Assembly (NCBI GenBank): GCA_036504735.1
Contig: DASXUQ010000017.1
Span: 283,349 to 347,348, forward strand
Reading direction: 5' to 3'
DNA length: 64,000 nucleotides
From: a bacterium
Lineage (GTDB): Bacteria; Electryoneota; RPQS01
The notes under the pieces were generated by a model. The model made no database searches. It had not been told where the DNA came from and worked only from the letters and a program-made list of their open reading frames with translations. Every line of letters begins with the position of its first letter. The first letter of the stretch is position 1. The position numbers and the translations under genes were made by a program. Shown piece by piece: positions 1-64,000 of the stretch.

Positions 1-974
1 ACGGTGCCATCGGCGCCGGTTTCAAGAGCCATGGCGGGCATCAGGCTGCCGTAGTTGTAGAGATTGAAAATGACTTTAGCGCCGGACACGGGCTTGCCGG
101 TTTGGTCGAGCACGGTGACCAGCAGGTCACGCGTCGTGCCGTAAACGGCGGTGGAGTTGATGAGCGTGGAGCGGCCATAGCGGCGGAGTACGGGCTCGGT
201 GCCGCGATAATCGCCGTAAGACGTGCTAACCACCAGCATCGCGCGGGCGGCGGCGTCACTGAACCAGCCTTTGTCGAGCACGGGTTCAGGTTCACAGGCG
301 CCGAAGTAGTGCCATTTGCCGTCGGCCCAGACTTCAGTCCACGCATGATTGTCATCGGTGTGCGCCCAGAAGGGAGTATAGCACTGGCGCGCGGGGATTC
401 CCACCGAGCGCAACGCATCGATGGCGAAGATCATCTCTTCTTCACAGCGGCCAAGGCCGGCACGGATGGTGGTCAGAGGATCCTGATCACGGGAATCGGA
501 GGGCTTGTAGGTGACCTTTTCATGGCACCAGTGATTGACTTCCAGCGCAGCCTGCGTCATGCTCATGTTCTTCAGCCGGGGCTGGAGTTCATAGAGGAAC
601 TGATCGCGCCATCCGGTGACGTAGGGTTCCTGCGAGACGCGGTGGGGGAGCACGAAACTGCGGAACAGATTATCGTCAATCTGCGAGCCCCAGGGAAATT
701 CCCGGCGGGCCTGGCGGGCGAGGCGCACGTTATCGAGCAGCGCCTGCCCATCCATCGCGGCCAGATCGGCCAGCGGCAGATAGGCAATCAGAAAACGCAG
801 ATCAGCCTTTTCTTCAGCAGTGATACCGCTCTCGGGCTGGTCGAGCAGATTGAAGATGAGCGGCCCGCGCGCGCCGGCGCGAATGCGCTGCACATTGAGC
901 AGGGAATCCAGGCCGTCAGTGGCAAAAGCCGCGGCGGCAAGGAGCAGGATACAAAACGCTGTAAGAGTCTTCAT
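1..974 (-). CDS. Transglutaminase-like secreted protein (3' end cut by window edge)
   Basis: The frame opens at an ATG at 974 and runs off the left edge, so about 324 codons are visible and no stop is seen. Residues 1-18 form a signal peptide (MKTLTAFCILLLAAAAFA). The core is a transglutaminase-like fold: the putative nucleophile Cys sits in GLGRCEEE, followed by a region ending in DDNHAWTEVW that carries the catalytic His and an aromatic-rich strand. This layout matches the papain-like transglutaminase superfamily of bacterial secreted proteins. The visible C-terminal part (VLDQTGKPVSGAKVIFNLYNYG) looks like a carboxypeptidase-regulatory-like beta domain. Substrate is unknown: protein cross-linking or peptidase activity are both possible. 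The ribosome-binding site is weak. Family assignment is fairly sure, function is not. Confidence 0.75.
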   Translation of the reverse strand, partial: MKTLTAFCILLLAAAAFATDGLDSLLNVQRIRAGARGPLIFNLLDQPESGITAEEKADLRFLIAYLPLADLAAMDGQALLDNVRLARQARREFPWGSQIDDNLFRSFVLPHRVSQEPYVTGWRDQFLYELQPRLKNMSMTQAALEVNHWCHEKVTYKPSDSRDQDPLTTIRAGLGRCEEEMIFAIDALRSVGIPARQCYTPFWAHTDDNHAWTEVWADGKWHYFGACEPEPVLDKGWFSDAAARAMLVVSTSYGDYRGTEPVLRRYGRSTLINSTAVYGTTRDLLVTVLDQTGKPVSGAKVIFNLYNYGSLMPAMALETGADGT

Positions 975-992
975 AAAAAGTGCCTGTATGAA

Positions 993-1020
993 ACGAGGAA
1001 CGATGAACGAGGAACGATGA
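993..1020. repeat. Two tandem copies of a 14-nt unit
   Basis: The unit ACGAGGAACGATGA is repeated exactly twice, just upstream of the transglutaminase-like gene. It may be a simple duplication and no function is apparent. Confidence 0.7.
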
Positions 1021-1026
1021 CGAGAC

Positions 1027-1089
1027 GGGCACGGCATGGCCTTTGGGCCATCCACATCCACAGGAAGACGGGCACGACATGTCGTGCCC
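1027..1089. repeat. REP-like palindrome pair (copy 1)
   Basis: A first imperfect hairpin block (GGGCACGGCATGGCC followed by GGGCCATCCAC) is followed by a perfect 20-bp palindrome, GGGCACGACATGTCGTGCCC, at 1070-1089 and then CCCTACGGC. The same two blocks in the same order recur at 3353-3413, and the first block recurs at 8589-8616. Confidence 0.8.
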
Positions 1090-1124
1090 CTACGGCAGAT
1101 TCGGATCATGGTTTGTTTGTGGCG

Positions 1125-1199
1125 GCAGACCTCTATTCCCCGGCCCCCCGCCTTCGTCGAGGTCTAAGGACTTTTCCCATAGAATGGAGAAAGGGGAGC
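1125..1199. repeat. GCAGACCTCTAT intergenic repeat (copy 1)
   Basis: This block starts GCAGACCTCTATTCCCCGGC, has an internal AGACCTC/GAGGTCT inverted repeat and ends in a TTTTCCCAT/ATGGAGAAA inverted repeat. A close copy lies at 3592-3668, a shortened one at 8847-8900 and a fragment near 3707. It sits just after the stop of the C1B peptidase gene and may double as a transcription end. Confidence 0.7.
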
Positions 1200-1214
1200 C
1201 GAAGGAAAAGATTG

Positions 1215-2615
1215 TTACCACTGCAGAGAGCGCCACGAGGGATCCCAGACGGGGAGGGGGGTGGGCTTCTGCTGGGTCAGGGCGACGATGTCGGCGGGGA
1301 GATAGCGCTTGGGGACGACGACGTTCAGGACGTACTCATCGAACCACTCATCGGACATGGTGAAGAAACCGCCGTCGCCGCGATCTTTGCCCCAACTGTT
1401 TTCGACACGCCATTTGCGCGGCTTGCCATTGACCACATCGACGCCCACGAGCACCATCGCGTGATTGTTGGAACTGATGCGATAGTCAAGGCGCTCTGCC
1501 TTCGGCAGATCCAGTTTCACGCCGAGAAGTTCTTCATAGTTGTAGAGGCCCTTGATCATCAGACCCTTCTTGCCGCTGACATCCGGTCCCATATCACAGC
1601 CGAACCAGACGCGATTGCTGTCGGTCAGAGCTTTGAGGGCAAGGCTCTTCATCTGATCATTGGGGATGTTGATGAAGGTGATGTCCGATTTGTCGGCCAT
1701 GGAGCGCGTGAGATTGATCGAGTAGTTTTTGCCGTAGGGATGATCGGGATAGTTGCCGAGGCAGACATAGTCGGAAAGATCGACGCCGATGACCTGCTTG
1801 TAGAACTCCTGCGGAGTGTACGTGACGGGATCGCTGACCACGTGGGTGCTGTCATCGGTGGTGCGCCATTCGAACTTTGTGGGCGGCACGCCGTAATTGA
1901 TGACGAGGATGCGGGTGACATCCTTGAGCATGTTCATCTTTTCTTCACGTAAATCGGCAACAGACTTACCCTGCGCGCTCATCTTGCGCAGCGTGGATGC
2001 ATCGCGCACCATCAGCTTGGTAATCAGGCCACTCAGGCGGTCGGTATTGGCGGAACTGTGGGACTCGGACATAAACTGCTTGGGAACCACGCCGTATTTC
2101 TGGACAAGGTTAATGACATAGCCCCAATAGCCGCCGTCGCCCACGGGCTCTTCGAGCATCTTGTCCACTTCGCGGTCCAAGAGATCGCGCTGGCGGGTGT
2201 CGATGATAAATTCGAGGAAGACGTTGGCCTTTTCGAGTTTATCCCAGAAGGCAAGATAGCTCTGGGAGAGTTCGAATTCATCGAGTTTGAATTTTTTGGC
2301 GACGTTCTGGCGCATCAGGTTCAGACCGGCGAACATCCAGCAGCGGCCGGAACTCTCCTGATCGGTCATGCCTTTGGTGGGAAGCTTAAACGAGAAAATG
2401 TCGTCATTGGTCATAAGAACATCGCGGTTCATCACCAGATCGCGCATGTCATTATTGGTGACGGCATTGGTGGCGGCGCGGGTGGCCGCGTCCATTTGCA
2501 CGGACTTGATCAACTCCTGAAGCTGATCCTGAGAAAGGCCAGTGGCCGGCTCCGCGCAAAAGGCCGTGACGGCAAGCAGACCGGCAAACATAAGGGAAAC
2601 GCCAAAACGGAACAT
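1215..2615 (-). CDS. pepC: Secreted C1B cysteine peptidase (bleomycin hydrolase / aminopeptidase C family)
   Basis: A 466-residue papain-fold peptidase of the C1B family, which trims peptides from the N terminus. The catalytic triad is visible: Cys in SSGRCWMFAG near residue 92, His in NHAMVLVGVD near 384 and Asn in VENSWG near 406. The length matches bleomycin hydrolases (about 450). I chose the ATG at 2615 rather than the longer frame because it is preceded by GGAG at good spacing and starts a clean signal peptide (MFRFGVSLMFAGLLAVTAFCAEPA). Family members are usually cytoplasmic hexamers, so an exported form is less usual, though known in Bacteroidota. Nearby upstream is a divergent cupredoxin gene. 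The family call is secure; the gene symbol is by family only. Confidence 0.9.
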   Translation of the reverse strand: MFRFGVSLMFAGLLAVTAFCAEPATGLSQDQLQELIKSVQMDAATRAATNAVTNNDMRDLVMNRDVLMTNDDIFSFKLPTKGMTDQESSGRCWMFAGLNLMRQNVAKKFKLDEFELSQSYLAFWDKLEKANVFLEFIIDTRQRDLLDREVDKMLEEPVGDGGYWGYVINLVQKYGVVPKQFMSESHSSANTDRLSGLITKLMVRDASTLRKMSAQGKSVADLREEKMNMLKDVTRILVINYGVPPTKFEWRTTDDSTHVVSDPVTYTPQEFYKQVIGVDLSDYVCLGNYPDHPYGKNYSINLTRSMADKSDITFINIPNDQMKSLALKALTDSNRVWFGCDMGPDVSGKKGLMIKGLYNYEELLGVKLDLPKAERLDYRISSNNHAMVLVGVDVVNGKPRKWRVENSWGKDRGDGGFFTMSDEWFDEYVLNVVVPKRYLPADIVALTQQKPTPLPVWDPSWRSLQW

Positions 2616-2713
2616 CGGAACTCCAAAACAACTGAAGAAGAACATGCAGGGAATGAAGGCGGGCAAAAGTCCAACTGTATTCATATAATGTATTAAACTC
2701 CTCCCGAATAGTC

Positions 2714-2751
2714 CACTCCGCGCCGCAGACCCCCGGATTCGGGGCGGAGTG
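2714..2751. promoter_or_regulatory. Hairpin in the divergent promoter region
   Basis: CACTCCGC and GCGGAGTG form an 8-bp stem enclosing a second small CCCC/GGGG stem, between the divergent C1B peptidase (start 2615) and cupredoxin (start 2914) genes. AT-rich tracts on both sides (TGTATTAAAC; ATATTAATATAG) are plausible promoter material. A regulatory role is only inferred from position. Confidence 0.35.
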
Positions 2752-2913
2752 CTGTAAGATCAATATTAATATAGTTCAAGCAGGATAATTCGACGGGTAA
2801 TCCGGTGCAGATCAGGTTAGGGGTCCGGGAAGGAACAGAAGTTTGCGACGGCTCCTCTTGGGATGGAGTATAAGAGAGACGGAAGAGGGATTTGCCGAGA
2901 AGGAGAATTCTGT

Positions 2914-3321
2914 ATGAATAGACTACTCAATTCAGCGAAGATCGGGCGCCATTTGGCCATTGGGGTGGGAATTCTGGCTGTGGTGTTGGCGATGAGCTGC
3001 AAGGAGAACAAGTCAAACCCCGCACAGGCACCGGGAGGAGATGGCACACCGCCGGCCAATGAAATCTGGATGCAGAATATGGCGTTCACCCCGGCCAGCC
3101 TGACGGTGAATGCCGGGACAACGGTGAGGTGGGTGAACAAGGACGGCATCACGCACACGGTGACGAGCGGGATTCCGGGTAACCCGGATGGAGCGTTCAA
3201 CAGTGGGAACGTTGCCGCCGGAGACACGTTTCGTTTCACGTTCACCTCGTCGCGGACAACGTACCACTATTTCTGCCAGATACATCCGGTGCAGATGCAG
3301 GGGACGGTGGCGGTGCAGTAG
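2914..3321 (+). CDS. Cupredoxin (plastocyanin-like) lipoprotein
   Basis: A 135-residue small blue-copper-type protein. The ATG at 2914 has AGGAGA upstream. The N terminus is a lipoprotein signal with lipobox VLAMSC, so the mature protein is likely anchored in a membrane through Cys. The cupredoxin fold spans about residues 45-135. The type-1 copper ligands are recognisable: His in GITHTV, then Cys, His and Met in YFCQIHPVQMQG. Such proteins shuttle electrons in the cell envelope. No oxidase or nitrite reductase partner is present in the window, so its partner is unknown. It is monocistronic, divergent from the peptidase gene. Confidence 0.9.
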   Translation: MNRLLNSAKIGRHLAIGVGILAVVLAMSCKENKSNPAQAPGGDGTPPANEIWMQNMAFTPASLTVNAGTTVRWVNKDGITHTVTSGIPGNPDGAFNSGNVAAGDTFRFTFTSSRTTYHYFCQIHPVQMQGTVAVQ

Positions 3322-3352
3322 AAAAGGCTGGAGATACCCTTTGCGAGAAGGT

Positions 3353-3413
3353 GGGCACGGATGGCCCTTCGGCCACCCCGTATCACAGAAGACGGGCACG
3401 ACATGTCGTGCCC
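3353..3413. repeat. REP-like palindrome pair (copy 2)
   Basis: Same order as at 1027-1089: a GGGCACGGATGGCCCTTCGGCC hairpin block followed by the identical 20-bp perfect palindrome at 3394-3413 and CCCCTACGGCAGA. Confidence 0.8.
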
Positions 3414-3442
3414 CTACGGCAGAGGCCATACTCTTGCTCTGA

Positions 3443-3573
3443 CCGGTGTAGGGGAGGGTTAAGGTCTTCCGCAACCCTCCCGTGTTAGCGATTGCAGGAT
3501 GTGGCACGGGCGGGTTGCGCGTGAGGCATCCTCTGATGAGTTGCTTCCTTCTGCTTAACCCGCCCCTACACGG
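3443..3573. repeat. 131-bp MITE-like element (copy A)
   Basis: The ends form near-perfect inverted repeats of about 20 bp (GTGTAGGGGAGGGTTAAG at the left; CTTAACCCGCCCCTACAC at the right). Inside are two further stems: GGGAGGGTT/AACCCTCCC on the left and GGGCGGGTT/AACCCGCCC on the right. A second copy at 8692-8822 differs at only a handful of positions. It carries no coding sequence. Confidence 0.8.
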
Positions 3574-3591
3574 GAATGGGTTTGTGGGCGG

Positions 3592-3668
3592 GCAGACCTC
3601 TATCCTCCCGGCCCCCCGCCTTCGTCGGGTCTAAGGACATTCCCCATGAAATAGGGAAAGGAGGAGCA
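3592..3668. repeat. GCAGACCTCTAT intergenic repeat (copy 2)
   Basis: Close copy of 1125-1199, with the same order of GCAGACCTC, CGGCCCCCCGCCTTCGTCG, GGTCTAAGGAC and a purine-rich tail. Confidence 0.7.
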
Positions 3669-3820
3669 GAAGAGCCATCCTTAGCATCTTCCTTTTTGTT
3701 GCATCGCAGACCTCTATCCCCCGGCTTGTGCGTTACCCCCATCTAACTTCCCCCACCCCCGTCCCGGCCTTCCCCCACCGAAGTAGGGGAAGGGGACCAG
3801 TGCAGAACCCCCTTCTGATT

Positions 3821-3839
3821 CCCCCTTTTTCAAAGGGGG
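3821..3839 (-). terminator. Hairpin after the DUF488 gene
   Basis: CCCCCTTT and AAAGGGGG form an 8-bp stem with a 3-nt loop about 35 bases beyond the stop of the minus-strand DUF488 gene. It lacks a clean T-run, so terminator function is only probable. Confidence 0.45.
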
Positions 3840-3873
3840 AAAAGGGCAGAGTAAGGCGCACGGCCGTGCGCGG

Positions 3874-4386
3874 CTACAGTGCGGGGTAGGTTAGGGTGGT
3901 GCCGTGGGCGTGGGCGAAGGAGGTCAGGAAGTGGAGTTTGTGGCTGGTTTGGCTCATGATGTGCTCGACGGGGATGCCGCGCACCGTCAGCGCATCGGCA
4001 AGCAGGGAACGGTGGCAGCGCCAGGGGAGGGCTTCGGCGCACATGAGTACAATGCGCTCCTGGCCGGCCAAGTTGATCAGCGGCTGGAGAGCGGCTTCGA
4101 ACTTGGGAGTCAGCATGTAATCGGCATAGCCGCGGAAACCGGCGTGCCGCCAGCCCTGGTTAATCGAATCCGGACGCGGTTTGCGCAGGCCGCCGAGCTG
4201 CGGCATGTGGATGTAGGCGATGCTGGCTTCAGCGAGAGGTTCAGGCAGCACGTCCTTGTTGTAGAGGGGATTGTACTCGGAGCGCGGCATGGTGCGCACA
4301 TCCACGAGGCAGGTAATTTCATTCATCCAGAGCATGGGAATGAACTCTTCCAAGCTGCGGTTGGAATGGCCGATGGAAAAAATCAC
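3874..4386 (-). CDS. DUF488 domain-containing protein
   Basis: A 170-residue protein of the DUF488 family, recognised by the N-terminal IFSIGHSNRSLEEF, the central DVRTMPRSEYNP and the hallmark MCAEALPWRCHRSLLADAL near residue 115. The Cys/His-containing end motif is conserved in the family and suggests an enzymatic or metal-binding role that is not established. The start is GTG at 4386 with GAGGG five bases upstream. No signal peptide, so cytoplasmic. It stands alone, with a terminator-like hairpin on each side. Confidence 0.9.
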   Translation of the reverse strand: MIFSIGHSNRSLEEFIPMLWMNEITCLVDVRTMPRSEYNPLYNKDVLPEPLAEASIAYIHMPQLGGLRKPRPDSINQGWRHAGFRGYADYMLTPKFEAALQPLINLAGQERIVLMCAEALPWRCHRSLLADALTVRGIPVEHIMSQTSHKLHFLTSFAHAHGTTLTYPAL

Positions 4387-4411
4387 TTAGTCCCTCGCAT
4401 AGTATAAAAGA

Positions 4412-4437
4412 AGTAGCCGGTGGTAACACCGGCTACT
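4412..4437 (-). terminator. Rho-independent terminator of the LamG lipoprotein gene
   Basis: An 11-bp perfect stem (AGTAGCCGGTG/CACCGGCTACT) with a 4-nt loop is followed on the minus strand by TTCTTTTAT. It lies 25 bases after the stop at 4462. Confidence 0.8.
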
Positions 4438-4461
4438 CTGTTTCTTATCTTTGAATGACGC

Positions 4462-5532
4462 TTACTTTATGTGAGCGCCTGTCGACTTGGTCGCGATGAC
4501 CTGACCGTCGAGGTTTCTGCCGCCTTCTTCAGCCATCGTAACCGCGGCTGGCAAAGCATGGTTGTTGGCAAAGTCATCAATCCAGAAACGCTGGTTGCCG
4601 GTGGCCGTGCCCTTGTCGAACTGCCATTCCTGATAGACCTGATAGTTGCCGTCGAGCACGTTGGGGATGTCGCCATTCCAAACGCGTGTGCCGTCGATAT
4701 AAAAGTCCCAGTGACCGGCGCTGTGGAAGAAGCGAACCGTATGCCACGCGTTGTCCGACAGAAGCGGGAGAGTGGGATTCGTGGCCAAGCGGCGAAGCGT
4801 ATCGGACGTGACCGTATACGCGAGGACGGTGCTGTCCGCGCTGAAGAAAACGCCCACGACGCCCTGCGTCGGATCGTTCGGGTTGCGCTCGATAAAGAAG
4901 CTGGCGTAGCTGGCGTCCGCGCCCGTGCCGTGCCACTGCTCGACCTTAATCTTCGACTCAAGCCAGCCGTCGTGCGGCATCAGGTTGCTGCTAGTCGTGA
5001 CGATGCGGGCGAGACGCTGCGTATCCTGCGGCGACGTAAAGGTAAACAGACCGGCGCCGTTGGTGCCTTCATTTTGATCCCACGTCCACGTCGAATACGT
5101 CGAGCCGCCGTTCAGCTCTTCAAGATTGAAGTTGCTGAGCTGGCTGCTGCTGGAAAAATCCCAGACACCGGGCAGCGTCCAAAGGCTGGTGTATGAGTAA
5201 TCGCTCGTGCCGTTGGCGTTCGAGCCTTTCACGCGGTAATACAACCGGCGGTTGGCCGCATTGGTCGAGTCATTGTAAGAGGTTGTGGATGTCGAGGCCA
5301 AGGCTGCCCATGACGTGCTGTCCGGCGAGCGTTGAATCTGGAATGAATCTGCGCCGGCAGCGCCCCATGTTAGGTTCACCGCACGACGCGATGCCTGAGA
5401 TGCGGTGAAATTAGTCGGGCTGGTGGGAGGATTATTGTTGTTCGTGCTGGTGCTGTCCTTGGAACAGCCGGCGAGAATGGCGACTGCCAGAAGCAAAAGA
5501 AATAGCGAAACCGGGAAAAGGGCTTTCTTCAT
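4462..5532 (-). CDS. Surface lipoprotein with FN3 and LamG-like (concanavalin-fold) domains
   Basis: 356 residues. The ATG at 5532 is preceded by GAGGAC; the longer frame upstream has no supporting signal. The lipobox is LAGC near residue 22, then a low-complexity Asn/Thr/Pro linker. Residues of about 40-125 form a fibronectin type III domain (PTNFTASQASRRAVNLTWG...YYRVKGSNANGTSDYSY). The rest is a beta-sandwich resembling laminin-G/concanavalin lectins or GH16-like folds (SFFIERNPNDPTQGVVGVFF; WHTVRFFHSAGHWDFYIDG). I see no catalytic motif, so a carbohydrate-binding or adhesive role is the likeliest reading. Monocistronic. Confidence 0.75.
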   Translation of the reverse strand: MKKALFPVSLFLLLLAVAILAGCSKDSTSTNNNNPPTSPTNFTASQASRRAVNLTWGAAGADSFQIQRSPDSTSWAALASTSTTSYNDSTNAANRRLYYRVKGSNANGTSDYSYTSLWTLPGVWDFSSSSQLSNFNLEELNGGSTYSTWTWDQNEGTNGAGLFTFTSPQDTQRLARIVTTSSNLMPHDGWLESKIKVEQWHGTGADASYASFFIERNPNDPTQGVVGVFFSADSTVLAYTVTSDTLRRLATNPTLPLLSDNAWHTVRFFHSAGHWDFYIDGTRVWNGDIPNVLDGNYQVYQEWQFDKGTATGNQRFWIDDFANNHALPAAVTMAEEGGRNLDGQVIATKSTGAHIK

Positions 5533-5899
5533 TTTGTCCTCATAAGTTATGTGGATGCAGACACTTGAAGGGTATGTACCGCGAATCAGGAATGCAGGCA
5601 ACACCGAGGTGTGCCGCAAGCACAGATTCGAATGTAGCGGTTTTTATCGTGGAAATCAAATGGAGTCGGCGAGATCTCAGGATGTCCAGATTTGTCTTAC
5701 CCAGACTCATCTGAGACCGCAGTGAATTCAAAAAGTTCCGGCAAAGCCGCTCAAACTATGCCACGCTCAGGATCGGTTAAGAAAGAACAATGCCTTAGCG
5801 GATTGAGAACCGGCCTTGGGCGGGCAGGTCCTCTTCTCAGACAGACATCGCAGGTGCTCACCAACACCCCGGTGTTGGTGAGCAAATCGGAAGGTCTGG
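5533..5899. other. Spacer without a gene
   Basis: No supported coding sequence. It holds the hairpin at 5856-5883 beyond the M6 protease gene and presumably the promoter of the LamG lipoprotein gene in the AT-richer part near 5630-5700. Confidence 0.6.
5856..5883 (-). terminator. Hairpin after the M6 protease gene
   Basis: A perfect 12-bp stem (GCTCACCAACAC/GTGTTGGTGAGC) with a CCCG loop begins 17 bases after the stop codon. There is no T-run, so it may stabilise the mRNA end rather than terminate on its own. Confidence 0.55.
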
Positions 5900-8284
5900 C
5901 TATCGAATCAGCATAGCCTTTTGAACATAGCGTGTTCCATTGGCAGACAGCACAAACAGGTAGATACCGCTGCCACAGGACGGACAAGACCATTGCAGGC
6001 TATGGTGTCCTGGGTTCATTGTACCGTTCAGCGGAGTGTCGATGGCCTGACCGAGAATGTCATAGACGGTGAGCGTGACACGCGCACTGCGCGGGACGTC
6101 AAACGTCATGACCGTAGAAGGATTAAAGGGATTGGGAAAGGCTTGCGACAGGGCAAACTGCGTAGGCATGGCCGAGGGCAGATCGATGACGCCGAGAGTT
6201 GTTCCGGTTCCGCTGAGGGAAAGAAGGCCCATGCCTTCGATGGCGTTGCTGGTGACGCGCAGCGTATCCCGATAGAGCAGGGCACTGTCTGGCGTAAAAC
6301 TGATCCGCACGGGAGTCCAGTGGGCGGGGAGAATGGTTACGGGACCGGAAAAGTCGGAAACGAAAGGCGGATTGATAGAGATAGACGTTACCCGCAGATC
6401 GGCCGTCCCGTTGTTGCGAATGACGACCGTGCGATTGACCGTGCTGTCAACCCTGACCGAACCGAAAGAGATGACGCCCGGCTGAAAGAGAATGTGGGCC
6501 GCTGTAGCCGTGAGGGAACCGCTGACAGGGTCAGGCGACGGAGATCCCTGATTGAATAGGAGGCGGGTGAATTGCAGCGCTCCGGCAGTGCCTTCGGCAA
6601 CATCGGAGTCCACACGGAATGTCAGCGAGAGCAGGGGGCCGGGACCAACGATGGGAGTTGCGCCCGAGGCGACCAGAGAAAGCAATCCTGCGGAGTGCGT
6701 CTCGGTGACGGTCCAGTCGGCGGGGATCAGAGCGCCGGTACGGTCAAAGTAAGGGGCGACAGGGGCGGACATGGAGGAGTCACAGGCTACGGTCAACTCG
6801 ACGGAGGTGATGCTCCAGCCGGTGGTGCTGTCGAGGACCACCGGCACAGACGCGGTATCGCCCGCAGGGGTCTGGGCATCGGGCAACTGCGCGACCAGTA
6901 CATTGCCGGGACCACTGTGTATGGCGAGGTCGGCGGTCATGGTATCGGCGGAGGCGCTGATGTTACGAATGGCAACGCGGGTGAGGTCTCCGGTATAGCG
7001 GCGGCTGCTGGGTAGGGTGCTGCTGGTGAAGGAGGCGCTGTCCCAACTGGGGTAAGGATCACCGGAGTCTCCCTGGCCCTGATTGCGATCCAGTTCGAAC
7101 AGACCGTCGGCTTGCTGAAGAGCCACTTCATAATGGCCACTGCCGGTGTGACCGGGGTACCACGGATTATCATTGCCGTTGGCGGTCTCGTCGATATGAT
7201 AGATGAGCAGACCATTGCCGGGAAGCCGCAAATCATAGCCGCGCTGCTGGCGATTTTCAACAAGAAAGTACTCGTTGGTCTGTGCACTGGTGGGCCAGAG
7301 GCGGTAGATGACCGGGGACGTCTCGATATTGGGAATGGATGCGTTGATCAAATTGCCGGTGACGACGGAGGGACTTACAAAGCCCATGCGGATTCTGCAC
7401 CATGCATCGGGCGCGGCAGGAGAATTGCCGTTGGTGCCGTTCCACGAGCCGCCTGCCATCAGGCTCCATCTGCCAAGTCCGGCGGAATGATACCCCGTAT
7501 CATACAGATCGGGCAGGCCGAAGACGGCATGGCCCATTTCATGAGCAAAGACACCGCACGTCATGTCGTTGGCGCGCTGCCAATACTCGGGTTCCATGGA
7601 ATAGCGCTGGGCAATAACACCGTCCACGTGCTGCGCGGTTGGAGTTGCCCAGGCGTGCGACCAGATGTCCGTATTGTGTCCGGTGAACTCCGCGCCGGGG
7701 CCGGAATGCAGAATGAAGAGCGCATCCACATAGCCGTCGCCATCATTGTCATACTGCGAGAAATCGACGAATGAATCAACGAGCTGGATGCAGTCTTCGG
7801 TGAGGCGCTGGGCGTTCTGCGGATAGGAGCCCTGACCATTCTGATTGTCTACGTAATAGGCATAGGTCTGCGGAGCCCGCTGCCAGCCAAGGGCACTGGG
7901 CATATTGACGGTGACCAGAGAGAGATTGCCGTAGGAGACCTGCTGATAGTAGTTGTCCAGAGTTCCCGTATGATTGCCGTAGATCAGGCTGTCGAAATAG
8001 ACGGGCTGCACCTGAGCGACATGATCGCTGAAATCCACGAGGATGACGAGGATGTTGATATTCTCATCAAGGGCACGGCGCCGGAGCAGATCGATGGTGC
8101 GCACGGGGGATGCGGCGTCCACGCCCGCACTGTGCAGCTCATCGAAGTGCTGTAAATAATAGGGCGCGGCGATCTCCCGGCGTTCGATGCGCGCCAGAAG
8201 GTCCGGATGCGGAGGCATAGCCAAAAGCGAGGACGAGGAGAGCACGAGCAGCAGCGCGCACAGCGAGGCGGCGGAGAATTTCAT
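5900..8284 (-). CDS. Secreted M6-family metalloprotease with T9SS type-A sorting domain
   Basis: 794 residues. A signal peptide covers residues 1-22. The M6 (immune inhibitor A-like) catalytic domain spans roughly 80-430; the zinc site HEMGHAVFGLPDLYD is near 246. Around 460-590 is a cohesin-like beta domain (GNVLVAQLPDAQTPAGDTAS). About 600-690 is an ASPM/SPD-2/HYDIN-type domain (ISFGSVRVDSTVNRTVVIRN). The last 90 residues are a type-A sorting domain (FALSQAFPNPFNPST ... GSGIYLFVLSANG). Export is therefore predicted through the Sec system and then a T9SS, with removal of the tail and release or anchoring at the surface. It probably degrades environmental protein. Monocistronic. Confidence 0.92.
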   Translation of the reverse strand: MKFSAASLCALLLVLSSSSLLAMPPHPDLLARIERREIAAPYYLQHFDELHSAGVDAASPVRTIDLLRRRALDENINILVILVDFSDHVAQVQPVYFDSLIYGNHTGTLDNYYQQVSYGNLSLVTVNMPSALGWQRAPQTYAYYVDNQNGQGSYPQNAQRLTEDCIQLVDSFVDFSQYDNDGDGYVDALFILHSGPGAEFTGHNTDIWSHAWATPTAQHVDGVIAQRYSMEPEYWQRANDMTCGVFAHEMGHAVFGLPDLYDTGYHSAGLGRWSLMAGGSWNGTNGNSPAAPDAWCRIRMGFVSPSVVTGNLINASIPNIETSPVIYRLWPTSAQTNEYFLVENRQQRGYDLRLPGNGLLIYHIDETANGNDNPWYPGHTGSGHYEVALQQADGLFELDRNQGQGDSGDPYPSWDSASFTSSTLPSSRRYTGDLTRVAIRNISASADTMTADLAIHSGPGNVLVAQLPDAQTPAGDTASVPVVLDSTTGWSITSVELTVACDSSMSAPVAPYFDRTGALIPADWTVTETHSAGLLSLVASGATPIVGPGPLLSLTFRVDSDVAEGTAGALQFTRLLFNQGSPSPDPVSGSLTATAAHILFQPGVISFGSVRVDSTVNRTVVIRNNGTADLRVTSISINPPFVSDFSGPVTILPAHWTPVRISFTPDSALLYRDTLRVTSNAIEGMGLLSLSGTGTTLGVIDLPSAMPTQFALSQAFPNPFNPSTVMTFDVPRSARVTLTVYDILGQAIDTPLNGTMNPGHHSLQWSCPSCGSGIYLFVLSANGTRYVQKAMLIR

Positions 8285-8588
8285 AGCGGGGACCCGAAAC
8301 GAAACGGAAAGTTTGCGAGAAGGAGGCCGTCAGAGGTGGGGAGAAGTGCAAGGGAAGCAGCACCATTAAATATACGGCTTTTGGTTGTGCAGATCAAGGA
8401 CAGAGAGACATGAAGAAAAATAAGATGGAGTGAAAAGCCGCGTCAGCTTATATCAATAGGCGATGTATGTTCCTGTTTTTACATGACAGCAAAAGGGACG
8501 GGCGCTTTGGTTAGGGCTTGCTTTGATGATTGCGGAAGGGGCAGGGGGCAAGCATGGCTCTGGGGGCAGAGCCATATCCATAGAAGTC

Positions 8589-8616
8589 GGGCACGGCATG
8601 GCCCTTCGGCCACCCC
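8589..8616. repeat. REP-like block (copy 3, single)
   Basis: GGGCACGGCATGGCCCTTCG followed by GCCACCCC matches the first block of the pairs at 1027 and 3353. The 20-bp palindrome partner is absent here. Confidence 0.65.
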
Positions 8617-8691
8617 CCTGAATCCCACCACAAAAGTGGGGGGAACAAAGAACCCCTATCCCCTACGGCGGAGGCGATACCCTTGCAATTG

Positions 8692-8822
8692 CCGTGTAGG
8701 GGAGGGTTAAGGTCGTCCGCAACCCTCCCATCTTAGTGATTGCAGGATGTGGCACGGGCGGGTTGCGCGTGGTGCATCCTCTGATGAGTTGCTTCCTTCT
8801 GCTTAACCCGCCCCTACACGGG
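8692..8822. repeat. 131-bp MITE-like element (copy B)
   Basis: Same length and structure as 3443-3573, with terminal inverted repeats CCGTGTAGGGGAGGGTTAAG and CTTAACCCGCCCCTACACGG. Its internal sequence differs from copy A at only a few bases. Confidence 0.8.
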
Positions 8823-8846
8823 ATGTACACGCCGGGATCACAGTCG

Positions 8847-8900
8847 GCAGACCCCCATCCCTCCGGCCCCCTTTCTCCATAAAATGGAGAAAGGAGAAAG
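8847..8900. repeat. GCAGACC repeat, shortened copy with palindrome
   Basis: It starts GCAGACCCCCATCCCTCCGG, lacks the central CCTTCGTCG segment of the other copies, and ends in the palindrome CTTTCTCCAT/ATGGAGAAAG. Confidence 0.65.
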
Positions 8901-8953
8901 ACCAAGACGCATGCCGCGGCGACGGGGTGGGTGACCTTCTGGTCAAGGGTTTG

Positions 8954-9232
8954 TCAGAGGGGGGTAAGTTCGGCGATGGTGGCGCCCCAACTGCTGGCAT
9001 CTCCCGCGAGGTAGAAGGTTTTTACCTCGGGCAGCTTTCTCAAAATAGAATGGACGGTCTCGCGGAGAGCGCCGGTGCCTTTGCCGTGGATAATGCGGAC
9101 GAGATAGATCCCGCGAGTGCGGCACTCGGTGAGGTACTCGGGCACGAGAGATCCAACATCACGCGGCGAAAAGGTGTGCAGATCGAGGGTACCGTCTATC
9201 GGCAATTCAACAGGGTCTGGTTCATCGGTCAT
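8954..9232 (-). CDS. Smr-domain protein
   Basis: A 92-residue stand-alone Smr (small MutS-related) domain. The characteristic LDLHTFSPRDV and the HGKGTGALRETV signature are both present. Family members are nucleic-acid-binding and often nicking endonucleases. The LDLH motif associated with activity is kept. I chose the ATG at 9232; the frame is open to a TTG at 9310, but the extra Cys-rich residues do not resemble the family. An AGGAG lies 13 bases upstream, which is rather far, so the start is uncertain. Cytoplasmic; no operon partner. Confidence 0.82.
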   Translation of the reverse strand: MTDEPDPVELPIDGTLDLHTFSPRDVGSLVPEYLTECRTRGIYLVRIIHGKGTGALRETVHSILRKLPEVKTFYLAGDASSWGATIAELTPL

Positions 9233-9415
9233 CGGGCAGACAACGCTCCTCGCTGGGGAAATTTCGCAATAGGATTTTTCTAATTTACACCGTAAACAGG
9301 CGGAATGCAAGATTGAGCCGATACCGGTGTCTTATGCCGTCAGGGAGGCGGATCGGTGGATGTTAGCTGGAGTGCACCTGAGCGAATCATCGGTATGAAT
9401 GGACGCTCTTAACAT

Positions 9416-9450
9416 GCAAAGCGGACTCCTGTCACAGGAGCCCGCTTTGC
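9416..9450 (-). terminator. Hairpin after the LTA-synthase-like gene
   Basis: GCAAAGCGG and CCGCTTTGC (9 bp) enclose a second stem, CTCCTG/CAGGAG. It begins 21 bases past the stop at 9472 and is a strong structure without a clear T-run. Confidence 0.6.
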
Positions 9451-9471
9451 CGAAAATCGATCACGGCAGAA

Positions 9472-11478
9472 CTATTTGGGTGGACTGATGCGATTGCTGT
9501 GGATCAGGCTGTTGGCGGTTTGGTAGAAGGCGTGGAGTTCACGGCGCAAGCTGTCCGCCATGAGGGGCTCGGTTTGGAGCAGGTTGGCTTCGCCGTCACG
9601 GGGATCCTGGGGATCGTAGAGGGTGATGTCTTTGCGCAGGTCATTGACCAGTGTGCGGTCGGGACGGCGCCAATGCAGGAGGCTGCCCTGCACAGAGACG
9701 TTGTAGCGGCTGGCGGTATCGGCATCCACAGCGCTCCGGCCGAAGGCCGCATGCGGAGCATCCACTCCGGCAAGATCAAGAATGGTGGGCAATACATCCA
9801 ACTGACTGGTGAGGCGCGTGTCCACCGCGGGTGCGATGCGGCCGGGGGCATAGTAGATGTTGGCGATGCGGTAGAGTTCCTGCTCGGAAAGCGCGTGGCT
9901 GGTGTGGTCACCGATAATCACATACAGCGTGCGCTTGAAGCGATCCTTTTGGGATTCGCGGGCGAAGAAATCGCGGAAGGACGCATCGAGGTAGGCGAAG
10001 GAATTGAGAATCTCCGCATTGGGTACCGTGGGAGCGAAGGACGGTTTGAAGCCGTCGGGAAGTTTCCACGGTGCATGGGTGCAGAGGGTGAACATGCCGT
10101 AGTGATAGGGCTCGGGGGTGGTGTCCAGCTCTTCGGAGATGCGCTCGAGGGCCAGATGATCCCACACGCCCCACGAGCCGTTTTGCGCGCTGGAGGGAAA
10201 GTCGGCGGAACTCTCGAAGTGTTCATAGCCGGCCATATGCGCGATGGCTTCAATGCCCATCGACCCCGGAGAGGCTCCATGGAGGAAGCTTACGTGGTAG
10301 TTCTGGTCATGCAGAATCTCGCCGAGGCCGCGCAGTTTAGGCAGGGCGAAGGTGATACCGAGGGCATCATCGCCCAGATCGGGAACGGACGTCAGACAGG
10401 CACAGACACCGCGAAAGCTGCGGGTGGCGACGGAATTGCAGTTGGTAAAGATCAGGCTCTGGTGGGCCAGCGAATCGAGAAACGGCATCACCGGCAGAGG
10501 CCCGCCGAACGATGGCAGGTAGGTGGCGTTGAGGGACTCGACGATGATCAGCACGACATTTAGCTGAGCGTCCTTGCCTGCAATCGACGCCGTGGGATAG
10601 GTGCGGCGAAGCAGCGGGTAGCGCGGCGACTCGAAGTGATCGCGGGGGCCGGCGATGATCTTCTGAGTGAGGGCGACGGCCTTGTCATCGGGTACAGCCA
10701 GAGGACGGTCCCGGTGATCGGCAATCATGGTGGCCGTGAAGCTGTACCAGCCATTCAGCGCCAGATTGGCGGCGGTATAGTATTGTGAGATGATGGCATC
10801 GGTAACCTTCAGCGGTTCCTTTTGCAGGCCACCGCGCACACCGATCAACGTCACGGCAGCAACAAGGACCAGGCGCAGCGGATAGCCCCACCAGCGGGTT
10901 GGCGCGTCAGAAGCGTGCCGGAACTGCTTACGGATGGCCCATACAAAGCCCCAGCACAGCAGGCAGAGCCCAATGAGCTGCAACGGGTATTCAGTGAAGG
11001 CGGTATTCACCATCGGCCACACGGCATGAGTGGTATCGGCGGGCTCGCTGGTGAGGTGATGGCCATTCTCTTCGAAGAAGAGCAGGTCTCCCCACATGAA
11101 ACCGACCGATACAATCACAAAGGCACAGGTGAGCCAGAGTGAGACGCGGTTTACCCAGCGCCGCCACACGCGCGGCCAAGGGAGCCAGAGAAGGAGCATC
11201 GGCGCGGCGATGGTGCCGAGCGCCGTCGCCAGATCGAAGCGGAGCCCGACCAGATAGACCATCCACAGGTCTTTTCCGGGCACCGCGGCGAAGTACGAAG
11301 GATAGACGAAGCGATAGAGCGCACGCCAGAAGAGGAGAAAAACCATCATCACGAGGAGCGTCCGCACCCATACCTGGAGAGAGGATGCGGTCAATTCTCC
11401 GGTGAGGGCGGCGATCCAGTTCTGGGTGGCGGCGGTTCTACGGCGATTGAATGCGGTTTTGTCGGCGTGTTCAGGCAA
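9472..11478 (-). CDS. LTA-synthase-family (alkaline phosphatase superfamily) membrane enzyme
   Basis: About 668 residues. The N-terminal third has around five membrane helices (e.g. TLLVMMVFLLFWRALYRFVY; LVLVAAVTLIGVRG), and the remainder is an extracytoplasmic sulfatase-fold domain. Metal and nucleophile motifs are visible: NVVLIIVESLNATYLPSFGG, the likely nucleophilic Thr in SVATRSFRG near residue 352, and IGDHTSH near 521. Family members move phosphoglycerol, phosphoethanolamine or similar groups onto envelope polymers. A Gram-negative-type envelope here points to glycan or lipid modification rather than true lipoteichoic acid. The frame opens with TTG at 11478 without a good ribosome site, so the true start may be a little downstream. 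Monocistronic. Confidence 0.85.
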   Translation of the reverse strand: MPEHADKTAFNRRRTAATQNWIAALTGELTASSLQVWVRTLLVMMVFLLFWRALYRFVYPSYFAAVPGKDLWMVYLVGLRFDLATALGTIAAPMLLLWLPWPRVWRRWVNRVSLWLTCAFVIVSVGFMWGDLLFFEENGHHLTSEPADTTHAVWPMVNTAFTEYPLQLIGLCLLCWGFVWAIRKQFRHASDAPTRWWGYPLRLVLVAAVTLIGVRGGLQKEPLKVTDAIISQYYTAANLALNGWYSFTATMIADHRDRPLAVPDDKAVALTQKIIAGPRDHFESPRYPLLRRTYPTASIAGKDAQLNVVLIIVESLNATYLPSFGGPLPVMPFLDSLAHQSLIFTNCNSVATRSFRGVCACLTSVPDLGDDALGITFALPKLRGLGEILHDQNYHVSFLHGASPGSMGIEAIAHMAGYEHFESSADFPSSAQNGSWGVWDHLALERISEELDTTPEPYHYGMFTLCTHAPWKLPDGFKPSFAPTVPNAEILNSFAYLDASFRDFFARESQKDRFKRTLYVIIGDHTSHALSEQELYRIANIYYAPGRIAPAVDTRLTSQLDVLPTILDLAGVDAPHAAFGRSAVDADTASRYNVSVQGSLLHWRRPDRTLVNDLRKDITLYDPQDPRDGEANLLQTEPLMADSLRRELHAFYQTANSLIHSNRISPPK

Positions 11479-11673
11479 CGGAGCGAAAATCCATCAGAAA
11501 ATTCTGGAGGGAAAGCGATTCAAGGGCTCGAAGCGGTGGCGCTTCGAGCAAGAAAACAGGAGGCAAGAGGCTAATTTACTAATAAGATGAAAACTACGGC
11601 CAGAAGCAATGAGTAGGTAAAGCTAAGGCGCAGACGGCACTTTCTGTTTAACATTAATATGTACATCTATTTA

Positions 11674-11708
11674 GAAGCCCCGAGCGGGATTTGACCGTTC
11701 GGGGCTTC
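11674..11708 (-). terminator. Terminator of the efflux operon
   Basis: GAAGCCCCGA and TCGGGGCTTC form a 10-bp stem 42 bases after the RND gene stop. On the minus strand it is followed by TAAATAGATG, a weak U-tract. Confidence 0.6.
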
Positions 11709-11750
11709 GATAGGGAGAGGGCAGATGGCCCAGGTGGAATGCAGCGGAAG

Positions 11751-14700
11751 TTACGCCGCCACGTGTTGCTGGACTTCCCGGCCGTTTGATTCGATAGCTA
11801 CCGCTTCGGCTGAGGTGCCGTGGCGGTGCTTGCGGCTGAAGCGGTCGAGGAAGGTGTACATCACCGGGACCAGAATCAGCGTCAGGAACAGGGATGAAAG
11901 CAGACCGCCGACGATGACCGCACCCATACCGGCGCGCATTTCCGAACCTTCACCGAGCGCCAGTGCGAGCGGCATCATGCCGACGACCATGGTGGCGGTA
12001 GTCATGAGAATCGGACGCAGACGCAACGGCCCGGCGGTCAGCAGGGCTTCGCGGCGGTCCATACCACGGGACCGCAGCAGATTTGTGAAGTCCACCAGCA
12101 GAATACCGTTTTTGGTGACCAGTCCGACGAGGATCAGAATGCCGATCATCGAGAACATGGACAGCGAGTTGCCGGTGATGGCGAGACTAAGAAACGCACC
12201 GACAATGGCCACAGGCACGGAGAACATGACCACGAAGGGGTGGATGTAGCTCTCGTAGAGCGAGACCAGAATCATGTAGACGAAGAGAATCGACAGGAAG
12301 ATGGCCTTGACCATGTCCGACATCATGTCGCGCATGTTCTGGACGTCGCCCGCCGCGCTGAAGGTGACACCCGTGGGAGGCGTGTATTTCTTCATTTCCT
12401 TGTCCAGCGCACCCTGCACTTCACCGAGGGAGCGGCCTTCGATGTTGGCCGTGACGGTGATGACACGCTCGCGGTCTTTGTGGCTGATGGTGGAGGGGCC
12501 GCTGGTGCGTTCGACTCGCGCTACATCGGCCAGTTTCACCATCTGGCCGACATGGTTCCTGATTTCGATTTGCGTGACCAGAGAGGGATCGGTGCGATAG
12601 CGCGGCGTGAGGATGGAGCGGACGTCCACGTCCACGTCGCCGGCGCTGAAGCGCGTCACGACATTGCCGTTGACCGCATTGCGCAGCGCCATGGCAATTT
12701 CGCCGGGAGTCAGGTTACTGTTGGCGGCCTTTTCGCGGTCAATGATGACCTGCAGTTCGGGCGAACCCAGCTCATAGCTGGTCTGCACATCGCGGGCGCC
12801 GGGGGTACTGCGCAAAATGTCCACCGCATGGTTGGCGGCGACGTTGACCGAGTCCAGATTCTGCCCACGGACTTCATACTGGATCGGCGCTTCATTGGCC
12901 GAGCCGAACATGCCGATGTCGCTGATGACCAGATCCAGACCGGGAATCGTGCGGGCAAAGCGGGCGATGTCGTTCTCCGTCTTGCGAAGCGGCTGCACCC
13001 GGTCCTTGCGGGGGCGGAGCTTGACCTGCACGCTGGCCAGACGCGGGTTGTCTTCGATACCCATGCCGGTCTCCTGCTGGCCGACGGTGGTGAAGACGCG
13101 CTCCACATCCTTCAGTCCCAGACAGTAGCCTTCGATCTTCTCGACGGCATTGTTGGTCTCGTCAAGGGTTGTCCCGAGGGGCATTTTGGCGGAGACCTGA
13201 AACTGGCCGCTATCAGTCTGGGGGATGAAATCGGTGCCGATGAAGCCGAGCGGAATCAGGGCAATGGAACCGATCATCAACAAGCTGGCTACGAGGACTA
13301 CGCGCCAGCGATGACTAAGAGCCCAGTTCAGAAGGTGGCGGTACTGCTCTTCGAGGGAGTGGAACCAGCGTTCGAAACGGCGGGCAAAACCGCGCATCCA
13401 CTTTTCGCCTTCAAGGTGATCCTTGTCATTCAGGCGGCTGGCGAGCAGCGGCGTGACCGTGAAAGACACGAGCAGCGACATCAGCACGGCGGTGACGAAG
13501 GCGATGGAAAACTCGCGGAAGATGTTTCCCACGATGCCAGTGAGCAGCGCCACGGGAAGGAAGATCACGACGTCCACCAGGGAGATGGAGATCGCGGCGA
13601 GGCCGATTTCATTTCGTCCCTGAATGGCGGCGGTAGTGGGATCGGCTCCCTTTTTCAGCCAGCGATGAATATTTTCAAGGACGACGACCGAGTCGTCGAC
13701 GAGTACACCGACCACGAGGCCCAGCGCCATCATCGTCATGAGGTTCACCGAGAAGCCGAAGAGGGCCATGGTGATGAAAGTAGAGATCAGCGAGATCGGA
13801 ATGGCGATGAGCACGATCAGCGAGTTGCGCAGGGAGTGGAGGAACACCAGCAGCACGAGCGCCACCGTGATGAGCGCCTCGAGCACGTTGCGCTGCACCT
13901 CGGAAATCGAATCCTTGGTGAAGGTGGTGATGTCCTGCGCCACATCGATTTTGATGAGGCCCTGATACTGCTTTTCGAGACCGGCAAGTTCGGCACGGAC
14001 CAGCGCGGCCGTTTTGACGCTGTTGGCCTGCGACTGTTTGACGATCTGGATACCGAGGGCTCGCTCCGTGTTCAAGCGGTCCATGGAGCGGTCGGCCTTG
14101 ATGGTATCTGTGACCGTGGCGATGTCGCGGAGGAAGATGGCCGAGCCGTTGGGAAGCGGAATACGGGTGCGCTCGATTTCGCCCAGCGTGGCGTACTTGC
14201 CCGCCATTCGCACGGTGAAGTCCTGGGAACGCCCGTAAATCTTGCCGGCGGGCAGGTCGAGGTTATCGCTGGCCAGCACGCGGTTAATGTCGTCCAGAGA
14301 AAGGCCGTGTGTCTTGAGCTTGTCCGGATCGATGGCGATCTGGATTTCACGTTCCTCGGCACCGGAGATGTTGATCTGCCCGACGCCGTCAATCTGTTCG
14401 AGGCGCGGGCGGATTTTCTGATCCACGAGAGTAAACAGCTCGGGGCCGGGCAACTGGCTGCTGACGGCGACACGCAGAATCGGGAGCGCGGCAAGGTCGG
14501 CTTTAAAGAGCAGCGGCTCTTTGATGTCTTCGGGGAGCTGCGAACGGGCCGCGTTGACGATCCGCTGAGTCTCCTGCAGTACGACATCGGGATCCGCCGA
14601 CATGTCGAACTCGAGGATGATAACGGAGACATTTTCGCGGTTATAGGTGCGGATATGCTTGAGCTTGTTCAGGGAGATCAGACCGTCTTCGAGGGGCTTG

Positions 14701-14891
14701 GAGACCATGGTCTCGACTTCCCGGGGACCGGCGCCCGGCCAAGTGGTGATGACGCCTGCCATCGGCCAGTCCATGGCCGGCAGGAGATTCACCGCCAGCC
14801 GCTGGTAGAGGATGATGCCCATCACGACGACGGCGAGGAAGAACATCGCCAGCGCCGCCGGGCGTTTGATGGAGAGTTCGGTCAATGTCAT
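11751..14891 (-). CDS. RND-family efflux permease (AcrB/HAE-1 type)
   Basis: 1046 residues, close to AcrB length, with the two-fold RND layout: one helix, a large periplasmic loop, six helices, repeated. The proton-relay aspartates are present in GLVVGVLVDDSVVVLEN (near residue 400, fourth helix). The start IKRPAALAMFFLAVVVMGII and the GITHT-free periplasmic porter domains favour a multidrug/hydrophobe exporter over a heavy-metal pump, but the substrate is not readable. The start codon overlaps the adaptor stop (ATGA at 14888-14891), so translation is coupled. It is the last gene of a regulator-outer membrane-adaptor-pump operon. Confidence 0.93.
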   Translation of the reverse strand: MTLTELSIKRPAALAMFFLAVVVMGIILYQRLAVNLLPAMDWPMAGVITTWPGAGPREVETMVSKPLEDGLISLNKLKHIRTYNRENVSVIILEFDMSADPDVVLQETQRIVNAARSQLPEDIKEPLLFKADLAALPILRVAVSSQLPGPELFTLVDQKIRPRLEQIDGVGQINISGAEEREIQIAIDPDKLKTHGLSLDDINRVLASDNLDLPAGKIYGRSQDFTVRMAGKYATLGEIERTRIPLPNGSAIFLRDIATVTDTIKADRSMDRLNTERALGIQIVKQSQANSVKTAALVRAELAGLEKQYQGLIKIDVAQDITTFTKDSISEVQRNVLEALITVALVLLVFLHSLRNSLIVLIAIPISLISTFITMALFGFSVNLMTMMALGLVVGVLVDDSVVVLENIHRWLKKGADPTTAAIQGRNEIGLAAISISLVDVVIFLPVALLTGIVGNIFREFSIAFVTAVLMSLLVSFTVTPLLASRLNDKDHLEGEKWMRGFARRFERWFHSLEEQYRHLLNWALSHRWRVVLVASLLMIGSIALIPLGFIGTDFIPQTDSGQFQVSAKMPLGTTLDETNNAVEKIEGYCLGLKDVERVFTTVGQQETGMGIEDNPRLASVQVKLRPRKDRVQPLRKTENDIARFARTIPGLDLVISDIGMFGSANEAPIQYEVRGQNLDSVNVAANHAVDILRSTPGARDVQTSYELGSPELQVIIDREKAANSNLTPGEIAMALRNAVNGNVVTRFSAGDVDVDVRSILTPRYRTDPSLVTQIEIRNHVGQMVKLADVARVERTSGPSTISHKDRERVITVTANIEGRSLGEVQGALDKEMKKYTPPTGVTFSAAGDVQNMRDMMSDMVKAIFLSILFVYMILVSLYESYIHPFVVMFSVPVAIVGAFLSLAITGNSLSMFSMIGILILVGLVTKNGILLVDFTNLLRSRGMDRREALLTAGPLRLRPILMTTATMVVGMMPLALALGEGSEMRAGMGAVIVGGLLSSLFLTLILVPVMYTFLDRFSRKHRHGTSAEAVAIESNGREVQQHVAA

Positions 14892-15952
14892 TGCAGGCTA
14901 CTCCGGCTGTCGAGGGTCGGGGCGATCAGGGTGCCCTGCGAGAGGGTCTGATTTCCGGTGGTGACGATGGTGTCACCGCGGGTGATGCCGTCGACGGCGA
15001 CGCGGTCACCCTGCGTACCGATGACGCGCACCGAGACCTTTTCGGCAGCGCCCTGACGGGCGCGGAAAATGATGGTGCGTCCCGCGTCGGGAAGCAGTGC
15101 GGCGCGGGGGAGGAGCAGACCGTCTTCGCTTTGGCGGGAGGCGATGATCGCGCGGGCGAACATGCCGCTGCGCAGCGCCTTATCGCCGGGCAGACGGATT
15201 TCCACGGGGAAGGTGCGGGATCCGGTGTTGGCGCGGCTGCCGATGGCCGCCACCTTGCCCTGAATGGTGTCGCCGACGGCGTCCACAATGATAGTGGCGG
15301 GAGCGCCGATGGATACGGATTCAAGATCACCTTCGGAGACCTGCACGGTCAATTTGAGGGCGCTGACATCCACAAGCTGGGCGATAGCCATGCCGCGCTC
15401 TACCATCTGTCCGACCTCGGTCATTTTGGCGGCGACGGTGCCGTTAAAGGGCGCGCGGATGGTGGCGTTATTATAGGTCTTGAGAGCCATGCGGTACTGC
15501 ACTTCGGCGCTTTTGGCGCCGAGGCGGGCGTTTTCAATATCAGCGTCGGAGATACTTTTCTCCGTATACAGTTTTTCGGCGCGGTCGAGATCGAGTTTCG
15601 CCTTGTCATAGGCGATTTTGGCGCGGTCGGAGTCGAGCTTGTACAGTTCGTCGTCGAGGCGCACCAGCGGCTGGCCTTCGCGGACGACATCGCCGACATC
15701 GACTTTGACTTCGAGTACGCGGCCACCGGTTTCTGCGGCGACGGTAGCTTCCTTGTTGCCGGTGAGCACGCCGGTCTCTTCGATGCGGCGGACGAACGGT
15801 TCGGGTTGGGCGACCATGGCACTCACGGAGACCACATTGGAATGAGCATCGGTGAGATTGGCGTTCTTGGCTTGCCGTTGGATGCGGCCCACGACCATGA
15901 TGACGATGATCAGCAGAATGCCGCCGTAGAGAAAGAGTCTGGGTTTATTCAT
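14888..15952 (-). CDS. RND periplasmic adaptor (HlyD/AcrA family)
   Basis: 354 residues. A single N-terminal membrane anchor (LFLYGGILLIIVIMVVGRI) is followed by the lipoyl/barrel-sandwich half-motif GRVLEVKVDVGDVVREGQPL near residue 80, a coiled-coil hairpin around 105-165 (YKLDSDRAKIAYDKAKLDLD), the second half-motif IRAPFNGTVAAKMTEVGQMV and beta-barrel and membrane-proximal domains. It bridges the inner-membrane pump and the outer-membrane channel encoded on either side. It starts 12 bases after the TolC-like gene, with an AGGAA upstream. Confidence 0.93.
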   Translation of the reverse strand: MNKPRLFLYGGILLIIVIMVVGRIQRQAKNANLTDAHSNVVSVSAMVAQPEPFVRRIEETGVLTGNKEATVAAETGGRVLEVKVDVGDVVREGQPLVRLDDELYKLDSDRAKIAYDKAKLDLDRAEKLYTEKSISDADIENARLGAKSAEVQYRMALKTYNNATIRAPFNGTVAAKMTEVGQMVERGMAIAQLVDVSALKLTVQVSEGDLESVSIGAPATIIVDAVGDTIQGKVAAIGSRANTGSRTFPVEIRLPGDKALRSGMFARAIIASRQSEDGLLLPRAALLPDAGRTIIFRARQGAAEKVSVRVIGTQGDRVAVDGITRGDTIVTTGNQTLSQGTLIAPTLDSRSSLQ

Positions 15953-15964
15953 GAGGAGGATTCC

Positions 15965-17272
15965 TTATTTCGCGTACGGGGGAAGTCCAGCCGCCACGCG
16001 GGCCTGCGCCGCGGCTACGAGCCGGTCGTATTTGGCCTGCGCCAGCGATACCCGGGCGACGAGTTCGTCGAGTTGCGCAGCATTCATTTCAAGGGTGGTA
16101 ATCTGGCCCTGGGCCAGTTTGGTCTGGGCGATGCGGCGGGCCTGCTCGGCCTGCTGCACGGCCAATTCGGCGGCGCTTTCACTGGCATTGGCCGCCTGAT
16201 AGGAGGTCACGGCATTTTGAAATTGCAGCAGCGCGCCGCGTTCCGCTTTGGAGAGAGTAAGTTCGGCTCCTTCCCAATCGGCATGAGCCTGCTGAGCCAG
16301 TCCGAGCGATTTGCCGCTGGGAATGGGAATGGTGAGGGCGAGACCGCCGTACAGCGAAACGGGAGTATTGGTGGAGTTCATCTTCCAGTTGCTGCCGGCG
16401 AACTGGCGGGCATACTGAATTTGGCCGCCGAGGATCGGCATCCAGGAATTGCGGTTAATGATGTACAGGTTGCGGTACATGGTTGCGAGGTCGCGCAGGG
16501 CTTCGATATCGTCGCGCTGCAAGACCTTGGCGGAATCTTCGGCGGCGATGGGAATGGTGTAGCCGGTGAGATCTCCCTCGACCGTGAGGGTTGTGTCCAT
16601 GGGCACACCGAGAAGTTCCTTGAGAGAAAGTTCAGACAGATGAAGGGCGTTTTCGGCCTGACGCAGGGCGGGGATCTGGTTACCGGCCTGAACTTCGGCC
16701 CGCAGGACATCGTAATCGCTCATGAGGCCGACGGCGCGCATCTGTTGAATGCGTTTGAGGGCACTGTCGCTGACGGCAAGGCTGGTCTGACGGGCGTTGA
16801 CGACCTCGCGCATGAGGAGCACGGTCCAGAAGCGCTGCATGACATCGAGTGAGACCGAGCGGTCGGTGCTGCTGATGAGATGGGCGTTGGAACGGCGCGC
16901 GGCGTAGGCGGCTTTCAGCCCGGACGAGACGCGCCCGAAGGTGTAGAGTGGCTGATTGAGCGTGGCCGAGGCGAGGGCATTGTCTTTCTGGTTCAGTTGG
17001 AGCAGGACGGTTTGTCCGCCGAACTTGACGGGAACCGTGGGGATTCTCCAATACTGCTGGGCGGCAACCTGAGCGGAAACGTCGGGCAGAGCGTTGGCCC
17101 ACGCTTCTTTGATGCGGCCACCGATGCGTTCGCGGTCAATTTGCGGATCCTGCATCTGCAGGGACCGCTGGTGGCCAAGTTCGATGGCCTGTTCGAGAGT
17201 CAGGGCCGATGCGCCGCCTGCGAAGAGCAGAGTGAGAAGCAGGGCGGCGACGGCAAAGCGAAGGTCCTTCAT
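15965..17272 (-). CDS. TolC-family outer-membrane efflux channel
   Basis: 435 residues with a signal peptide (LRFAVAALLLTLLFAGGASA) and two repeats of long helical hairpins typical of outer-membrane efflux proteins, e.g. LTLEQAIELGHQRSLQMQDP at the start and the ALLQFQNAVTSYQAANASES...LAQGQITTLEMNAAQLDEL helices near the end. It should form the trimeric exit duct for the adjacent adaptor and pump. Its ATG overlaps the TetR stop by four bases. Confidence 0.92.
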   Translation of the reverse strand: MKDLRFAVAALLLTLLFAGGASALTLEQAIELGHQRSLQMQDPQIDRERIGGRIKEAWANALPDVSAQVAAQQYWRIPTVPVKFGGQTVLLQLNQKDNALASATLNQPLYTFGRVSSGLKAAYAARRSNAHLISSTDRSVSLDVMQRFWTVLLMREVVNARQTSLAVSDSALKRIQQMRAVGLMSDYDVLRAEVQAGNQIPALRQAENALHLSELSLKELLGVPMDTTLTVEGDLTGYTIPIAAEDSAKVLQRDDIEALRDLATMYRNLYIINRNSWMPILGGQIQYARQFAGSNWKMNSTNTPVSLYGGLALTIPIPSGKSLGLAQQAHADWEGAELTLSKAERGALLQFQNAVTSYQAANASESAAELAVQQAEQARRIAQTKLAQGQITTLEMNAAQLDELVARVSLAQAKYDRLVAAAQARVAAGLPPYAK

Positions 17273-17895
17273 CCTTTGTCCTCGACGGAGGCTGTTTCGT
17301 CCTGGGTGACGATCAGAGCGTCGTAAAAAAGTTTAGTAGCAGTTTCGAGAACGGCGATCATATCAATTTCGGGATCAATCTGTTTACGGATATGCAGCCC
17401 GTTGTAGAGCGCGGAAATGGCCTGGCCGAGCCGCATGGCGTCTACGGGCCGGAACTGACCTTTGTTTACCGCATCCTCAAAGAGCCGGGTGGTGGTGGCG
17501 TCCCAGCGGCGGTGATATTCCTTGAGACGTTCATTGATTTCGGGGTAGCGCGGCGCGAGGGCGTATAATTGACTGTAAAGCATCTCGCGGTCGGGATACT
17601 GCAGATCGAGCTGATAGAGATCGCGATGCGACTTATAGAGGGCTTCGAGCCCGTATTTGTCGATGGAGGCGAGGCGCACGATTTCGCGCTGACTCTCTTC
17701 GACGCAGCGGTCGGTCAGTTCAAAGAGAATTTCCAGTTTGCTGCGGAAGTACCAGTAGATTGAACCCTTGGAAAGTCCGGCAAGTTTGGCGATGTCATCG
17801 ACGGAGCTGTTTTCGTAGCCCTGTGCGATAAACATCTTGGAGGCCGCATCGAGGATCTGTTCGCGGCGGGTGTCGCGGTCTAAATGTTCTGTCAT
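17269..17895 (-). CDS. TetR/AcrR-family regulator of the efflux operon
   Basis: 208 residues. The N-terminal helix-turn-helix is typical: RREQILDAASKMFIAQGYEN then SVDDIAKLAGLSKGSIYWYF; the C-terminal half is a variable ligand-binding helical domain. I chose the ATG at 17895 because GGAG lies five bases upstream, whereas the frame above it adds unlike residues. As first gene of the efflux operon with two ACTGAC-type repeats just upstream, it is expected to repress its own operon until a toxic ligand binds. Confidence 0.93.
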   Translation of the reverse strand: MTEHLDRDTRREQILDAASKMFIAQGYENSSVDDIAKLAGLSKGSIYWYFRSKLEILFELTDRCVEESQREIVRLASIDKYGLEALYKSHRDLYQLDLQYPDREMLYSQLYALAPRYPEINERLKEYHRRWDATTTRLFEDAVNKGQFRPVDAMRLGQAISALYNGLHIRKQIDPEIDMIAVLETATKLFYDALIVTQDETASVEDKG

Positions 17896-17906
17896 TTTAG
17901 CTCCAA

Positions 17907-17920
17907 ACTGACTGGTCAGT
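17907..17920. promoter_or_regulatory. Likely TetR-family operator 1
   Basis: ACTGACTGGTCAGT is a palindrome with 6-bp arms (ACTGAC/GTCAGT) just upstream of the TetR gene's ribosome site. TetR-family operators often have this TGAC-GTCA type of core. Confidence 0.55.
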
Positions 17921-17998
17921 ACGTAAGCCCACACTTTTCAGCGCCTTACCAAGTTCTATGAGCCCACTTGATGACAGCGCAAACTGACTACGAAATTG

Positions 17999-18013
17999 AC
18001 TGACCGGTTGGTT
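17999..18013. promoter_or_regulatory. Likely TetR-family operator 2 (imperfect)
   Basis: ACTGACCGGTTGGTT shares the ACTGAC half-site with operator 1 and has a degenerate second arm. It lies 104 bases upstream of the TetR start, next to an AT-rich stretch (TTTAAATATAAAA) that may be the promoter. Confidence 0.4.
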
Positions 18014-18200
18014 TAAATATAAAATGGCTGATCGGAAAAGTCAAGCCAAAAACTGACCATTTGGAATGTTTTCCCGAAAATGCGGTCAGGTAGGCCTCTC
18101 CGCGATATTGGAGACGAATAGGTGGGGGGAATACTTTAGGGACTAAGGCAACTCCCGCGATGTGGAGCGGTGACTGGGTGGGACGGGGTTTAAGCGAGGC

Positions 18201-18219
18201 GGGCCGATGCAATCGGCCC
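18201..18219. repeat. Short palindrome followed by CCTAC
   Basis: GGGCCGATGCAATCGGCCC has 8-bp arms and a 3-nt centre and is followed by CTACCCC. It shares the outer GGGC...GCCCCTAC pattern with the palindromes at 1070 and 3394. Confidence 0.6.
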
Positions 18220-18286
18220 CTACCCCGAGGGCATGAGACAGGGCGATCCGTGCGGGTCGCCCTGTTCTGTATCGCACTTGATCAGC

Positions 18287-18307
18287 GGGCGGATCTAAGA
18301 TCCGCCC
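18287..18307 (-). terminator. Palindrome after the GH20 gene
   Basis: GGGCGGATCT and AGATCCGCCC (10-bp arms, 1-nt centre) lie 19 bases beyond the GH20 stop. It may end the glycan operon or be a member of the palindrome family; the lack of a T-run leaves this open. Confidence 0.45.
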
Positions 18308-18325
18308 CTCCGACAAATGCCGAAG

Positions 18326-19768
18326 CTACTCCCAGTTTTGGCAATATTGTAGACCTAACCGGGAATAGTGTGCAAGGCGCAAAGGAAGCCTCTTGGCGAA
18401 ACCGTCCCAATTCCGTTGAACTTGGGGCGACCAGACCACTTCAGCCAAGGCAGCGATGCGGGGGAGGACCATGTACTGGCCGTGAGCAGTGGTGGGAACG
18501 TACTCGGTCCAGAGATTGGCCTGGGCACCGAGGATATGCTGAGCCTCGGACGCGGACAGTTCTGCGGGGATGGGTTCGAAGGCATAGACTTTGGAGAGGG
18601 GTGAGAAGCCGCCGAAGGCTTTGGGCTGGGTAGCGGGGTCGGCCTGATAGTGGTCGAAATAGAGATGGGAGGCGGGGCACATGACGACATCATGGCCTTG
18701 ACGGGCCGCAGCAATACCGCCTTCGGTGCCGCGCCATGACATGACGGCAGCACTCGCGGGCAGACCGCCTTCGAGGATTTCATCCCAGCCGATGAGCCGC
18801 TTGTTCAGTTTCTGGAGAATGCGGCCCACGCGAGTAATGAAGTAGCTCTGCAAACCGGCGAGGCTCTCGATGCCCTGCTCGCGCATGCGCTGCCGGCATT
18901 TGGGGCACTTTTCCCACTCGCGCTTGTCAGCTTCATCGCCGCCGATGTGGATGAACTCGCCCGGAAAGAGCGCGGCGACTTCGGTGAGGATGTTCTCGAG
19001 GAAGACAAAGGTCTCATCGTTGCCAGCGCAGAAGAGATCGGTGTCGGGCCAGTATTGACCGGACGCGACGGTAAAGGGGCCGCCGGTGCAGGAGAATTCG
19101 GAATAGGCCGCGAGAGCGGCAAGCGCATGGGCGGGCATCTCGATTTCGGGCACGACGGTGATTGAGCGATCCGCCGCATAGGTGACGATGTCGGCGATCT
19201 GCTCTTGGGTATAGAAGCCACCGTAATCGGCTATCTCGTTGGGATCTTGCGGAGGGCGCTCATTCCACGGCATGTCTTCGCGATTGACACGCCACGCGCC
19301 GATGCCGGTGAGACGGGGATAGCGCTTGATTTCGATGCGCCAGCCCTGATCATCGGTGAGGTGCCAGTGGAAGGTGTTGAGCTTGTGAAGGGCGAGGATG
19401 TCGAGGTAGCGCTTGATGAATTCGACGGGGAAGAAATGGCGGCTGACATCGAGGTGCATGCCGCGCCACGAAAAGCGCGGGTAGTCGCGGATGGTGAGGC
19501 ACGGAATGTGGGATTCTTCATTTACCAGTTGCCGCAGAGTCTGCTCGGCATAAAAATGCCCGGCAGGCGTGGGTGCATGGATGTGCACGGCCTCCGGGCT
19601 GACCACCAGTTCATAGCCTTCTGCGCCGAGTTCCGTATCGTGGACCATGTGCAGGGTGGCGATGGCTTCAATGCCGTCACTCTGCCAGCGTTCCAGCATG
19701 TGCGGGGAGAGCGCGAAACTACCGGGCTGCGGTTGAATGCTGACGGGCTGGGGGATGATAGAGATCAT
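18326..19768 (-). CDS. GH20 beta-N-acetylhexosaminidase
   Basis: 480 residues with an N-terminal GH20b-like domain (about 1-115) and a catalytic barrel. The catalytic Asp-Glu pair is in HIGGDEADKREW near residue 276; other family landmarks are RGMHLDVSRHFFPVEFIKRY, LNTFHWHLTDDQGWRIEIKR and AALAEVVWSPQ. It removes terminal beta-GlcNAc or GalNAc from glycans. There is no signal peptide, so it probably acts in the cytoplasm on imported oligosaccharides. Its ATG overlaps the GH130 stop by one base. It is the last gene of the eight-gene operon. Confidence 0.93.
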   Translation of the reverse strand: MISIIPQPVSIQPQPGSFALSPHMLERWQSDGIEAIATLHMVHDTELGAEGYELVVSPEAVHIHAPTPAGHFYAEQTLRQLVNEESHIPCLTIRDYPRFSWRGMHLDVSRHFFPVEFIKRYLDILALHKLNTFHWHLTDDQGWRIEIKRYPRLTGIGAWRVNREDMPWNERPPQDPNEIADYGGFYTQEQIADIVTYAADRSITVVPEIEMPAHALAALAAYSEFSCTGGPFTVASGQYWPDTDLFCAGNDETFVFLENILTEVAALFPGEFIHIGGDEADKREWEKCPKCRQRMREQGIESLAGLQSYFITRVGRILQKLNKRLIGWDEILEGGLPASAAVMSWRGTEGGIAAARQGHDVVMCPASHLYFDHYQADPATQPKAFGGFSPLSKVYAFEPIPAELSASEAQHILGAQANLWTEYVPTTAHGQYMVLPRIAALAEVVWSPQVQRNWDGFAKRLPLRLAHYSRLGLQYCQNWE

Positions 19769-20730
19769 CAGGCCATCCGCGCGTCGGAGAGCAGTTCTTC
19801 GATAGTGGTTACAGCCAGCCCCACGGCTGTGTCCGCCGCGCCGTAGTAGACGAGGACTTCGCTCGAAGGATCAGCGAAACCTTCAGTGTCTGCGTGTTTG
19901 ACGATGGCACCGGAAGGGAAGACGACATTGGGAACCTGGCCGGTGAGTTCATAAGGTTCGCGTGGCTCGAGGATGTTGTAACGGCTGCGCGCCAGCAGCT
20001 TGGAAGGGTCGTGCAGGTCGAGCAGGAAGACTCCGGCCTGATAGATGTTGGAACTGGCAAAATGAGTAGCGACACCGTGATAGATGCAGAGCCAGCCCTC
20101 GCGGGTCTTGATGGGCGGAGGGCCCGCGCCGATGAGTTCATCCCAGTAATGAAAGCGACCATCGAGCAGCGGTGCGACGGGTTTCCAGTGGAGCAGATCA
20201 TCGGACTCGGAAAGACAGATGGCGCTGCCGGAGACCGGGCCGCCGGCAAGTTGTACGCGGTTGGGGCGGTCGAGACGCAAAAATCTGCCGCCGATTTGCT
20301 CCGGGAAGAGCACGCCATTGCGGTTGTCATTTTCGGAGCAGATACCAAGGAAATCGAAACTCTCGAAGTCCACCGTTTTGGCAAGACCGAGGCGGCAGCC
20401 GTCCTCCATATCCATGGCGAAGAGGATGAAGTAATCGTCACCGAGGCGCGTGATGCGGGCATCGTAGCAGTGGAAGATAGTCTCTTTGACCTGTTCAAGT
20501 CCGCGAAAATGAACCATGCGCGGCGAGACGGTGAAGTCATGGCCATTGGTGCTGCGGGCGGTGAGGAAGAAGGTCTCACGCCCCCGGTTCTGCACACGGA
20601 GCATGAGCAGCACCTGTCCATTGAAAAGTACCGCGCCGGGATTGAAGACCGAACTGACATCCACGAGGTGCGGCGAAAGGGAAGGGATGCTATTTCGGGT
20701 TAAGATCGGATTCTTGGGCCAGCGTCGCAT
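19768..20730 (-). CDS. GH130 beta-1,4-mannoside phosphorylase
   Basis: 320 residues, the usual GH130 length, forming a five-bladed propeller. Landmarks are FNPGAVLFNGQVLLMLRVQ, CYDARITRLGDDYFILFA (catalytic Asp region), WDELIGAGPPPIKTREGW and the adjoining CIYHGV. GH130 enzymes cleave beta-mannosides with phosphate to give mannose 1-phosphate; those beside GH92 and GH20 genes act on Man-beta-1,4-GlcNAc from N-glycans. That specificity is inferred from context. No signal peptide. I chose the ATG at 20730: residues upstream of it do not resemble the family. This start lies 41 bases inside the preceding symporter gene. Confidence 0.92.
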   Translation of the reverse strand: MRRWPKNPILTRNSIPSLSPHLVDVSSVFNPGAVLFNGQVLLMLRVQNRGRETFFLTARSTNGHDFTVSPRMVHFRGLEQVKETIFHCYDARITRLGDDYFILFAMDMEDGCRLGLAKTVDFESFDFLGICSENDNRNGVLFPEQIGGRFLRLDRPNRVQLAGGPVSGSAICLSESDDLLHWKPVAPLLDGRFHYWDELIGAGPPPIKTREGWLCIYHGVATHFASSNIYQAGVFLLDLHDPSKLLARSRYNILEPREPYELTGQVPNVVFPSGAIVKHADTEGFADPSSEVLVYYGAADTAVGLAVTTIEELLSDARMA

Positions 20731-22675
20731 GGGCCGGAGCTTCCTTTGCTGAAGTGCGTTCGACAAAGCCGTCGTCGTGATGATCGCGGACCATGGTTTT
20801 GAGGCGGTGGAGCATGTCCTTGAGGTCACGCAGACCGCCGATGGAAAACCAGATAATGACCGCGATGGAGGCCACGACATTGATGAGAATAAAGACGCGC
20901 CAGAAGCTCATCCACGCGGAATCGGCGACAGTGGCGGAGAGATTGTAGAAGGTGCCGACGAGGAAGACGATGCTCCAGACGAGGGTCCATGCATAGGCGA
21001 CGACGTAAGTGATTTTGTCGCCGCGGGTGAACTCCTTGCCCATGCCGAGCATCCGCAGGCCGCGCACGGGAACCTCGTCAACGATCTGGTTTTCCCCGCG
21101 AATGGCATAGGCGCCGCGATGCAGCATCTTGTCCATGTCAAAGGCGTGGCGCTTGTCGAGCAACGACACCACAATGTAGATGATGGAGGAACCCGCCATG
21201 GCGATGCCCCAGAACATCTGGCCATTGATGGGAAAGTCAGGGTTGATCTGGTGAATGATGATGCCGCCGACGGCGATCACCGAGCCGGTAATCAATGCGC
21301 TCCAGGCCGCGGCGGTGGTGCCGCGCTTCCAATAGAGACCGCCGATGATGACCGCGCCGCTGCCGCCGGTGAAAATGGCCCCGGTGATGGCAAAGAAGAG
21401 GAAGATGTATTCACTCTGCTGGAAGATCATGCTGAAGAGGAAGATGAAAATGCAGACACCGAGAATCGAGAGTCTGAGCACTTTCAGATGCTGTTCCGGC
21501 GCGAAGGGCTTGCGGCGGAAGGGCATGATCACATCCTGAATGAAGATGCTGCCCCAGGAATGCAGATAGCTGTCGTGCGTGCCGATGGTGGCCATGAGCA
21601 TCACGGTGGTGAGCGCGCCCATCAGACCCAAGGGCAGAAGCTTGCTGAGGACGAGCGGCACGGTAAGCTGGCTCTTGAGGGCTTTGGAGGCTACGCCGCT
21701 GAGGATGTTGTTCACGCCGTCGGCATGGACCGAGAAGCCGGGGTGATGCATGACCGTGTAGGCGATGATGGGGACAAAGATCAGCATCAGCCACTTGGGG
21801 ATGTCGCGCAGATTGCCGAGGACTTCACCCATCTTGGCCTCATGGGCGCTCTTGGCCGACGAATTGTAGCCTTGAGTGCCCTGCCAGGACATCTTGCCAT
21901 AGATGACGCCGGCGACGCCGATCAGGAAATACCACAGGTTGAAGTCCTTGACATTGCTGGTGTGGTAAGGATTGATGAGCGAGGCGTCGGCGGGAGCGGT
22001 GATGAGCGCGGCGAAAATCTGCTGCCAGTCCACGGTCAGCAGAAAATAGATGACGATGACGATGAAGACGCTGTTGACGAAGATGCCCTGCACGAACTCG
22101 GTGATGATGACGGCAATCTGCCCGCCGGCGAAGAGGAAGTAAAGGGCAATGGAGAGAAACAGCGCCATGACCAGCGGAAACATGGGAATGTAGAGCCCGG
22201 CGATTTCAAGCTCGGACGGCAAACCGCAGAAGTAGATGAAGAAGCGCGCACCGACGGCGGGAAAGATACCGAAGTTAACGATGCCCGAGGTGAAGGCGAG
22301 CAGCCCCGCGAAGATGCGGAAGCGGCGGCTGTAGCGGATCTCGAAGAACTGCGCGACGGTGAGGGCGCGCGTCTGACGGAAGCGGTAGATGACCCAACCG
22401 GAGACGGTGATGGCCAGCAGCACCACACCCATAGTGAATTCCCACCAGCGCAGAGAGAAGCCCGCGATGTAATTCATCTCCCACATGCCGACAATGGTAA
22501 TGGATCCCAGCGCGGACATGCCCTGCGAGACGCTGATCATGTAGCGTCCGGCGGTGCGCCCCGCGCTGAGGAAGTCGGCGACGCTCTGCATGTAGCGCTT
22601 GCTGAGACGCACAAGGGCGATCAGGCCGGAGATGCAGACGATAACAATCAGCCAATCAAGAAACTTCAGATTCAA
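20690..22675 (-). CDS. Sodium:solute symporter (SSS family)
   Basis: About 661 residues with some 14 membrane helices. SSS landmarks: LSKRYMQSVADFLSAGRTAG, SVSQGMSALGSITIVG and RYSRRFRIFAGLLAFTSGIV. The frame is open further upstream but those residues are an artefact overlapping GH92. I place the start at a TTG (22675) that follows the GH92 stop by two bases and has GGAG eight bases upstream; no ATG fits the first helix (LNLKFLDWLIVIVCISGLIA). It likely imports a sugar released from N-glycans with sodium. The long C-terminal tail after the last helix is cytoplasmic and overlaps the GH130 start. Confidence 0.88.
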   Translation of the reverse strand: MNLKFLDWLIVIVCISGLIALVRLSKRYMQSVADFLSAGRTAGRYMISVSQGMSALGSITIVGMWEMNYIAGFSLRWWEFTMGVVLLAITVSGWVIYRFRQTRALTVAQFFEIRYSRRFRIFAGLLAFTSGIVNFGIFPAVGARFFIYFCGLPSELEIAGLYIPMFPLVMALFLSIALYFLFAGGQIAVIITEFVQGIFVNSVFIVIVIYFLLTVDWQQIFAALITAPADASLINPYHTSNVKDFNLWYFLIGVAGVIYGKMSWQGTQGYNSSAKSAHEAKMGEVLGNLRDIPKWLMLIFVPIIAYTVMHHPGFSVHADGVNNILSGVASKALKSQLTVPLVLSKLLPLGLMGALTTVMLMATIGTHDSYLHSWGSIFIQDVIMPFRRKPFAPEQHLKVLRLSILGVCIFIFLFSMIFQQSEYIFLFFAITGAIFTGGSGAVIIGGLYWKRGTTAAAWSALITGSVIAVGGIIIHQINPDFPINGQMFWGIAMAGSSIIYIVVSLLDKRHAFDMDKMLHRGAYAIRGENQIVDEVPVRGLRMLGMGKEFTRGDKITYVVAYAWTLVWSIVFLVGTFYNLSATVADSAWMSFWRVFILINVVASIAVIIWFSIGGLRDLKDMLHRLKTMVRDHHDDGFVERTSAKEAPAHATLAQESDLNPK

Positions 22676-22677
22676 GG

Positions 22678-25600
22678 CTATTTCTCCGCTTCCCGTTCCG
22701 TGCCCCAGCTCTTGTTGGGCACCGGGCCCATGATGAAGGCCAGCGTACCGCCGCTGATAATGTCGTTGTGCGTGATGAAAGTTGAGGTCAGCGGCTTGCC
22801 GTTGAGCGATACCGACTGCACATAGATGTTCTTGTCGGAGACGTTCTTTGCGGTAACGGTAAAGGTTTTGTCTTTGCCTACGTGGATGGAGACCTTGTCG
22901 AGCAATGGCGTTCCGAGCTGGTAGGTGCCGTCGGCGGGATTGACCGGATAGAAGCCCATGGCGCTGAGGACATACCACGCGCTCATCTGGCCGCAGTCTT
23001 CATTGCCGCAGAGGCCGTCGGGTTTGTCGGTGTAGTAGTCGCGGCAGATGCGGTGCACGATTTCCTGCGTCTTCCACGGCTGCCCGGCGAAATTATAAAG
23101 ATAGGCGATGTGGTGGCTGGGCTCATTGCCCTGAGCGTAGAGGCCGACGAGGCCGGTGACATCCGGCGGCGCGCCTTCGTCTTCGGCGACCGGACTCTGG
23201 TGGAACAGCGAATCGAGTTTTTGCGAGAACTTCTGTTTGCCGCCCATGAGGGAGATCAGTCCGGGAACATCCTGTGGCACATACCAACTGTACTGCCAGG
23301 CATTGCCTTCGGTGTACTGCGGCTGCTTTTCGGTGCCGAAGCGGGGATTGAAGGGGGAAACCCAACTGCCGTCGGAATTGCGGCCACGCATGAAGCCGCT
23401 GGTGGAATCGTAGAGGTTGCGGTAGTAGAGGGCGCGCTTGGAAAAGAGGTCGTAGTCGCCGGTCTTGCCGAGAGACTTGGCCATTTGGGCGATGCACCAG
23501 TCATCATAGGCATATTCGAGAGCCTTGGAGACGGACTCGCGCTCTTTGTCGGCGGGGATGTAGCCGTAGGGCTTGACGGGGGGTACGGTCACGTCCTTCT
23601 CGACGATATTCCCCGCCGCGTTCACCGCCACCTTCATTTGGGTGGATGATGCGACGGCTTCAATGGGCAGTTCGAAGGTGTTGAGGCCGGTTTTCAGGTT
23701 GACTTGCTGCATGCTCTTGCCGTTCAGAGAGACGGTTGCCGCGACAGGTGGAGCGGAATGCTCGACCATCACCTTGAGAAACTGGTATGGCTTACCGCTC
23801 TCTTCTGCGAGCGCGTACTCCGGCTCAACCCGGACTTCTTGGGTGACCGAATGCTCGAACGTCATGTACCAGTCGGGACTGTTTCCCTTTTCGCCGACTA
23901 CAACCAGCGTCACAGGCTTGCCGGGAGTGAAACTTCGGGAATTGGCGGTCAGGAACATGTTGCCAAAGAGGTCATCGTACCGATCCCGGCGTTGCGGCAC
24001 AAACGTTAGCTCGGCGCCATTATCACCACGCACCGTCCATTGAGTTCGGGAAGTGTCTTGTGCCGTGCCGAAGCTCAGCCAGTACTTGTTGTTGACGTAT
24101 ACCCGGAACTCGTGCCCGCCCTTTCCGGTTGCCACCCCGGCAGCCCACATGAAGGTGACGGGTGTGGCTTGCTTGAATACGGGCACGGGTTCCGTTTCCC
24201 ACTTCACCTCCATCCCGCCGGTGGTGGCGCGGGAAATGCGAGCCTGTGTAACGTAAGGATAGGAGGAATGATAGGAGATCTCCTCACCGGATAGGGTCTT
24301 TGCCCAGCCCTTGAGGATGTGAGTGCCTGCGGGCAGGGAGCTTTCCCCGGCGGCGAGAGTGTTGACCTGCTCGCGCTGAAGCTGCGTCAATTTCTCGCTC
24401 AGCGATGCCGGGGTGACGAGGTTATAATATTCCAATCCGCGCTTGTTTTGCGTGGCGCTCTTCTTCATGGCGTCGAAGGCCTCCTTGGGATCGAAACCCT
24501 TGAAGCCTTTGAAAAAAGCATCGGCGATAACGGGGATGGAATGGTAGCCGATCATGCACCAGGTTTCATTGCCGGTGAGGGGCCAGACGGGAAGCAGGCC
24601 GCCGTCCCGGTAGAAGGCGAGCATGGAGTTGACGAAATCGGCGACGCGGTCCGGTTGGAAGATAGTGTAGAGCGGGTGCGCGGCGCGATAGGTGTCCCAC
24701 AAGGAGAATGTGCAGTAATTATCGAAGCCTTTAGCCTGATGGACCTTGCCGTCGCCGCCGCGATATTGGCCGTCCACGTCATCGAAGAGCGTAGGGGCGA
24801 GCATGGTGTGGTAGAGGGCGGTATAGAAGGTCGCCTTGTCCGCCTGACTCTTGCTCTCGACATCGAGGGTGCCGAGTTCCTTCTGCCAGGCGTCATTTGC
24901 TGCCAGTTTCACGCCGTCAAAGTCCCAGTTCGGAATTTCCGCCGCAAGATTCTTGCGCGCACCTTCCACCGACACGGCGGAAATGCCCACCTTCACCAAA
25001 AGGGGAGCGCCGTCGCGTGTGGAGAAGTAGAGGGCCTCGCGAGTCGGCCTGCTGGGCTCTCCCTTCCCCGGAGCGAACCTACCCAACATCCATGAGCCGA
25101 AGAACGGCTTGGAGAACTTCGCCACAAAATAGACGTGCTGTTCCCGCGCCCAGCCTGCAGAAGTGCGGTAGCCCGAAACTGTGACCGAATCCTCGAGAGT
25201 GATGCCGCGTTCCAGCGGGGTGTCATCATTGCCGTAGTTCACGTCCACCACCACGCAGGCGGAATCACTTTTGGGGAAGGTGTAACGATGAAAGCCCGCG
25301 CGCTTGGTAGCCGTCAGATCAACATCAATGTTGTGATCAAGCAGCTTCACCGCATAGAAACCCGGCTTGGCATGCTCCTGGTCATGGGAGAACCTGCAGC
25401 GGATCAGCGAATCCATGCGGGGCTCGCCAAGGGTAGGCGTGAGGAGAATGTCCCCCAGATCGGCGCAACCTGTGCCGCTGAGGTGTGTGTGGCTGAAGCC
25501 GACGAGGGTGGTGTCGGAATAGTGATAGCCGCTGCACCAGTCCCAGCCGAAGGTGCCACCGTCGGGACTGAGTTGCACCATGCCGAAGGGCAAGGACGCG

Positions 25601-25731
25601 CCGGGGTAGGTGTGACCGTGGCCATTGGTGCCGATCATGGGATTGACATAATCTACGGGCCGCAGATCATCTCGGGCTGCGGCCATGAAGGCGCAGCAGC
25701 AAACAAGGAAAAGAAGGGTAATGAGTTTCAT
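22678..25731 (-). CDS. Secreted GH92 alpha-mannosidase with a large inserted domain
   Basis: 1017 residues against about 750 for typical GH92. Signal peptide 1-19. The N-terminal GH92 beta-sandwich starts VDYVNPMIGTNGHGHTYPGA, and the (alpha/alpha)6 catalytic domain ends with GNEDCGQMSAWYVLSAMGFY, the calcium/acid-base hallmark. Exo-alpha-mannosidases of this family remove alpha-mannose from high-mannose N-glycans. Residues of about 440-715 are extra and split the catalytic domain between KRGLEYYN and GYIPADKERESVSKALEYAY, which are adjacent in ordinary members. The insert is beta-rich (VTFMWAAGVATGKGGHEFRV) and may bind carbohydrate. It lies 18 bases after the FHS permease gene. Confidence 0.94.
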   Translation of the reverse strand: MKLITLLFLVCCCAFMAAARDDLRPVDYVNPMIGTNGHGHTYPGASLPFGMVQLSPDGGTFGWDWCSGYHYSDTTLVGFSHTHLSGTGCADLGDILLTPTLGEPRMDSLIRCRFSHDQEHAKPGFYAVKLLDHNIDVDLTATKRAGFHRYTFPKSDSACVVVDVNYGNDDTPLERGITLEDSVTVSGYRTSAGWAREQHVYFVAKFSKPFFGSWMLGRFAPGKGEPSRPTREALYFSTRDGAPLLVKVGISAVSVEGARKNLAAEIPNWDFDGVKLAANDAWQKELGTLDVESKSQADKATFYTALYHTMLAPTLFDDVDGQYRGGDGKVHQAKGFDNYCTFSLWDTYRAAHPLYTIFQPDRVADFVNSMLAFYRDGGLLPVWPLTGNETWCMIGYHSIPVIADAFFKGFKGFDPKEAFDAMKKSATQNKRGLEYYNLVTPASLSEKLTQLQREQVNTLAAGESSLPAGTHILKGWAKTLSGEEISYHSSYPYVTQARISRATTGGMEVKWETEPVPVFKQATPVTFMWAAGVATGKGGHEFRVYVNNKYWLSFGTAQDTSRTQWTVRGDNGAELTFVPQRRDRYDDLFGNMFLTANSRSFTPGKPVTLVVVGEKGNSPDWYMTFEHSVTQEVRVEPEYALAEESGKPYQFLKVMVEHSAPPVAATVSLNGKSMQQVNLKTGLNTFELPIEAVASSTQMKVAVNAAGNIVEKDVTVPPVKPYGYIPADKERESVSKALEYAYDDWCIAQMAKSLGKTGDYDLFSKRALYYRNLYDSTSGFMRGRNSDGSWVSPFNPRFGTEKQPQYTEGNAWQYSWYVPQDVPGLISLMGGKQKFSQKLDSLFHQSPVAEDEGAPPDVTGLVGLYAQGNEPSHHIAYLYNFAGQPWKTQEIVHRICRDYYTDKPDGLCGNEDCGQMSAWYVLSAMGFYPVNPADGTYQLGTPLLDKVSIHVGKDKTFTVTAKNVSDKNIYVQSVSLNGKPLTSTFITHNDIISGGTLAFIMGPVPNKSWGTEREAEK

Positions 25732-25749
25732 GGGCGAAGTTATCCTCGT

Positions 25750-27036
25750 TCAGGCGGCCACAGTTTCGGAGACGGTAGCGGGTTCCGTGGCGGAACGTTG
25801 CACATGCCGGGAACCTTTGACCGCATAGTAGATGATGTACAGGTAGCAGAGGGCGGGAAGAATGAAGGCATGATGGATGCCGATACTGTCCGCGAGAGCG
25901 CCCTGCAACACGGGAATGATGGCGCCGCCGACAATGGCCATGACCAGAATGCTCGAACCCTGGCTGGTAAGGTTGCCGAGGTCCTCAATGCCCAAGGTGA
26001 AGATGATGGGGAACATCACGGAATTGAAGAAGCCCACAGCCAGAATGGTGAACATGGCCGCGGAGCCGGAGATGAAAATAGTGGTGAACACCAAAAGCGA
26101 AGCAACCGTAGCAGCAACGGCAAGGACTTGACGGGGCTTCAGTTTTTGCAGGAGGGCCGAACCGATGAAGCGACCCACCATGGCGCTGCCCCAATAGTAG
26201 GAGACAAAACCGGCGGCGGTGGCTTCGACGAGACCGGCAATCTCCGGCTGACCGAAGAAGTTCACCAGAAAGCTGCCGATGGAGACTTCCGCGCCGACAT
26301 AGAGGAAGATACCGAGGGCGGCGAGGCGCAGATGGCGATATTTGAGGGCGTCGCGCAGTTTGGCGCTCTTGGTGTTGTGATTCTCGACCGCGTCAATGAC
26401 GGGAAGCTTGATCAGACCCATCACCACGGCGAGCAGGAAGAGGGCGCCGGCAAGCCAGAGATAGGGCATCTGCACCGAAGCGGCCTTGGCCAGTTTGGCG
26501 GCGTGCTGCTCGGCGGCGGGAAGCGCGGCGACCTGTGCGGCGGTGAGCGTAGTGCCGAGGATCAGCAACCCGCCGATCAGGGGCGCAGTGGTGTGCCCCA
26601 AGGAATTAACAGCTTGTGCCAGATTCAGACGGCTGGAGGCGGTTTCGGGCTTTCCCAGCACCGCCGCATAGGGATTGGCAGCGACCTGCAGAACCGTGAT
26701 TCCCGTAGCCAGCACGAAGAGCGCGGTCAAAAAGAGCGGATAAGACATCATTCCGGCGGCGGGATAGAACATAAGCGCGCCGATACCGCCCGTGGCCAGT
26801 CCGACCACCACGCCCTTCTGATAGCCGAGGCGGGCAATGACCTTGCCCGCAGGGATGGACATGATGAAATACGCGGCGAAGAAGGTGAACTGAATCAGCA
26901 TCACCCGCGTGTAGTTCAGATCGAAGACCGCTTTCAGATGCGGCACGAGAATATCATTCAGGCATGTGAGAAAGCCCCACATGAAAAACAGTGTCGTAAC
27001 AATCCCGAATGCGGATTTATAGCCTTTCTTTTCCAT
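25750..27036 (-). CDS. FHS-family sugar permease (FucP/GluP-like MFS transporter)
   Basis: 428 residues with 12 predicted helices. Family landmarks: LFFMWGFLTCLNDILVPHLK, GYQKGVVVGLATGGIGALMF and LQVAANPYAAVLGKPETASS, all typical of fucose/glucose/galactose:proton symporters. Within this operon it most likely carries mannose, GlcNAc or a short oligosaccharide across the inner membrane, alongside the SSS symporter. The ATG has AGGA six bases upstream. Confidence 0.92.
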   Translation of the reverse strand: MEKKGYKSAFGIVTTLFFMWGFLTCLNDILVPHLKAVFDLNYTRVMLIQFTFFAAYFIMSIPAGKVIARLGYQKGVVVGLATGGIGALMFYPAAGMMSYPLFLTALFVLATGITVLQVAANPYAAVLGKPETASSRLNLAQAVNSLGHTTAPLIGGLLILGTTLTAAQVAALPAAEQHAAKLAKAASVQMPYLWLAGALFLLAVVMGLIKLPVIDAVENHNTKSAKLRDALKYRHLRLAALGIFLYVGAEVSIGSFLVNFFGQPEIAGLVEATAAGFVSYYWGSAMVGRFIGSALLQKLKPRQVLAVAATVASLLVFTTIFISGSAAMFTILAVGFFNSVMFPIIFTLGIEDLGNLTSQGSSILVMAIVGGAIIPVLQGALADSIGIHHAFILPALCYLYIIYYAVKGSRHVQRSATEPATVSETVAA

Positions 27037-27066
27037 GCGATGTCCTGTAGTGTGGCGGGAATGGAA

Positions 27067-28092
27067 TTAGCGGGACTTGGTGGAGTCGATCCAGAAATAG
27101 GAGTCCTGACGGATGTGGGCCTGGGCGCTGCCGACGTCGAGGGTAATGGTGAAACCACTGTCGGTAGCCGCGACGCGGGGAAGCGGGGATCCTGCGGGGA
27201 CGGGTGACTGCGTGGCCCAGACCTGATGCCGGTCATAGTACTCTTTCTCGACATAGTAGAGTTCGTGCAGTACGCGGCGCGCGTCGGCGAAGGGATCGGC
27301 ACGCAGGGAATCGGCGCCGGGAGCGCGAGTGGAAAATTGGACAAGGCCCCACATTTCCGGACGGTGCATGTTGATGACGGCTTGCGGCGACCAGACCCAG
27401 TTGTCTTCCGGCTTGCCTTCCACCTTTTTGCAGGCGCCGTTGACGATGGTGGTCAGCCATTCCACGCGGGAGAAATTGATGCGCCACTGCTCGGCAGGCT
27501 GGGGAGGCTTGGCGGTGTGGCTGATCCTCTGAAGCGATGCCCACGGCATGGCGATTTCCACACTCCAGCCGCTGTCGGTGTCTGCGGGATTGTTCAGGGT
27601 GCCGTTTACGAAAACTGCGGTTTTGATGCCGTCGATGTTCCACGAATCGTCGGCGTGACCGTTATCCTTATAGGGTTTGTTCAGAAAAAGATCCCAGCCG
27701 GTGTTCAAGGCATTGATCTCGAATTCACCGTATTCGAAATTGTCGCCGTTGGGGTCCATAAAGACTTCGAAATCATTATCATGAAAGATAACATCGTCGC
27801 GCTTGGCAATCGTGGCCCAGACCTGCGGTTCCTCAAGGGTCGCGGCAATGTAGAAATTCTGATCATCCCACAGCATCTTTGCATGAGTCTGGAAGCGCGG
27901 CGCAGGTTTCTTGCTGCCTTCAATGTCTACAAAGTTGTCGGTCCAAGGAGCGCTCTTCCAGGCGGCGTCATCAAGCTTGCCGTCGATGGTCACCGGGTTT
28001 GTTGCGCGGTAGCAGATGTAGCCTTTGGGCGCTTGGGCGCAGGCGGAGAGGGCCAGGCCGAGCACTACAGCCAGTAACAGGAATGTTCTCAT
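27067..28092 (-). CDS. CBM9-like carbohydrate-binding exported protein
   Basis: 341 residues. Residues 1-18 form a signal peptide ending near ALSACAQA, which could also be a lipoprotein signal (LSAC). The body is a DOMON/CBM9-like beta-sandwich: VTIDGKLDDAAWKSAPWTDN, AKMLWDDQNFYIAATLEEPQ, DNDFEVFMDPNGDNFEYGEF. Stand-alone CBM9-like proteins occur in polysaccharide loci and are thought to hold glycans at the cell surface. No catalytic residues are recognised. Its ATG overlaps the ROK kinase stop by four bases. Confidence 0.88.
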   Translation of the reverse strand: MRTFLLLAVVLGLALSACAQAPKGYICYRATNPVTIDGKLDDAAWKSAPWTDNFVDIEGSKKPAPRFQTHAKMLWDDQNFYIAATLEEPQVWATIAKRDDVIFHDNDFEVFMDPNGDNFEYGEFEINALNTGWDLFLNKPYKDNGHADDSWNIDGIKTAVFVNGTLNNPADTDSGWSVEIAMPWASLQRISHTAKPPQPAEQWRINFSRVEWLTTIVNGACKKVEGKPEDNWVWSPQAVINMHRPEMWGLVQFSTRAPGADSLRADPFADARRVLHELYYVEKEYYDRHQVWATQSPVPAGSPLPRVAATDSGFTITLDVGSAQAHIRQDSYFWIDSTKSR

Positions 28093-29051
28093 GCCTTGTT
28101 CAGTTCCTTGTAGATGAGCGCGGCGGCTCCAAGAATGGCGACGTTGCCATGAGTGAGACCCGAAGGCAGCAGTTTGACCTTGTTCTTGAAGATCGCCAGC
28201 ATGTTCTCTTCCATGTACCTGTGAGTGGGCTTGAAGATGAGGTCGCCTGCCTTGGCCAGTCCGCCGAAGAGGAAGATGGCTTCAGGGCTCAGGTGCGCCA
28301 CGGAATCGGCGAGCTTGAGGCCGAGAATGTAGCCGGTGCGGTCGAAGGCCTGGAGCGCGATGGTATCTCCGCGCTGCGCGGCCTCGGCGACCATCTTGGA
28401 AGTCATGGTATCGAAGGGAATATCGCGCAGCTCGGACGCTTCGCGCGAATTAGCGAGCAGTTCGAAGACAGTGCGTACAATGCCGCCTGCGGAGGCGTAG
28501 GTTTCGAGGCAGCCGTGGCGGCCGCAGCCACAATCGCGGCCTTGCGGATCGAAGATGGTGTGGCCGATCTCTCCGGCAAAACCATCATGACCGTACAGCA
28601 GTTCGCCGTTGACGACGATGCCGCTGCCGACACCCGTGCCGAGCGTGATGACGATGAAGTTGCGCATGTCCTTCGCGCCGCCGAAGAGCATCTCGCCGAT
28701 GGCCGCCGCGTTGGCGTCATTGGTCAGAGCAACCGGAACCGGGTAGAACGTGCGGAACATATCGGCGAGGGGCACAATCCCTTTCCACACCAGATTGGGC
28801 GCATGCTCGATGGTGCCGTGATAGTAGTTGCCGTTAGGCGCGCCAATGCCGATGCCGGTGAGGGCAACGGGCGTTTTGCTTGCGGAGATCATACGGTCGA
28901 TCTCGGTGCGCACAGCCGCTACATACTTATTGACATCCGGATAATCGGTGGTGGACAGATCGGCCTGGGCAAGACACTGGCCATCATGGGCGACGAGACC
29001 GATCTTGGTATTGGTCCCGCCGATGTCCATTCCAACAACGACGTCAGTCAT
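28089..29051 (-). CDS. ROK-family sugar kinase
   Basis: 320 residues with the ROK signatures: phosphate-binding VVGMDIGGTNTKIGLV, GIGAPNGNYYHG, the glycine-rich TLGTGVGSGIVVNGE and the zinc site DCGCGRHGCLETYAS. It phosphorylates an imported hexose such as glucose, mannose, GlcNAc or ManNAc; the exact sugar cannot be read. I chose the ATG at 29051 over that at 29060 because GAGG lies nine bases upstream of the former and abuts the latter. It couples the operon's hydrolases to central metabolism. Confidence 0.92.
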   Translation of the reverse strand: MTDVVVGMDIGGTNTKIGLVAHDGQCLAQADLSTTDYPDVNKYVAAVRTEIDRMISASKTPVALTGIGIGAPNGNYYHGTIEHAPNLVWKGIVPLADMFRTFYPVPVALTNDANAAAIGEMLFGGAKDMRNFIVITLGTGVGSGIVVNGELLYGHDGFAGEIGHTIFDPQGRDCGCGRHGCLETYASAGGIVRTVFELLANSREASELRDIPFDTMTSKMVAEAAQRGDTIALQAFDRTGYILGLKLADSVAHLSPEAIFLFGGLAKAGDLIFKPTHRYMEENMLAIFKNKVKLLPSGLTHGNVAILGAAALIYKELNKA

Positions 29052-29068
29052 AGGGTGCATCCTCAGAG

Positions 29069-29947
29069 TTAGGGGAGAGCGATTTCGGCGATGACGGGGA
29101 GATGATCCGACGGGAAGCGTTCATCGCTTTTGAAATCGGCCAGCGTAGCATGGCGGATGACGCGCACGCCATCGCTGACAAAGACGAAATCAATGCGGTC
29201 ACCGATCAGACCCTTGTGAACGTCAAACCCGCTGAAGGTCTTCAGCGGGCCGTGATGCGGGGACTCACAGATGGTCAAGGCATCGGCCAGATGAATGGCT
29301 TTGCTGCTGTCTTTTGCGGTAAGCGCAGCATAGGGAGCCTCCGTATCGGTGGAATTGAAGTCCCCGGTAACGACGGCGGGCTTGTCCTTGGCAATGTGGC
29401 GGATTTGCCGCAAAAGCAGTTTCGCGCTTTCTTCCCGGGCTGTAACGCCCATGTGGTCGAAATGGGTATTGAAGACAAAAAAGACGCGGCGCGTCTGCTT
29501 GTCCTGCAATTTGGCCCAGGTGACGATGCGATTCAGCGCGGCATCCCAGCCTTTGGAAGGCTTATCGGGAGTGGGAGAGAGCCAGAAGGTGCTGTCCTTC
29601 AGCAAGACAAAGCGAGTGGCATCGTAGAAGATGGCGGAGAATTCACCGGCTTCGGCACCGTCATCGCGCCCCTTGCCGCACCAGCGGAAGCCACGGAGCG
29701 CGGCGGATAGATCGTGCACCTGACTGATCAGGCCTTCCTGAATTCCGAAAACGTCCGGCGCATGATAGCGGACAGTGGAGACCACGAAGTTTTTGCGGTA
29801 TTTCCAGTTGTCGAGGCTGTCCGCGGGGTTGTCGTAGCGGATGTTGTAGGTCATGACGCGCACGGCGGAATCCCGCGCGGAAGCATCAAGCACGATCAGA
29901 AAGCAGAGCGCAACCACGGCGTAAAGGGGGAAGCGGCGCAGGTTCAT
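29069..29947 (-). CDS. Exported endonuclease/exonuclease/phosphatase-family protein
   Basis: 292 residues. The ATG at 29947 begins a signal peptide (MNLRRFPLYAVVALCFLIVL then DASA). The EEP (DNase I-like) fold is clear: VMTYNIRYDNPADSLDNW, FGIQEGLISQ (metal-binding Glu), VFNTHFDHMG (catalytic His-Asp), VVTGDFNSTD and the final FPSDHLPVIAEI. EEP proteins of this exported type are frequent beside GH92 genes in Bacteroidota glycan loci; a phosphodiester on glycans or lipids is a plausible target, but this is inference. It is the first gene of the eight-gene operon, eight bases upstream of the next stop-start gap. Confidence 0.9.
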   Translation of the reverse strand: MNLRRFPLYAVVALCFLIVLDASARDSAVRVMTYNIRYDNPADSLDNWKYRKNFVVSTVRYHAPDVFGIQEGLISQVHDLSAALRGFRWCGKGRDDGAEAGEFSAIFYDATRFVLLKDSTFWLSPTPDKPSKGWDAALNRIVTWAKLQDKQTRRVFFVFNTHFDHMGVTAREESAKLLLRQIRHIAKDKPAVVTGDFNSTDTEAPYAALTAKDSSKAIHLADALTICESPHHGPLKTFSGFDVHKGLIGDRIDFVFVSDGVRVIRHATLADFKSDERFPSDHLPVIAEIALP

Positions 29948-30153
29948 GGCAAGGCCTTTCGAAGGCGGCAATCGAGGTGCGGGGAGGGGAAAACGAAAGC
30001 TGCAATATACGGCGCATTCTCAGCAATGGCAAGGCAAAATGCCCCTCGCCGGAGGAACTCGAGCGGCTTCCACTCTGACAGGCAGGATGTTGGAGTCGGA
30101 GCGGGAAAGGTCCTATCGCTCGAAGGGACAATGGACAGCATCTTGTTTTAGAT

Positions 30154-30178
30154 TGATTATGTTACAGTTAACTAATCA
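30154..30178. promoter_or_regulatory. Candidate operator of the glycan operon
   Basis: TGATTATGTTAC and GTTAACTAATCA read as an imperfect inverted repeat (TGATTA/TAATCA arms with GTTA/TAAC inside), about 200 bases upstream of the first gene. No regulator gene adjoins the operon, so the binding protein is unknown. Confidence 0.3.
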
Positions 30179-30206
30179 AAAATGCCGTTTGCCAAGCTCA
30201 TGAGCA

Positions 30207-30236
30207 GCGAATCCTCCCTTCGCGGGGAGGATTCGC
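30207..30236 (-). terminator. Hairpin after the alpha/beta-hydrolase-like gene
   Basis: A perfect 12-bp stem (GCGAATCCTCCC/GGGAGGATTCGC) with a 6-nt loop starts 24 bases beyond the stop. No T-run. Confidence 0.55.
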
Positions 30237-30260
30237 GCACAGAACGAGTTAAGTAAGGCC

Positions 30261-32465
30261 TCACCGGCGCGCAATAGAGACCGGTTTGGCCACGGTTGCC
30301 GCCGAAGAGAACAGGCCTGCCGGGGCAATGGTGGCTTCCACCCGATAGAACTTTAGCGCGGCTGAGGTGTCGGGGTCGACCCAGAGGGTATCGGCAGTCG
30401 AAGCGAACTGAGAAGGCCACATGTGGAAATCAGTCGACGAGTAAATGCGGTAGGATTGGGCTCCCGGCGCGGGCGTCCAGTTCAGGCGCACAGAACTGCT
30501 GTCGGTGGAAATCACGACCACGGGTGCGGGAAGCGAATCGACGATTTCATTGAGCAGCCACCAGAAGTTCTGCGGTGTAATGGTCACATGGTCCTGATTC
30601 TCCGTGGGAAAATAGAGGGAATCGAAGGGTGTGAGGCTGTAGAGGTCTTGCGCGGTGGAGACGTTGAAGAACGGATCCTGCACATTGACATCGAGCGCGC
30701 TGATGGTGGGGATGAAGCAGTGCGACGAATGCAGGGCTACGATGTCGCCATAGGGTGCCGCGGTGGTGTCCATCTGGTACATGGTATTGCGCTGTCCGCC
30801 GGGCGCGTTGTCCCACGGCCAGGTGGGCTGAACGGTGACGGATTCGGTGGTGTTCATGATGGGGAAGACTCGAATACGGCCGTTGAAGACCTGCTGCGAG
30901 GCGGCGTTGTTCAGCGCCCAGACATTGCCGGTAAGAGTAATAAACAGGCTATTGTATTCATAGCGGATGATCTGTGCACCGGGGCTGAAATCTGTGCCCA
31001 GAGCATTGCCGCTGCCGTTACAGATGGCGACCTTGCGGGGCTGAGTGGGGTAGTTGCCGACCGATGCAAAATCGCTCAGCAGAGTGGCGCGAAGGGGATC
31101 GCTTCCGGCCACATTGGAGGGCGGGCTGGTGAAATGGGCGATGAGCATTTCGCGGGCGGCAGGGGAATTCAGCGCGTCGCGCAAAAAGGCGGCGCTGGAA
31201 GACTGGCCGGCGAAAAAATCCACCCAGTATTGAACGCCCAACGGAATATTGGCGCCACGATTGGGGGAATCGAAATTGATTAAGGTGCGGACACGATGGG
31301 GCCGGGAGTTGGTTTCCATGTCATCCAGCGCAAAGCGGGTGGTAAGCCCGCCCATGCTGGGACCGATCAGCGGGTACGTGCGGGAAGGATCAATGGCCTG
31401 CTGCACCTGCTCAAGCAGGGCTTCGAGCAGATAGGCATTGCCTTCGATGTAGGTGGTGGCATCGGTGTAGTTCAGCACCACGGCATCGTAACCCATCGTG
31501 CGCATGGTCTCGAGGAGGTTTTGCTGGTTCAGCAGGGCATAGAGTTCATCCCAGTTCATGTTGTTGGACAGATCGAAACCTTCCGAAACGACCACGGGGC
31601 GGATCAGGGAATCATGTCCCGCAGCAAGGTAGAGATAGGCTTCACCGGTGGTGTAGTGGCTGTTGTAAGGGATTGCCGCCTGTAAGGTCCACGTGGCCGA
31701 CGGAGAGGGAGCGGTGAGGGTGATCACCTGAAAATTGAACTGGGCTTGCAGCGGCAGATTATCAGTTTGCAGGGCGCGGAGGCGGATGGTCTTGGCGCCC
31801 GTAGTGGAGTAATGGACAAGGACGTCGCCGGAGCGCGGGACAGCGCGGAAGCCCGCGCCATCGTCGAAATCTATCTGCACGGACTTGAGAGGATGAGGAT
31901 CATTGGAAAAATAGAGGGTGTTCAGGTCCATGCGAAAGCGGACCGCAGAGCCACGGTAGGTTTCCGTGTGCAGAGCCGTAGCCGCAAAGGCACGCTGCTC
32001 GGTGAAGGCGGCTTCCTCAATGGAGATGACGCCCTGCTTATCCATATGCAAGGCGCTGTCGGCAGGAATGCCGTCCTTGATGCGATTGTAACGGAAGTTC
32101 AGAATGGCGAGCGGATAGACGTGATCGCGGTTGGCCTGTCGGCCCATGTCGCGGAAGACCGTATGCTCCGGCAGAGTGCTTTCGGTCAGCGAGGCATGAC
32201 GCAATTCGAAGGCTGCCTGGAGCCATTGTTCGAGAGTGACCGCGCGCGACGTGCTTCTGCCGTTCAAGGATTCGATTTTTGAGAGCGGCAAAGCAAGATC
32301 GTAGAGAATGCCGGTGGGAATCGGACTGCGCTCGATGGAGCCGTAGTGCGCGCGCAGATAGCTGTTCAGGCTGGCGGGGAGTTCTTCAGTAGGCAGGGCC
32401 AGCGCAGGGATAGAGCAGGCCGATAAGAGAACGGCAAATACCGCTAACTTTGTTACAATCTTCAC
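30261..32465 (-). CDS. Secreted alpha/beta-hydrolase-like protein with C-terminal FN3 domain
   Basis: 734 residues from a GTG start at 32465 with AAGGA eight bases upstream. A signal peptide covers about 1-23. The middle (about 295-560) looks like a lipase/esterase-type alpha/beta-hydrolase: RPVVVSEGFDLSNNMNWDEL, GYDAVVLNYTDATTYIEGNA and the nucleophile elbow GPSMGGLTTRFAL (GxSxG). A late SSHCFIPT may hold the His. Residues of about 650-715 are an FN3 domain (PAPVVVISTDSSSVRLNWTP). The first 290 residues are not recognised. It has no clear type-A tail, unlike its neighbours. Substrate unknown. Confidence 0.7.
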   Translation of the reverse strand: MKIVTKLAVFAVLLSACSIPALALPTEELPASLNSYLRAHYGSIERSPIPTGILYDLALPLSKIESLNGRSTSRAVTLEQWLQAAFELRHASLTESTLPEHTVFRDMGRQANRDHVYPLAILNFRYNRIKDGIPADSALHMDKQGVISIEEAAFTEQRAFAATALHTETYRGSAVRFRMDLNTLYFSNDPHPLKSVQIDFDDGAGFRAVPRSGDVLVHYSTTGAKTIRLRALQTDNLPLQAQFNFQVITLTAPSPSATWTLQAAIPYNSHYTTGEAYLYLAAGHDSLIRPVVVSEGFDLSNNMNWDELYALLNQQNLLETMRTMGYDAVVLNYTDATTYIEGNAYLLEALLEQVQQAIDPSRTYPLIGPSMGGLTTRFALDDMETNSRPHRVRTLINFDSPNRGANIPLGVQYWVDFFAGQSSSAAFLRDALNSPAAREMLIAHFTSPPSNVAGSDPLRATLLSDFASVGNYPTQPRKVAICNGSGNALGTDFSPGAQIIRYEYNSLFITLTGNVWALNNAASQQVFNGRIRVFPIMNTTESVTVQPTWPWDNAPGGQRNTMYQMDTTAAPYGDIVALHSSHCFIPTISALDVNVQDPFFNVSTAQDLYSLTPFDSLYFPTENQDHVTITPQNFWWLLNEIVDSLPAPVVVISTDSSSVRLNWTPAPGAQSYRIYSSTDFHMWPSQFASTADTLWVDPDTSAALKFYRVEATIAPAGLFSSAATVAKPVSIARR

Positions 32466-32639
32466 GGATAGGGTCCTTTATGAATTTGAATCGATAGTGG
32501 ACGTAATAAAGGCAGAGCCAGCGGCAGAATCAAGCCTTGCGCTAAGATAAAAGATTGCGGTGACGGGCGTGAGTGGCTCTTAGTATATCAACACGCGGAT
32601 GCTGCGAGAGGCACGTGATGCGGTGGCGGTAATGTAGAA

Positions 32640-32666
32640 AGCGGGCTCCCGAATAAGGAGCCCGCT
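32640..32666 (-). terminator. Terminator of the C25-like protease gene
   Basis: A 10-bp stem (AGCGGGCTCC/GGAGCCCGCT) with a 7-nt loop, followed on the minus strand by TTCTACATTA, about 90 bases after the stop. Confidence 0.6.
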
Positions 32667-32753
32667 CTTGTCAGCGTGATACAGGTGAAGTCAGAGGTTT
32701 GTGGCGCGCGAGGTAAGGACACCCCGCGCGGCGGCGGTGTTGAGGGCGCGGCG

Positions 32754-35700
32754 CTATTTCATCAGGAGCATCTTGCGTGTTTCGACGAAATTGCCGGCCT
32801 TGATCTGGTAGAGATACAGGCCGGTGGAGACGTTGCGCGCATCCCATGTAATGGTGTATGAACCCGCATCGCGAGTCTCATCTACAAGAGTTGCGACGAG
32901 CTGTCCCAAGGCGTTAAAGATGCGGAGTCGCACGTGCTGAGCCTGCGGCAGATCGAAGCGGATTTGCGTCGTGGGGTTGAAGGGATTGGGATAGTTTTGC
33001 TGAAGCGCGAACTGCGTGGGGATGCTCTGCGGCGGCTGCGGTTTGACATCCGTGGGCGTATGGCGAACCACGAAGGTGATCGGCAACCGCATCAGCGTAT
33101 CACAAACCGTGCTGCTGATGTGCGCCATTACAGTGTAATTGGCGGTGCGCAAAATGGTGGGATTCAGGTTGACGGTCATCTGCTGTGACTGGCCGCCGCC
33201 GACCGTACCCGTAGCCGGAGACAGCGAGATCCACGAACTGTTGAAGGCGGTTTCGTAGATGCCGATGCGGTCGCCGGCAGAACCGTTGTGGAGAAGCGCG
33301 CCGAACACGACCAGCGAATTGTTCCAGTTCGACGTCACCGTGCAGCCACCGGCTTGATCGCCGGGGAGTCCGGCCAGATCGGTTGCCGTCTCCCGCGTGA
33401 AGGGCTGAACAGGCAACATGCGGGTGACGCGGATTCGCGTGGGGGCCTGGTTGGGATCACGGCTGAAGATGTAGAGCTTGTAGCCGTTGGGATCGTCGGC
33501 GTTCCACGCAAGCCCGGTGATGGACAGGGCACTCGCGCCGTTGTTGGGAACGCGGGCGATCTGCGTGCCGGAGCGGTCGATAGCGTAGATGTCAGAGGAG
33601 TAGTCGGCTACCCAGAACAGATCAAGGCGCGGATCGTAGGCGATGGCGCGGGACGGATTGAGCGGGCTGGGGATGGTGTCCATCACCTCACCCTGGGCAT
33701 TGATGCCGTAAATTGCGCGGCTGTCCGAACCATAGAGCAAGTTCCCGTCCGTGGCCATGTCAAACCAGCCGAGCGGCGTGGTGGACGGCTGGGGGATCGA
33801 TCCTGCCGGAGAGCCATCGCGATTGAAGCGATAGAGCATGCCGTGGCCGTCCATCGCAGCGGCGCCGCTTGCCCACCACTGGTCACGCCAGAATTCACAC
33901 CCCCACAGCAAATGGTCATTCGTGCCGGTAGTCACATCGACCGAGCCCACGGAATCCCACGGGGTGGTGTTCTCGTCTCCGGCGTAGAACAGGCGGGTCG
34001 TGTAGTCAAGCAGACCGTTGCCGTTGTTCACGATGTTGAACGTTGCCTGTATGGCGTCGTCTACGGCGGTGTCCACGACGGCTTCCGTCGAGAGTGTTAT
34101 TTCGGGATGGTGCAGGGAATAGTCTACCACCGTGGTGCTGTCCAGGGAGACCAGCACGTTGGCGACGGTATCGGTGTTGAAGCGGTACTTGCTGGCAATA
34201 AGGCGATAGTTGCCGATCATCACGTTGGTGAGATGATAATGGCCCGTGGCGTCGGTGACTCCCTGGAAGCCATACCGGTCGGTGGCGACGTGGACACCCG
34301 CGAGAGGTTGATTGGTGGCGGCATCGAGCACGTGGCCATCCACCTGGCCGAACAGTACGCGGGCGTCGGTGGTAAACAGGATGGCGCGGCCATCCTGAAT
34401 GGTGGCCATGCTCGGGTTGGTCCAGTCACAATAGGCGATGGGGAGGCCGACCATGCCGCGGGGAGCCTGAATGCCGATGGTGCAGCCGGGCCGCTCATTG
34501 TCCTGAGTGATGTTCAGACTCATGGCGGCGTGATTGTACTGCACGAGAATATGGTTGTTGCCATCCATCGTGGGCCGCGCGACAGAATCGTAGAGAACGA
34601 CTTCAAAGTCCAACCCGACCGCAGGCGAACCGGCGTTGGTGGCCTTCCACTGGATCACATAGCGGCCACTGTCCGGGTCATGGCGCACCCACACACCGAG
34701 GCTCGAACCGGAGGTTACCAGATCATCCCAGTACGGAGCGATCATGGCCTCGGGAGCCTGCATGGCAGGAATCGGATAGTTGCGGGCGATGTCGTACCAC
34801 GCCTGATTGCCAAAGGCGCACCAGCCATTGGAACAGATCGTGAGCGTATCGTAAGTGCGGCCATAGAATTTGACCGGGAAGGGCAGCAGCCGGTAAGTAG
34901 ACCAGACCTGACTGGTACTGGTCTTTTCGCCGGAATCATCGATGTTCAGATTGATGCCCTGATGGCTCGCGAGATCGACGTAGCTGAAAGTCGGGTGCAG
35001 CTCGTAGGAGACATCCGTGTTGTCATAGGCGAAGTAACCTCCGGCATCCGGTCCGCTGGGATCGGTGGTGGTGGCCGTGCCGACGCTGATGACGAACTGC
35101 GTGCTGTCCACAAAACCGTTGTCTCCGGTCAACACCAGCAGCATGGGAGCCTGATGTCCACGGAAAGCCATGGGATTGGCGGAGACCACGAACGGGCTGG
35201 TGAGGTTGGAATCGCGTGCCCCGGCACCGATGGCCCCGTAAGCGGCATCGACGGTGTTCAGCGTGACGAAGGGGCTGAAGGACTGCAGGTGGCCCGTTAC
35301 GCCGGTGAGCGGAACCAGACTGTTATTCTTGACCGTAATCGACAGGTTGCGCGTCGCGCCGGGTCCGAACGCGCCGTCGACAAACTGGCTGCGCTGGAAT
35401 TCGAGGTCTCCGGCAACGCAGCTAAGTTCGAGCACACCCGAACTCTGCGCGGCGTTGCTGGTAATGGTCAACGTCAACTGCACCACGTCGTGATTCGGAG
35501 TAGTGGGTGCCATGTGAATCCGGAACGGCTGCGCGCCGACAACCGAATCACCGGGGGCGATGTCGGCGTAGGTCGTGGTGCCGTTGACCACGGTGACATG
35601 GGGATTGGTGCTGGTCATCGTGGCTGAGATGCCGGTGGCCGTGGCCGTTGTGCCGAAGTTGCGAATGTGAATCGGAAGATCGATGGTCTCGCCCGCGTTC

Positions 35701-37778
35701 ACCACGCCGTCGTTATTTCCCTGCGTGCCGCCGGTGTTATCATCGTCCACCGTGTAGTGGCTGAGCATGGGCATGCAGTCTACGTTGTTGCAGGGAATGG
35801 TAAACAGGTAGGGTTTGTGATTCTGCTTGGTTACGGTCAGGTACATGCTGCCGGATGCATTTACGGACACGGGCAACACGATGTGGCCGGCAGCGTCGGT
35901 ATTGCCGACCACCCACGTAGAATCCGAGCCGCGTTTCCACAGGCAGACCAGCGCATTCTGCACGGGCTGATCATCGCCTTGGCGCTGAACCGTAATTTCC
36001 ACGCGGCGCGCACCGACATTCAGAGACGTAGGGTGCGTGACATTGAGGATTTTCGGCACGTCGGTCCACATGGACAGGCCAGGATCGCCGAACAGGTTGT
36101 TGTAGCGGGTGAAAAGGTACCATTCGGACTGGAAGTCGCCGAAAGTGAGAGCGAGCCAGGTTTTGGCGCCGACATAGGCGTCGCCGAGATGCTCCATTCC
36201 GGCATTGACGGCGCCGTACATGAAGCCGCCGGACATGGTGACGTTCTCGGGATGATGCGTGCCGCCGGTGGAGGGGCCGATGCCGCAGATGCCGCCCTTG
36301 GGATTCGATGTGGTTCCCGCGGTCAGCAGAGCTTCAGCCATGCCGTTGGACCCTTGGTAATTGCCTGCACTGCAGGTGACGGTCATCGTTATGGGCAACC
36401 GCCAGCCGGATTGCGTAGCCTCACCCAGACCGGGGTCGACTTCCTGCATCGAGCCGCGCCAGAAGAAGAAGGAGATGCCCTGATTGAAGCGCGTGACGGC
36501 TGCGCTGCGGTCGAAGCCGCTAACCTGTTGCACCACGGAGCTGTCCACGCCGGTGTAGAGGCGGAATTGTCCGGCCGCCCACTGCATCAGGGTATAGTTA
36601 CTGGCGCATTGGAAGGCGGTGCTGGCCTGAAAATAGGCCTTGTGGAACCACATGGTATCGGCCACGCCGGGGGAGCTTTCCATGTGCGGATTGCGCTCGT
36701 ACCCCAAAATCTTGGCGTGAATGGTGGCCATGGCGGATGTGCTGCCGCCGCTCAGACGGCCCACGGCAACTTCTTCAAGATCATCGCCGGTCAGGTCGGC
36801 ATAGAAGTGGTCGAAGTTGCTGAAGTCTCCGGGAATGCCAACGCCCGACCAGTCGGGATCACCCATCAGCGCCACATATTCGAGCGGGCCGGCGGTATTA
36901 TCATTATAGGCTGCCAGGATGGCGTTCTTCACCGTCTGTGGCGAGGAGACGTCCGACAGAGCGGCGATCTGAACTTTGAACCCTTTGCGGGTCTTCCACT
37001 CGGCGAGGCTGTCGGCAAAGTTGCGAATCTGCGAACTGGTGCTGGTGACGATCAGATACCTACCGGGAGTCGTGGTGGCGTCATCTAAGGCACTGTCATC
37101 GAGATTGGAGATTGCGTTGCGGTAGATCGGCACCCAGGAGCCGGAGATGCGGTGCGGGTGCGTCAATTCACGGATGCCGGGCTGGTTATTGGCGACCACG
37201 TCCACGCTGATGTTGCGATAGATGCGCGCCTGATGCGTGACCGGATTGACCTGCACGGGATGCAAGGTCACCTGCACGACGCGGAAGTCGCGCATGATCA
37301 TGGGATCGGTCATGATCGCTACATTGGCCGGGTACCAGCCGTCCTTGGTGTAAATGTCCGGATCCCGCACCAGACGGGATACATCCCCTTCAACGCCTTG
37401 ATACGGCAGGGAATTGATATTGTCCACAACGTCATACTCGGCGTCGCTGATGACCAGATCCACGCCACCCGTGTTGGGGATCTGGTAGAATCGGCTGACC
37501 TGCGGAACGGTGGGATGGCCTTCCGCGGGAATGAACGGTTCTCCCTGAAGGGAGAACGCTTGAAAATTCTCATACCCCACTACTTGGTTTTCGGTCACCA
37601 CGGCGGGGGACCGAAGCGAGATCGACGTGTGAGCCGGGGACATTTTGGTAATGTCCAGCGCCACACCGGTGCCGGGAGTGTGTGCCCGATCGAAGGCGAA
37701 GGGCACGGCAGGAGCGGCCAAGGCAGAAAGGGAGATCATGCACAGGGCGCAGAGCGACAACCTTATGAGCCGGACCAT
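32754..37778 (-). CDS. Giant C25 (gingipain-related) protease-like protein with T9SS type-A sorting domain
   Basis: 1674 residues, ATG with GGAGG six bases upstream. Signal peptide 1-22; gingipain-type propeptide about 60-230; C25-like domain about 235-560 (GRYLIVTSTSSQIRNFADSL; YVALMGDPDW). The Cys expected as nucleophile is in TVTCSAGNYQGS near 470, but the usual GHGS motif with the catalytic His reads FFFWRGSMQE near 439. Downstream come Ig/CARDB-like beta domains, a carboxypeptidase-regulatory-like repeat near 1145-1215 (VDGHVLDAATNQPLAGVHVA), a propeller-like stretch near 1300-1450 and the sorting tail (QQNYPNPFNPTTQIRFDLPQ). It is divergent from the nine-gene operon. Surface protein handling is likely; proteolytic activity is uncertain. 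Confidence 0.88.
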   Translation of the reverse strand: MVRLIRLSLCALCMISLSALAAPAVPFAFDRAHTPGTGVALDITKMSPAHTSISLRSPAVVTENQVVGYENFQAFSLQGEPFIPAEGHPTVPQVSRFYQIPNTGGVDLVISDAEYDVVDNINSLPYQGVEGDVSRLVRDPDIYTKDGWYPANVAIMTDPMIMRDFRVVQVTLHPVQVNPVTHQARIYRNISVDVVANNQPGIRELTHPHRISGSWVPIYRNAISNLDDSALDDATTTPGRYLIVTSTSSQIRNFADSLAEWKTRKGFKVQIAALSDVSSPQTVKNAILAAYNDNTAGPLEYVALMGDPDWSGVGIPGDFSNFDHFYADLTGDDLEEVAVGRLSGGSTSAMATIHAKILGYERNPHMESSPGVADTMWFHKAYFQASTAFQCASNYTLMQWAAGQFRLYTGVDSSVVQQVSGFDRSAAVTRFNQGISFFFWRGSMQEVDPGLGEATQSGWRLPITMTVTCSAGNYQGSNGMAEALLTAGTTSNPKGGICGIGPSTGGTHHPENVTMSGGFMYGAVNAGMEHLGDAYVGAKTWLALTFGDFQSEWYLFTRYNNLFGDPGLSMWTDVPKILNVTHPTSLNVGARRVEITVQRQGDDQPVQNALVCLWKRGSDSTWVVGNTDAAGHIVLPVSVNASGSMYLTVTKQNHKPYLFTIPCNNVDCMPMLSHYTVDDDNTGGTQGNNDGVVNAGETIDLPIHIRNFGTTATATGISATMTSTNPHVTVVNGTTTYADIAPGDSVVGAQPFRIHMAPTTPNHDVVQLTLTITSNAAQSSGVLELSCVAGDLEFQRSQFVDGAFGPGATRNLSITVKNNSLVPLTGVTGHLQSFSPFVTLNTVDAAYGAIGAGARDSNLTSPFVVSANPMAFRGHQAPMLLVLTGDNGFVDSTQFVISVGTATTTDPSGPDAGGYFAYDNTDVSYELHPTFSYVDLASHQGINLNIDDSGEKTSTSQVWSTYRLLPFPVKFYGRTYDTLTICSNGWCAFGNQAWYDIARNYPIPAMQAPEAMIAPYWDDLVTSGSSLGVWVRHDPDSGRYVIQWKATNAGSPAVGLDFEVVLYDSVARPTMDGNNHILVQYNHAAMSLNITQDNERPGCTIGIQAPRGMVGLPIAYCDWTNPSMATIQDGRAILFTTDARVLFGQVDGHVLDAATNQPLAGVHVATDRYGFQGVTDATGHYHLTNVMIGNYRLIASKYRFNTDTVANVLVSLDSTTVVDYSLHHPEITLSTEAVVDTAVDDAIQATFNIVNNGNGLLDYTTRLFYAGDENTTPWDSVGSVDVTTGTNDHLLWGCEFWRDQWWASGAAAMDGHGMLYRFNRDGSPAGSIPQPSTTPLGWFDMATDGNLLYGSDSRAIYGINAQGEVMDTIPSPLNPSRAIAYDPRLDLFWVADYSSDIYAIDRSGTQIARVPNNGASALSITGLAWNADDPNGYKLYIFSRDPNQAPTRIRVTRMLPVQPFTRETATDLAGLPGDQAGGCTVTSNWNNSLVVFGALLHNGSAGDRIGIYETAFNSSWISLSPATGTVGGGQSQQMTVNLNPTILRTANYTVMAHISSTVCDTLMRLPITFVVRHTPTDVKPQPPQSIPTQFALQQNYPNPFNPTTQIRFDLPQAQHVRLRIFNALGQLVATLVDETRDAGSYTITWDARNVSTGLYLYQIKAGNFVETRKMLLMK

Positions 37779-38403
37779 GAGAATCCTCCAACAGATGTGA
37801 GACAGTTACGTTTCTGGCGGCGAAAGCAAACGGAAACGGCTTGGGCTGCTCTGCTGAGGCAGGGCCAACAAAGCCGTCTGCGATCTCGGAGTGGATTCGG
37901 AAGCGGGTAGGTACGGTCGGCCAAAACCGTGCAGGAATTTCCGAAGCAATCAAAGATACGGGATCATCGCCAGCATGTCAAGATGTTATGTCACGGAATT
38001 GAAAATTCATGGCTGTCAAGGCAACGGGTACTTTTTTGAGGTCGAGATGATCAGGAGGGGCAGGGTGCAATGCGGGCTCTATCCTGCCGCGCGACGGTGC
38101 TTTGGCAAGGAGCGAGGCGGCCTCCGTACGTTTGTTCATGGCCGGTTCTGAAGCCAACCTATGCAAAAATAACATCGTTTTCGAGGCATTTGCGCAGTGT
38201 AGACTGCGTCGAGCGTGATCATATGCTCACTGTCATATTATAAAGTATTGAAATTTAAAGTCGATTCTAAAGTGGAGTGGATCATCTCCATTGGATAATA
38301 ATTTGCATTTCTCTTGACTTTGCAATGGAAGATGCTGATTTTGGTGGATGATGCGGTCCAACCTCATAAGCCACGTACTCGTCTACTTTGGATGTTTCCC
38401 GCG
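37779..38403. other. Long divergent promoter region
   Basis: 625 bases between the C25-like gene and the nine-gene operon, with no credible gene. The right half (about 38200-38330) is markedly AT-richer than the surroundings (e.g. TATTATAAAGTATTGAAATT) and probably holds the operon promoter; TTGACT at 38314 could be a -35 element, but a convincing -10 is lacking. Confidence 0.55.
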
Positions 38404-39522
38404 ATGAAAACCAACCTATTGGTCCTGATTCTCATGGGTCTTGCCTGCGGTCTGTTAATCAGTTGCGGCTCGACTCAATATGCGGCAGTGAAGCGGTACA
38501 TCAGCCACGAGGACTTCACACGGGCTCAGACGGAGTTGGAAGCCACCGGCCCTTCGGATGCCCAAGGCTGGGCTTTGCTGGCGGAGTGCCGGCTCCTGCA
38601 GCAGGATTATCTCGGATTGGCCGATGCCGCGCACCGCTCTTTGGCGCTCTCGGACGAATTCCGCGGGGAGATCAACCACTTTCTGCAACTGGCGTTTATC
38701 GAACAATTGAATAGCGGGATTCTGGCTTTCAATGATGGCAACGATCCCGAAGCGTCGCGGCTGTTCAACCAGCTCCTGGTGTACAGTCAGGCGATCCGCG
38801 AGTACATGACGCCACAGATGGTCAAGACCAGCCAGCGGGTGGCCGGACTGGCCGGCGCAGTGTCCATCCGGCTGAAGAACTTCCCCAGCGCCCGGGCGTA
38901 TCTCGAAGGGCTGCGTTCCCAGTGGAAGAGCAATCCAGCGCTTTTGGAGCGCGTGGCGTTCATCTATTTCCAGATGGGCGAACCCCAGCTTTGCGTAGCG
39001 ACCTGCGAGAGCCTGCTGGTGCGCGAGCCGAAGAACACGACGGTCCTTGAACTGCGGACTCAGGCCTGCCAGCAGCTCGGCCATGCCGACGCGACGGTAA
39101 ATGCCTACCGCGACGCCCTTGAACTATCGCCGGATTCCATCATTATCCATCGCAACATCGGCATCATACTTTTCCAGCTCGAAGAGTGGAAAGAGGCGCG
39201 ATCGCATCTGGCGATTGCCTTCCACAATAAGCCGGCGGACTCGTTGAGCCTGCTGGTCATGATGTCGGAGTGCCTCTATAATGAAGGGGATTATGAAGGG
39301 GCCTTGCAGGGCTTCAAGCGCGCGGCGGAAGGGGAGGGGGGCAGCCCCGACCTTTACAAAGCGATGGGGGCCTGCTACCGCTGTCTGGGAGACCGCAAGC
39401 AGGCGGACGTCGCTTTCCGCGAAGCCACGCGCGTCGCGGGGCGCAACCGGACCAGTGCGGCGCTCGATTCGGCAGGCATTTCACCGGGAGATTTGCAGAG
39501 GATAGGGAGAGACGGCAAATGA
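38404..39522 (+). CDS. TPR-repeat lipoprotein, first gene of the nine-gene operon
   Basis: 372 residues from the ATG at 38404, which starts a lipoprotein signal (MKTNLLVLILMGLACGLLIS then CGST). The rest is helical and made of tetratricopeptide-like repeats (AQTELEATGPSDAQGWALLA; YRDALELSPDSIIIHRNIGI; LYKAMGACYRCLGDRKQADV). TPR lipoproteins act as scaffolds for envelope complexes. The ribosome site is poor, and the frame is open to 38314. The stop overlaps the next start (ATGA), so translation is coupled to the giant VCBS protein. Role within the proposed export apparatus is inferred. Confidence 0.85.
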   Translation: MKTNLLVLILMGLACGLLISCGSTQYAAVKRYISHEDFTRAQTELEATGPSDAQGWALLAECRLLQQDYLGLADAAHRSLALSDEFRGEINHFLQLAFIEQLNSGILAFNDGNDPEASRLFNQLLVYSQAIREYMTPQMVKTSQRVAGLAGAVSIRLKNFPSARAYLEGLRSQWKSNPALLERVAFIYFQMGEPQLCVATCESLLVREPKNTTVLELRTQACQQLGHADATVNAYRDALELSPDSIIIHRNIGIILFQLEEWKEARSHLAIAFHNKPADSLSLLVMMSECLYNEGDYEGALQGFKRAAEGEGGSPDLYKAMGACYRCLGDRKQADVAFREATRVAGRNRTSAALDSAGISPGDLQRIGRDGK

Positions 39523-42500
39523 AAAGGCTGCTGTGTACGCTGCTGCTGTGTCTGAGCTTCGGTCCCGGTGCCTGGGCTCTGGATGTGGTGGGGACCTTTC
39601 CCCCTGCGAATTCCGAAAATTTTGTGACGGGCGATACCCTGCGCGTCTGGTTCGATGCCGTGCCGGGAGCGACTGTCGCGGTCTCTATTCAAGGGGCCAA
39701 TGCAGGCTATCCGGTAGGATGGCGCGGCGTCCACGGGGATACATTGCTGGTGGTGCCGCAGCATTACTGGATGGTGGGAGAGCGCGTGACGGTCTCGGTG
39801 TTCGGCACGAACGTGATTCACCCCTACACCTTTACGTTCAGTGTGGCGGTGCCGATGGCGACCAGCCTTTCCAGCCCCAACACGCGAAACCTGCAATATG
39901 GCTATTATCCCCGCTCCATGGCGGCCTCGGATTTCGACGGGGACGGACTGGTGGATCTGGCCATTCTGTTTACCGACCGGCTGGGCGTGGTTCGCAACAG
40001 CGGCGTGGCGCCGTATTTTGACGGCACAACCTTGACGTGGACGGATGGCGGGCACGCCGCGTGCGATGCTCCGCGGATTCTGCGCGCGGCCGATCTGAAC
40101 GGCGACGGTCTGCCGGACCTTGTCGCCAGCGACCCCATTCGGAATACACTCCGCATCTATCCGAATACGTCCGGCGGCGGAGTGCTGCAGTTCGGCGCGC
40201 CCATCGTGCTCACCTTTCAGATGGTTGGCCCCAGCGATTTCAAGCTTGCGGATATGAACGCCGACGGTCTGCCGGATATCGTGGCCATTGGACGGCTTTT
40301 CGACCCCGACTTCAGCCGCATGGCGGTGCGGCGGAACCACGGCAGCTTCCTGTTCGATAACGCGAGCGAAGAATCCAACTGGTATATCGGCCTCGATCCT
40401 TCGATGCTGGACATCGCCGATTTCGATCAGGATGGAAAGCTGGATGTGATCGTGAGCTGCCGTGGCGACAAGACGGTGCAGTTGCTGCGAAACTGGTCCA
40501 TCAATCCGTTGAACTTCAATGTGCAGACGGCCATCGATTCGCTGCCTGCCGGACCGGATGGGGTGATCGCCGACAATTTGTATCCGTGCTGGAACAGTCC
40601 GGACGACCGGCAGCGGCCCGACATAGTAGTATGGAGCCGCGGTGTGCACTCGATTGCGCCGCACGGCGGGCGGAACGTGCTGGACGATGAGCCGTTCATC
40701 AACCGCTATTGCGGAAACGGCGGGGCGAGTTTCTCCGAGCCGAACAGCGTCACCATTCCCGGGTATCCGCTGCAAATTACGCTCGGGTCCTTTGACAATC
40801 TGTACGACTTTCCGGATAAGGACTGGATCATCATCCGGCAGGATCCCGCGGTGGGACTCGTTGCGCAAGCCTACGATGACCAGCTCAATCCCCTCGAACA
40901 GATTGGATCGCTGCAAAATCCGGTATCCAGCCTGATGTTCGATCTGGACCTCGACGGCGATCTGGATCTGTTCTTCATGGATAACGGCGACAACTCCGTG
41001 GGCGATGAGAAGATCGTCTACCTCTATACTCCGGTTACGGTTGAACATCCTACGGTGGATTTCGGACTGACGCCGATTACCGGCGCCACTCGCACGTTTG
41101 GCTACTCGTATGTGAATATGCGGCCTTATCCGGAGATCATCACGGGGGTAGACATTCCGTTTCCGGACAGCGTCTTCAGTTTCATCTCTCCCGCGTTTCC
41201 CGACACCTTGCTGCCCGGCACAAGTGTGGGCTTGACCTTTGGCTTTACGCCGCGGGATTCGATTTTCTACGGCCCGCAGGAAGCTCAAATCTTTTTTGCT
41301 GGCGGCAGCGGAGCATCGGGCGATACGCTGATGTTGACGGGTGTGGGCGGACGCTCTGTGCTGGAGACTGTTCCGCCCAGCGGGCAGGCCCACAGCTTTG
41401 ACATCGATTTCGGCACGCTGGAACCTACGGGCATCACCACGGTCACTTTCCCGCTGGCGAACAGCGGCAATTACCCGCTGCATGTCGCCTACAACACGGC
41501 GCTGCTTGACCGCTTCTCGCTGATCGGTCCGCCGGTGGATTCGGTGCAGGCGCACAGTGTCAGCACCACGACGACGGCAGTACGATTTACCGCGCCTTCG
41601 GTGGAAGGGTCGGTGCGGGAATGCATCACCATTTACGACAGCACCTTTTATCAGTCGGACTGGTTCGGTCCGCGCAACCGGCTGGTGCGCGATACGGTGT
41701 CCTGCTGTTTCCGCGCGCGAGTGATCCGAAATTCCCTGCCGCAGTTCGTCTTTCCGAATATCTCACCCTTTGAAGGTGACCGGGACACTGTCCGCATCCG
41801 GATATCCGACCCCAACAGCTTGCCGGGACAGGATTCGGTTCGCGTCCAGTATCTCGGAGTCACGCCCGAAAGAAGCCATTTTGTGACCGATCCCGCCACC
41901 TTTGCGGAGGGCTGGGTCGGCGGCGCTTTCGATCTGATTTACCACGTGAATCATGGGCTGCCGCTTTCCGGGGAAAATTGCACGCTTTTCTTCCGCGCGT
42001 GGGACTTCCAGTTCCCGGGCCGTACGATAGATACCTCCTGGTCCGTTCATGTGAATGACGTGGACGACGCGCCGGTCTGTATTCCGGGAGACACGACGAT
42101 TAACGTGAACGAAGGCGAGTTTGTGTCGGCCTCCGTACGGGTCTGGGACGAAGAGAACGAAGCCTTCGACGTGTATTCCGTGGGCAGGCCCGCTTCGGCG
42201 CAGGACACCTTTGGCGTGGTGCCGGGTTTGTATTCGCTCACGTGGCGTCCGGATTTCGATGCGGCGGGGACGTATGTGGTGCAGGTGATTGCCCATGAGC
42301 GCGATCATCCGTGGCTGGGAGACACGGCGCGGGTAGTGATCATCGTGCATGATCGTTTCCCCAATTTGCAGGTTACGGACCTGCGATCGACGCCGGCGTC
42401 CGTGGAACGCAACAACCCGGTGCTGATCAGCTACTCGTTTCGGGAGCAGTTAGGCGTCCCGGTGCCGACGCCGTTTACGGTGATCCTCAAGGATTCCATG

Positions 42501-43301
42501 CCGGGGGCGGTGCGGATCCTGCTCTCGCGTGATTATGAATCTCTGGCCGCCGGCGCGGTGGTTACTGAATCCTATACGTACTTCCTGAATGTGTGCGGGG
42601 CGCATATCGTCAGTGTCCAGGTTATTTGCTGGGGTCCCGATCTGGATTCTACCGACAACTGGCGCGCGGTGTCTATCCCGGTGCGTTGTCCCGACCTTGC
42701 CGCCGGCAATATTGTCGTGCCTCCGCGGGTGCACAAGAACGATGACATGCCGATTGAAGTCACGGTGGAGGAGCGCAACGGCGTGTCGATGGATACGACG
42801 TTCATCGCGGTGCTGAAGGTGCATGCGGCGGGGCTGACGCGCACCGTGGCGGCGCTGCCGTTCCACGGCTTGGGTGCGCATGCCTCCGCCACGCAATCCT
42901 TCTCCTGGGCGCCGGACACGTGCAACACGCACGAGTTCGAACTGCAGGTGGTCGCACCGCCGGGGTGGGACGCGAACCCGGCCAATGACATCACGCGGCG
43001 TTCGATGGAGGTAGAGTGTGAACCGTTCCACGTCTATCCGTTGCCCTTCACGCCGAACGGCGACGGATACAATGATACGCTGCACTTCGCCTTCGGGGAC
43101 AACACGTACAAGTGGCCCGTGGTGACCATCTTCTCGCTGGATGGCCGCCTGGTATCCACGGAGCGCAGTTTCCGGTCCAACTCCATTGTCTGGCTGGGGC
43201 GCGACCGGTACGGCAAGGAGTGTCCGCCCGGCGCATATCTGTACACCTTCCAGAACGGCGACAAGAAAATTACATCCGGCATTATCTACGTCGCAAGGTG
43301 A
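39519..43301 (+). CDS. Giant VCBS/FG-GAP surface protein with type-B (CHU_C-like) C-terminal domain
   Basis: 1260 residues. Signal peptide 1-20 (MKRLLCTLLLCLSFGPGAWA). Residues of about 125-500 contain VCBS/FG-GAP propeller repeats with calcium-type loops (ASDFDGDGLVDLAI; AADLNGDGLPDLV; DFDQDGKLDVIV; DLDLDGDLDLFF). Then follow HYDIN-like (about 510-610) and Ig/CARDB-like domains. The end reads FTPNGDGYNDTL with a FlgD-like strand set (VVTIFSLDGRLVSTERSF), the gliding-motility/type-B sorting domain. In Bacteroidota such proteins are exported by T9SS with the help of a PorP/SprF protein encoded just downstream, exactly as here. Likely an adhesin or filament. Confidence 0.88.
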   Translation: MKRLLCTLLLCLSFGPGAWALDVVGTFPPANSENFVTGDTLRVWFDAVPGATVAVSIQGANAGYPVGWRGVHGDTLLVVPQHYWMVGERVTVSVFGTNVIHPYTFTFSVAVPMATSLSSPNTRNLQYGYYPRSMAASDFDGDGLVDLAILFTDRLGVVRNSGVAPYFDGTTLTWTDGGHAACDAPRILRAADLNGDGLPDLVASDPIRNTLRIYPNTSGGGVLQFGAPIVLTFQMVGPSDFKLADMNADGLPDIVAIGRLFDPDFSRMAVRRNHGSFLFDNASEESNWYIGLDPSMLDIADFDQDGKLDVIVSCRGDKTVQLLRNWSINPLNFNVQTAIDSLPAGPDGVIADNLYPCWNSPDDRQRPDIVVWSRGVHSIAPHGGRNVLDDEPFINRYCGNGGASFSEPNSVTIPGYPLQITLGSFDNLYDFPDKDWIIIRQDPAVGLVAQAYDDQLNPLEQIGSLQNPVSSLMFDLDLDGDLDLFFMDNGDNSVGDEKIVYLYTPVTVEHPTVDFGLTPITGATRTFGYSYVNMRPYPEIITGVDIPFPDSVFSFISPAFPDTLLPGTSVGLTFGFTPRDSIFYGPQEAQIFFAGGSGASGDTLMLTGVGGRSVLETVPPSGQAHSFDIDFGTLEPTGITTVTFPLANSGNYPLHVAYNTALLDRFSLIGPPVDSVQAHSVSTTTTAVRFTAPSVEGSVRECITIYDSTFYQSDWFGPRNRLVRDTVSCCFRARVIRNSLPQFVFPNISPFEGDRDTVRIRISDPNSLPGQDSVRVQYLGVTPERSHFVTDPATFAEGWVGGAFDLIYHVNHGLPLSGENCTLFFRAWDFQFPGRTIDTSWSVHVNDVDDAPVCIPGDTTINVNEGEFVSASVRVWDEENEAFDVYSVGRPASAQDTFGVVPGLYSLTWRPDFDAAGTYVVQVIAHERDHPWLGDTARVVIIVHDRFPNLQVTDLRSTPASVERNNPVLISYSFREQLGVPVPTPFTVILKDSMPGAVRILLSRDYESLAAGAVVTESYTYFLNVCGAHIVSVQVICWGPDLDSTDNWRAVSIPVRCPDLAAGNIVVPPRVHKNDDMPIEVTVEERNGVSMDTTFIAVLKVHAAGLTRTVAALPFHGLGAHASATQSFSWAPDTCNTHEFELQVVAPPGWDANPANDITRRSMEVECEPFHVYPLPFTPNGDGYNDTLHFAFGDNTYKWPVVTIFSLDGRLVSTERSFRSNSIVWLGRDRYGKECPPGAYLYTFQNGDKKITSGIIYVAR

Positions 43302-43303
43302 CC

Positions 43304-45157
43304 ATGAAAACATATCCGTTCATCTTGCTCTGCCTGGCCATCGGCCTGCTTGCGTCCAGCGGCTTCGCGCAGAATATGTACTCGGGCAATCCGGCGGATC
43401 CGGCGATGCTGGAGTCCGGCTTTGCAAATCCGGCGCTCAACGCGTACATCAAGGACCGGCTTGTGCTGGCCATGACCTCGCATCACGTGGGAGTGGCCGG
43501 CGGATTGTTTTCGATCCGCAGCGGACTGATCAGCTATCATTTGCCGTGGCAAATCCGCGGCGCGGCGGTGGCGGCACAGTTCATGAAGGTCGGCCTCTAT
43601 ACGCAGAATGACTTCCGTGTGTCCTATGGGCGGCGGGTGTATGGCCCGATTTCCGCCGGGGCCAACATCGATGTATTCACGCGGGGCTTCGACCGCTCCG
43701 CGTTTGTGATGTTCGATGAGCGCGATCCGGTGTTCGCCGGCGGCACCAACAAGACGAGCATGTCTCTGGGCCTCGGCATGACCGTGGAGCCGTACCGGGG
43801 GATGATTTTGGGTTTCTCTATCGAGCATCTCAATCAGCCGGATTTGGCTTTGGGCAGTGAGCTGTTTCGCCAGTCGATGATGGCATCATTGGGCCTGAAA
43901 TGGCATCTGCGCGGTTTCAATGCCACGTCGGCCGTCACTTCCCTGCCGCTGGCGCATTACTCGCTCCCGGCGTCGGGAGACGCCGCCAACCGCCTGTTCA
44001 AATACACGGGCGGCGGAATCGATATTCCCGTCGGGCGGGCATCGCTGCGCGCGGCATCCGACGCCAGCGCGGCGCAGATCGAGGCGGAAATTCCGCTGTA
44101 TGAAGCCCTGTATGTGAACTACCGCTATTCCTACCCGACAACCACGATTAACGTCGCGTCGCTGGGGACGCACCGCTTCGGCTTTGTATTCGATTTCAAC
44201 CGCCTGCCGCCGCTGCCCGCCATGCCGTTTATTCCCGCGCTGCCGGCGATTCATACGGAGGTGCGGCCGCTCGGTGCGCCGCCCTCGGCGATGTATTATG
44301 TCTATGCCAACACGGACTCGGCGAACGTGATGAAACTGCATGTGCGCCGCAATGTGGAGAACGGGATTTCGAACCGGAGTCTGGCGCTGGTGTTCCCCGA
44401 AGATTTGGGGAGTTTGAAGGCCGCGCAGAATCCGACGCCACTGAAGGAACTCAATCCGCTGAAGGTGCGTGATCCGCTGGTGCGTCCGCGCGGCTATTAC
44501 TCGACCAACTATCGCAGCGCTCTGGAAGACATTGGGCAGCAATTGCGCGGCGGCAAGTCCCGGGCGCGGCAGGAGGTCATCAGCTTCCCCGGCACGGAGA
44601 AGCGGGCCAACGCGCTGGTCAATGCGCTGACAGGCGATCATCTTGCCGTACAGACGTCGGTGCCGATTTTCACCACCAGCTCCGCGCCGCTCAGCGCCGA
44701 CAGCGTGGAAAAGGTGATTGCCGCCAGTGAGGACGTGCAGCGCATCGTGCAGCCGGAGCAGGCCATCTTCCATCTGGTGCCGATGTTTCAGGGACCGGCG
44801 GTGGACCGCTGGAGTCTGGAAATCCGCAGTGCGCGGGAGGCGGCGGTGTGCGGCTTCTCCGGCACAGGTTCCCCGCCCGATTCCGTGGCGTGGAACTGGC
44901 AAGATTCCAAGGGTCAGATCGTGTCGCCGGGCCTGTACTACTATTTGCTGAAGGCGGTGGATGGAGATGGCCGGGTGACCTACAGCGACCGTGGCAAGTT
45001 TGAAGTGATCCATCGCTCCCGCTCCCTCTCGATTGACGTCACGCGCCGCTCGCGCGTGGGCGACGTGGACGCGGACAAGTATATCCTCATCGTGGGTTCG
45101 GAACGCGTGCCCTTCGAAACACCCAAGTCCGATACAACCCGGGTCGTCCCGCAGTGA
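43304..45157 (+). CDS. PorP/SprF-like outer-membrane protein with FlgD-like C-terminal extension
   Basis: 617 residues. The ATG at 43304, two bases past the preceding stop, starts a signal peptide (MKTYPFILLCLAIGLLASSG then FAQ). Residues of about 20-330 resemble the PorP/SprF barrel: MYSGNPADPAMLESGFANPA, GPISAGANIDVFTRGFDRSA, RGMILGFSIEHLNQPDLALG and a strand-rich end (LGTHRFGFVFDFNR). Canonical members are about 300-330 residues. The second half is periplasmic or extracellular, ending in a FlgD-Ig-like domain (VSPGLYYYLLKAVDGDGRVT). It should be the partner that exports or anchors the type-B protein encoded immediately upstream. The PorP link is by pattern, not by search. Confidence 0.72.
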   Translation: MKTYPFILLCLAIGLLASSGFAQNMYSGNPADPAMLESGFANPALNAYIKDRLVLAMTSHHVGVAGGLFSIRSGLISYHLPWQIRGAAVAAQFMKVGLYTQNDFRVSYGRRVYGPISAGANIDVFTRGFDRSAFVMFDERDPVFAGGTNKTSMSLGLGMTVEPYRGMILGFSIEHLNQPDLALGSELFRQSMMASLGLKWHLRGFNATSAVTSLPLAHYSLPASGDAANRLFKYTGGGIDIPVGRASLRAASDASAAQIEAEIPLYEALYVNYRYSYPTTTINVASLGTHRFGFVFDFNRLPPLPAMPFIPALPAIHTEVRPLGAPPSAMYYVYANTDSANVMKLHVRRNVENGISNRSLALVFPEDLGSLKAAQNPTPLKELNPLKVRDPLVRPRGYYSTNYRSALEDIGQQLRGGKSRARQEVISFPGTEKRANALVNALTGDHLAVQTSVPIFTTSSAPLSADSVEKVIAASEDVQRIVQPEQAIFHLVPMFQGPAVDRWSLEIRSAREAAVCGFSGTGSPPDSVAWNWQDSKGQIVSPGLYYYLLKAVDGDGRVTYSDRGKFEVIHRSRSLSIDVTRRSRVGDVDADKYILIVGSERVPFETPKSDTTRVVPQ

Positions 45158-45218
45158 GCCGTCAGATGTCAAACGTGTTGCATTGCATAGCAGCCAATCC
45201 GGAAGCAGCAACGGAACG

Positions 45219-46451
45219 ATGGTAGATTTCTACGAACAACTCCAGCAAGGGCGCTACGGCTCTATTGAACTGAAGCGGGACGTTGGGCCGAACCTGATGC
45301 GGGGACTGGTCATCAGTGTACTGGTCCACATCGTCTGCATCGGGATTCCGTGGCTTGTTTTTCTGTTGCAGGCCGATAACACTCCCGACCGGAATATCCG
45401 TGTGGTGCCAAGGGCGGATTATACCTTCCGCTCGGAGATGGAGCAGGCCGCGCCGGAATCGCGCGAGAAGAAGAAAGAATCCGGTTTGGACGGCGGGGAG
45501 AGTGGCGGCCGGGGCGCCGCAGAGGAAACGCCTGCCGGACGAGGTTTGCGCCGCTCCTATTCGCGGGCGGAGCGTTTTGCTTACCTGTCGCCGAGCAGCG
45601 ACGATGGTTCCACTTTTGAAGTGATGGACCCGCATATGCGTACGGCGCGGCCCGGCGAAGTGGAGACGCCCGTGGCGAGTTCTACGCGCTCTTCGCGTGC
45701 GGCAGGCCGGCGCGGTGCCGGAAGCAATGGACGTCCGAGTCTGGGTAATGATGACGCCGGCGCGGGCGGACTCGATGATTTCGGCGAGGGCGCGGGAATC
45801 GGCACCGGGATTGGCGGAGTGGATGGCCCGGGTGCAGGGATCGGGGCGGGGATCGGAAGCGGGCGTGGGCGCGGTTCGGGGCGTGGAAGCGGGACAGGCG
45901 GTGGCTCTGGTGATGGGGACGGAGGAGATGGCGGCGGCAATGGATTGCTGGCCCTTGCTCCGGCGCCGGCGGCTCCCGGTGCGACGACGGCTCCCAAGCA
46001 GGAATTCGACGTCGTCAGCATTCGTCCGAATCGAGGCGCGATTATCACGAAGGCGGATCGCAGCCCCATCGTGGATTGGATCGAGCATCACCGCAAGTCC
46101 ATTCCGGTGACGATGCAGAAGCCTGAACTTCTCAATCAGCGCTCCGGAGATGTGGTGACATGGACGGAGTTCGACGATGAGCAGGGGCGGCATTACACGC
46201 TGTATCTGCTGGGGCGCAATAGCCGCCCGCCGCAGCTCAACATCTTCCTGATTAGTGGCGGCAAAGGAACCCTTCTGCAGGATGAAGGCGCCAAAGGCGA
46301 ATCCGAAGTCTACAAATACGGAACGGCGAGCGGCGATCCCCGCAATCCAACGGTACAACTTGAGCAGTTGCCTCCGGGTAGACCGGAAGCCAAACAGATG
46401 ATGGCGGTGTTCACGGCTTGGTGGAATCACGTCAAGAGCACGGGTACATGA
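45219..46451 (+). CDS. TonB-topology membrane protein with glycine-rich linker
   Basis: 410 residues. A short cytoplasmic N terminus precedes one membrane helix near 30-50 (LMRGLVISVLVHIVCIGIPW), reminiscent of the TonB/TolA anchor, including the His in the helix (VLVHIVC). Residues of about 60-270 are low-complexity: charged, then a long Gly-rich stretch (GAGIGTGIGGVDGPGAGIGA). Residues of about 285-405 form a folded domain of unknown family (DVVSIRPNRGAIITKADRSP; GRHYTLYLLGRNSRPPQLN). It could carry energy from the inner membrane to the outer-membrane parts of the apparatus. The ATG at 45219 follows a GGAAC; its stop overlaps the next gene (ATGA). Confidence 0.7.
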   Translation: MVDFYEQLQQGRYGSIELKRDVGPNLMRGLVISVLVHIVCIGIPWLVFLLQADNTPDRNIRVVPRADYTFRSEMEQAAPESREKKKESGLDGGESGGRGAAEETPAGRGLRRSYSRAERFAYLSPSSDDGSTFEVMDPHMRTARPGEVETPVASSTRSSRAAGRRGAGSNGRPSLGNDDAGAGGLDDFGEGAGIGTGIGGVDGPGAGIGAGIGSGRGRGSGRGSGTGGGSGDGDGGDGGGNGLLALAPAPAAPGATTAPKQEFDVVSIRPNRGAIITKADRSPIVDWIEHHRKSIPVTMQKPELLNQRSGDVVTWTEFDDEQGRHYTLYLLGRNSRPPQLNIFLISGGKGTLLQDEGAKGESEVYKYGTASGDPRNPTVQLEQLPPGRPEAKQMMAVFTAWWNHVKSTGT

Positions 46452-48166
46452 AAAGTCATAGCTTCGCAATGCACCGGATCGCCTCCGGCGCAGCCATCGC
46501 GCGCATCGCGCTGTTCGGACTGGCGCTGGCCGTTCTCACTGGCTGCGCGTCCTCGCGGTCCATGCCCCGCAAATCTCCCGCATCGTCCTCCCGTAAAGCC
46601 GCGGTGCTGAAGGAGGTCACGATCCCTGCCGGAGTGGACAGCGGCGTGGCCGTTGCCGCCACGTATGCCGCGCGGGAAGTGCTGGTGGGATGGCAGGAGG
46701 ACTCTCTGGCGCAGCGGCTCTACGAAGACGGACGCAAGCTGCGGTTGGAAGGCAAGCCGCTGCGGGACGCGATTCTGAAGAGCAAGCAGTCGCCGCAGCC
46801 GGTCTCCGCCACAGATACCGCCCGCAGCGCGCAGCTTACGCGCGAGGCCGACGATGCTGCCGTGAAGGGCGACAAGGCGCTGGGCAATAAGCGCGTGAAG
46901 GACTTTACACCCGAGGCCCTCTCCAAGTTTCCTGAAGTAGAACGGCAGGTGGCGGCGGCCTACTATGAGAAAGCTCGCGATCTGTTCGAGCAGGCGCTGG
47001 AACTCAATCCGTGGGATCAGGTCACACGCGACGCATTGCTGACCACCTATGAAGATTTGATTGACCTGCACCGCTCGCTGAATGCGGTGGACGCCGAAAT
47101 CAGTGCCCGCCAGAAGTATATGGATCTGTACGGCGAACGTTACGGCGGATTGACGCGTATTGCCCGCCTGATGGCCGAGAAGGGCGACACGCTGCAGGCG
47201 CTGCTCACCTACCGCCGCGCCGAAGACGCGCTGCTGACGTGGGCTCCGCTGACGCCGGGTGATTCCTCCTCGGTAGAACCCACCGGGCTTGCTCCCAAGG
47301 ATTACGGCAACTGGCTGAAGATGATACAGGCGGAGTGCTTCTTCGAGATGTCACTGGGCCTGGCTCAGTCCGCGCTGGTGGATCTGCGGCGGCTGCGGCT
47401 GGCGTGCCGTCCCGGAGAGGACTCGCTGTTAGAGCGGTACGCCGAAGGGCAATTGGAATGGCTGGGCTGGGATGACGGCAACATTGCGGCGTCCAAGCTC
47501 TGGGTGGAGTTCGATGCACACCGCAAGAATAATGAGTGGGACCAGGCGCGCAAGGTGATCAATGATCTGCTGCCGATTCTGAGCAATCCTACGGCGCTCT
47601 TTCAGATGGAACGCTGGGCGGCGACCATTGACTTCGCCTATTTGAATCAATACGAATCCGGCCTGTCGCGGATGCGCAAGCTTTTGGTGCAGAACGGCTT
47701 TCAGGAGATGAACTCGAACCTCGATTCCCTGTTGAAGAATGAGGGACGCGAGTCTTTTGTGTCCCGCATGTCCGCGCAGCGCAAGACCGCATCCACCAAG
47801 GTGCTGGAGTTGCTGGACGATTACGGCGGTGGCTGTCTGACCTATGGCTGGGAAATCGAAAGCCAGACCAAGGACCGCGAACGGGCGTACATCTACTACT
47901 ATCAGGCGGCGCTGGTGCCGAGTCAGAAGCAGGCGCAGGCGCTCAGCTATCTGGCCGACATGAGCAAGAATCAGCCGGACCGGGCGATTCTGTACGGCGA
48001 GACCGCATTGCAACCGGATCTGGAGAAGACGCTGGATCCGCAGACCCGGGGCAGCCTCTATCAGACGTTGCGCGAGGCCTACCGGCGCAAGAATGATCGC
48101 GCCCATACGGAATACTATTTCCAGGCTTTACAGGCTGCGGTGCGAAACGGAGGGGCCAAGCCATGA
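46448..48166 (+). CDS. Large TPR-like lipoprotein
   Basis: 572 residues from ATG at 46448. A lipoprotein signal ends at LTGCASSRS. Then comes a basic/Ser-rich linker and a helical body with TPR-like pairs (AAAYYEKARDLFEQALELNP; KGDTLQALLTYRRAEDALLT; ERAYIYYYQAALVPSQKQAQ). It is the second TPR lipoprotein in the operon, so both probably scaffold the same envelope complex. Start and stop both overlap the neighbours by four bases. Confidence 0.82.
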   Translation: MKSHSFAMHRIASGAAIARIALFGLALAVLTGCASSRSMPRKSPASSSRKAAVLKEVTIPAGVDSGVAVAATYAAREVLVGWQEDSLAQRLYEDGRKLRLEGKPLRDAILKSKQSPQPVSATDTARSAQLTREADDAAVKGDKALGNKRVKDFTPEALSKFPEVERQVAAAYYEKARDLFEQALELNPWDQVTRDALLTTYEDLIDLHRSLNAVDAEISARQKYMDLYGERYGGLTRIARLMAEKGDTLQALLTYRRAEDALLTWAPLTPGDSSSVEPTGLAPKDYGNWLKMIQAECFFEMSLGLAQSALVDLRRLRLACRPGEDSLLERYAEGQLEWLGWDDGNIAASKLWVEFDAHRKNNEWDQARKVINDLLPILSNPTALFQMERWAATIDFAYLNQYESGLSRMRKLLVQNGFQEMNSNLDSLLKNEGRESFVSRMSAQRKTASTKVLELLDDYGGGCLTYGWEIESQTKDRERAYIYYYQAALVPSQKQAQALSYLADMSKNQPDRAILYGETALQPDLEKTLDPQTRGSLYQTLREAYRRKNDRAHTEYYFQALQAAVRNGGAKP

Positions 48167-48873
48167 GGCGTGCGGTACGGCTTCTGCCGTTTCTGGCATT
48201 GCTGGCGCTGGCGGCCTGGTGCGCGGCGGAGGATGTTCACGTCCGCCCGACGATGGCCTACAGCGCGACCATCACCGATCCGGCGCTGATCAAACAGCTT
48301 CTACAGCAGCAGTCCATCACTCAGGATGGCTCGACCGACTCGGTGGAAATCATCGACGCCATGGCCAACGGCTTCGGGGAGAATGATTTGCTGGTGCTCT
48401 ATCCATCCAAGCAGGTGTTCTCGCTGATGACCGTGGAAGAGCCGCTGAAGACGATGATGGAAAACTGGCATTACAATCTCCAGCAGCGCACCACGCCCTT
48501 TACGCGTTCGGCGGACTTATCCCAGCAGGCGCGCACGGAGCACAGCCCCTTTGCCGGACTGCTGAGCTTCATCGTACGTGGTTTGGAGGCCTACTACAAC
48601 GGCACCGTGATTGAAGGGACCTTCCGCCGCGACGAAAATACGGCGTACATTGCGCTGTGGAACTTCGCGCCGGATTCTTTCAAGTACCGGGATCTTTCCG
48701 GAACCGGCATGGCGGATACGCTGCACTACTACGACCTGCTGCAGATCGTCAAGCAGGACACGGCGTTCGTGACCGATTCGACCATGTACGATGTGATTTA
48801 CGTGTACAAAACCTACCGCGACACCGTGTTCATTCCGATGGATTCCGCGGGAGCGGCAAAGAATGCCCAATAG
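48163..48873 (+). CDS. Exported protein of unknown family
   Basis: 236 residues with a signal peptide (MRRAVRLLPFLALLALAAWC then AAED). I do not recognise the family. The mature part has mixed helix and strand: a Tyr/Leu-rich middle (SPFAGLLSFIVRGLEAYYNG), then GTFRRDENTAYIALWNF and a Thr/Tyr-rich end (DSTMYDVIYVYKTYRDTVFI). It sits directly before three FGE-fold proteins; in T9SS loci the FGE-like GldK is partnered by GldN, so an analogous partner role is conceivable, without sequence proof. Overlaps both neighbours. Confidence 0.75.
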   Translation: MRRAVRLLPFLALLALAAWCAAEDVHVRPTMAYSATITDPALIKQLLQQQSITQDGSTDSVEIIDAMANGFGENDLLVLYPSKQVFSLMTVEEPLKTMMENWHYNLQQRTTPFTRSADLSQQARTEHSPFAGLLSFIVRGLEAYYNGTVIEGTFRRDENTAYIALWNFAPDSFKYRDLSGTGMADTLHYYDLLQIVKQDTAFVTDSTMYDVIYVYKTYRDTVFIPMDSAGAAKNAQ

Positions 48874-50035
48874 TCTGTTCGCCTTGCTCTGTGCGCTGCT
48901 GCTTGTAGCCCACGGCGCTCGCTGTGAAGGCGAGCCGCGTGGCCTGCTGCGCGCGCCGGCCATTGCCGGCGTAGAGGCGCTCAGCGGGGAAAGCGCACTG
49001 GTGTGGTGGACGAGTGTGGACGGGGCGATTACGCGCGTGCAGGTGCTGGTGAATGAGCATTCCTGGGGCGGATACGAACCCCGAACCGAATGTAGTGCGG
49101 ATCGCGGCTGGATCGTGGTCAATGGCTTGCAGCCGCACCGGCATTACCGGCTGGCCCTTTCCTCGACCGATGCCGCCGACTCGAGCCTGCCCGGTCCGGC
49201 GTTCGATTACACGCACAATCCGCCGCTGGTCAACTGGGTGTTTGTGCCCGGCGGTGACTTTGAGATGGGAGACTCGCTGGATACGGAAGCGGGCCGCCAT
49301 CCGGTGAATTTGCCGTCCTACATGTTGTCCGCAGCGGAGGTCACCAATCGCGAGTATTTAGCGTATTGCATGCTGGATTCGGTACCGCCGCCCGAAGATC
49401 CGGGGTTTACGCATCTTCGAGAATACGTGCGCCATTACCCGGAATATCCGGTGCTGAATGTCACGTGGGGGAACGCCGCGGGCTACTGCAATTTTCTCTC
49501 GCGGCGCATGGGGCTGCGGCCCTGCTATGACAGTAGCGGGGCGTTGCTCCCGGAGAACGGAGTGCGGTTGCCCACCGAGGCGGAGTGGGAGCGTGCGGCG
49601 GGGCTGGCAGGGGTTTATCCGTGGGGAGACACTGCGCCGACCGCCGACCGCGCCGCCTTCGCCCCGGGCAAGGAAGACACGTTCCGCACGCTTGCGGGTC
49701 CACGCCCGGTGGAAAGCTATCCGGCATCGCCGAGCGGCTTCTACGATCTGGCGGGCAACGTGTGGGAGTGGTGCAATGACTGGTATGCGCCGTACTTCGA
49801 GCACGCAATGGCCGATACCAATCCGCGCGGCCCGACTTCCGGAATCTATAAAGTGCTGCGCGGAGGATCGTGGGCCGATTCCGCCGCCACCATGCGTGCC
49901 GCCAATCGCGCGCGGCTCACGCCGGATGTCACGATGAGCACTGTCGGCTTTCGTGTGGCCCGGTCCTTTTCCGTTTCGTCACCCACCGTGCTGAACGCAA
50001 CCCATGCTGAGGAACACAATGCGCTGGCGAAGTAG
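48863..50035 (+). CDS. FN3 plus FGE-sulfatase-fold protein 1 (GldK/GldJ-like)
   Basis: 390 residues with a signal peptide (residues 1-21). About 30-115 is an FN3-like domain (ALVWWTSVDGAITRVQVLVN). From about 126 comes the formylglycine-generating-enzyme fold: WVFVPGGDFEMGDSLDTEAG, AAEVTNREYLAYC, LPTEAEWERAAGLAGVYPWG, GFYDLAGNVWEWCNDWY, VLRGGSWADSA and TVGFRVAR. The Cys pair that binds copper in true FGE, after GGSW, is missing, so it is likely structural, as in the T9SS ring lipoproteins GldK and GldJ. It overlaps the previous gene by 11 bases. Confidence 0.85.
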   Translation: MPNSLFALLCALLLVAHGARCEGEPRGLLRAPAIAGVEALSGESALVWWTSVDGAITRVQVLVNEHSWGGYEPRTECSADRGWIVVNGLQPHRHYRLALSSTDAADSSLPGPAFDYTHNPPLVNWVFVPGGDFEMGDSLDTEAGRHPVNLPSYMLSAAEVTNREYLAYCMLDSVPPPEDPGFTHLREYVRHYPEYPVLNVTWGNAAGYCNFLSRRMGLRPCYDSSGALLPENGVRLPTEAEWERAAGLAGVYPWGDTAPTADRAAFAPGKEDTFRTLAGPRPVESYPASPSGFYDLAGNVWEWCNDWYAPYFEHAMADTNPRGPTSGIYKVLRGGSWADSAATMRAANRARLTPDVTMSTVGFRVARSFSVSSPTVLNATHAEEHNALAK

Positions 50036-50876
50036 CTTCCTCCTTTTCCCTTTGCTGCTGATCTCCATATCGGCTGCCATTGCCGATTCTCCGGATTCCG
50101 GAACATCCCCCAAAGCCGGCGAGGCCATTCCGCCGCTCGTGAACCCCAACGCTCCGGCGGCTTTCGACGCGCGGGCGAACATGGCATGGATTGAAGGCCG
50201 CGACATTACGTGGTCGCTTCCCGATCCGGCGGGGCGCAAGCGGCAGAAGGAAGGCCCCAAGCGCACTACGGCGGGGTTTTACATGGACCGGACGGAAGTG
50301 AGCAACCAGGAATACGCGCAATTCCTCTCCGCGTCGGACTCCAATAGCGTCTTCTTCGATCCGCGTATGGACATCGTGCTGCTCGCGCGCAGCCAGTACC
50401 GCGCCAAGTCAGGCCGCGAGAGTTTTCCCGTGGCGTGGGTGGACTGGATGGCGGCCTATGCCTTTGCCAAATGGGCGGGGAAGAGCCTGCCGACCGAAGA
50501 TGAATGGATGATCGCGGCGCTCGATGGACGCGCGTTGCGCACGGACACCACGCTGTACGTGTGGAAAGACAGCACGCAGTGCAACCGTCTTAATGTGACC
50601 GGATTTCCCGGGCGCATGGCGGCGGGATCCTTTCCACAGGGCATCACGACGTCCGGACTTTCCGATCTGGCGGGCAACGTGGCGGAGTGGACCTTGAGTG
50701 AGGAGACCTCATCGGCCCAGAACAGCAAGCCGCAGACGTGGGTGGTGGTGAAAGGCGGCAGTTTCCTCGATACTGCGCAGAACATGACCGTCTACAGCCG
50801 CGCGCTGCGGGATCGCGCCGAGCGCCTGTCTTCTGTCGGTTTCCGCTGTATCCTTCGTGAGTCGCATACCCGGTGA
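50019..50876 (+). CDS. FGE-sulfatase-fold protein 2 (GldK/GldJ-like)
   Basis: 285 residues from ATG at 50019, with GAGGA five bases upstream; an ATG at 50004 lacks such a site. Signal peptide about 1-23. FGE-fold landmarks: GFYMDRTEVSNQEYAQFLSA, FPVAWVDWMAAYAFAKWAGK, LPTEDEWMIAALDG, LSDLAGNVAEWTLSE, VVKGGSFLDTAQN and SVGFRCIL. Compared with protein 1 it has no FN3 domain and a shorter core. The active-site Cys pair is absent. It overlaps the previous gene by 17 bases and the next by four. Confidence 0.85.
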   Translation: MRWRSSFLLFPLLLISISAAIADSPDSGTSPKAGEAIPPLVNPNAPAAFDARANMAWIEGRDITWSLPDPAGRKRQKEGPKRTTAGFYMDRTEVSNQEYAQFLSASDSNSVFFDPRMDIVLLARSQYRAKSGRESFPVAWVDWMAAYAFAKWAGKSLPTEDEWMIAALDGRALRTDTTLYVWKDSTQCNRLNVTGFPGRMAAGSFPQGITTSGLSDLAGNVAEWTLSEETSSAQNSKPQTWVVVKGGSFLDTAQNMTVYSRALRDRAERLSSVGFRCILRESHTR

Positions 50877-52648
50877 ACCGCGCCGTTATTATAGCCGTGC
50901 TGCTGCTGGTGTTGACCGGGCAGGCCATTTCCGCCGGGACCGCTTACGCTCGCCGCCGGGCGGTGCGGCGCGGTCCGGTGTTGAAGACCGAGATCCGTTC
51001 CGATTGCGCGGTGGGGCTTTCGTGGCGCAGTTATCCGGATACGCTGTATCTTGAACGCCGCGCAGATGGGGACGATCTGTTTTCCATCGTCGTTGTATTG
51101 GCACCGCACCAGACGCGCTTCACGGACAGCACACTGGTGCCCAACAGCCCCGCGTGGTACCGATTGCGTCCTGCCGCCGCGCGCTACATTTCGGAATTCG
51201 GTCCCGAGGCGGGCGTTACCATTTCCCTCTCCGCGCCGCCACGGCCCAAGCTGGTGCGGATTGCGGTGGATTCGGTGGAAGTCAAAATGGATACCGCCAA
51301 TGTGCTCGCCGTGCGTGTACTGGTGGAACGGAAGATCGGCGGCATGTATACCGTGGTCGGGCACATGCCACGCGGCAGCCATGCCTTCAGCGACGGCGGC
51401 GTGGGCACCGGCAGTCAGTTCTACCGGCTGCGCTATGAGGGCGTGCGCTACACCAGCCCGCCTTCGCCCGCAGACAGCATTCTGATGGATATTTCCGTGC
51501 CCGCAAACGTCACACTGACCTACGAGAGCGACCATGCGGTCATCGTAAGCTGGCTGCCAACCTTGCCGTGGGCCTGCATGTACGATATCGAGAAGCGATC
51601 CACCGAAGGCATTCATGTGTACCGTACAGACCTTGGCGCGCAGCAATGGACCGACAACAGTTTGCGCTATGCCCAGCGGTCCTACTACCGCGTGCGCGCG
51701 GTGAGCGGCGTGGACACGAGCATGTACTCTCCGCCGGTGTCGGCGTACTACGTTCTGCGCCCTGCGATGGATCTGCATACCGATCCGGTGCATGATCCGG
51801 TGGTGAATCTGATCTGGAGCGACGCCGATTCTCTGACCGCGACATATGTTGTCGAACGCTCCGCCGACAGTGTGCATTTCGATGCCATCGCCACGCTCAC
51901 AGGCCACGAGTTTACCTACGCCGATTCATTGAACACACGCGGTCAGCGCCGCTACTACCGCGTGCGGAGCGTCGCCACCAATGGCGTCACGGCCATCTCG
52001 GATGTGGTATCCGAGTACATTCCGCGCCTGAATGAAGGCATGGTGTTCATTCCCGACACGTCTCTCGGCTCCAGTTTTTACTGTGACGCGCTGGAAACAA
52101 GCGCAGCGTCCTTCGCGGAGTACTGCCGCGCTACGGGCCGCGAACTGCCGGAAGATCCTGCCTTCCCCGGTCATCCGGATTACTGGTCGCCGAGCAATCC
52201 GTTGCCTGCGGTGAATGTTTCCTGGAATGATGCCGTGGCCTTTTGCAACTGGCGCAGCCTGTCGACGGGACTTCAGCCGGCATACGATGCCTTTGGCCGC
52301 ATTCTTCCCGGCGGAAACGGGTACCGGCTGATGGACCGCAGCCACTTTACTCTGGTGCTGCACACGGCGGCGGATACCAGCGCCAACGTGCAGGACACGC
52401 ACAGTGGCCATGGCGAACCCACAGTGCCGATTTCGACCTACGGCCCTCACCCCTTGGCCTACAACCTGATCGGCAACGTGTGGGAGTGGGTGAATGATTC
52501 GATTGCCGATGGCGGGCGGTTGATTCTCGGCGGCGCCTACTGCACATCGCGCCGCTTCGCCGGAGAGCTTCCGGAATTCTGTTACCGCGCCGACTATATG
52601 TCTCCCACTATCGGCTTCCGTTGCATTTTGCCCGCACGGCTCCCGTAG
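50873..52648 (+). CDS. Multi-FN3 plus FGE-sulfatase-fold protein 3
   Basis: 591 residues from a GTG overlapping the preceding stop (GTGA). Signal peptide about 1-21, ending ...TGQAISAG. About four FN3-like repeats span residues 35-400 (e.g. TLTYESDHAVIVSWLPTLPW; VVNLIWSDADSLTATYVVER). The C-terminal FGE fold (about 405-590) is divergent: GMVFIPDTSLGSSFYCDALE, PAVNVSWNDAVAFCNWRSLS, YNLIGNVWEWVNDS, LILGGAYCTSRRF and TIGFRCIL. It has scattered Cys residues but not the standard CxxxxC site. It is the last gene of the operon and is followed by a terminator. Confidence 0.84.
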   Translation: MNRAVIIAVLLLVLTGQAISAGTAYARRRAVRRGPVLKTEIRSDCAVGLSWRSYPDTLYLERRADGDDLFSIVVVLAPHQTRFTDSTLVPNSPAWYRLRPAAARYISEFGPEAGVTISLSAPPRPKLVRIAVDSVEVKMDTANVLAVRVLVERKIGGMYTVVGHMPRGSHAFSDGGVGTGSQFYRLRYEGVRYTSPPSPADSILMDISVPANVTLTYESDHAVIVSWLPTLPWACMYDIEKRSTEGIHVYRTDLGAQQWTDNSLRYAQRSYYRVRAVSGVDTSMYSPPVSAYYVLRPAMDLHTDPVHDPVVNLIWSDADSLTATYVVERSADSVHFDAIATLTGHEFTYADSLNTRGQRRYYRVRSVATNGVTAISDVVSEYIPRLNEGMVFIPDTSLGSSFYCDALETSAASFAEYCRATGRELPEDPAFPGHPDYWSPSNPLPAVNVSWNDAVAFCNWRSLSTGLQPAYDAFGRILPGGNGYRLMDRSHFTLVLHTAADTSANVQDTHSGHGEPTVPISTYGPHPLAYNLIGNVWEWVNDSIADGGRLILGGAYCTSRRFAGELPEFCYRADYMSPTIGFRCILPARLP

Positions 52649-53077
52649 CAAAGATTCCTACCCTGCTTGATCTCACAGGCTCTTCAGACGAAGAGCCTTT
52701 TCTTTTGGCGTGCTGACGTTTCAACCCGGTTTCTCATGGTCTCACTTGCGCCGAGCACGTGAGCGGAACATGGCACTTGAGCATTCGGTAAACAGATACA
52801 GGAGGCAGCGCGGCGTAAGCAACGGTACTTGACGAGTATCATTCCTCTCCATCCGCAGTGGCATGAACGGACGCGCTACAGGCCCTGCTCTTCACGCGAT
52901 CTCACTTCGCTCCACTTGATCAATGCGAACTCCGCACAGTGATTCAGAGAATCCTATCCTGCCCGGATTCTGCTTGACAACCTCTGCCAAAACTATTTCA
53001 TTATTTCATAGCCCGTACCCGCCGCGCAAAGCATAGAAAACGCGTGTGCGGAACGAACGATAGAAAGGACAACTGTC
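52649..53077. other. Spacer with terminator and next promoter
   Basis: 429 bases without a gene. The operon terminator lies near the left end. The stretch at 52960-53020 (CTTGACAACCTCTGCC then TTTCATTATTTCATAG) could carry the promoter of the TPP-enzyme operon, with TTGACA at 52975 as a candidate -35. Confidence 0.55.
52677..52706 (+). terminator. Rho-independent terminator of the nine-gene operon
   Basis: A 9-bp stem (AGGCTCTTC/GAAGAGCCT) with an AGAC loop followed by TTTCTTTT, 28 bases after the last stop. A textbook structure. Confidence 0.88.
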
Positions 53078-54862
53078 ATGGCCACAACCGCCAGCGATTA
53101 CTTAGTCCATCGCCTGTATCAATGGGGGGTGCGGCTTATTTATGGCTATCCCGGCGACGGGATCAACGGTTTAATGGGCGCACTGAATCGGGCCAAAAAT
53201 AAGGTCCGTTTTATTCAGTCGCGTCATGAGGAGTTGGCGGCCTTCCAAGCCTGTGCTCATGCCAAGTTCACCGGACGCGTGGGCGTCTGCATGGCCACGT
53301 CGGGTCCCGGAGCCATTCACCTGCTCAACGGCCTGTATGATGCCAAGATGGATCATCAGCCCGTAGTGGCCATTGTCGGCCAGCAGTCGACTACCGCCAT
53401 GGGCGCGGATTATCAGCAGGAAGTGGATCTACTCTCGCTCTTTAAAGATGTGGCGCACCACTATGTTCAGATGGCGAGTTCGCCGGTGCAGATCCGACAG
53501 CTCGTGGATCGCGCCATGCGAATCGCGCGCGCCGAGCGTACGGTGACCTGCATTATCATTCCCAATGACGTGCAGGAGATGGAGGCGGTAGAGTCTCCCG
53601 AACGCAAGCACGGCAATGTCTACACAGGTATCGGCTACCGGGAGCCGTTGGAGATCCCCAAGGAGCAGGATTTGAAGGACGCCGCCGAGGTGCTCAATGC
53701 CGGCAAGAAGGTGGCCTTGCTGGTGGGTGCAGGCGCATTGCAGGCGACCGATGAGGTGATGGAAGTGGCGGATCTGCTCGGTGCGGGAGTCGCCAAAGCG
53801 CTGCTGGGCAAAGCCGTACTGCCGGATGGCCTGCCGTATGTCACAGGGTCTATTGGGCTGCTGGGTACCAAGCCAAGCTGGGAGATGATGAACACCTGCG
53901 ATACGCTGTTCATGATCGGCAGCGGCTTTCCCTATTCGGAATTTTTGCCCAAGGAAGGCCAGGCCAAGGGTGTGCAGATCGACATCAAGGCGCGGCAGCT
54001 CAGTTCGCGGTTTGCGATGACGGTAAATCTGCAAGGCGACAGTGCGCGGACTTTGCGGGCGCTGATTCCTTTCCTGCATCGTAAAGTGGACCGAAGCTGG
54101 CGGAATCACATCGAGCAGACGGTGGCGGAGTGGTGGAAGGTGATGGAGGCCCGCGCGCACCACAGCGCCAATCCCATCAACCCGCAGCGCCTCTTCTGGG
54201 AACTCTCTTCGCGTCTTCCCGACAACTGCATTCTCACCTGTGACAGCGGCACCTCCGCCAGTTGGTTTGCGCGGGACTTGAAGATTCGGCGCGGCATGAT
54301 GGCCTCGCTTTCGGGTAATCTGGCCACGATGTGCCCCGGTGTCCCGTATGCTATGGCCGCCAAGTTCGCCTATCCGGACCGCGTGGCCATTGCCTTGGTG
54401 GGCGACGGCGCCATGCAGATGCTAGGCATCAACTGCCTGATATCGATTGCCAAATACTGGAAAGAGTGGAAGGACCCGCGCCTCGTTGTGCTTGTGCTGA
54501 ACAACCACGATCTGAATATGGTGACGTGGGAGCAGCGGATCATGAGCGGCGATCCGAAATTCCCGGCGTCGCAGGATATTATGCCGATTCCATATGCTCA
54601 GTTCGCGAATCTCCTCGGACTCGGCGGGATCATGCTGGACAATCCGGAGAAGATCGGTCACGCATGGGATGACGCGCTCAGCGCCGACCGTCCGGTGCTG
54701 ATAGACGCGCACTGTGATCCGGACGTGCCGCCGATCCCGCCGCATATCTCTTTCGAGCAGGCCAAGGGCTTTATGTCCGCCATGTACAAGGGCGATCCCA
54801 ACGCCAGAGGAGTGCTGACACAGACGGCCAAGGAATTGATCGATACCGAATTCACACGTTAG
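53078..54862 (+). CDS. TPP-dependent enzyme (pyruvate oxidase / acetolactate synthase family)
   Basis: 594 residues with the three-domain TPP fold. The PYR domain carries the catalytic Glu in SRHEELAAFQ near residue 50; a central domain follows (about 190-330); the PP domain has the TPP/magnesium motif VGDGAMQMLGINCLISIA near 440. The family includes pyruvate:quinone oxidase (PoxB), acetolactate synthase and related decarboxylases. The long C-terminal part and lack of an ALS small subunit nearby favour a PoxB-like oxidase. AAAGGA precedes the ATG. With the FAD/Fe-S oxidoreductase downstream it may feed electrons from pyruvate or lactate into the respiratory chain. Confidence 0.88.
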   Translation: MATTASDYLVHRLYQWGVRLIYGYPGDGINGLMGALNRAKNKVRFIQSRHEELAAFQACAHAKFTGRVGVCMATSGPGAIHLLNGLYDAKMDHQPVVAIVGQQSTTAMGADYQQEVDLLSLFKDVAHHYVQMASSPVQIRQLVDRAMRIARAERTVTCIIIPNDVQEMEAVESPERKHGNVYTGIGYREPLEIPKEQDLKDAAEVLNAGKKVALLVGAGALQATDEVMEVADLLGAGVAKALLGKAVLPDGLPYVTGSIGLLGTKPSWEMMNTCDTLFMIGSGFPYSEFLPKEGQAKGVQIDIKARQLSSRFAMTVNLQGDSARTLRALIPFLHRKVDRSWRNHIEQTVAEWWKVMEARAHHSANPINPQRLFWELSSRLPDNCILTCDSGTSASWFARDLKIRRGMMASLSGNLATMCPGVPYAMAAKFAYPDRVAIALVGDGAMQMLGINCLISIAKYWKEWKDPRLVVLVLNNHDLNMVTWEQRIMSGDPKFPASQDIMPIPYAQFANLLGLGGIMLDNPEKIGHAWDDALSADRPVLIDAHCDPDVPPIPPHISFEQAKGFMSAMYKGDPNARGVLTQTAKELIDTEFTR

Positions 54863-54886
54863 ACGTAGAACCGGCCCCGATGATAA

Positions 54887-54950
54887 CAGGCGGAACCACA
54901 CGCTGCGGCATCACGGCTTCTCTGGAAGCCGTAGCGCTGTGCTCCGCCTG
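54887..54950 (+). promoter_or_regulatory. Long intercistronic hairpin
   Basis: CAGGCGGA...CACA pairs with TGTG...TCCGCCTG, and inside it ACGGCTTC pairs with GAAGCCGT around a 4-nt loop. It lies in the 138-base gap between the TPP enzyme and FAD oxidoreductase genes. It could be an attenuator, a processing site or a terminator that leaves partial read-through; there is no T-run. Confidence 0.5.
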
Positions 54951-55000
54951 ATGTGTTCTCATGCGCGTCGATCATGAACCCAGCGGAGGCGAATCCTTCT

Positions 55001-57901
55001 ATGACCATTACCGCGATTCGTAAGGCCGTCCGACCCAGTGTGGTGGATGTGAATGTTGAGGCGCTCGAGAAGGAGTTGCGCTCGACTGTGGACGGTGAAG
55101 TCCGCTTCGACCTGGCCAGCAAAGCCGTCTACAGCACCGATGCCTCCAACTACCGGCAGATTCCCATCGGCGTGGTGATTCCCCGCAGTAAGGAAGCCGT
55201 GGAAGCCGCCGTCGCCGCCTGCCGGCACCACGGTGCGCCCATCGTGTCTCGCGGCGGCGGAACCGGACTCTGCGGACAGACCTGTAACACGGCCATCGTG
55301 ATCGACTTTTCCAAGTATCTGAACCGTATTCTGGAAATCGCGCCGGAGGCACGCTATGCGCGCGTGGAGCCGGGGACGATTCTCGATGACCTGCGCGAGT
55401 TGGCCGAGAATCCCTATCATTTGACGTACGGCCCGGATCCGGCTACGCACACCCATTGCACCTTTGGCGGGATGATCGGCAATGACTCCTGCGGCGTACA
55501 TTCGGTGATGGCAGGCCGCACAGCGGACAACGTGATTGAATTGGAGATTCTAACCTATGATGGCCTGCGCACCCGTGTTGGCGTGACCGGTGACGCGGAA
55601 TATTCGCGGATCCTCGCTGAAGGTGGGCGCAAGGCGGACATCTATCGCAAGCTGAACAATCTGCGGTCGCGCTATGCTCCGTTGATCCGCGAGCGCTATC
55701 CGAAGATTCCCCGCCGGGTTTCCGGTTACAATCTCGATAATCTTTTGCCGGAAAACGGCTTTCACGTGGCTCAAGCTTTGGTGGGAAGCGAGAGCACCTG
55801 CGTGATGATTCTCGAGGCCACGGTGAGGCTGGTGTACAGCCCTCCGGGCCGAGCGTTGCTGGTGCTGGGCTATCCGGATGTCTACACCGCCGGCGATCAT
55901 GTGATGGAAATTCTTCAGTACCGCCCCATTGGTCTGGAAGGGATGGACGACGTTCTCATTGAGTACATGCGCAAGAAGGGCATGCACCCCGGCGACATCA
56001 AGCTGCTGCCCGAAGGCAAAGGCTGGCTGTTGGTGGAATTCGGCGGCGAGACCCGGCAGCAGGCGAGGGAGGCGGCGCAGAATGCCATGCGGATGCTTAG
56101 CCATGTGCCCCATCCGCCCCAGATGCGAATGTTTGACGACCCCGCGCAGGAGACCAAGCTCTGGAAAGTGCGCGAGTCCGGCCTCGGCGCCACGGCCAAT
56201 GTGCCCGACATGCCGCTGGCGTGGGAAGGCTGGGAAGATGCCGCGGTGCCGCCGGATCGCATCGGCGATTATCTGAGGGATTTCCGCGCGCTGCTGAATA
56301 AGTACAACTATTCTTCGTCACTCTATGGACATTTCGGCGGCGGCTGCATTCATTGCCGGATTTCGTTTGACCTTTTCACGCAGGAAGGTATCCGTAAGTG
56401 GACGGGGTTTCTCGATGAGGCCTCAAGTCTTGTCGTCCGCTACGGTGGATCTTTCAGCGCGGAGCACGGCGACGGCCAGTCCAAAGCGATCTTCCTGCCC
56501 AAGATGTACGGCCCGGAGTTAATGGATGCTTTCCGGGAATACAAATCCATCTGGGATCCGGAGTGGAAGATGAATCCGGGCAAGGTCATCGATGCCTACC
56601 GTCCCGACCAGAATCTGCGGCTCGGTCCGCAGTTTAATCCCAAGGTGGGCGATACCCACTTCCAGTATCCCGATGATCAGGGCAGCTTTGCCCGGGCCGT
56701 GCTGCGCTGCGTGGGTGTGGGAGACTGCCGCCGCACGCATGATGCCTTCATGTGTCCCAGTTTTGTGGCCACGCGGGAGGAAGAGCATACCACACGTGGC
56801 CGTGCGCGGGCGCTCTTCGAAATGATGCGCGGCGAGGAGATTACGGACGGTTGGAAGAGCGACGACGTGCTAAAGACTCTTGATCTATGCCTTGCCTGCA
56901 TGGGCTGCAAGAAGGAGTGCCCGGTCAATGTGGACATGGCCACGTATAAGGCCGAATTCCTGTCTCACTACTATGAAGGACGGCTGCGCCCGCGCGAACA
57001 CTATTCCATGGGGCTTATCGGCTATTGGGCGCACCTCGGAGCCATCGTTCCCGAACTGGCCAATTTTCTCACCCAGACGCCGGCGTTGCAGCCGATTGCA
57101 AAGGCCTTAGCGGGAATTTCGCCGCATCGTCCCATTCCGAAATTCGCGCGCGAGACCTTCAGCCACTGGCATCGCGCCCATCGCTCGCCGGTGATGAATG
57201 GCCGCGCGGTGGTGCTTTATCCCGATGTGTTTAACGACTGCTTTACGCCCAACAGCCTGAAGGCGGCGCAGCGTGTACTCGAGCGCTGGGGATACCGCGT
57301 GCTGGTGCCGAGCGAACCCGTCGGCGCGATTCGCCCGCTGATTCACTACGGCATGTTGAATCTCGCCAAGAAGAAGATCCGCCAGACTCTGAACATTCTG
57401 CATCCGTTCATTGCTCACGGCCTGCCGATGATTGTGCTCGAGCCCAGCACGGCCACGGTCTTCCGCGATGACGTTCGCAATCTGCTGCCGCAAAACGAAG
57501 ACGGACGCCGCTTGAAGGACAGCACCTTTCTGCTCAGCGAGTTCGTGGAGCAGAAGGGCCTGCGGGTGCCGCAGCTTGGAGGCAAAGCAATCTTTCATGG
57601 CCATTGCCATCAGAAGGCCTCCTTGAACGTGGACGACGCACGGCACATGTTGCGCAAAATGGGGCTCGAGATCGAAGAGCCGCAGCCCGGCTGCTGCGGC
57701 ATGGCGGGTTCCTTCGGATTGGAGACCCGCCACTATGACCTGTCGATGAAGATCGCCAAGGAGCATCTGCTTCCCGCCATAGAGGAGGCGCCGCGCACCA
57801 CCTATCTGGTGGCGGACGGATTCAGTTGCCGCAGCCAGATTCAGGAAGGGACGGGCCGCCGGGGCTGCATACGGCGGAGCTGCTCTACCGGGCATTTGTA
57901 A
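55001..57901 (+). CDS. FAD-linked oxidase / Fe-S oxidoreductase (GlcD-GlcF-like fusion), C terminus frameshifted
   Basis: 966 residues as read. Domains in order: PCMH-type FAD binding (about 20-220; VSRGGGTGLCGQTCNTAIVI), FAD-oxidase C-terminal (about 230-510; YGHFGGGCIHCRISFDLF), a 4Fe-4S segment near 630 (CLACMGCKKECPVNVDMATY) and Cys-rich CCG domains near 866 and 895 (HGHCHQKA; QPGCCGMAGSFG). Related fusions oxidise D-lactate or glycolate. I use the ATG at 55001 (GGAGG 11 bases upstream); others lie at 54953 and 54974. After GRRG near 57864 the frame turns to nonsense, while the next frame reads LHTAELLYRAFVKQERLA to a stop at 57939, as expected for the family. One base seems missing. Confidence 0.88.
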   Translation: MTITAIRKAVRPSVVDVNVEALEKELRSTVDGEVRFDLASKAVYSTDASNYRQIPIGVVIPRSKEAVEAAVAACRHHGAPIVSRGGGTGLCGQTCNTAIVIDFSKYLNRILEIAPEARYARVEPGTILDDLRELAENPYHLTYGPDPATHTHCTFGGMIGNDSCGVHSVMAGRTADNVIELEILTYDGLRTRVGVTGDAEYSRILAEGGRKADIYRKLNNLRSRYAPLIRERYPKIPRRVSGYNLDNLLPENGFHVAQALVGSESTCVMILEATVRLVYSPPGRALLVLGYPDVYTAGDHVMEILQYRPIGLEGMDDVLIEYMRKKGMHPGDIKLLPEGKGWLLVEFGGETRQQAREAAQNAMRMLSHVPHPPQMRMFDDPAQETKLWKVRESGLGATANVPDMPLAWEGWEDAAVPPDRIGDYLRDFRALLNKYNYSSSLYGHFGGGCIHCRISFDLFTQEGIRKWTGFLDEASSLVVRYGGSFSAEHGDGQSKAIFLPKMYGPELMDAFREYKSIWDPEWKMNPGKVIDAYRPDQNLRLGPQFNPKVGDTHFQYPDDQGSFARAVLRCVGVGDCRRTHDAFMCPSFVATREEEHTTRGRARALFEMMRGEEITDGWKSDDVLKTLDLCLACMGCKKECPVNVDMATYKAEFLSHYYEGRLRPREHYSMGLIGYWAHLGAIVPELANFLTQTPALQPIAKALAGISPHRPIPKFARETFSHWHRAHRSPVMNGRAVVLYPDVFNDCFTPNSLKAAQRVLERWGYRVLVPSEPVGAIRPLIHYGMLNLAKKKIRQTLNILHPFIAHGLPMIVLEPSTATVFRDDVRNLLPQNEDGRRLKDSTFLLSEFVEQKGLRVPQLGGKAIFHGHCHQKASLNVDDARHMLRKMGLEIEEPQPGCCGMAGSFGLETRHYDLSMKIAKEHLLPAIEEAPRTTYLVADGFSCRSQIQEGTGRRGCIRRSCSTGHL

Positions 57902-57972
57902 AACAGGAGCGCCTCGCCAAGACCGAGGCCGCGCACTGAAGTTCATATCCGTGTAACGGAAAGGAATCTGTT

Positions 57973-58407
57973 ATGGCCAGTCCCGCCAGTATTGCCAAGC
58001 ACCCTTTGCACCCGATGCTGATCGCTTTTCCCATCGGTCTGTGGGTTTTCTCCTTCGTGTCGGATATTGTCTTTCTCGCGTCGGGAAATGACGCCTGGAG
58101 TCTTGTCGCCTATTACACGATGGGCGGCGGCATTATCGGCGCGCTCGTCGCCGCCATGCCCGGCTTCATCGATTATCTTTCACTGTCGCAGCCCCGCGTG
58201 AAGAATCTGGCCACCTGGCACATGGTCATCAATCTGACTATCGTGGTGATCTTCATCATTGATTTTTCCCTGCGCATGAGAAACCCGCTGACGCACGGGC
58301 TGCCTTTCATCCTCAGCATTCTCGGAGTGCTGCTGCTGGGGCTCTCCGGATGGCTGGGCGGGGAACTGGTGTACGTGCACGGCGTGGCTGTGGAACAGCA
58401 GAAGTAG
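57973..58407 (+). CDS. DUF2231 membrane protein
   Basis: 144 residues with four predicted membrane helices. It begins with the family-typical SPASIAKHPLHPMLIAFPIG and continues with MPGFIDYLSL and ATWHMVINL, whose His residues could bind haem, although this is not established. It ends GWLGGELVYVHGVAV, also typical. It lies 33 bases after the restored stop of the oxidoreductase and may be a membrane electron-transfer partner. GGAAAGGAA precedes the ATG. Confidence 0.88.
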   Translation: MASPASIAKHPLHPMLIAFPIGLWVFSFVSDIVFLASGNDAWSLVAYYTMGGGIIGALVAAMPGFIDYLSLSQPRVKNLATWHMVINLTIVVIFIIDFSLRMRNPLTHGLPFILSILGVLLLGLSGWLGGELVYVHGVAVEQQK

Positions 58408-58419
58408 GGGAGGCTGCTT

Positions 58420-58800
58420 ATGGAACACCGCGCTTTGGGACACAAGGTGTGGGCAATTGCCGACGGCTACATTCCGGGCTGGAGCAATGGCCCCACTCCG
58501 CAGATGCTCAGTCATGAGGCCGTGTGTATTCTGAATACCTCGGAACGCGACGCGCATGTCACGCTCACGCTCTATTTCAAAGACCGCAATCCGGCGGGGC
58601 CCTACAGGCTTACGGTCTCCGGGAAGCGCACGCTCCACACACGCTTCAATAACCTCACCGACCCCGAACCCGTGCCCACCGACACCGATTACGCGTGCCT
58701 GATCGAATCCGATATTCCGATCATCGTACAGCATACCCGTCTGGATTCCCGCCAGGCGGAAAACGGACTGTTCAGCACCATGGCCTGTCCACTGGATTAG
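58420..58800 (+). CDS. Sensory-rhodopsin-transducer-like protein (ASRT family)
   Basis: 126 residues matching the Anabaena sensory rhodopsin transducer family almost end to end: GHKVWAIADGYIPGWSNGPT, LSHEAVCILNTSERDAHVTL, KDRNPAGPYRLTVSGKRTLH and VQHTRLDSRQAENGLFST. Family members are small soluble beta-sandwich tetramers. The cyanobacterial one interacts with a photoreceptor; most others occur without rhodopsin and have no proven role, possibly ligand binding or transcription control. No rhodopsin gene is present here. GGGGAGG precedes the ATG, 12 bases after DUF2231. Confidence 0.9.
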   Translation: MEHRALGHKVWAIADGYIPGWSNGPTPQMLSHEAVCILNTSERDAHVTLTLYFKDRNPAGPYRLTVSGKRTLHTRFNNLTDPEPVPTDTDYACLIESDIPIIVQHTRLDSRQAENGLFSTMACPLD

Positions 58801-58821
58801 AAGATGGACTATCGAAATAAG

Positions 58822-58849
58822 AACGGGTCAGCCCAATGGCTGACCCGTT
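58822..58849. terminator. Bidirectional terminator between convergent genes
   Basis: A 12-bp perfect stem (AACGGGTCAGCC/GGCTGACCCGTT) with a CAAT loop, followed by TTGT on the plus strand and preceded by A-rich sequence (T-rich on the minus strand). It ends the ASRT operon and probably the GT4 gene as well. Confidence 0.85.
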
Positions 58850-58872
58850 TTGTATGGAATCTCATTTGCAAT

Positions 58873-59976
58873 TTACCGGTCCAGCGGCTCAAGCAGTTTC
58901 CGCCAGGCGCTGATGGCGGAGGGAAAGCTGTGCTCCGCTTCAATCAGTCGCGCCGAATTCTCAGAATACTTCTTCCACAACGTTTCGTCATTCAGGAAGC
59001 GCAGCGCCGCATCGGCAAAGGCTTGGGATGGCGAATCCACCGCAACGGGTTGTCCCGTTTCCTCCGGCCTCACCACCTCGCGCATATCTCCTACGTCTGA
59101 CGTCACCGGCACCACACCGCAGCCCATGGCCTCCATGCAGCCGAGAGACAATCCTTCACTCATCGAACACAGCATGAACACCTTGGAGCGGCGGTAATAC
59201 GGCGCGACATCGTTGGTGATCGTCCACGTCAGGGAATCCTTCAGCCCCAATCGCTCCACTGCGGCGGCGAATTCATCATGCATGGGCCCGTCGCCCAGCC
59301 AGCAGAAGTTTGCCTCCGGCCGCTGCCGCTTGATTTCTGCCAGAGCTTCCAGCGTGTAGATCGGACGCTTGTTCTCGAGAATCTGCGCCACCACGGTCAC
59401 ATCGAGATCGCGCTGCTCCTGTCCATAGTAGTAGATGGCCGGATCTACGGTGCTGTGCAGAAACTCAATCTGCGATGCGGGAAAACTGTGCTGCAGCAGA
59501 AAATCTGCGGTCATGTGTCCCGGCACGAAGATCTTATCCACCTTGTGCGCCGTGCGGTTGGCCCAGCGTTCGATGCGCTCCGGATGCTTGCTGCGAAAGA
59601 TGATGCGGTTGTGGCTGATCTTCGGGTTGTGCGCAAAGTGAACCTCAGCTGCACCTGCGATGAAGTGCAGAAACACAGGCCGCCGCCGCAACTTCGCCAG
59701 TGCCGTGGCAAACATGCCGTGAGGCACCAGATTGTAGGCCATCACCAGCCGCGTGCGGGGATGGAAGATCTCTTTGATCAGCAGCAGCAACCGTCCGCCC
59801 AGCCGCCCGAACTTCGCTACCATCCCTTGCGGCCAGACCCAGCGCACGCCTTCGTAGGCAGGCCCCTGCCGGTCCGTGACGACAATCAGTTCAATATCCG
59901 GCCGGGAACGCAGAAGCGGCACCAGCTTGGCGTAGAACAGGTTGTCGTTGAGGGTCGTGGTAATGACTATCCGCAA
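58873..59976 (-). CDS. GT4-family glycosyltransferase
   Basis: About 367 residues with a GT-B fold. The C-terminal half has the usual retaining-transferase signature SMSEGLSLGCMEAMGCG (EX7E) and the LGDGPMHDE and VVPVTSDVGDMREVV landmarks; the N-terminal half contains HFIAGAAEVHFA. It transfers a sugar onto a surface polysaccharide or lipid. The frame opens with TTG at 59976 with no strong ribosome site, 18 bases after the deacetylase stop. An exported-glycan role with the deacetylase is likely. Confidence 0.88.
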   Translation of the reverse strand: MRIVITTTLNDNLFYAKLVPLLRSRPDIELIVVTDRQGPAYEGVRWVWPQGMVAKFGRLGGRLLLLIKEIFHPRTRLVMAYNLVPHGMFATALAKLRRRPVFLHFIAGAAEVHFAHNPKISHNRIIFRSKHPERIERWANRTAHKVDKIFVPGHMTADFLLQHSFPASQIEFLHSTVDPAIYYYGQEQRDLDVTVVAQILENKRPIYTLEALAEIKRQRPEANFCWLGDGPMHDEFAAAVERLGLKDSLTWTITNDVAPYYRRSKVFMLCSMSEGLSLGCMEAMGCGVVPVTSDVGDMREVVRPEETGQPVAVDSPSQAFADAALRFLNDETLWKKYSENSARLIEAEHSFPSAISAWRKLLEPLDR

Positions 59977-59994
59977 AACTGTCTGAACTTTCTG

Positions 59995-60903
59995 CTATGG
60001 TGTTGCGATGGGCCGCGTCACCGGATGCCCGCCGCGCACACAGCCTTTCATCAGCCTTCCGAAATAGGTGGGAAAACCCACCACCTGACAGGCCAGCACA
60101 CTCACCGACGCGTCGTCCGACACTCCGGTCATCTTCAAGCGGTACGGATCCGTGTCCGGCCCGTTCCATCCCAAATCCACTGTGCGTGCCGACACATATC
60201 CAGCTTCGCGGGCAAAATTCGCCTCGCGCACGGTGTAATCCCCGTTGGGATAACTGAAGTGCCGGCACTCACTGCCGAGCATGGCTTCAATTTCCTGTTT
60301 GGAGAGCGCGATCTCTTCACGACTCTCGGCGTCACTGCACGTGGTCAGGATTGGGTGGAAGCGTGTATGCGAACCAAAATCCACGTGCGGCTGCAACTGC
60401 TTCAGCTCATCCAGGCTCAACGCGTGGCGCTGACCGGCATTCACCGTCAGCGGATCCCAATCGAAGCGGCGCTTCAGTTCCGCCAGGCGCTTCGCGTTGG
60501 GCAGCGGCTTCGATTCGCCGGCACGCACTCCCGGAAGCCGGAACCAGAATTGCCGCTCCGTGCCTACAATCTGGCTGCACAGATAAATCGTAGGCCGCAC
60601 CCCGTACCGGGCAAACAGTTCGCCCAGGCGCGCATTGCCCCGGTGCCCGTCATCAATCGTCACCACCAGCGAGTGCCGCCGGATTCCTGTCCAATCCTTG
60701 CGCCGGATAGCATCCACCACACGGTCCAGCGTCTCAAAGCGGTAGTGCTTTGCCAGATATTGCAAATGCCGCTCCACGACCTCCGGCTGGGGGTCGTGGT
60801 AGAAGATAATCGTCGCCCGGTCCCGCACCAGCAGTGCGCGGATCAGCGACGGCAATCCGCTATAGCGGAACAACGTGGCAACGGTTTCTCGGAGGACAGA
60901 CAC
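59995..60903 (-). CDS. Polysaccharide deacetylase (NodB/CE4 family)
   Basis: 302 residues from a GTG. The NodB homology domain is clear: TIIFYHDPQPEVVERHLQYL, VVTIDDGHRGN (metal-binding Asp pair), FGSHTRFHPIL (the SHTxxHP zinc His pair) and FSYPNGDYTVREANFAREAG. No signal peptide, so it probably acts in the cytoplasm or on a carrier-linked glycan, as in O-antigen and exopolysaccharide pathways. It is co-transcribed with the GT4 gene. Confidence 0.88.
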   Translation of the reverse strand: MSVLRETVATLFRYSGLPSLIRALLVRDRATIIFYHDPQPEVVERHLQYLAKHYRFETLDRVVDAIRRKDWTGIRRHSLVVTIDDGHRGNARLGELFARYGVRPTIYLCSQIVGTERQFWFRLPGVRAGESKPLPNAKRLAELKRRFDWDPLTVNAGQRHALSLDELKQLQPHVDFGSHTRFHPILTTCSDAESREEIALSKQEIEAMLGSECRHFSYPNGDYTVREANFAREAGYVSARTVDLGWNGPDTDPYRLKMTGVSDDASVSVLACQVVGFPTYFGRLMKGCVRGGHPVTRPIATP

Positions 60904-61362
60904 TCGGCGAATAATCCTCGGGTATGAACTCGGTGGATAAACGGCAACGAATCAATAAAAGGAATCCATGCTTGAAAAGCAAGACACTGCCCGCAAGAGC
61001 GTTCCGGGGCTTCGGCATATCCTTCTACTCTCTATAGACTTATACGTATTTGCCGACGTCAAGGTTTAGAAACCGATACTATACTGGTGACCACCCTGTG
61101 GCTGGAGGCATATCCCAGTTGACCCGGAAAATTATCGAGTGTCCCGCACATTCCGCCATAATGCTGCCGATCTCAAACATGGGCTTGGCAGCGGTATCCA
61201 ACCGCAGTACCCGCAGTTAGAAGTTCGAAAGCACCGCATGTCCACAGAACAGAGTCTATGACATGTCCCCACAGCCGGATGGGTGGCGAGAAGGGGTAAT
61301 CTCACCGTATATTAGGCCCGGAAGACGAACAACCTATCCATACACTCAAGGATGAACGACTT
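60904..61362. other. Spacer without a recognised gene
   Basis: 459 bases between divergent genes. I see promoters only by implication; an AT-rich stretch near 61020-61080 (ACTTATACGTATTTG) may serve the GT4/deacetylase unit or the T9SS cargo gene. One short open stretch near 61060-61220 has no start with a ribosome site and no recognisable product. Confidence 0.6.
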
Positions 61363-62379
61363 ATGAAGACAACCCTACGCTTCTTTTCTCTCATGATCAT
61401 TCTGGCCATTGCTGGCTTTCAGGTTCAGACCGCTCACGCGTGGTGCACGCCGCGAATTCTGCAATGCGGAGACGTCATAGATTCGAGCACCGTGCGCGGA
61501 CATGACGACATCTACCGCTATTCCTGCACGGGCAGTACGAATTGGAATGGCAAGGCCCACGTTTACCGGATCAACCACGGCGGAGATTCCCTCTGGATCC
61601 GCCTCAACTGGCAGGGTGACTCCCAGCATGCTCTCGGCGTCTTTGTGCTGACCAGTTGCAATCAGAATGCCTGCATCGCCTACAATGCCCATAATCTGAA
61701 TTTGCGCCTGCCCTCCGGGCAATACTGGATCATCGTGGACAGCCGGACTGACGCGGGAACCTCCTATGAACTCTCCGTCTTCTGCGGCGACGACCGTCTG
61801 CCGGTGGAACTGCTCTCCTTTACCGGCGCCGACGCGTCGGATGGCGTTCACCTTGCGTGGAGCACCGCCTCGGAGACAGACAACAGCCGCTTCCGCGTGG
61901 AACGTCAGATTCAGGACAGCGAAGAGTGGGACTTTATCGGTCAGGTCAGCGGCCAGGGACAGAGCACATCCGAAACCAGCTATTCGTTTGTCGACCAGAC
62001 CGCGCAGGATGGTATGATGTATGCCTACCGCCTGATTTCTGAAGATATCAATGGCGGCACGCATGAACTGCAACTGATCACCGTGGCGCATGGCACGCCT
62101 GCGGCCCAGGTCCCCGCCGGGTTCCGTCTGCTGGGCAACTATCCCAATCCCTTCAACCCCAGCACGCGCATTGCGTTTGACCTGTCCGAGCAGAGCCACA
62201 TTACGCTGAACGTATTTGACGTCTCCGGACGGACCGTTGCCACGCTGGCTTCCGGCGTGTTCGATGCAGGCGCACACGAAGTGAACTTCGACGGCACCGG
62301 CCTGCCTTCGGGAGTTTATTTTGCGCAGCTTGTCGGAGCCCAGCAGCCTCAATTGATTAAGATGGTGCTTCTGAAATAG
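61363..62379 (+). CDS. Secreted protein with T9SS type-A sorting domain
   Basis: 338 residues. Signal peptide 1-26 (ends QVQTAHA). Residues of about 27-145 form a small Cys-containing beta domain resembling bacterial pre-peptidase C-terminal (PPC) modules (DDIYRYSCTGSTNWNGKAHV; LRLPSGQYWIIVDSRTDAGT). About 148-240 is an FN3-like link (LPVELLSFTGADASDGVHLA). The last 85 residues are the sorting tail (LLGNYPNPFNPSTRIAFDLS ... GLPSGVYFAQLVGAQQP). AAGGA precedes the ATG. A small T9SS cargo with no catalytic motif. Confidence 0.88.
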   Translation: MKTTLRFFSLMIILAIAGFQVQTAHAWCTPRILQCGDVIDSSTVRGHDDIYRYSCTGSTNWNGKAHVYRINHGGDSLWIRLNWQGDSQHALGVFVLTSCNQNACIAYNAHNLNLRLPSGQYWIIVDSRTDAGTSYELSVFCGDDRLPVELLSFTGADASDGVHLAWSTASETDNSRFRVERQIQDSEEWDFIGQVSGQGQSTSETSYSFVDQTAQDGMMYAYRLISEDINGGTHELQLITVAHGTPAAQVPAGFRLLGNYPNPFNPSTRIAFDLSEQSHITLNVFDVSGRTVATLASGVFDAGAHEVNFDGTGLPSGVYFAQLVGAQQPQLIKMVLLK

Positions 62380-62422
62380 CGCACGCCTCATTCAATATGG
62401 AGGACCATTGACAGCTTGTCCG

Positions 62423-62446
62423 AAGGGCGCACAACCGTGCGCCCTT
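62423..62446 (+). terminator. Rho-independent terminator of the T9SS cargo gene
   Basis: AAGGGCGCAC and GTGCGCCCTT form a 10-bp stem with an AACC loop followed by CTCTTTTG, 43 bases after the stop. Confidence 0.85.
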
Positions 62447-62511
62447 CTCTTTTGCGACCCCGGAAGCCGTGGCGCTTTGGTCAACCTGTCGGATGAAATC
62501 GCCCAAACACA

Positions 62512-62540
62512 GCAGGGGCGGCCAACTTGGCCGCCCCTGC
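62512..62540. repeat. Perfect long palindrome
   Basis: GCAGGGGCGGCCAA and TTGGCCGCCCCTGC flank a single C, giving 14-bp arms. It belongs to the palindrome family of the intergenic regions (outer GGGGCG...CGCCCC) and lies between two convergent genes. Confidence 0.7.
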
Positions 62541-62610
62541 ATGCATTCATCGAGGTTTAAAGCGTCAGGATTCGGTTTGCCCCTCATCCTTCCGCCTTCA
62601 TCCTTCATCC

Positions 62611-64000
62611 TTACTTCAGCAGCATCATCTTGTTCATGGCCGTGTAGTTTCCGGCGGTCATCTTCACAAGGTAAAGACCCGAGGGAAGATTTTCGGCATT
62701 GAACGTAGCCTGATAGCGGCCCGCGGCATACTTGCCGTTGACCAGCGTGACTACTTCCTGACCCATGACGTTGTAGACGACGATGTTCACCTGACTGTTC
62801 TGCGGCACATCGAAGGGCAGCAGGGTGGTCGGGTTGAAGGGATTCGGATAGTTGGCATGCAAGGCAAATACCGTCGGCAGCAGGCCGGGGATTGCCTCAA
62901 CGTTCAGAACGGTCATGTCAACGTTGATCAGGAACGGGCTGCCCGGTGCGCTGGCAACCACACGCATTGTGGTGTGGCGGTCGCCCGGTGCAATAGTGCC
63001 CGGAGCCGCCGTGACAGTGATCGTCACAGTCTGTCCCGGATCTACCGTGCCGGTTGCCGGATTGCTGCTGAGCCAGGTCACACTGTCGAGGACCTGGAAG
63101 GTCATCGGGCAAGCGCCTGTGCCGGCGTTCGTGATCGTGAAGGTCTGCGGAACGGTCTCATTCTGATGAGCCACGAAGGTCAACGAGGTGGCGCTGACAG
63201 AGCCAACGGCGGAACGCATCGACATGTTGAGGGTCGTATTGACGTTCTGCTCGACCACGATATTGGCGCGGGCAGTGTCACAATGTGTCGCGTGACGGAA
63301 GGACACGGTATAGGTGCCGGGGGCCACGGGCAGGTTGTAAGCGCCCTGACCATCGGTCTGTGTCGAGTCATTACCCGCACGCACCCATGCGCCGGCAAGC
63401 GCGGTGGGAGGAGTGCCGGCGTGACGAACGACACCCTGAATGGCCTGACGCGGACCGCCCCAGAACTGAACGGCGCCGCCATCGGTCGGGCAGATCGGAC
63501 CCGTGCCGTTGTAGCAGAGTTCGAAGCCAGCGGTATTGTCGCCGTTTTCCAGACCCACGGTCACGGAAGCATCACCGGCAGTCGTCTGCCACTGATACAT
63601 CACACCACCGCTGGGATCCAGCACGAGTTCAAAGGTCACGAGAGCGCCGCCGGAATACATGGGAACGCCCAGCCATGCGATAACAAAACGCTGGTTGCTG
63701 GCATCCGAGTAGTACAGGCACTGGCCGGCCGAGGACAGGTTGAGGTCGTCCCAGAACGGATACAGGCCCAGCGTCGGGTTGCCGGCTTGCGGAACATGCT
63801 GGTTGGTAAAGGTTGTCGACGTGCTGTTGAACGACGCGAAGCCGTTCGAGCAGACGTTGATCGTGTTGTAGGTCTGTCCGAAGTACGGGAAGTTGAAGCC
63901 CAGATCGAACGGGCCGGCACTTATGTCATCACCGGCAATGCCGGTGTTGGTGCCAACGGTCGAAATGTCGATCCAGTTGTATTCCACCGTACGGTACGGG
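62611..64000 (-). CDS. Large secreted protein with T9SS type-A sorting domain (5' end beyond window)
   Basis: At least 463 residues; the frame stays open to the right edge, so the N terminus and any catalytic domain lie outside. The visible part begins in a Cys-containing beta domain seen in many FCB secreted proteins (GPFDLGFNFPYFGQTYNTIN; GLYPFWDDLNL). A carboxypeptidase-regulatory-like repeat follows (ALAGAWVRAGNDSTQTDGQG), then a BACON/HYDIN-like domain (VGSVSATSLTFVAHQNETVP) and the sorting tail (HANYPNPFNPTTLLPFDVPQ ... GLYLVKMTAGNY). The same NFPYFGQTY-type domain occurs in the C25-like protein, so the hidden part may be a protease. Confidence 0.9.
   Translation of the reverse strand, partial: PYRTVEYNWIDISTVGTNTGIAGDDISAGPFDLGFNFPYFGQTYNTINVCSNGFASFNSTSTTFTNQHVPQAGNPTLGLYPFWDDLNLSSAGQCLYYSDASNQRFVIAWLGVPMYSGGALVTFELVLDPSGGVMYQWQTTAGDASVTVGLENGDNTAGFELCYNGTGPICPTDGGAVQFWGGPRQAIQGVVRHAGTPPTALAGAWVRAGNDSTQTDGQGAYNLPVAPGTYTVSFRHATHCDTARANIVVEQNVNTTLNMSMRSAVGSVSATSLTFVAHQNETVPQTFTITNAGTGACPMTFQVLDSVTWLSSNPATGTVDPGQTVTITVTAAPGTIAPGDRHTTMRVVASAPGSPFLINVDMTVLNVEAIPGLLPTVFALHANYPNPFNPTTLLPFDVPQNSQVNIVVYNVMGQEVVTLVNGKYAAGRYQATFNAENLPSGLYLVKMTAGNYTAMNKMMLLK

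Follow-up and report, generated by a model that had tools for sequence, protein, structure and literature searches.

The stretch of DNA analyzed here (the window; 64,000 nucleotides of an uncultured bacterium) carries a compact operon whose predicted enzymes suit the breakdown of N-glycans, the sugar trees on animal, plant and fungal proteins, and the question that it raises is how such glycans would be captured and imported by a unit that lacks a SusC/SusD pair. N-glycan use had been proposed in a sequence-only reading of the window, which relied on analogy with Bacteroides. We consider it likely, though well short of certain, that these genes together catabolize N-glycan fragments and do so without a SusC/SusD pair.

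The eight-gene unit and genome-wide searches

The unit consists of eight minus-strand genes (18326–29947) transcribed in the order EEP-ROK-CBM9-FHS-GH92-SSS-GH130-GH20 (Table 1), with spacing of -41 to +30 bp (successive gaps in the EEP-to-GH20 direction: 8, -4, 30, 18, 2, -41 and -1 bp) and flanks of 313 bp upstream and 391 bp downstream. Gaps were calculated by using the start codons judged likely, namely a TTG at 22675 for SSS, two bases past the GH92 stop, and 20730 for GH130; position 29947 is the ATG of EEP. All eight families scored above the Pfam cut-off, and together with the gap measurement this agrees with the single tight unit of the sequence-only reading. A simple hydrophobicity test was passed by EEP, CBM9 and GH92 and failed by GH130 and GH20, matching the earlier calls of an exported GH92 and of GH130 and GH20 without signal peptides. 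As had also been stated, the unit contains no regulator; the TetR gene downstream of it (17269–17934) sits next to an RND efflux operon and was for that reason rejected as an operon regulator. Locus L040 of genome G029 (same family, other genus) has seven of the eight genes in identical order on one strand, from which the co-occurrence of these genes is beyond chance; EEP was not found in L040 or in the 10 kb before it.

Table 1. Genes of the operon, their predicted products and the evidence for each call.
Predicted product	Coordinates	Strand	Evidence
EEP-family phosphatase, exported; candidate mannosyl-phosphate phosphatase	29069..29947	-	PF03372 62.8 bits; hydrophobic N-terminus
ROK sugar kinase without N-terminal DNA-binding domain	28089..29060	-	PF00480 198 bits
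CBM9-like glycan-binding protein (predicted), exported; core component	27067..28092	-	PF06452 (CBM9_1) 48.5 bits
FHS (GluP/FucP/NagP-like) MFS permease	25750..27036	-	MFS_1 75 bits; NCBIfam gluP 354 bits
GH92 alpha-mannosidase, exported	22678..25731	-	PF07971 645 bits; PF17678 (GH92N) 250 bits
SSS-family symporter, 661 aa from TTG; core component	20690..22675	-	PF00474 (SSF) 67 bits
GH130 mannoside phosphorylase-like enzyme, cytoplasmic; core component	19768..20730	-	PF04041 163.5 bits
GH20 beta-N-acetylhexosaminidase without signal peptide	18326..19768	-	PF00728 408 bits; PF02838 63 bits

The lack of SusC/SusD, GH18 and GH85 noted in the sequence-only reading holds within the unit and, for SusD (PF07980), GH18 and GH85, extends to the whole 4.16 Mb genome; neither SusD nor GH85 was matched in any of the 39 phylum genomes. 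The SusD model did match Bacteroides ihuae among 14 control genomes. The locus has no SusC-type TonB receptor, and the 10 TonB plug domain matches in the genome all lie outside the window. PNGase F and PNGase A models gave no match in this genome either, and the lack of a glycan-releasing enzyme of these families or of GH18 and GH85 weighs against the N-glycan reading. TonB receptors and RND/OEP genes point to an outer membrane. GlcNAc catabolism is left unsupported because NagB fell under its cut-off in this genome (34.8 vs 236.9 bits).

Across the phylum, the PNGase F model matched 13 of 39 genomes (0 of 14 control genomes), with strong genes in 5. The 8 further genomes have partial PNGase_C matches of 51–73 bits (Pfam cut-off: 25) in longer proteins, which were not counted, and one more match of the same kind is present in G028.

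A CBM9–SSS–GH130 core in related loci

Orthologues of SSS and CBM9 were found in the identical 10 of 39 phylum genomes (Fisher P 1.6e-9), where SSS scored 556–1467 bits and the next match 43 bits, and the GH130 orthologue was present in 9 of these 10 genomes and in 0 of the 29 others (P 4.7e-8; neither value is corrected for phylogeny). PNGase F overlaps with this set (5 vs 10 genomes among 39; P 0.011, shared ancestry ignored), and in 4 of the 5 genomes with a strong PNGase F gene it lies in the CBM9–SSS–GH130 cluster or abuts it across a contig break, with GH38, GH99 or GH20 nearby. Taken together, the orthologous phylum clusters contain PNGase F, GH38, GH99, GH20 and EEP, the last in 1 of 8 other loci (L044) and in none of the 80 wider loci described below. 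Since characterized PNGase-family enzymes act exclusively on N-glycans according to the available text of PMC10154615, it is mainly these clusters that support the N-glycan reading, and this comparative evidence is stronger than the analogy with Bacteroides from which the proposal came. The sequence data suggest a conserved core of an exported CBM9 protein, an SSS importer and a cytoplasmic GH130 that replaces the SusC/SusD pair, in keeping with the earlier view that capture differs from the classic PUL. The CBM9–SSS pairing itself had been overlooked. No CBM9–SSS N-glycan system is described in the top literature matches (title and start of abstract; subscription papers mostly outside the search).

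A wider set of 80 loci, spread over many phyla, contained SSS or CBM9 in 65 cases; of the 36 loci flanked by 5 kb or more on each side (long loci), 34 did. MAGs named Melioribacter (L098 and L114) also have the cluster. Alpha-mannosidases (GH38/92/125) occurred in 36 of 80 loci and PNGase F in 8, each of which had GH38 as well; against the N-glycan reading, no alpha-mannosidase, PNGase F or GH99 was nearby in 44 of 80 (19 of the 36 long loci). GH94 (27 loci) and GH20 (9 loci) never occurred together among the 80 (P 0.019), an exclusion that weakened when only the 36 long loci were counted (GH94 in 13, GH20 in 5; P 0.09) and that we treat as a lead only. A second, unrelated SSF-family protein was seen near GH130 in L046. 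Viral contigs gave three pattern matches, none related to GH130.

Export signals across these loci were assessed by scoring N-terminal hydrophobicity at the best of several candidate starts, which gave positive calls for CBM9 in 52 of 53, PNGase F in 9 of 10, GH92 in 11 of 11 and GH99 in 3 of 3 proteins; with the start closest to the alignment, CBM9 dropped to 15 of 53 and GH99 to 1 of 3, and the other exported families were unchanged. No hydrophobic N-terminus was found in GH94 (0 of 27), GH38 of the a/b type (0 of 17) or GH130 (0 of 83 at the start nearest the alignment), and 2 of 3 divergent GH38c proteins had exported-type N-termini. Four contigs were entered twice in these counts (L041/L119, L042/L138, L043/L134 and L045/L144). 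CBM9, PNGase F and GH92 thus look exported, and GH130, GH94 and most GH38 look cytoplasmic, which makes the SSS protein the leading candidate for importing an N-glycan fragment.

Import by one of the two permeases had been proposed without preference; the two are unequal candidates, SSS being conserved and FHS rare. Among the phylum loci FHS was found only in the window and in G029, and the 80 wider loci gave one match (28% identical). By NCBIfam it exceeds the gluP cut-off (354 vs 202.55 bits), falls just below that of fucP (279.5 vs 280.4) and well below that of NagP (202 vs 625), and is probably a monosaccharide carrier. SSS matches PF00474 above the Pfam cut-off (67.2 vs 22.8 bits) and TIGR00813 below that model's own cut-off (90 vs 184 bits), with weak similarity to vSGLT, SGLT1 and 5nv9 (23–31 bits). 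Known SSS proteins transport small solutes, so oligosaccharide transport by this protein would be unusual. The operon could thus serve N-glycans while SSS carries a monosaccharide such as mannose or GlcNAc, the cores being split outside or entering by another route; the few solved SSS relatives, which we take to be sugar or small-solute symporters, favor this. We regard it as rather unlikely, because GH130, a/b-type GH38 and GH94 beside SSS lack signal peptides, so that disaccharides or larger must enter the cytoplasm, and because only SSS of the window's two permeases is conserved with these three families.

Probable substrates of the individual enzymes

The GH130 comparison, at which a plant-mannan role would have shown itself, came out mixed. 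The nearest solved structure is TM1225 (199 bits alone, 236 bits with a profile), ahead of UhgbMP (143 bits alone), and in the profile search RaMP2 and UhgbMP tie (189.5 and 189.2 bits); TM1225 and RaMP2 are classed as mannooligosaccharide enzymes in the available text of PMC8950772. Because the GH130 sequence alone is undecisive, the N-glycan assignment depends on gene context. These scores would fit use of plant beta-mannan or glucomannan oligosaccharides, with GH130 as a beta-1,4-mannooligosaccharide phosphorylase (TM1225/RaMP2-like) and the other genes loosely associated, as would the GH94 of 27 of 80 wider loci, whose single representative (n=1) scores 519 bits against cellobiose and 443 bits against chitobiose phosphorylase. 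That explanation is nonetheless improbable: beta-mannan requires neither the alpha-mannosidase nor the beta-N-acetylhexosaminidase of the unit, a Pfam scan of 27 window proteins showed no beta-mannanase family, GH92 accompanies GH94 in 6 of those 27 wider loci, and PNGase F, GH99 and GH38 occupy orthologous clusters.

An AlphaFold2 model of GH130 (pLDDT 93.8) was closer to GH130 phosphorylases (and Uhgb_MS; Z 38.3–42.7) than to the group containing the hydrolases 5a7v and 3qc2 (Z 34.6–35.4). The Tyr-Asp motif (Y89 and the catalytic D90; UhgbMP Asp104) is invariant in 81 of 81 orthologues, as are R137, R155, H218 and Y230, the equivalents of R150, R168, H231 and Y242 of UhgbMP, which we take to be its phosphate-site residues. 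The lysine before IGAGP, presumably the phosphate ligand K212 of UhgbMP, is found in 0 of 81 aligned orthologues (L 29, F 25, R 11, N 9, Y 3, I 2, T 1, W 1), and the window GH130 has a one-residue gap there relative to TM1225, RaMP2 and UhgbMP. Of the proposal that an imported fragment is phosphorolysed inside the cell, the compartment is supported, and the phosphorolysis is less safe because this clade lacks the lysine that we take to bind phosphate. Assignment as a hydrolase from an invariant WDE motif was dropped, as several other phylum GH130s have both WDE and the lysine and the model is nearer to phosphorylases.

GH92 matched 7zgm, 6f8z and 6f91 best (689, 675 and 630 bits; 2wvx group: 421 bits). 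The first two are alpha-1,3-mannosidases that share no conserved +1-subsite residues, according to the available text of PMC9522356, and the window enzyme would probably cut alpha-1,3 linkages. It carries an insert of ~290 residues (about residues 432–720) that the genome's other GH92 lacks and the L040 GH92 shares; GH38-like proteins of L133, L092 and L047 have it at their N-termini. This insert had no Pfam match above cut-off; its AlphaFold model was weak (3 sequences; pLDDT 61.9), and the structures that Foldseek matched to the model, for the most part GH2 enzymes, were set aside (TM-scores 0.19–0.25). GH20 matched 6q63 best (482 bits). For ROK, the ROK_glcA score (223 bits; cut-off 260) and every other equivalog score were below cut-off, leaving GlcNAc, mannose or glucose as candidate substrates.

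EEP resembles the structure 4c1r, named "MANNOSYL-6-PHOSPHATASE" (174 bits; residues 38–281), and two function-unnamed EEP structures score equal or higher (3g6s, 202 bits; 3mpr, 175 bits); a mannosyl-phosphatase identity, overlooked in the earlier reading, is possible. Such an enzyme beside a GH92 that trims side chains would suit use of fungal (yeast) alpha-mannan or phosphomannan, and GH92, GH99, GH38 and GH125 also act on alpha-mannan (PMC10154615, available text). We judge this improbable, given that GH20 and a Tyr-Asp (GH130_1/2-type) GH130 fit a GlcNAc core and not beta-1,2-mannose caps, that the 11 other aligned phylum GH130s, of the Glu-Asp type, are located elsewhere, and that PNGase F accompanies the cluster in relatives.

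Proposed pathway and comparison with known systems

Under the N-glycan reading, Pfam families with predicted activities on alpha-mannose (GH92), Man-beta-GlcNAc (GH130) and GlcNAc (GH20) are all in the unit, and their apparent locations bear out the earlier proposal of external alpha-mannose removal and internal Man-GlcNAc breakdown. Exported EEP would strip phosphate from mannose where present, and exported GH92 would trim alpha-mannose, probably alpha-1,3-linked, from N-glycans that other organisms have already released or that remain part of glycopeptides. Passage through the outer membrane may occur by porin diffusion or by a TonB receptor encoded elsewhere. The CBM9 protein, periplasmic or membrane-anchored (it has a lipobox-like LSAC), would hold the core fragment and SSS, with which it co-occurs, would import it; cytoplasmic GH130 would cleave beta-mannose off the GlcNAc core, most likely by phosphorolysis to mannose-1-phosphate, and cytoplasmic GH20 would cleave the GlcNAc-GlcNAc remainder, a step at which GH94 may stand in elsewhere. 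Free mannose or GlcNAc would be admitted by FHS and then phosphorylated by ROK.

The Xanthomonas campestris nix N-glycan cluster, likewise from an outer-membrane bacterium, comprises a TonB-dependent transporter and hydrolases and is not known to include SusD or GH130, whereas the window has GH130 and no TonB receptor gene. The yeast alpha-mannan loci of B. thetaiotaomicron presumably include the mannosyl-6-phosphatase 4c1r and thus share an EEP-type phosphatase beside GH92; unlike them, the window has no SusC/D and has GH20 and a Tyr-Asp-type GH130. A Xanthomonas GH92 is mentioned in the available text of PMC10154615.

In Streptococcus pneumoniae, an N-glycan locus with GH20C, ROK, GH38, GH125, GH92, EndoD and the ABC transporter NgtS-P1-P2 (PMC5215778) resembles the pathway proposed here in GH92 action before import, ROK, GH20, import of an N-glycan core and, as far as the available text describes it, no SusC/SusD; completion by GH38/GH125 in the cytoplasm, according to the model of that paper, is a further likeness. 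It differs in its ABC transporter, GH85 releasing enzyme and Gram-positive envelope, whereas the window pairs an SSS symporter with CBM9 and has a GH130, its genome yielded no releasing enzyme, and the cell has, by inference, an outer membrane. Bacteroides N-glycan loci, among them the one whose GH130 is the Man-GlcNAc phosphorylase BT1033 (PMC10619541) and those for plant N-glycans, which combine PNGase, GH92, GH130 and SusC/D pairs (PMC9522356), follow the same enzyme logic of GH92 plus GH130 (with PNGase and GH20), and among solved structures the window GH92 matches best a B. massiliensis GH92 for plant N-glycans (7zgm). Unlike these loci, the window has the CBM9–SSS core in a genome and phylum (39 genomes) without SusD, and a GH130 clade without the lysine before IGAGP (BT1033 being compared by description only).

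More tentatively, and with somewhat less than even confidence, we propose a SusC/SusD-independent module spread over many phyla, in which a dedicated SSS (sodium:solute symporter) subfamily, paired with an exported CBM9 protein, would import whole N-glycan cores, still alpha-mannosylated in GH38-bearing relatives, for cytoplasmic GH38, GH130 and GH20 or GH94, the phosphate site of the GH130 clade having been rebuilt. This clade, without the presumed phosphate-site lysine, offers a test of the determinants that separate phosphorylases from hydrolases. If the proposal is true, poorly known and mostly environmental phyla would recycle the sugars of eukaryotic glycoproteins through loci that SusC/SusD-keyed searches overlook and that the trio of this GH130 clade, CBM9 and SSS would find; a symporter family would join the short list of N-glycan importers, and CBM9 would gain a role in uptake.

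Composition and surroundings of the glycan unit

The eight families that the sequence-only reading had placed in one tight unit were confirmed there, all on the minus strand. In order of transcription the genes encode EEP (phosphatase family), ROK, CBM9 (predicted exported glycan-binding protein), FHS (MFS-type permease), GH92, SSS (sodium:solute symporter family), GH130 and GH20, with successive gaps of 8, -4, 30, 18, 2, -41 and -1 bp. The upstream neighbour lies 313 bp away and has a PF02089 match below the cut-off; the downstream neighbour, 391 bp away, is a TetR gene adjoining an RND efflux operon. The window lies on contig C17 of a 4.16 Mb assembly (19 contigs). In G029, a genome of the same family and another genus, ROK-CBM9-FHS-GH92-SSS-GH130-GH20 occur in identical order (51-78% identity to the window); no EEP was found at that locus.

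Features in and near the window
Feature	Position	Remark
Glycan unit	18326-29947	minus strand
GH92 gene	22678-25731	insert at about residues 432-720
TetR-OEP-HlyD-RND efflux operon	11751-17934	directly downstream of the glycan unit
Gingipain-like C25 peptidase	32754-37778	type IX secretion tail
Second C25 peptidase copy	12344-17350 of fetched stretch L180	62% identical; ~67 kb further along contig C17
M6-type peptidase	5900-8284	
C1-type peptidase	1215-2684	

The earlier statement that the unit contains no SusC/SusD pair, GH18 or GH85 held. SusD (PF07980) was matched in 0 of 39 phylum genomes, the window's own included; the control, Bacteroides ihuae, did give a match. GH85 was likewise absent from all 39. 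The genome-wide search that had been proposed for SusC/D, endo-glycosidases and PNGase returned no SusD, GH18, GH85, PNGase F or PNGase A in the window's own genome, and ten TonB plug domains, all outside the window. NagB gave no more than a sub-threshold match in this genome.

The two solved structures closest to GH92 are both alpha-1,3-mannosidases: 7zgm, whose entry describes it as specific for plant N-glycans, and 6f8z. EEP matches 4c1r, an entry named mannosyl-6-phosphatase, and the best solved match of GH20 is 6q63, a B. thetaiotaomicron complex-N-glycan enzyme. The catalytic domain of GH92 is split by an insert of ~290 residues that has no Pfam match. This insert is absent from the genome's other GH92 (contig C12) and recurs N-terminally in GH38-like proteins of three fetched loci (L133, L092, L047), one module being common to two unrelated alpha-mannosidase families.

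The CBM9-SSS-GH130 core and its neighbours

GH130 relatives occur in 20 of the 39 genomes and close orthologues in nine (at least 342 bits, next match 176), those outside the window's genome being 52-65% identical to its GH130. Orthologues of CBM9 (at least 267 bits, next match 46) and SSS (at least 556 bits, next genome 43) are found in the same ten genomes, which include all nine with a close GH130 orthologue. All three occur together in 8/8 orthologous loci fetched from other genomes, with GH130 on the opposite strand from the rest of the core in L042. The tenth genome, G020, carries CBM9-SSS-GH38-PNGase F-GH20 without a GH130 orthologue.

The neighbours of this core in the fetched stretches point to N-glycans as the probable substrate. 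GH38 alpha-mannosidase lies beside it in G004, G010, G016, G017, G020 and G021 (a divergent GH38 in G023), PNGase F in G017, G020, G021 and, across a contig break, G016, GH99 in G010, GH20 in seven of ten genomes, EEP in the window and G024, and GH92 in the window and G029 only. PNGase F matches above 90 bits were obtained in 5/39 phylum genomes, namely those four and G028, which has no core cluster. N-glycans are the only substrate of characterised PNGase-family enzymes, according to PMC10154615. Partial PNGase-F C-terminal-like domains (51-73 bits, over Pfam's cut-off) were also seen in longer proteins of G004, G027, G028, G029, G030, G032, G033, G034 and G035.

Across 84,980 species genomes, a pattern scan picked out 364 stretches that encode relatives of this GH130 clade, of which the best 80 were examined (titles: Ignavibacteria, Bacteroidota, Aminicenantes, Acidobacteriota, Zixibacteria, KSB1, Eisenbacteria, Planctomycetota and others). 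Among these 80 of 364, SSS was present in 52 and CBM9 in 46 (one or other in 65), followed by GH94 (27), GH38 (22), ROK (12), GH125 (11), GH3 (10), GH20 (9), GH92 (8), TonB receptor (8), GH99 (2), FHS (1) and EEP (0); PNGase F was found in eight, all with GH38. Alpha-mannosidase, PNGase F and GH99 were all absent nearby in 44/80 loci, and in 19 of the 36 flanked by 5 kb on either side, so specificity for N-glycans may not hold throughout the clade.

A second locus type, made up of GH94-GH130-CBM9-GH125-GH3-TonB receptor in full or in part and frequently accompanied by GH92 and ROK, was seen in L074-L077, L081-L083, L085, L098 and L114, mostly titled Ignavibacteria or Bacteroidota; the ROK of L076, the only one scanned, contains a helix-turn-helix. 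A uroporphyrinogen-decarboxylase-like gene lies near GH130 in 7/80 loci (L091, L094, L097, L108, L109, L119 and L133; 347 aa in L133).

GH130 chemistry and predicted compartments

The closest solved relative of the window GH130 is TM1225, then UhgbMP and RaMP2. PMC8950772 classes TM1225 and RaMP2 with the mannooligosaccharide phosphorylases and gives Man-chitobiose as a substrate of UhgbMP. The refuting condition raised earlier, a GH130 assignment to plant mannan rather than Man-GlcNAc, is thus not clearly dismissed by sequence, and the N-glycan reading depends on the gene neighbourhood. The motif is Tyr-Asp, as in GH130_1/2; Glu-Asp marks the group that contains hydrolases (PMC4599007). The model (pLDDT 93.8) scored higher against phosphorylases and the mannoside synthase Uhgb_MS (Z 38.3-42.7) than against the group with hydrolases (Z 34.6-35.4). 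Of the residues equivalent to phosphate ligands of UhgbMP, two arginines, a histidine and a tyrosine are kept in 81/81 aligned members, although the lysine before IGAGP is absent from all 81 and from eight further phylum orthologues; phosphorolysis is therefore likely, not safe. Eleven other aligned phylum GH130s (L048-L051, L053, L054, L056-L058) belong to the Glu-Asp type. Some of them have WDEMKIG-like motifs and some WEESHIG-like ones; the phylum thus contains more than one kind of GH130.

Export calls rest on the hydrophobicity of the N-terminus, a simple test rather than a trained predictor, taking the best of candidate starts, with four contigs counted twice. Exported-looking were CBM9 (52/53), PNGase F (9/10), GH92 (11/11), GH99 (3/3), GH3 (9/9) and EEP (2/2); at the start nearest the alignment, CBM9 fell to 15/53 and GH99 to 1/3, the other exported families being unchanged. 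Two of three GH38c proteins also looked exported. A loose lipobox-like motif occurs in 21/54 CBM9 proteins. GH94 (0/27), GH38 of the a/b type (0/17) and GH125 (0/12, though three begin with Tat-like motifs) did not look exported; GH130 (3/83) and GH20 (3/15) both fell to 0 at the nearest start. By this test the earlier assignment of GH92 as exported, and of GH130 and GH20 as lacking signal peptides, stands. From these predicted compartments, the substrate would have to be a disaccharide or larger when it passes the inner membrane. FHS matches monosaccharide carriers, and SSS is the sole one of the window's two permeases conserved with the cytoplasmic-type enzymes.

Relation to known N-glycan systems

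For the window unit, the genes with their order and families, their neighbours, the co-occurrence and the lack of SusD matches are observed, and the substrate, transport, reaction chemistry and sequence of steps are inferred. Bacteroides N-glycan loci have enzymes in common with the window unit, but SusC/SusD, which defines them, is missing from it. The putative order of steps is like that of the S. pneumoniae N-glycan locus as described in PMC5215778, with splitting outside, import of the core and completion inside; that locus uses an ABC transporter, whereas here a symporter and CBM9 would take its place, with GH130 in addition.
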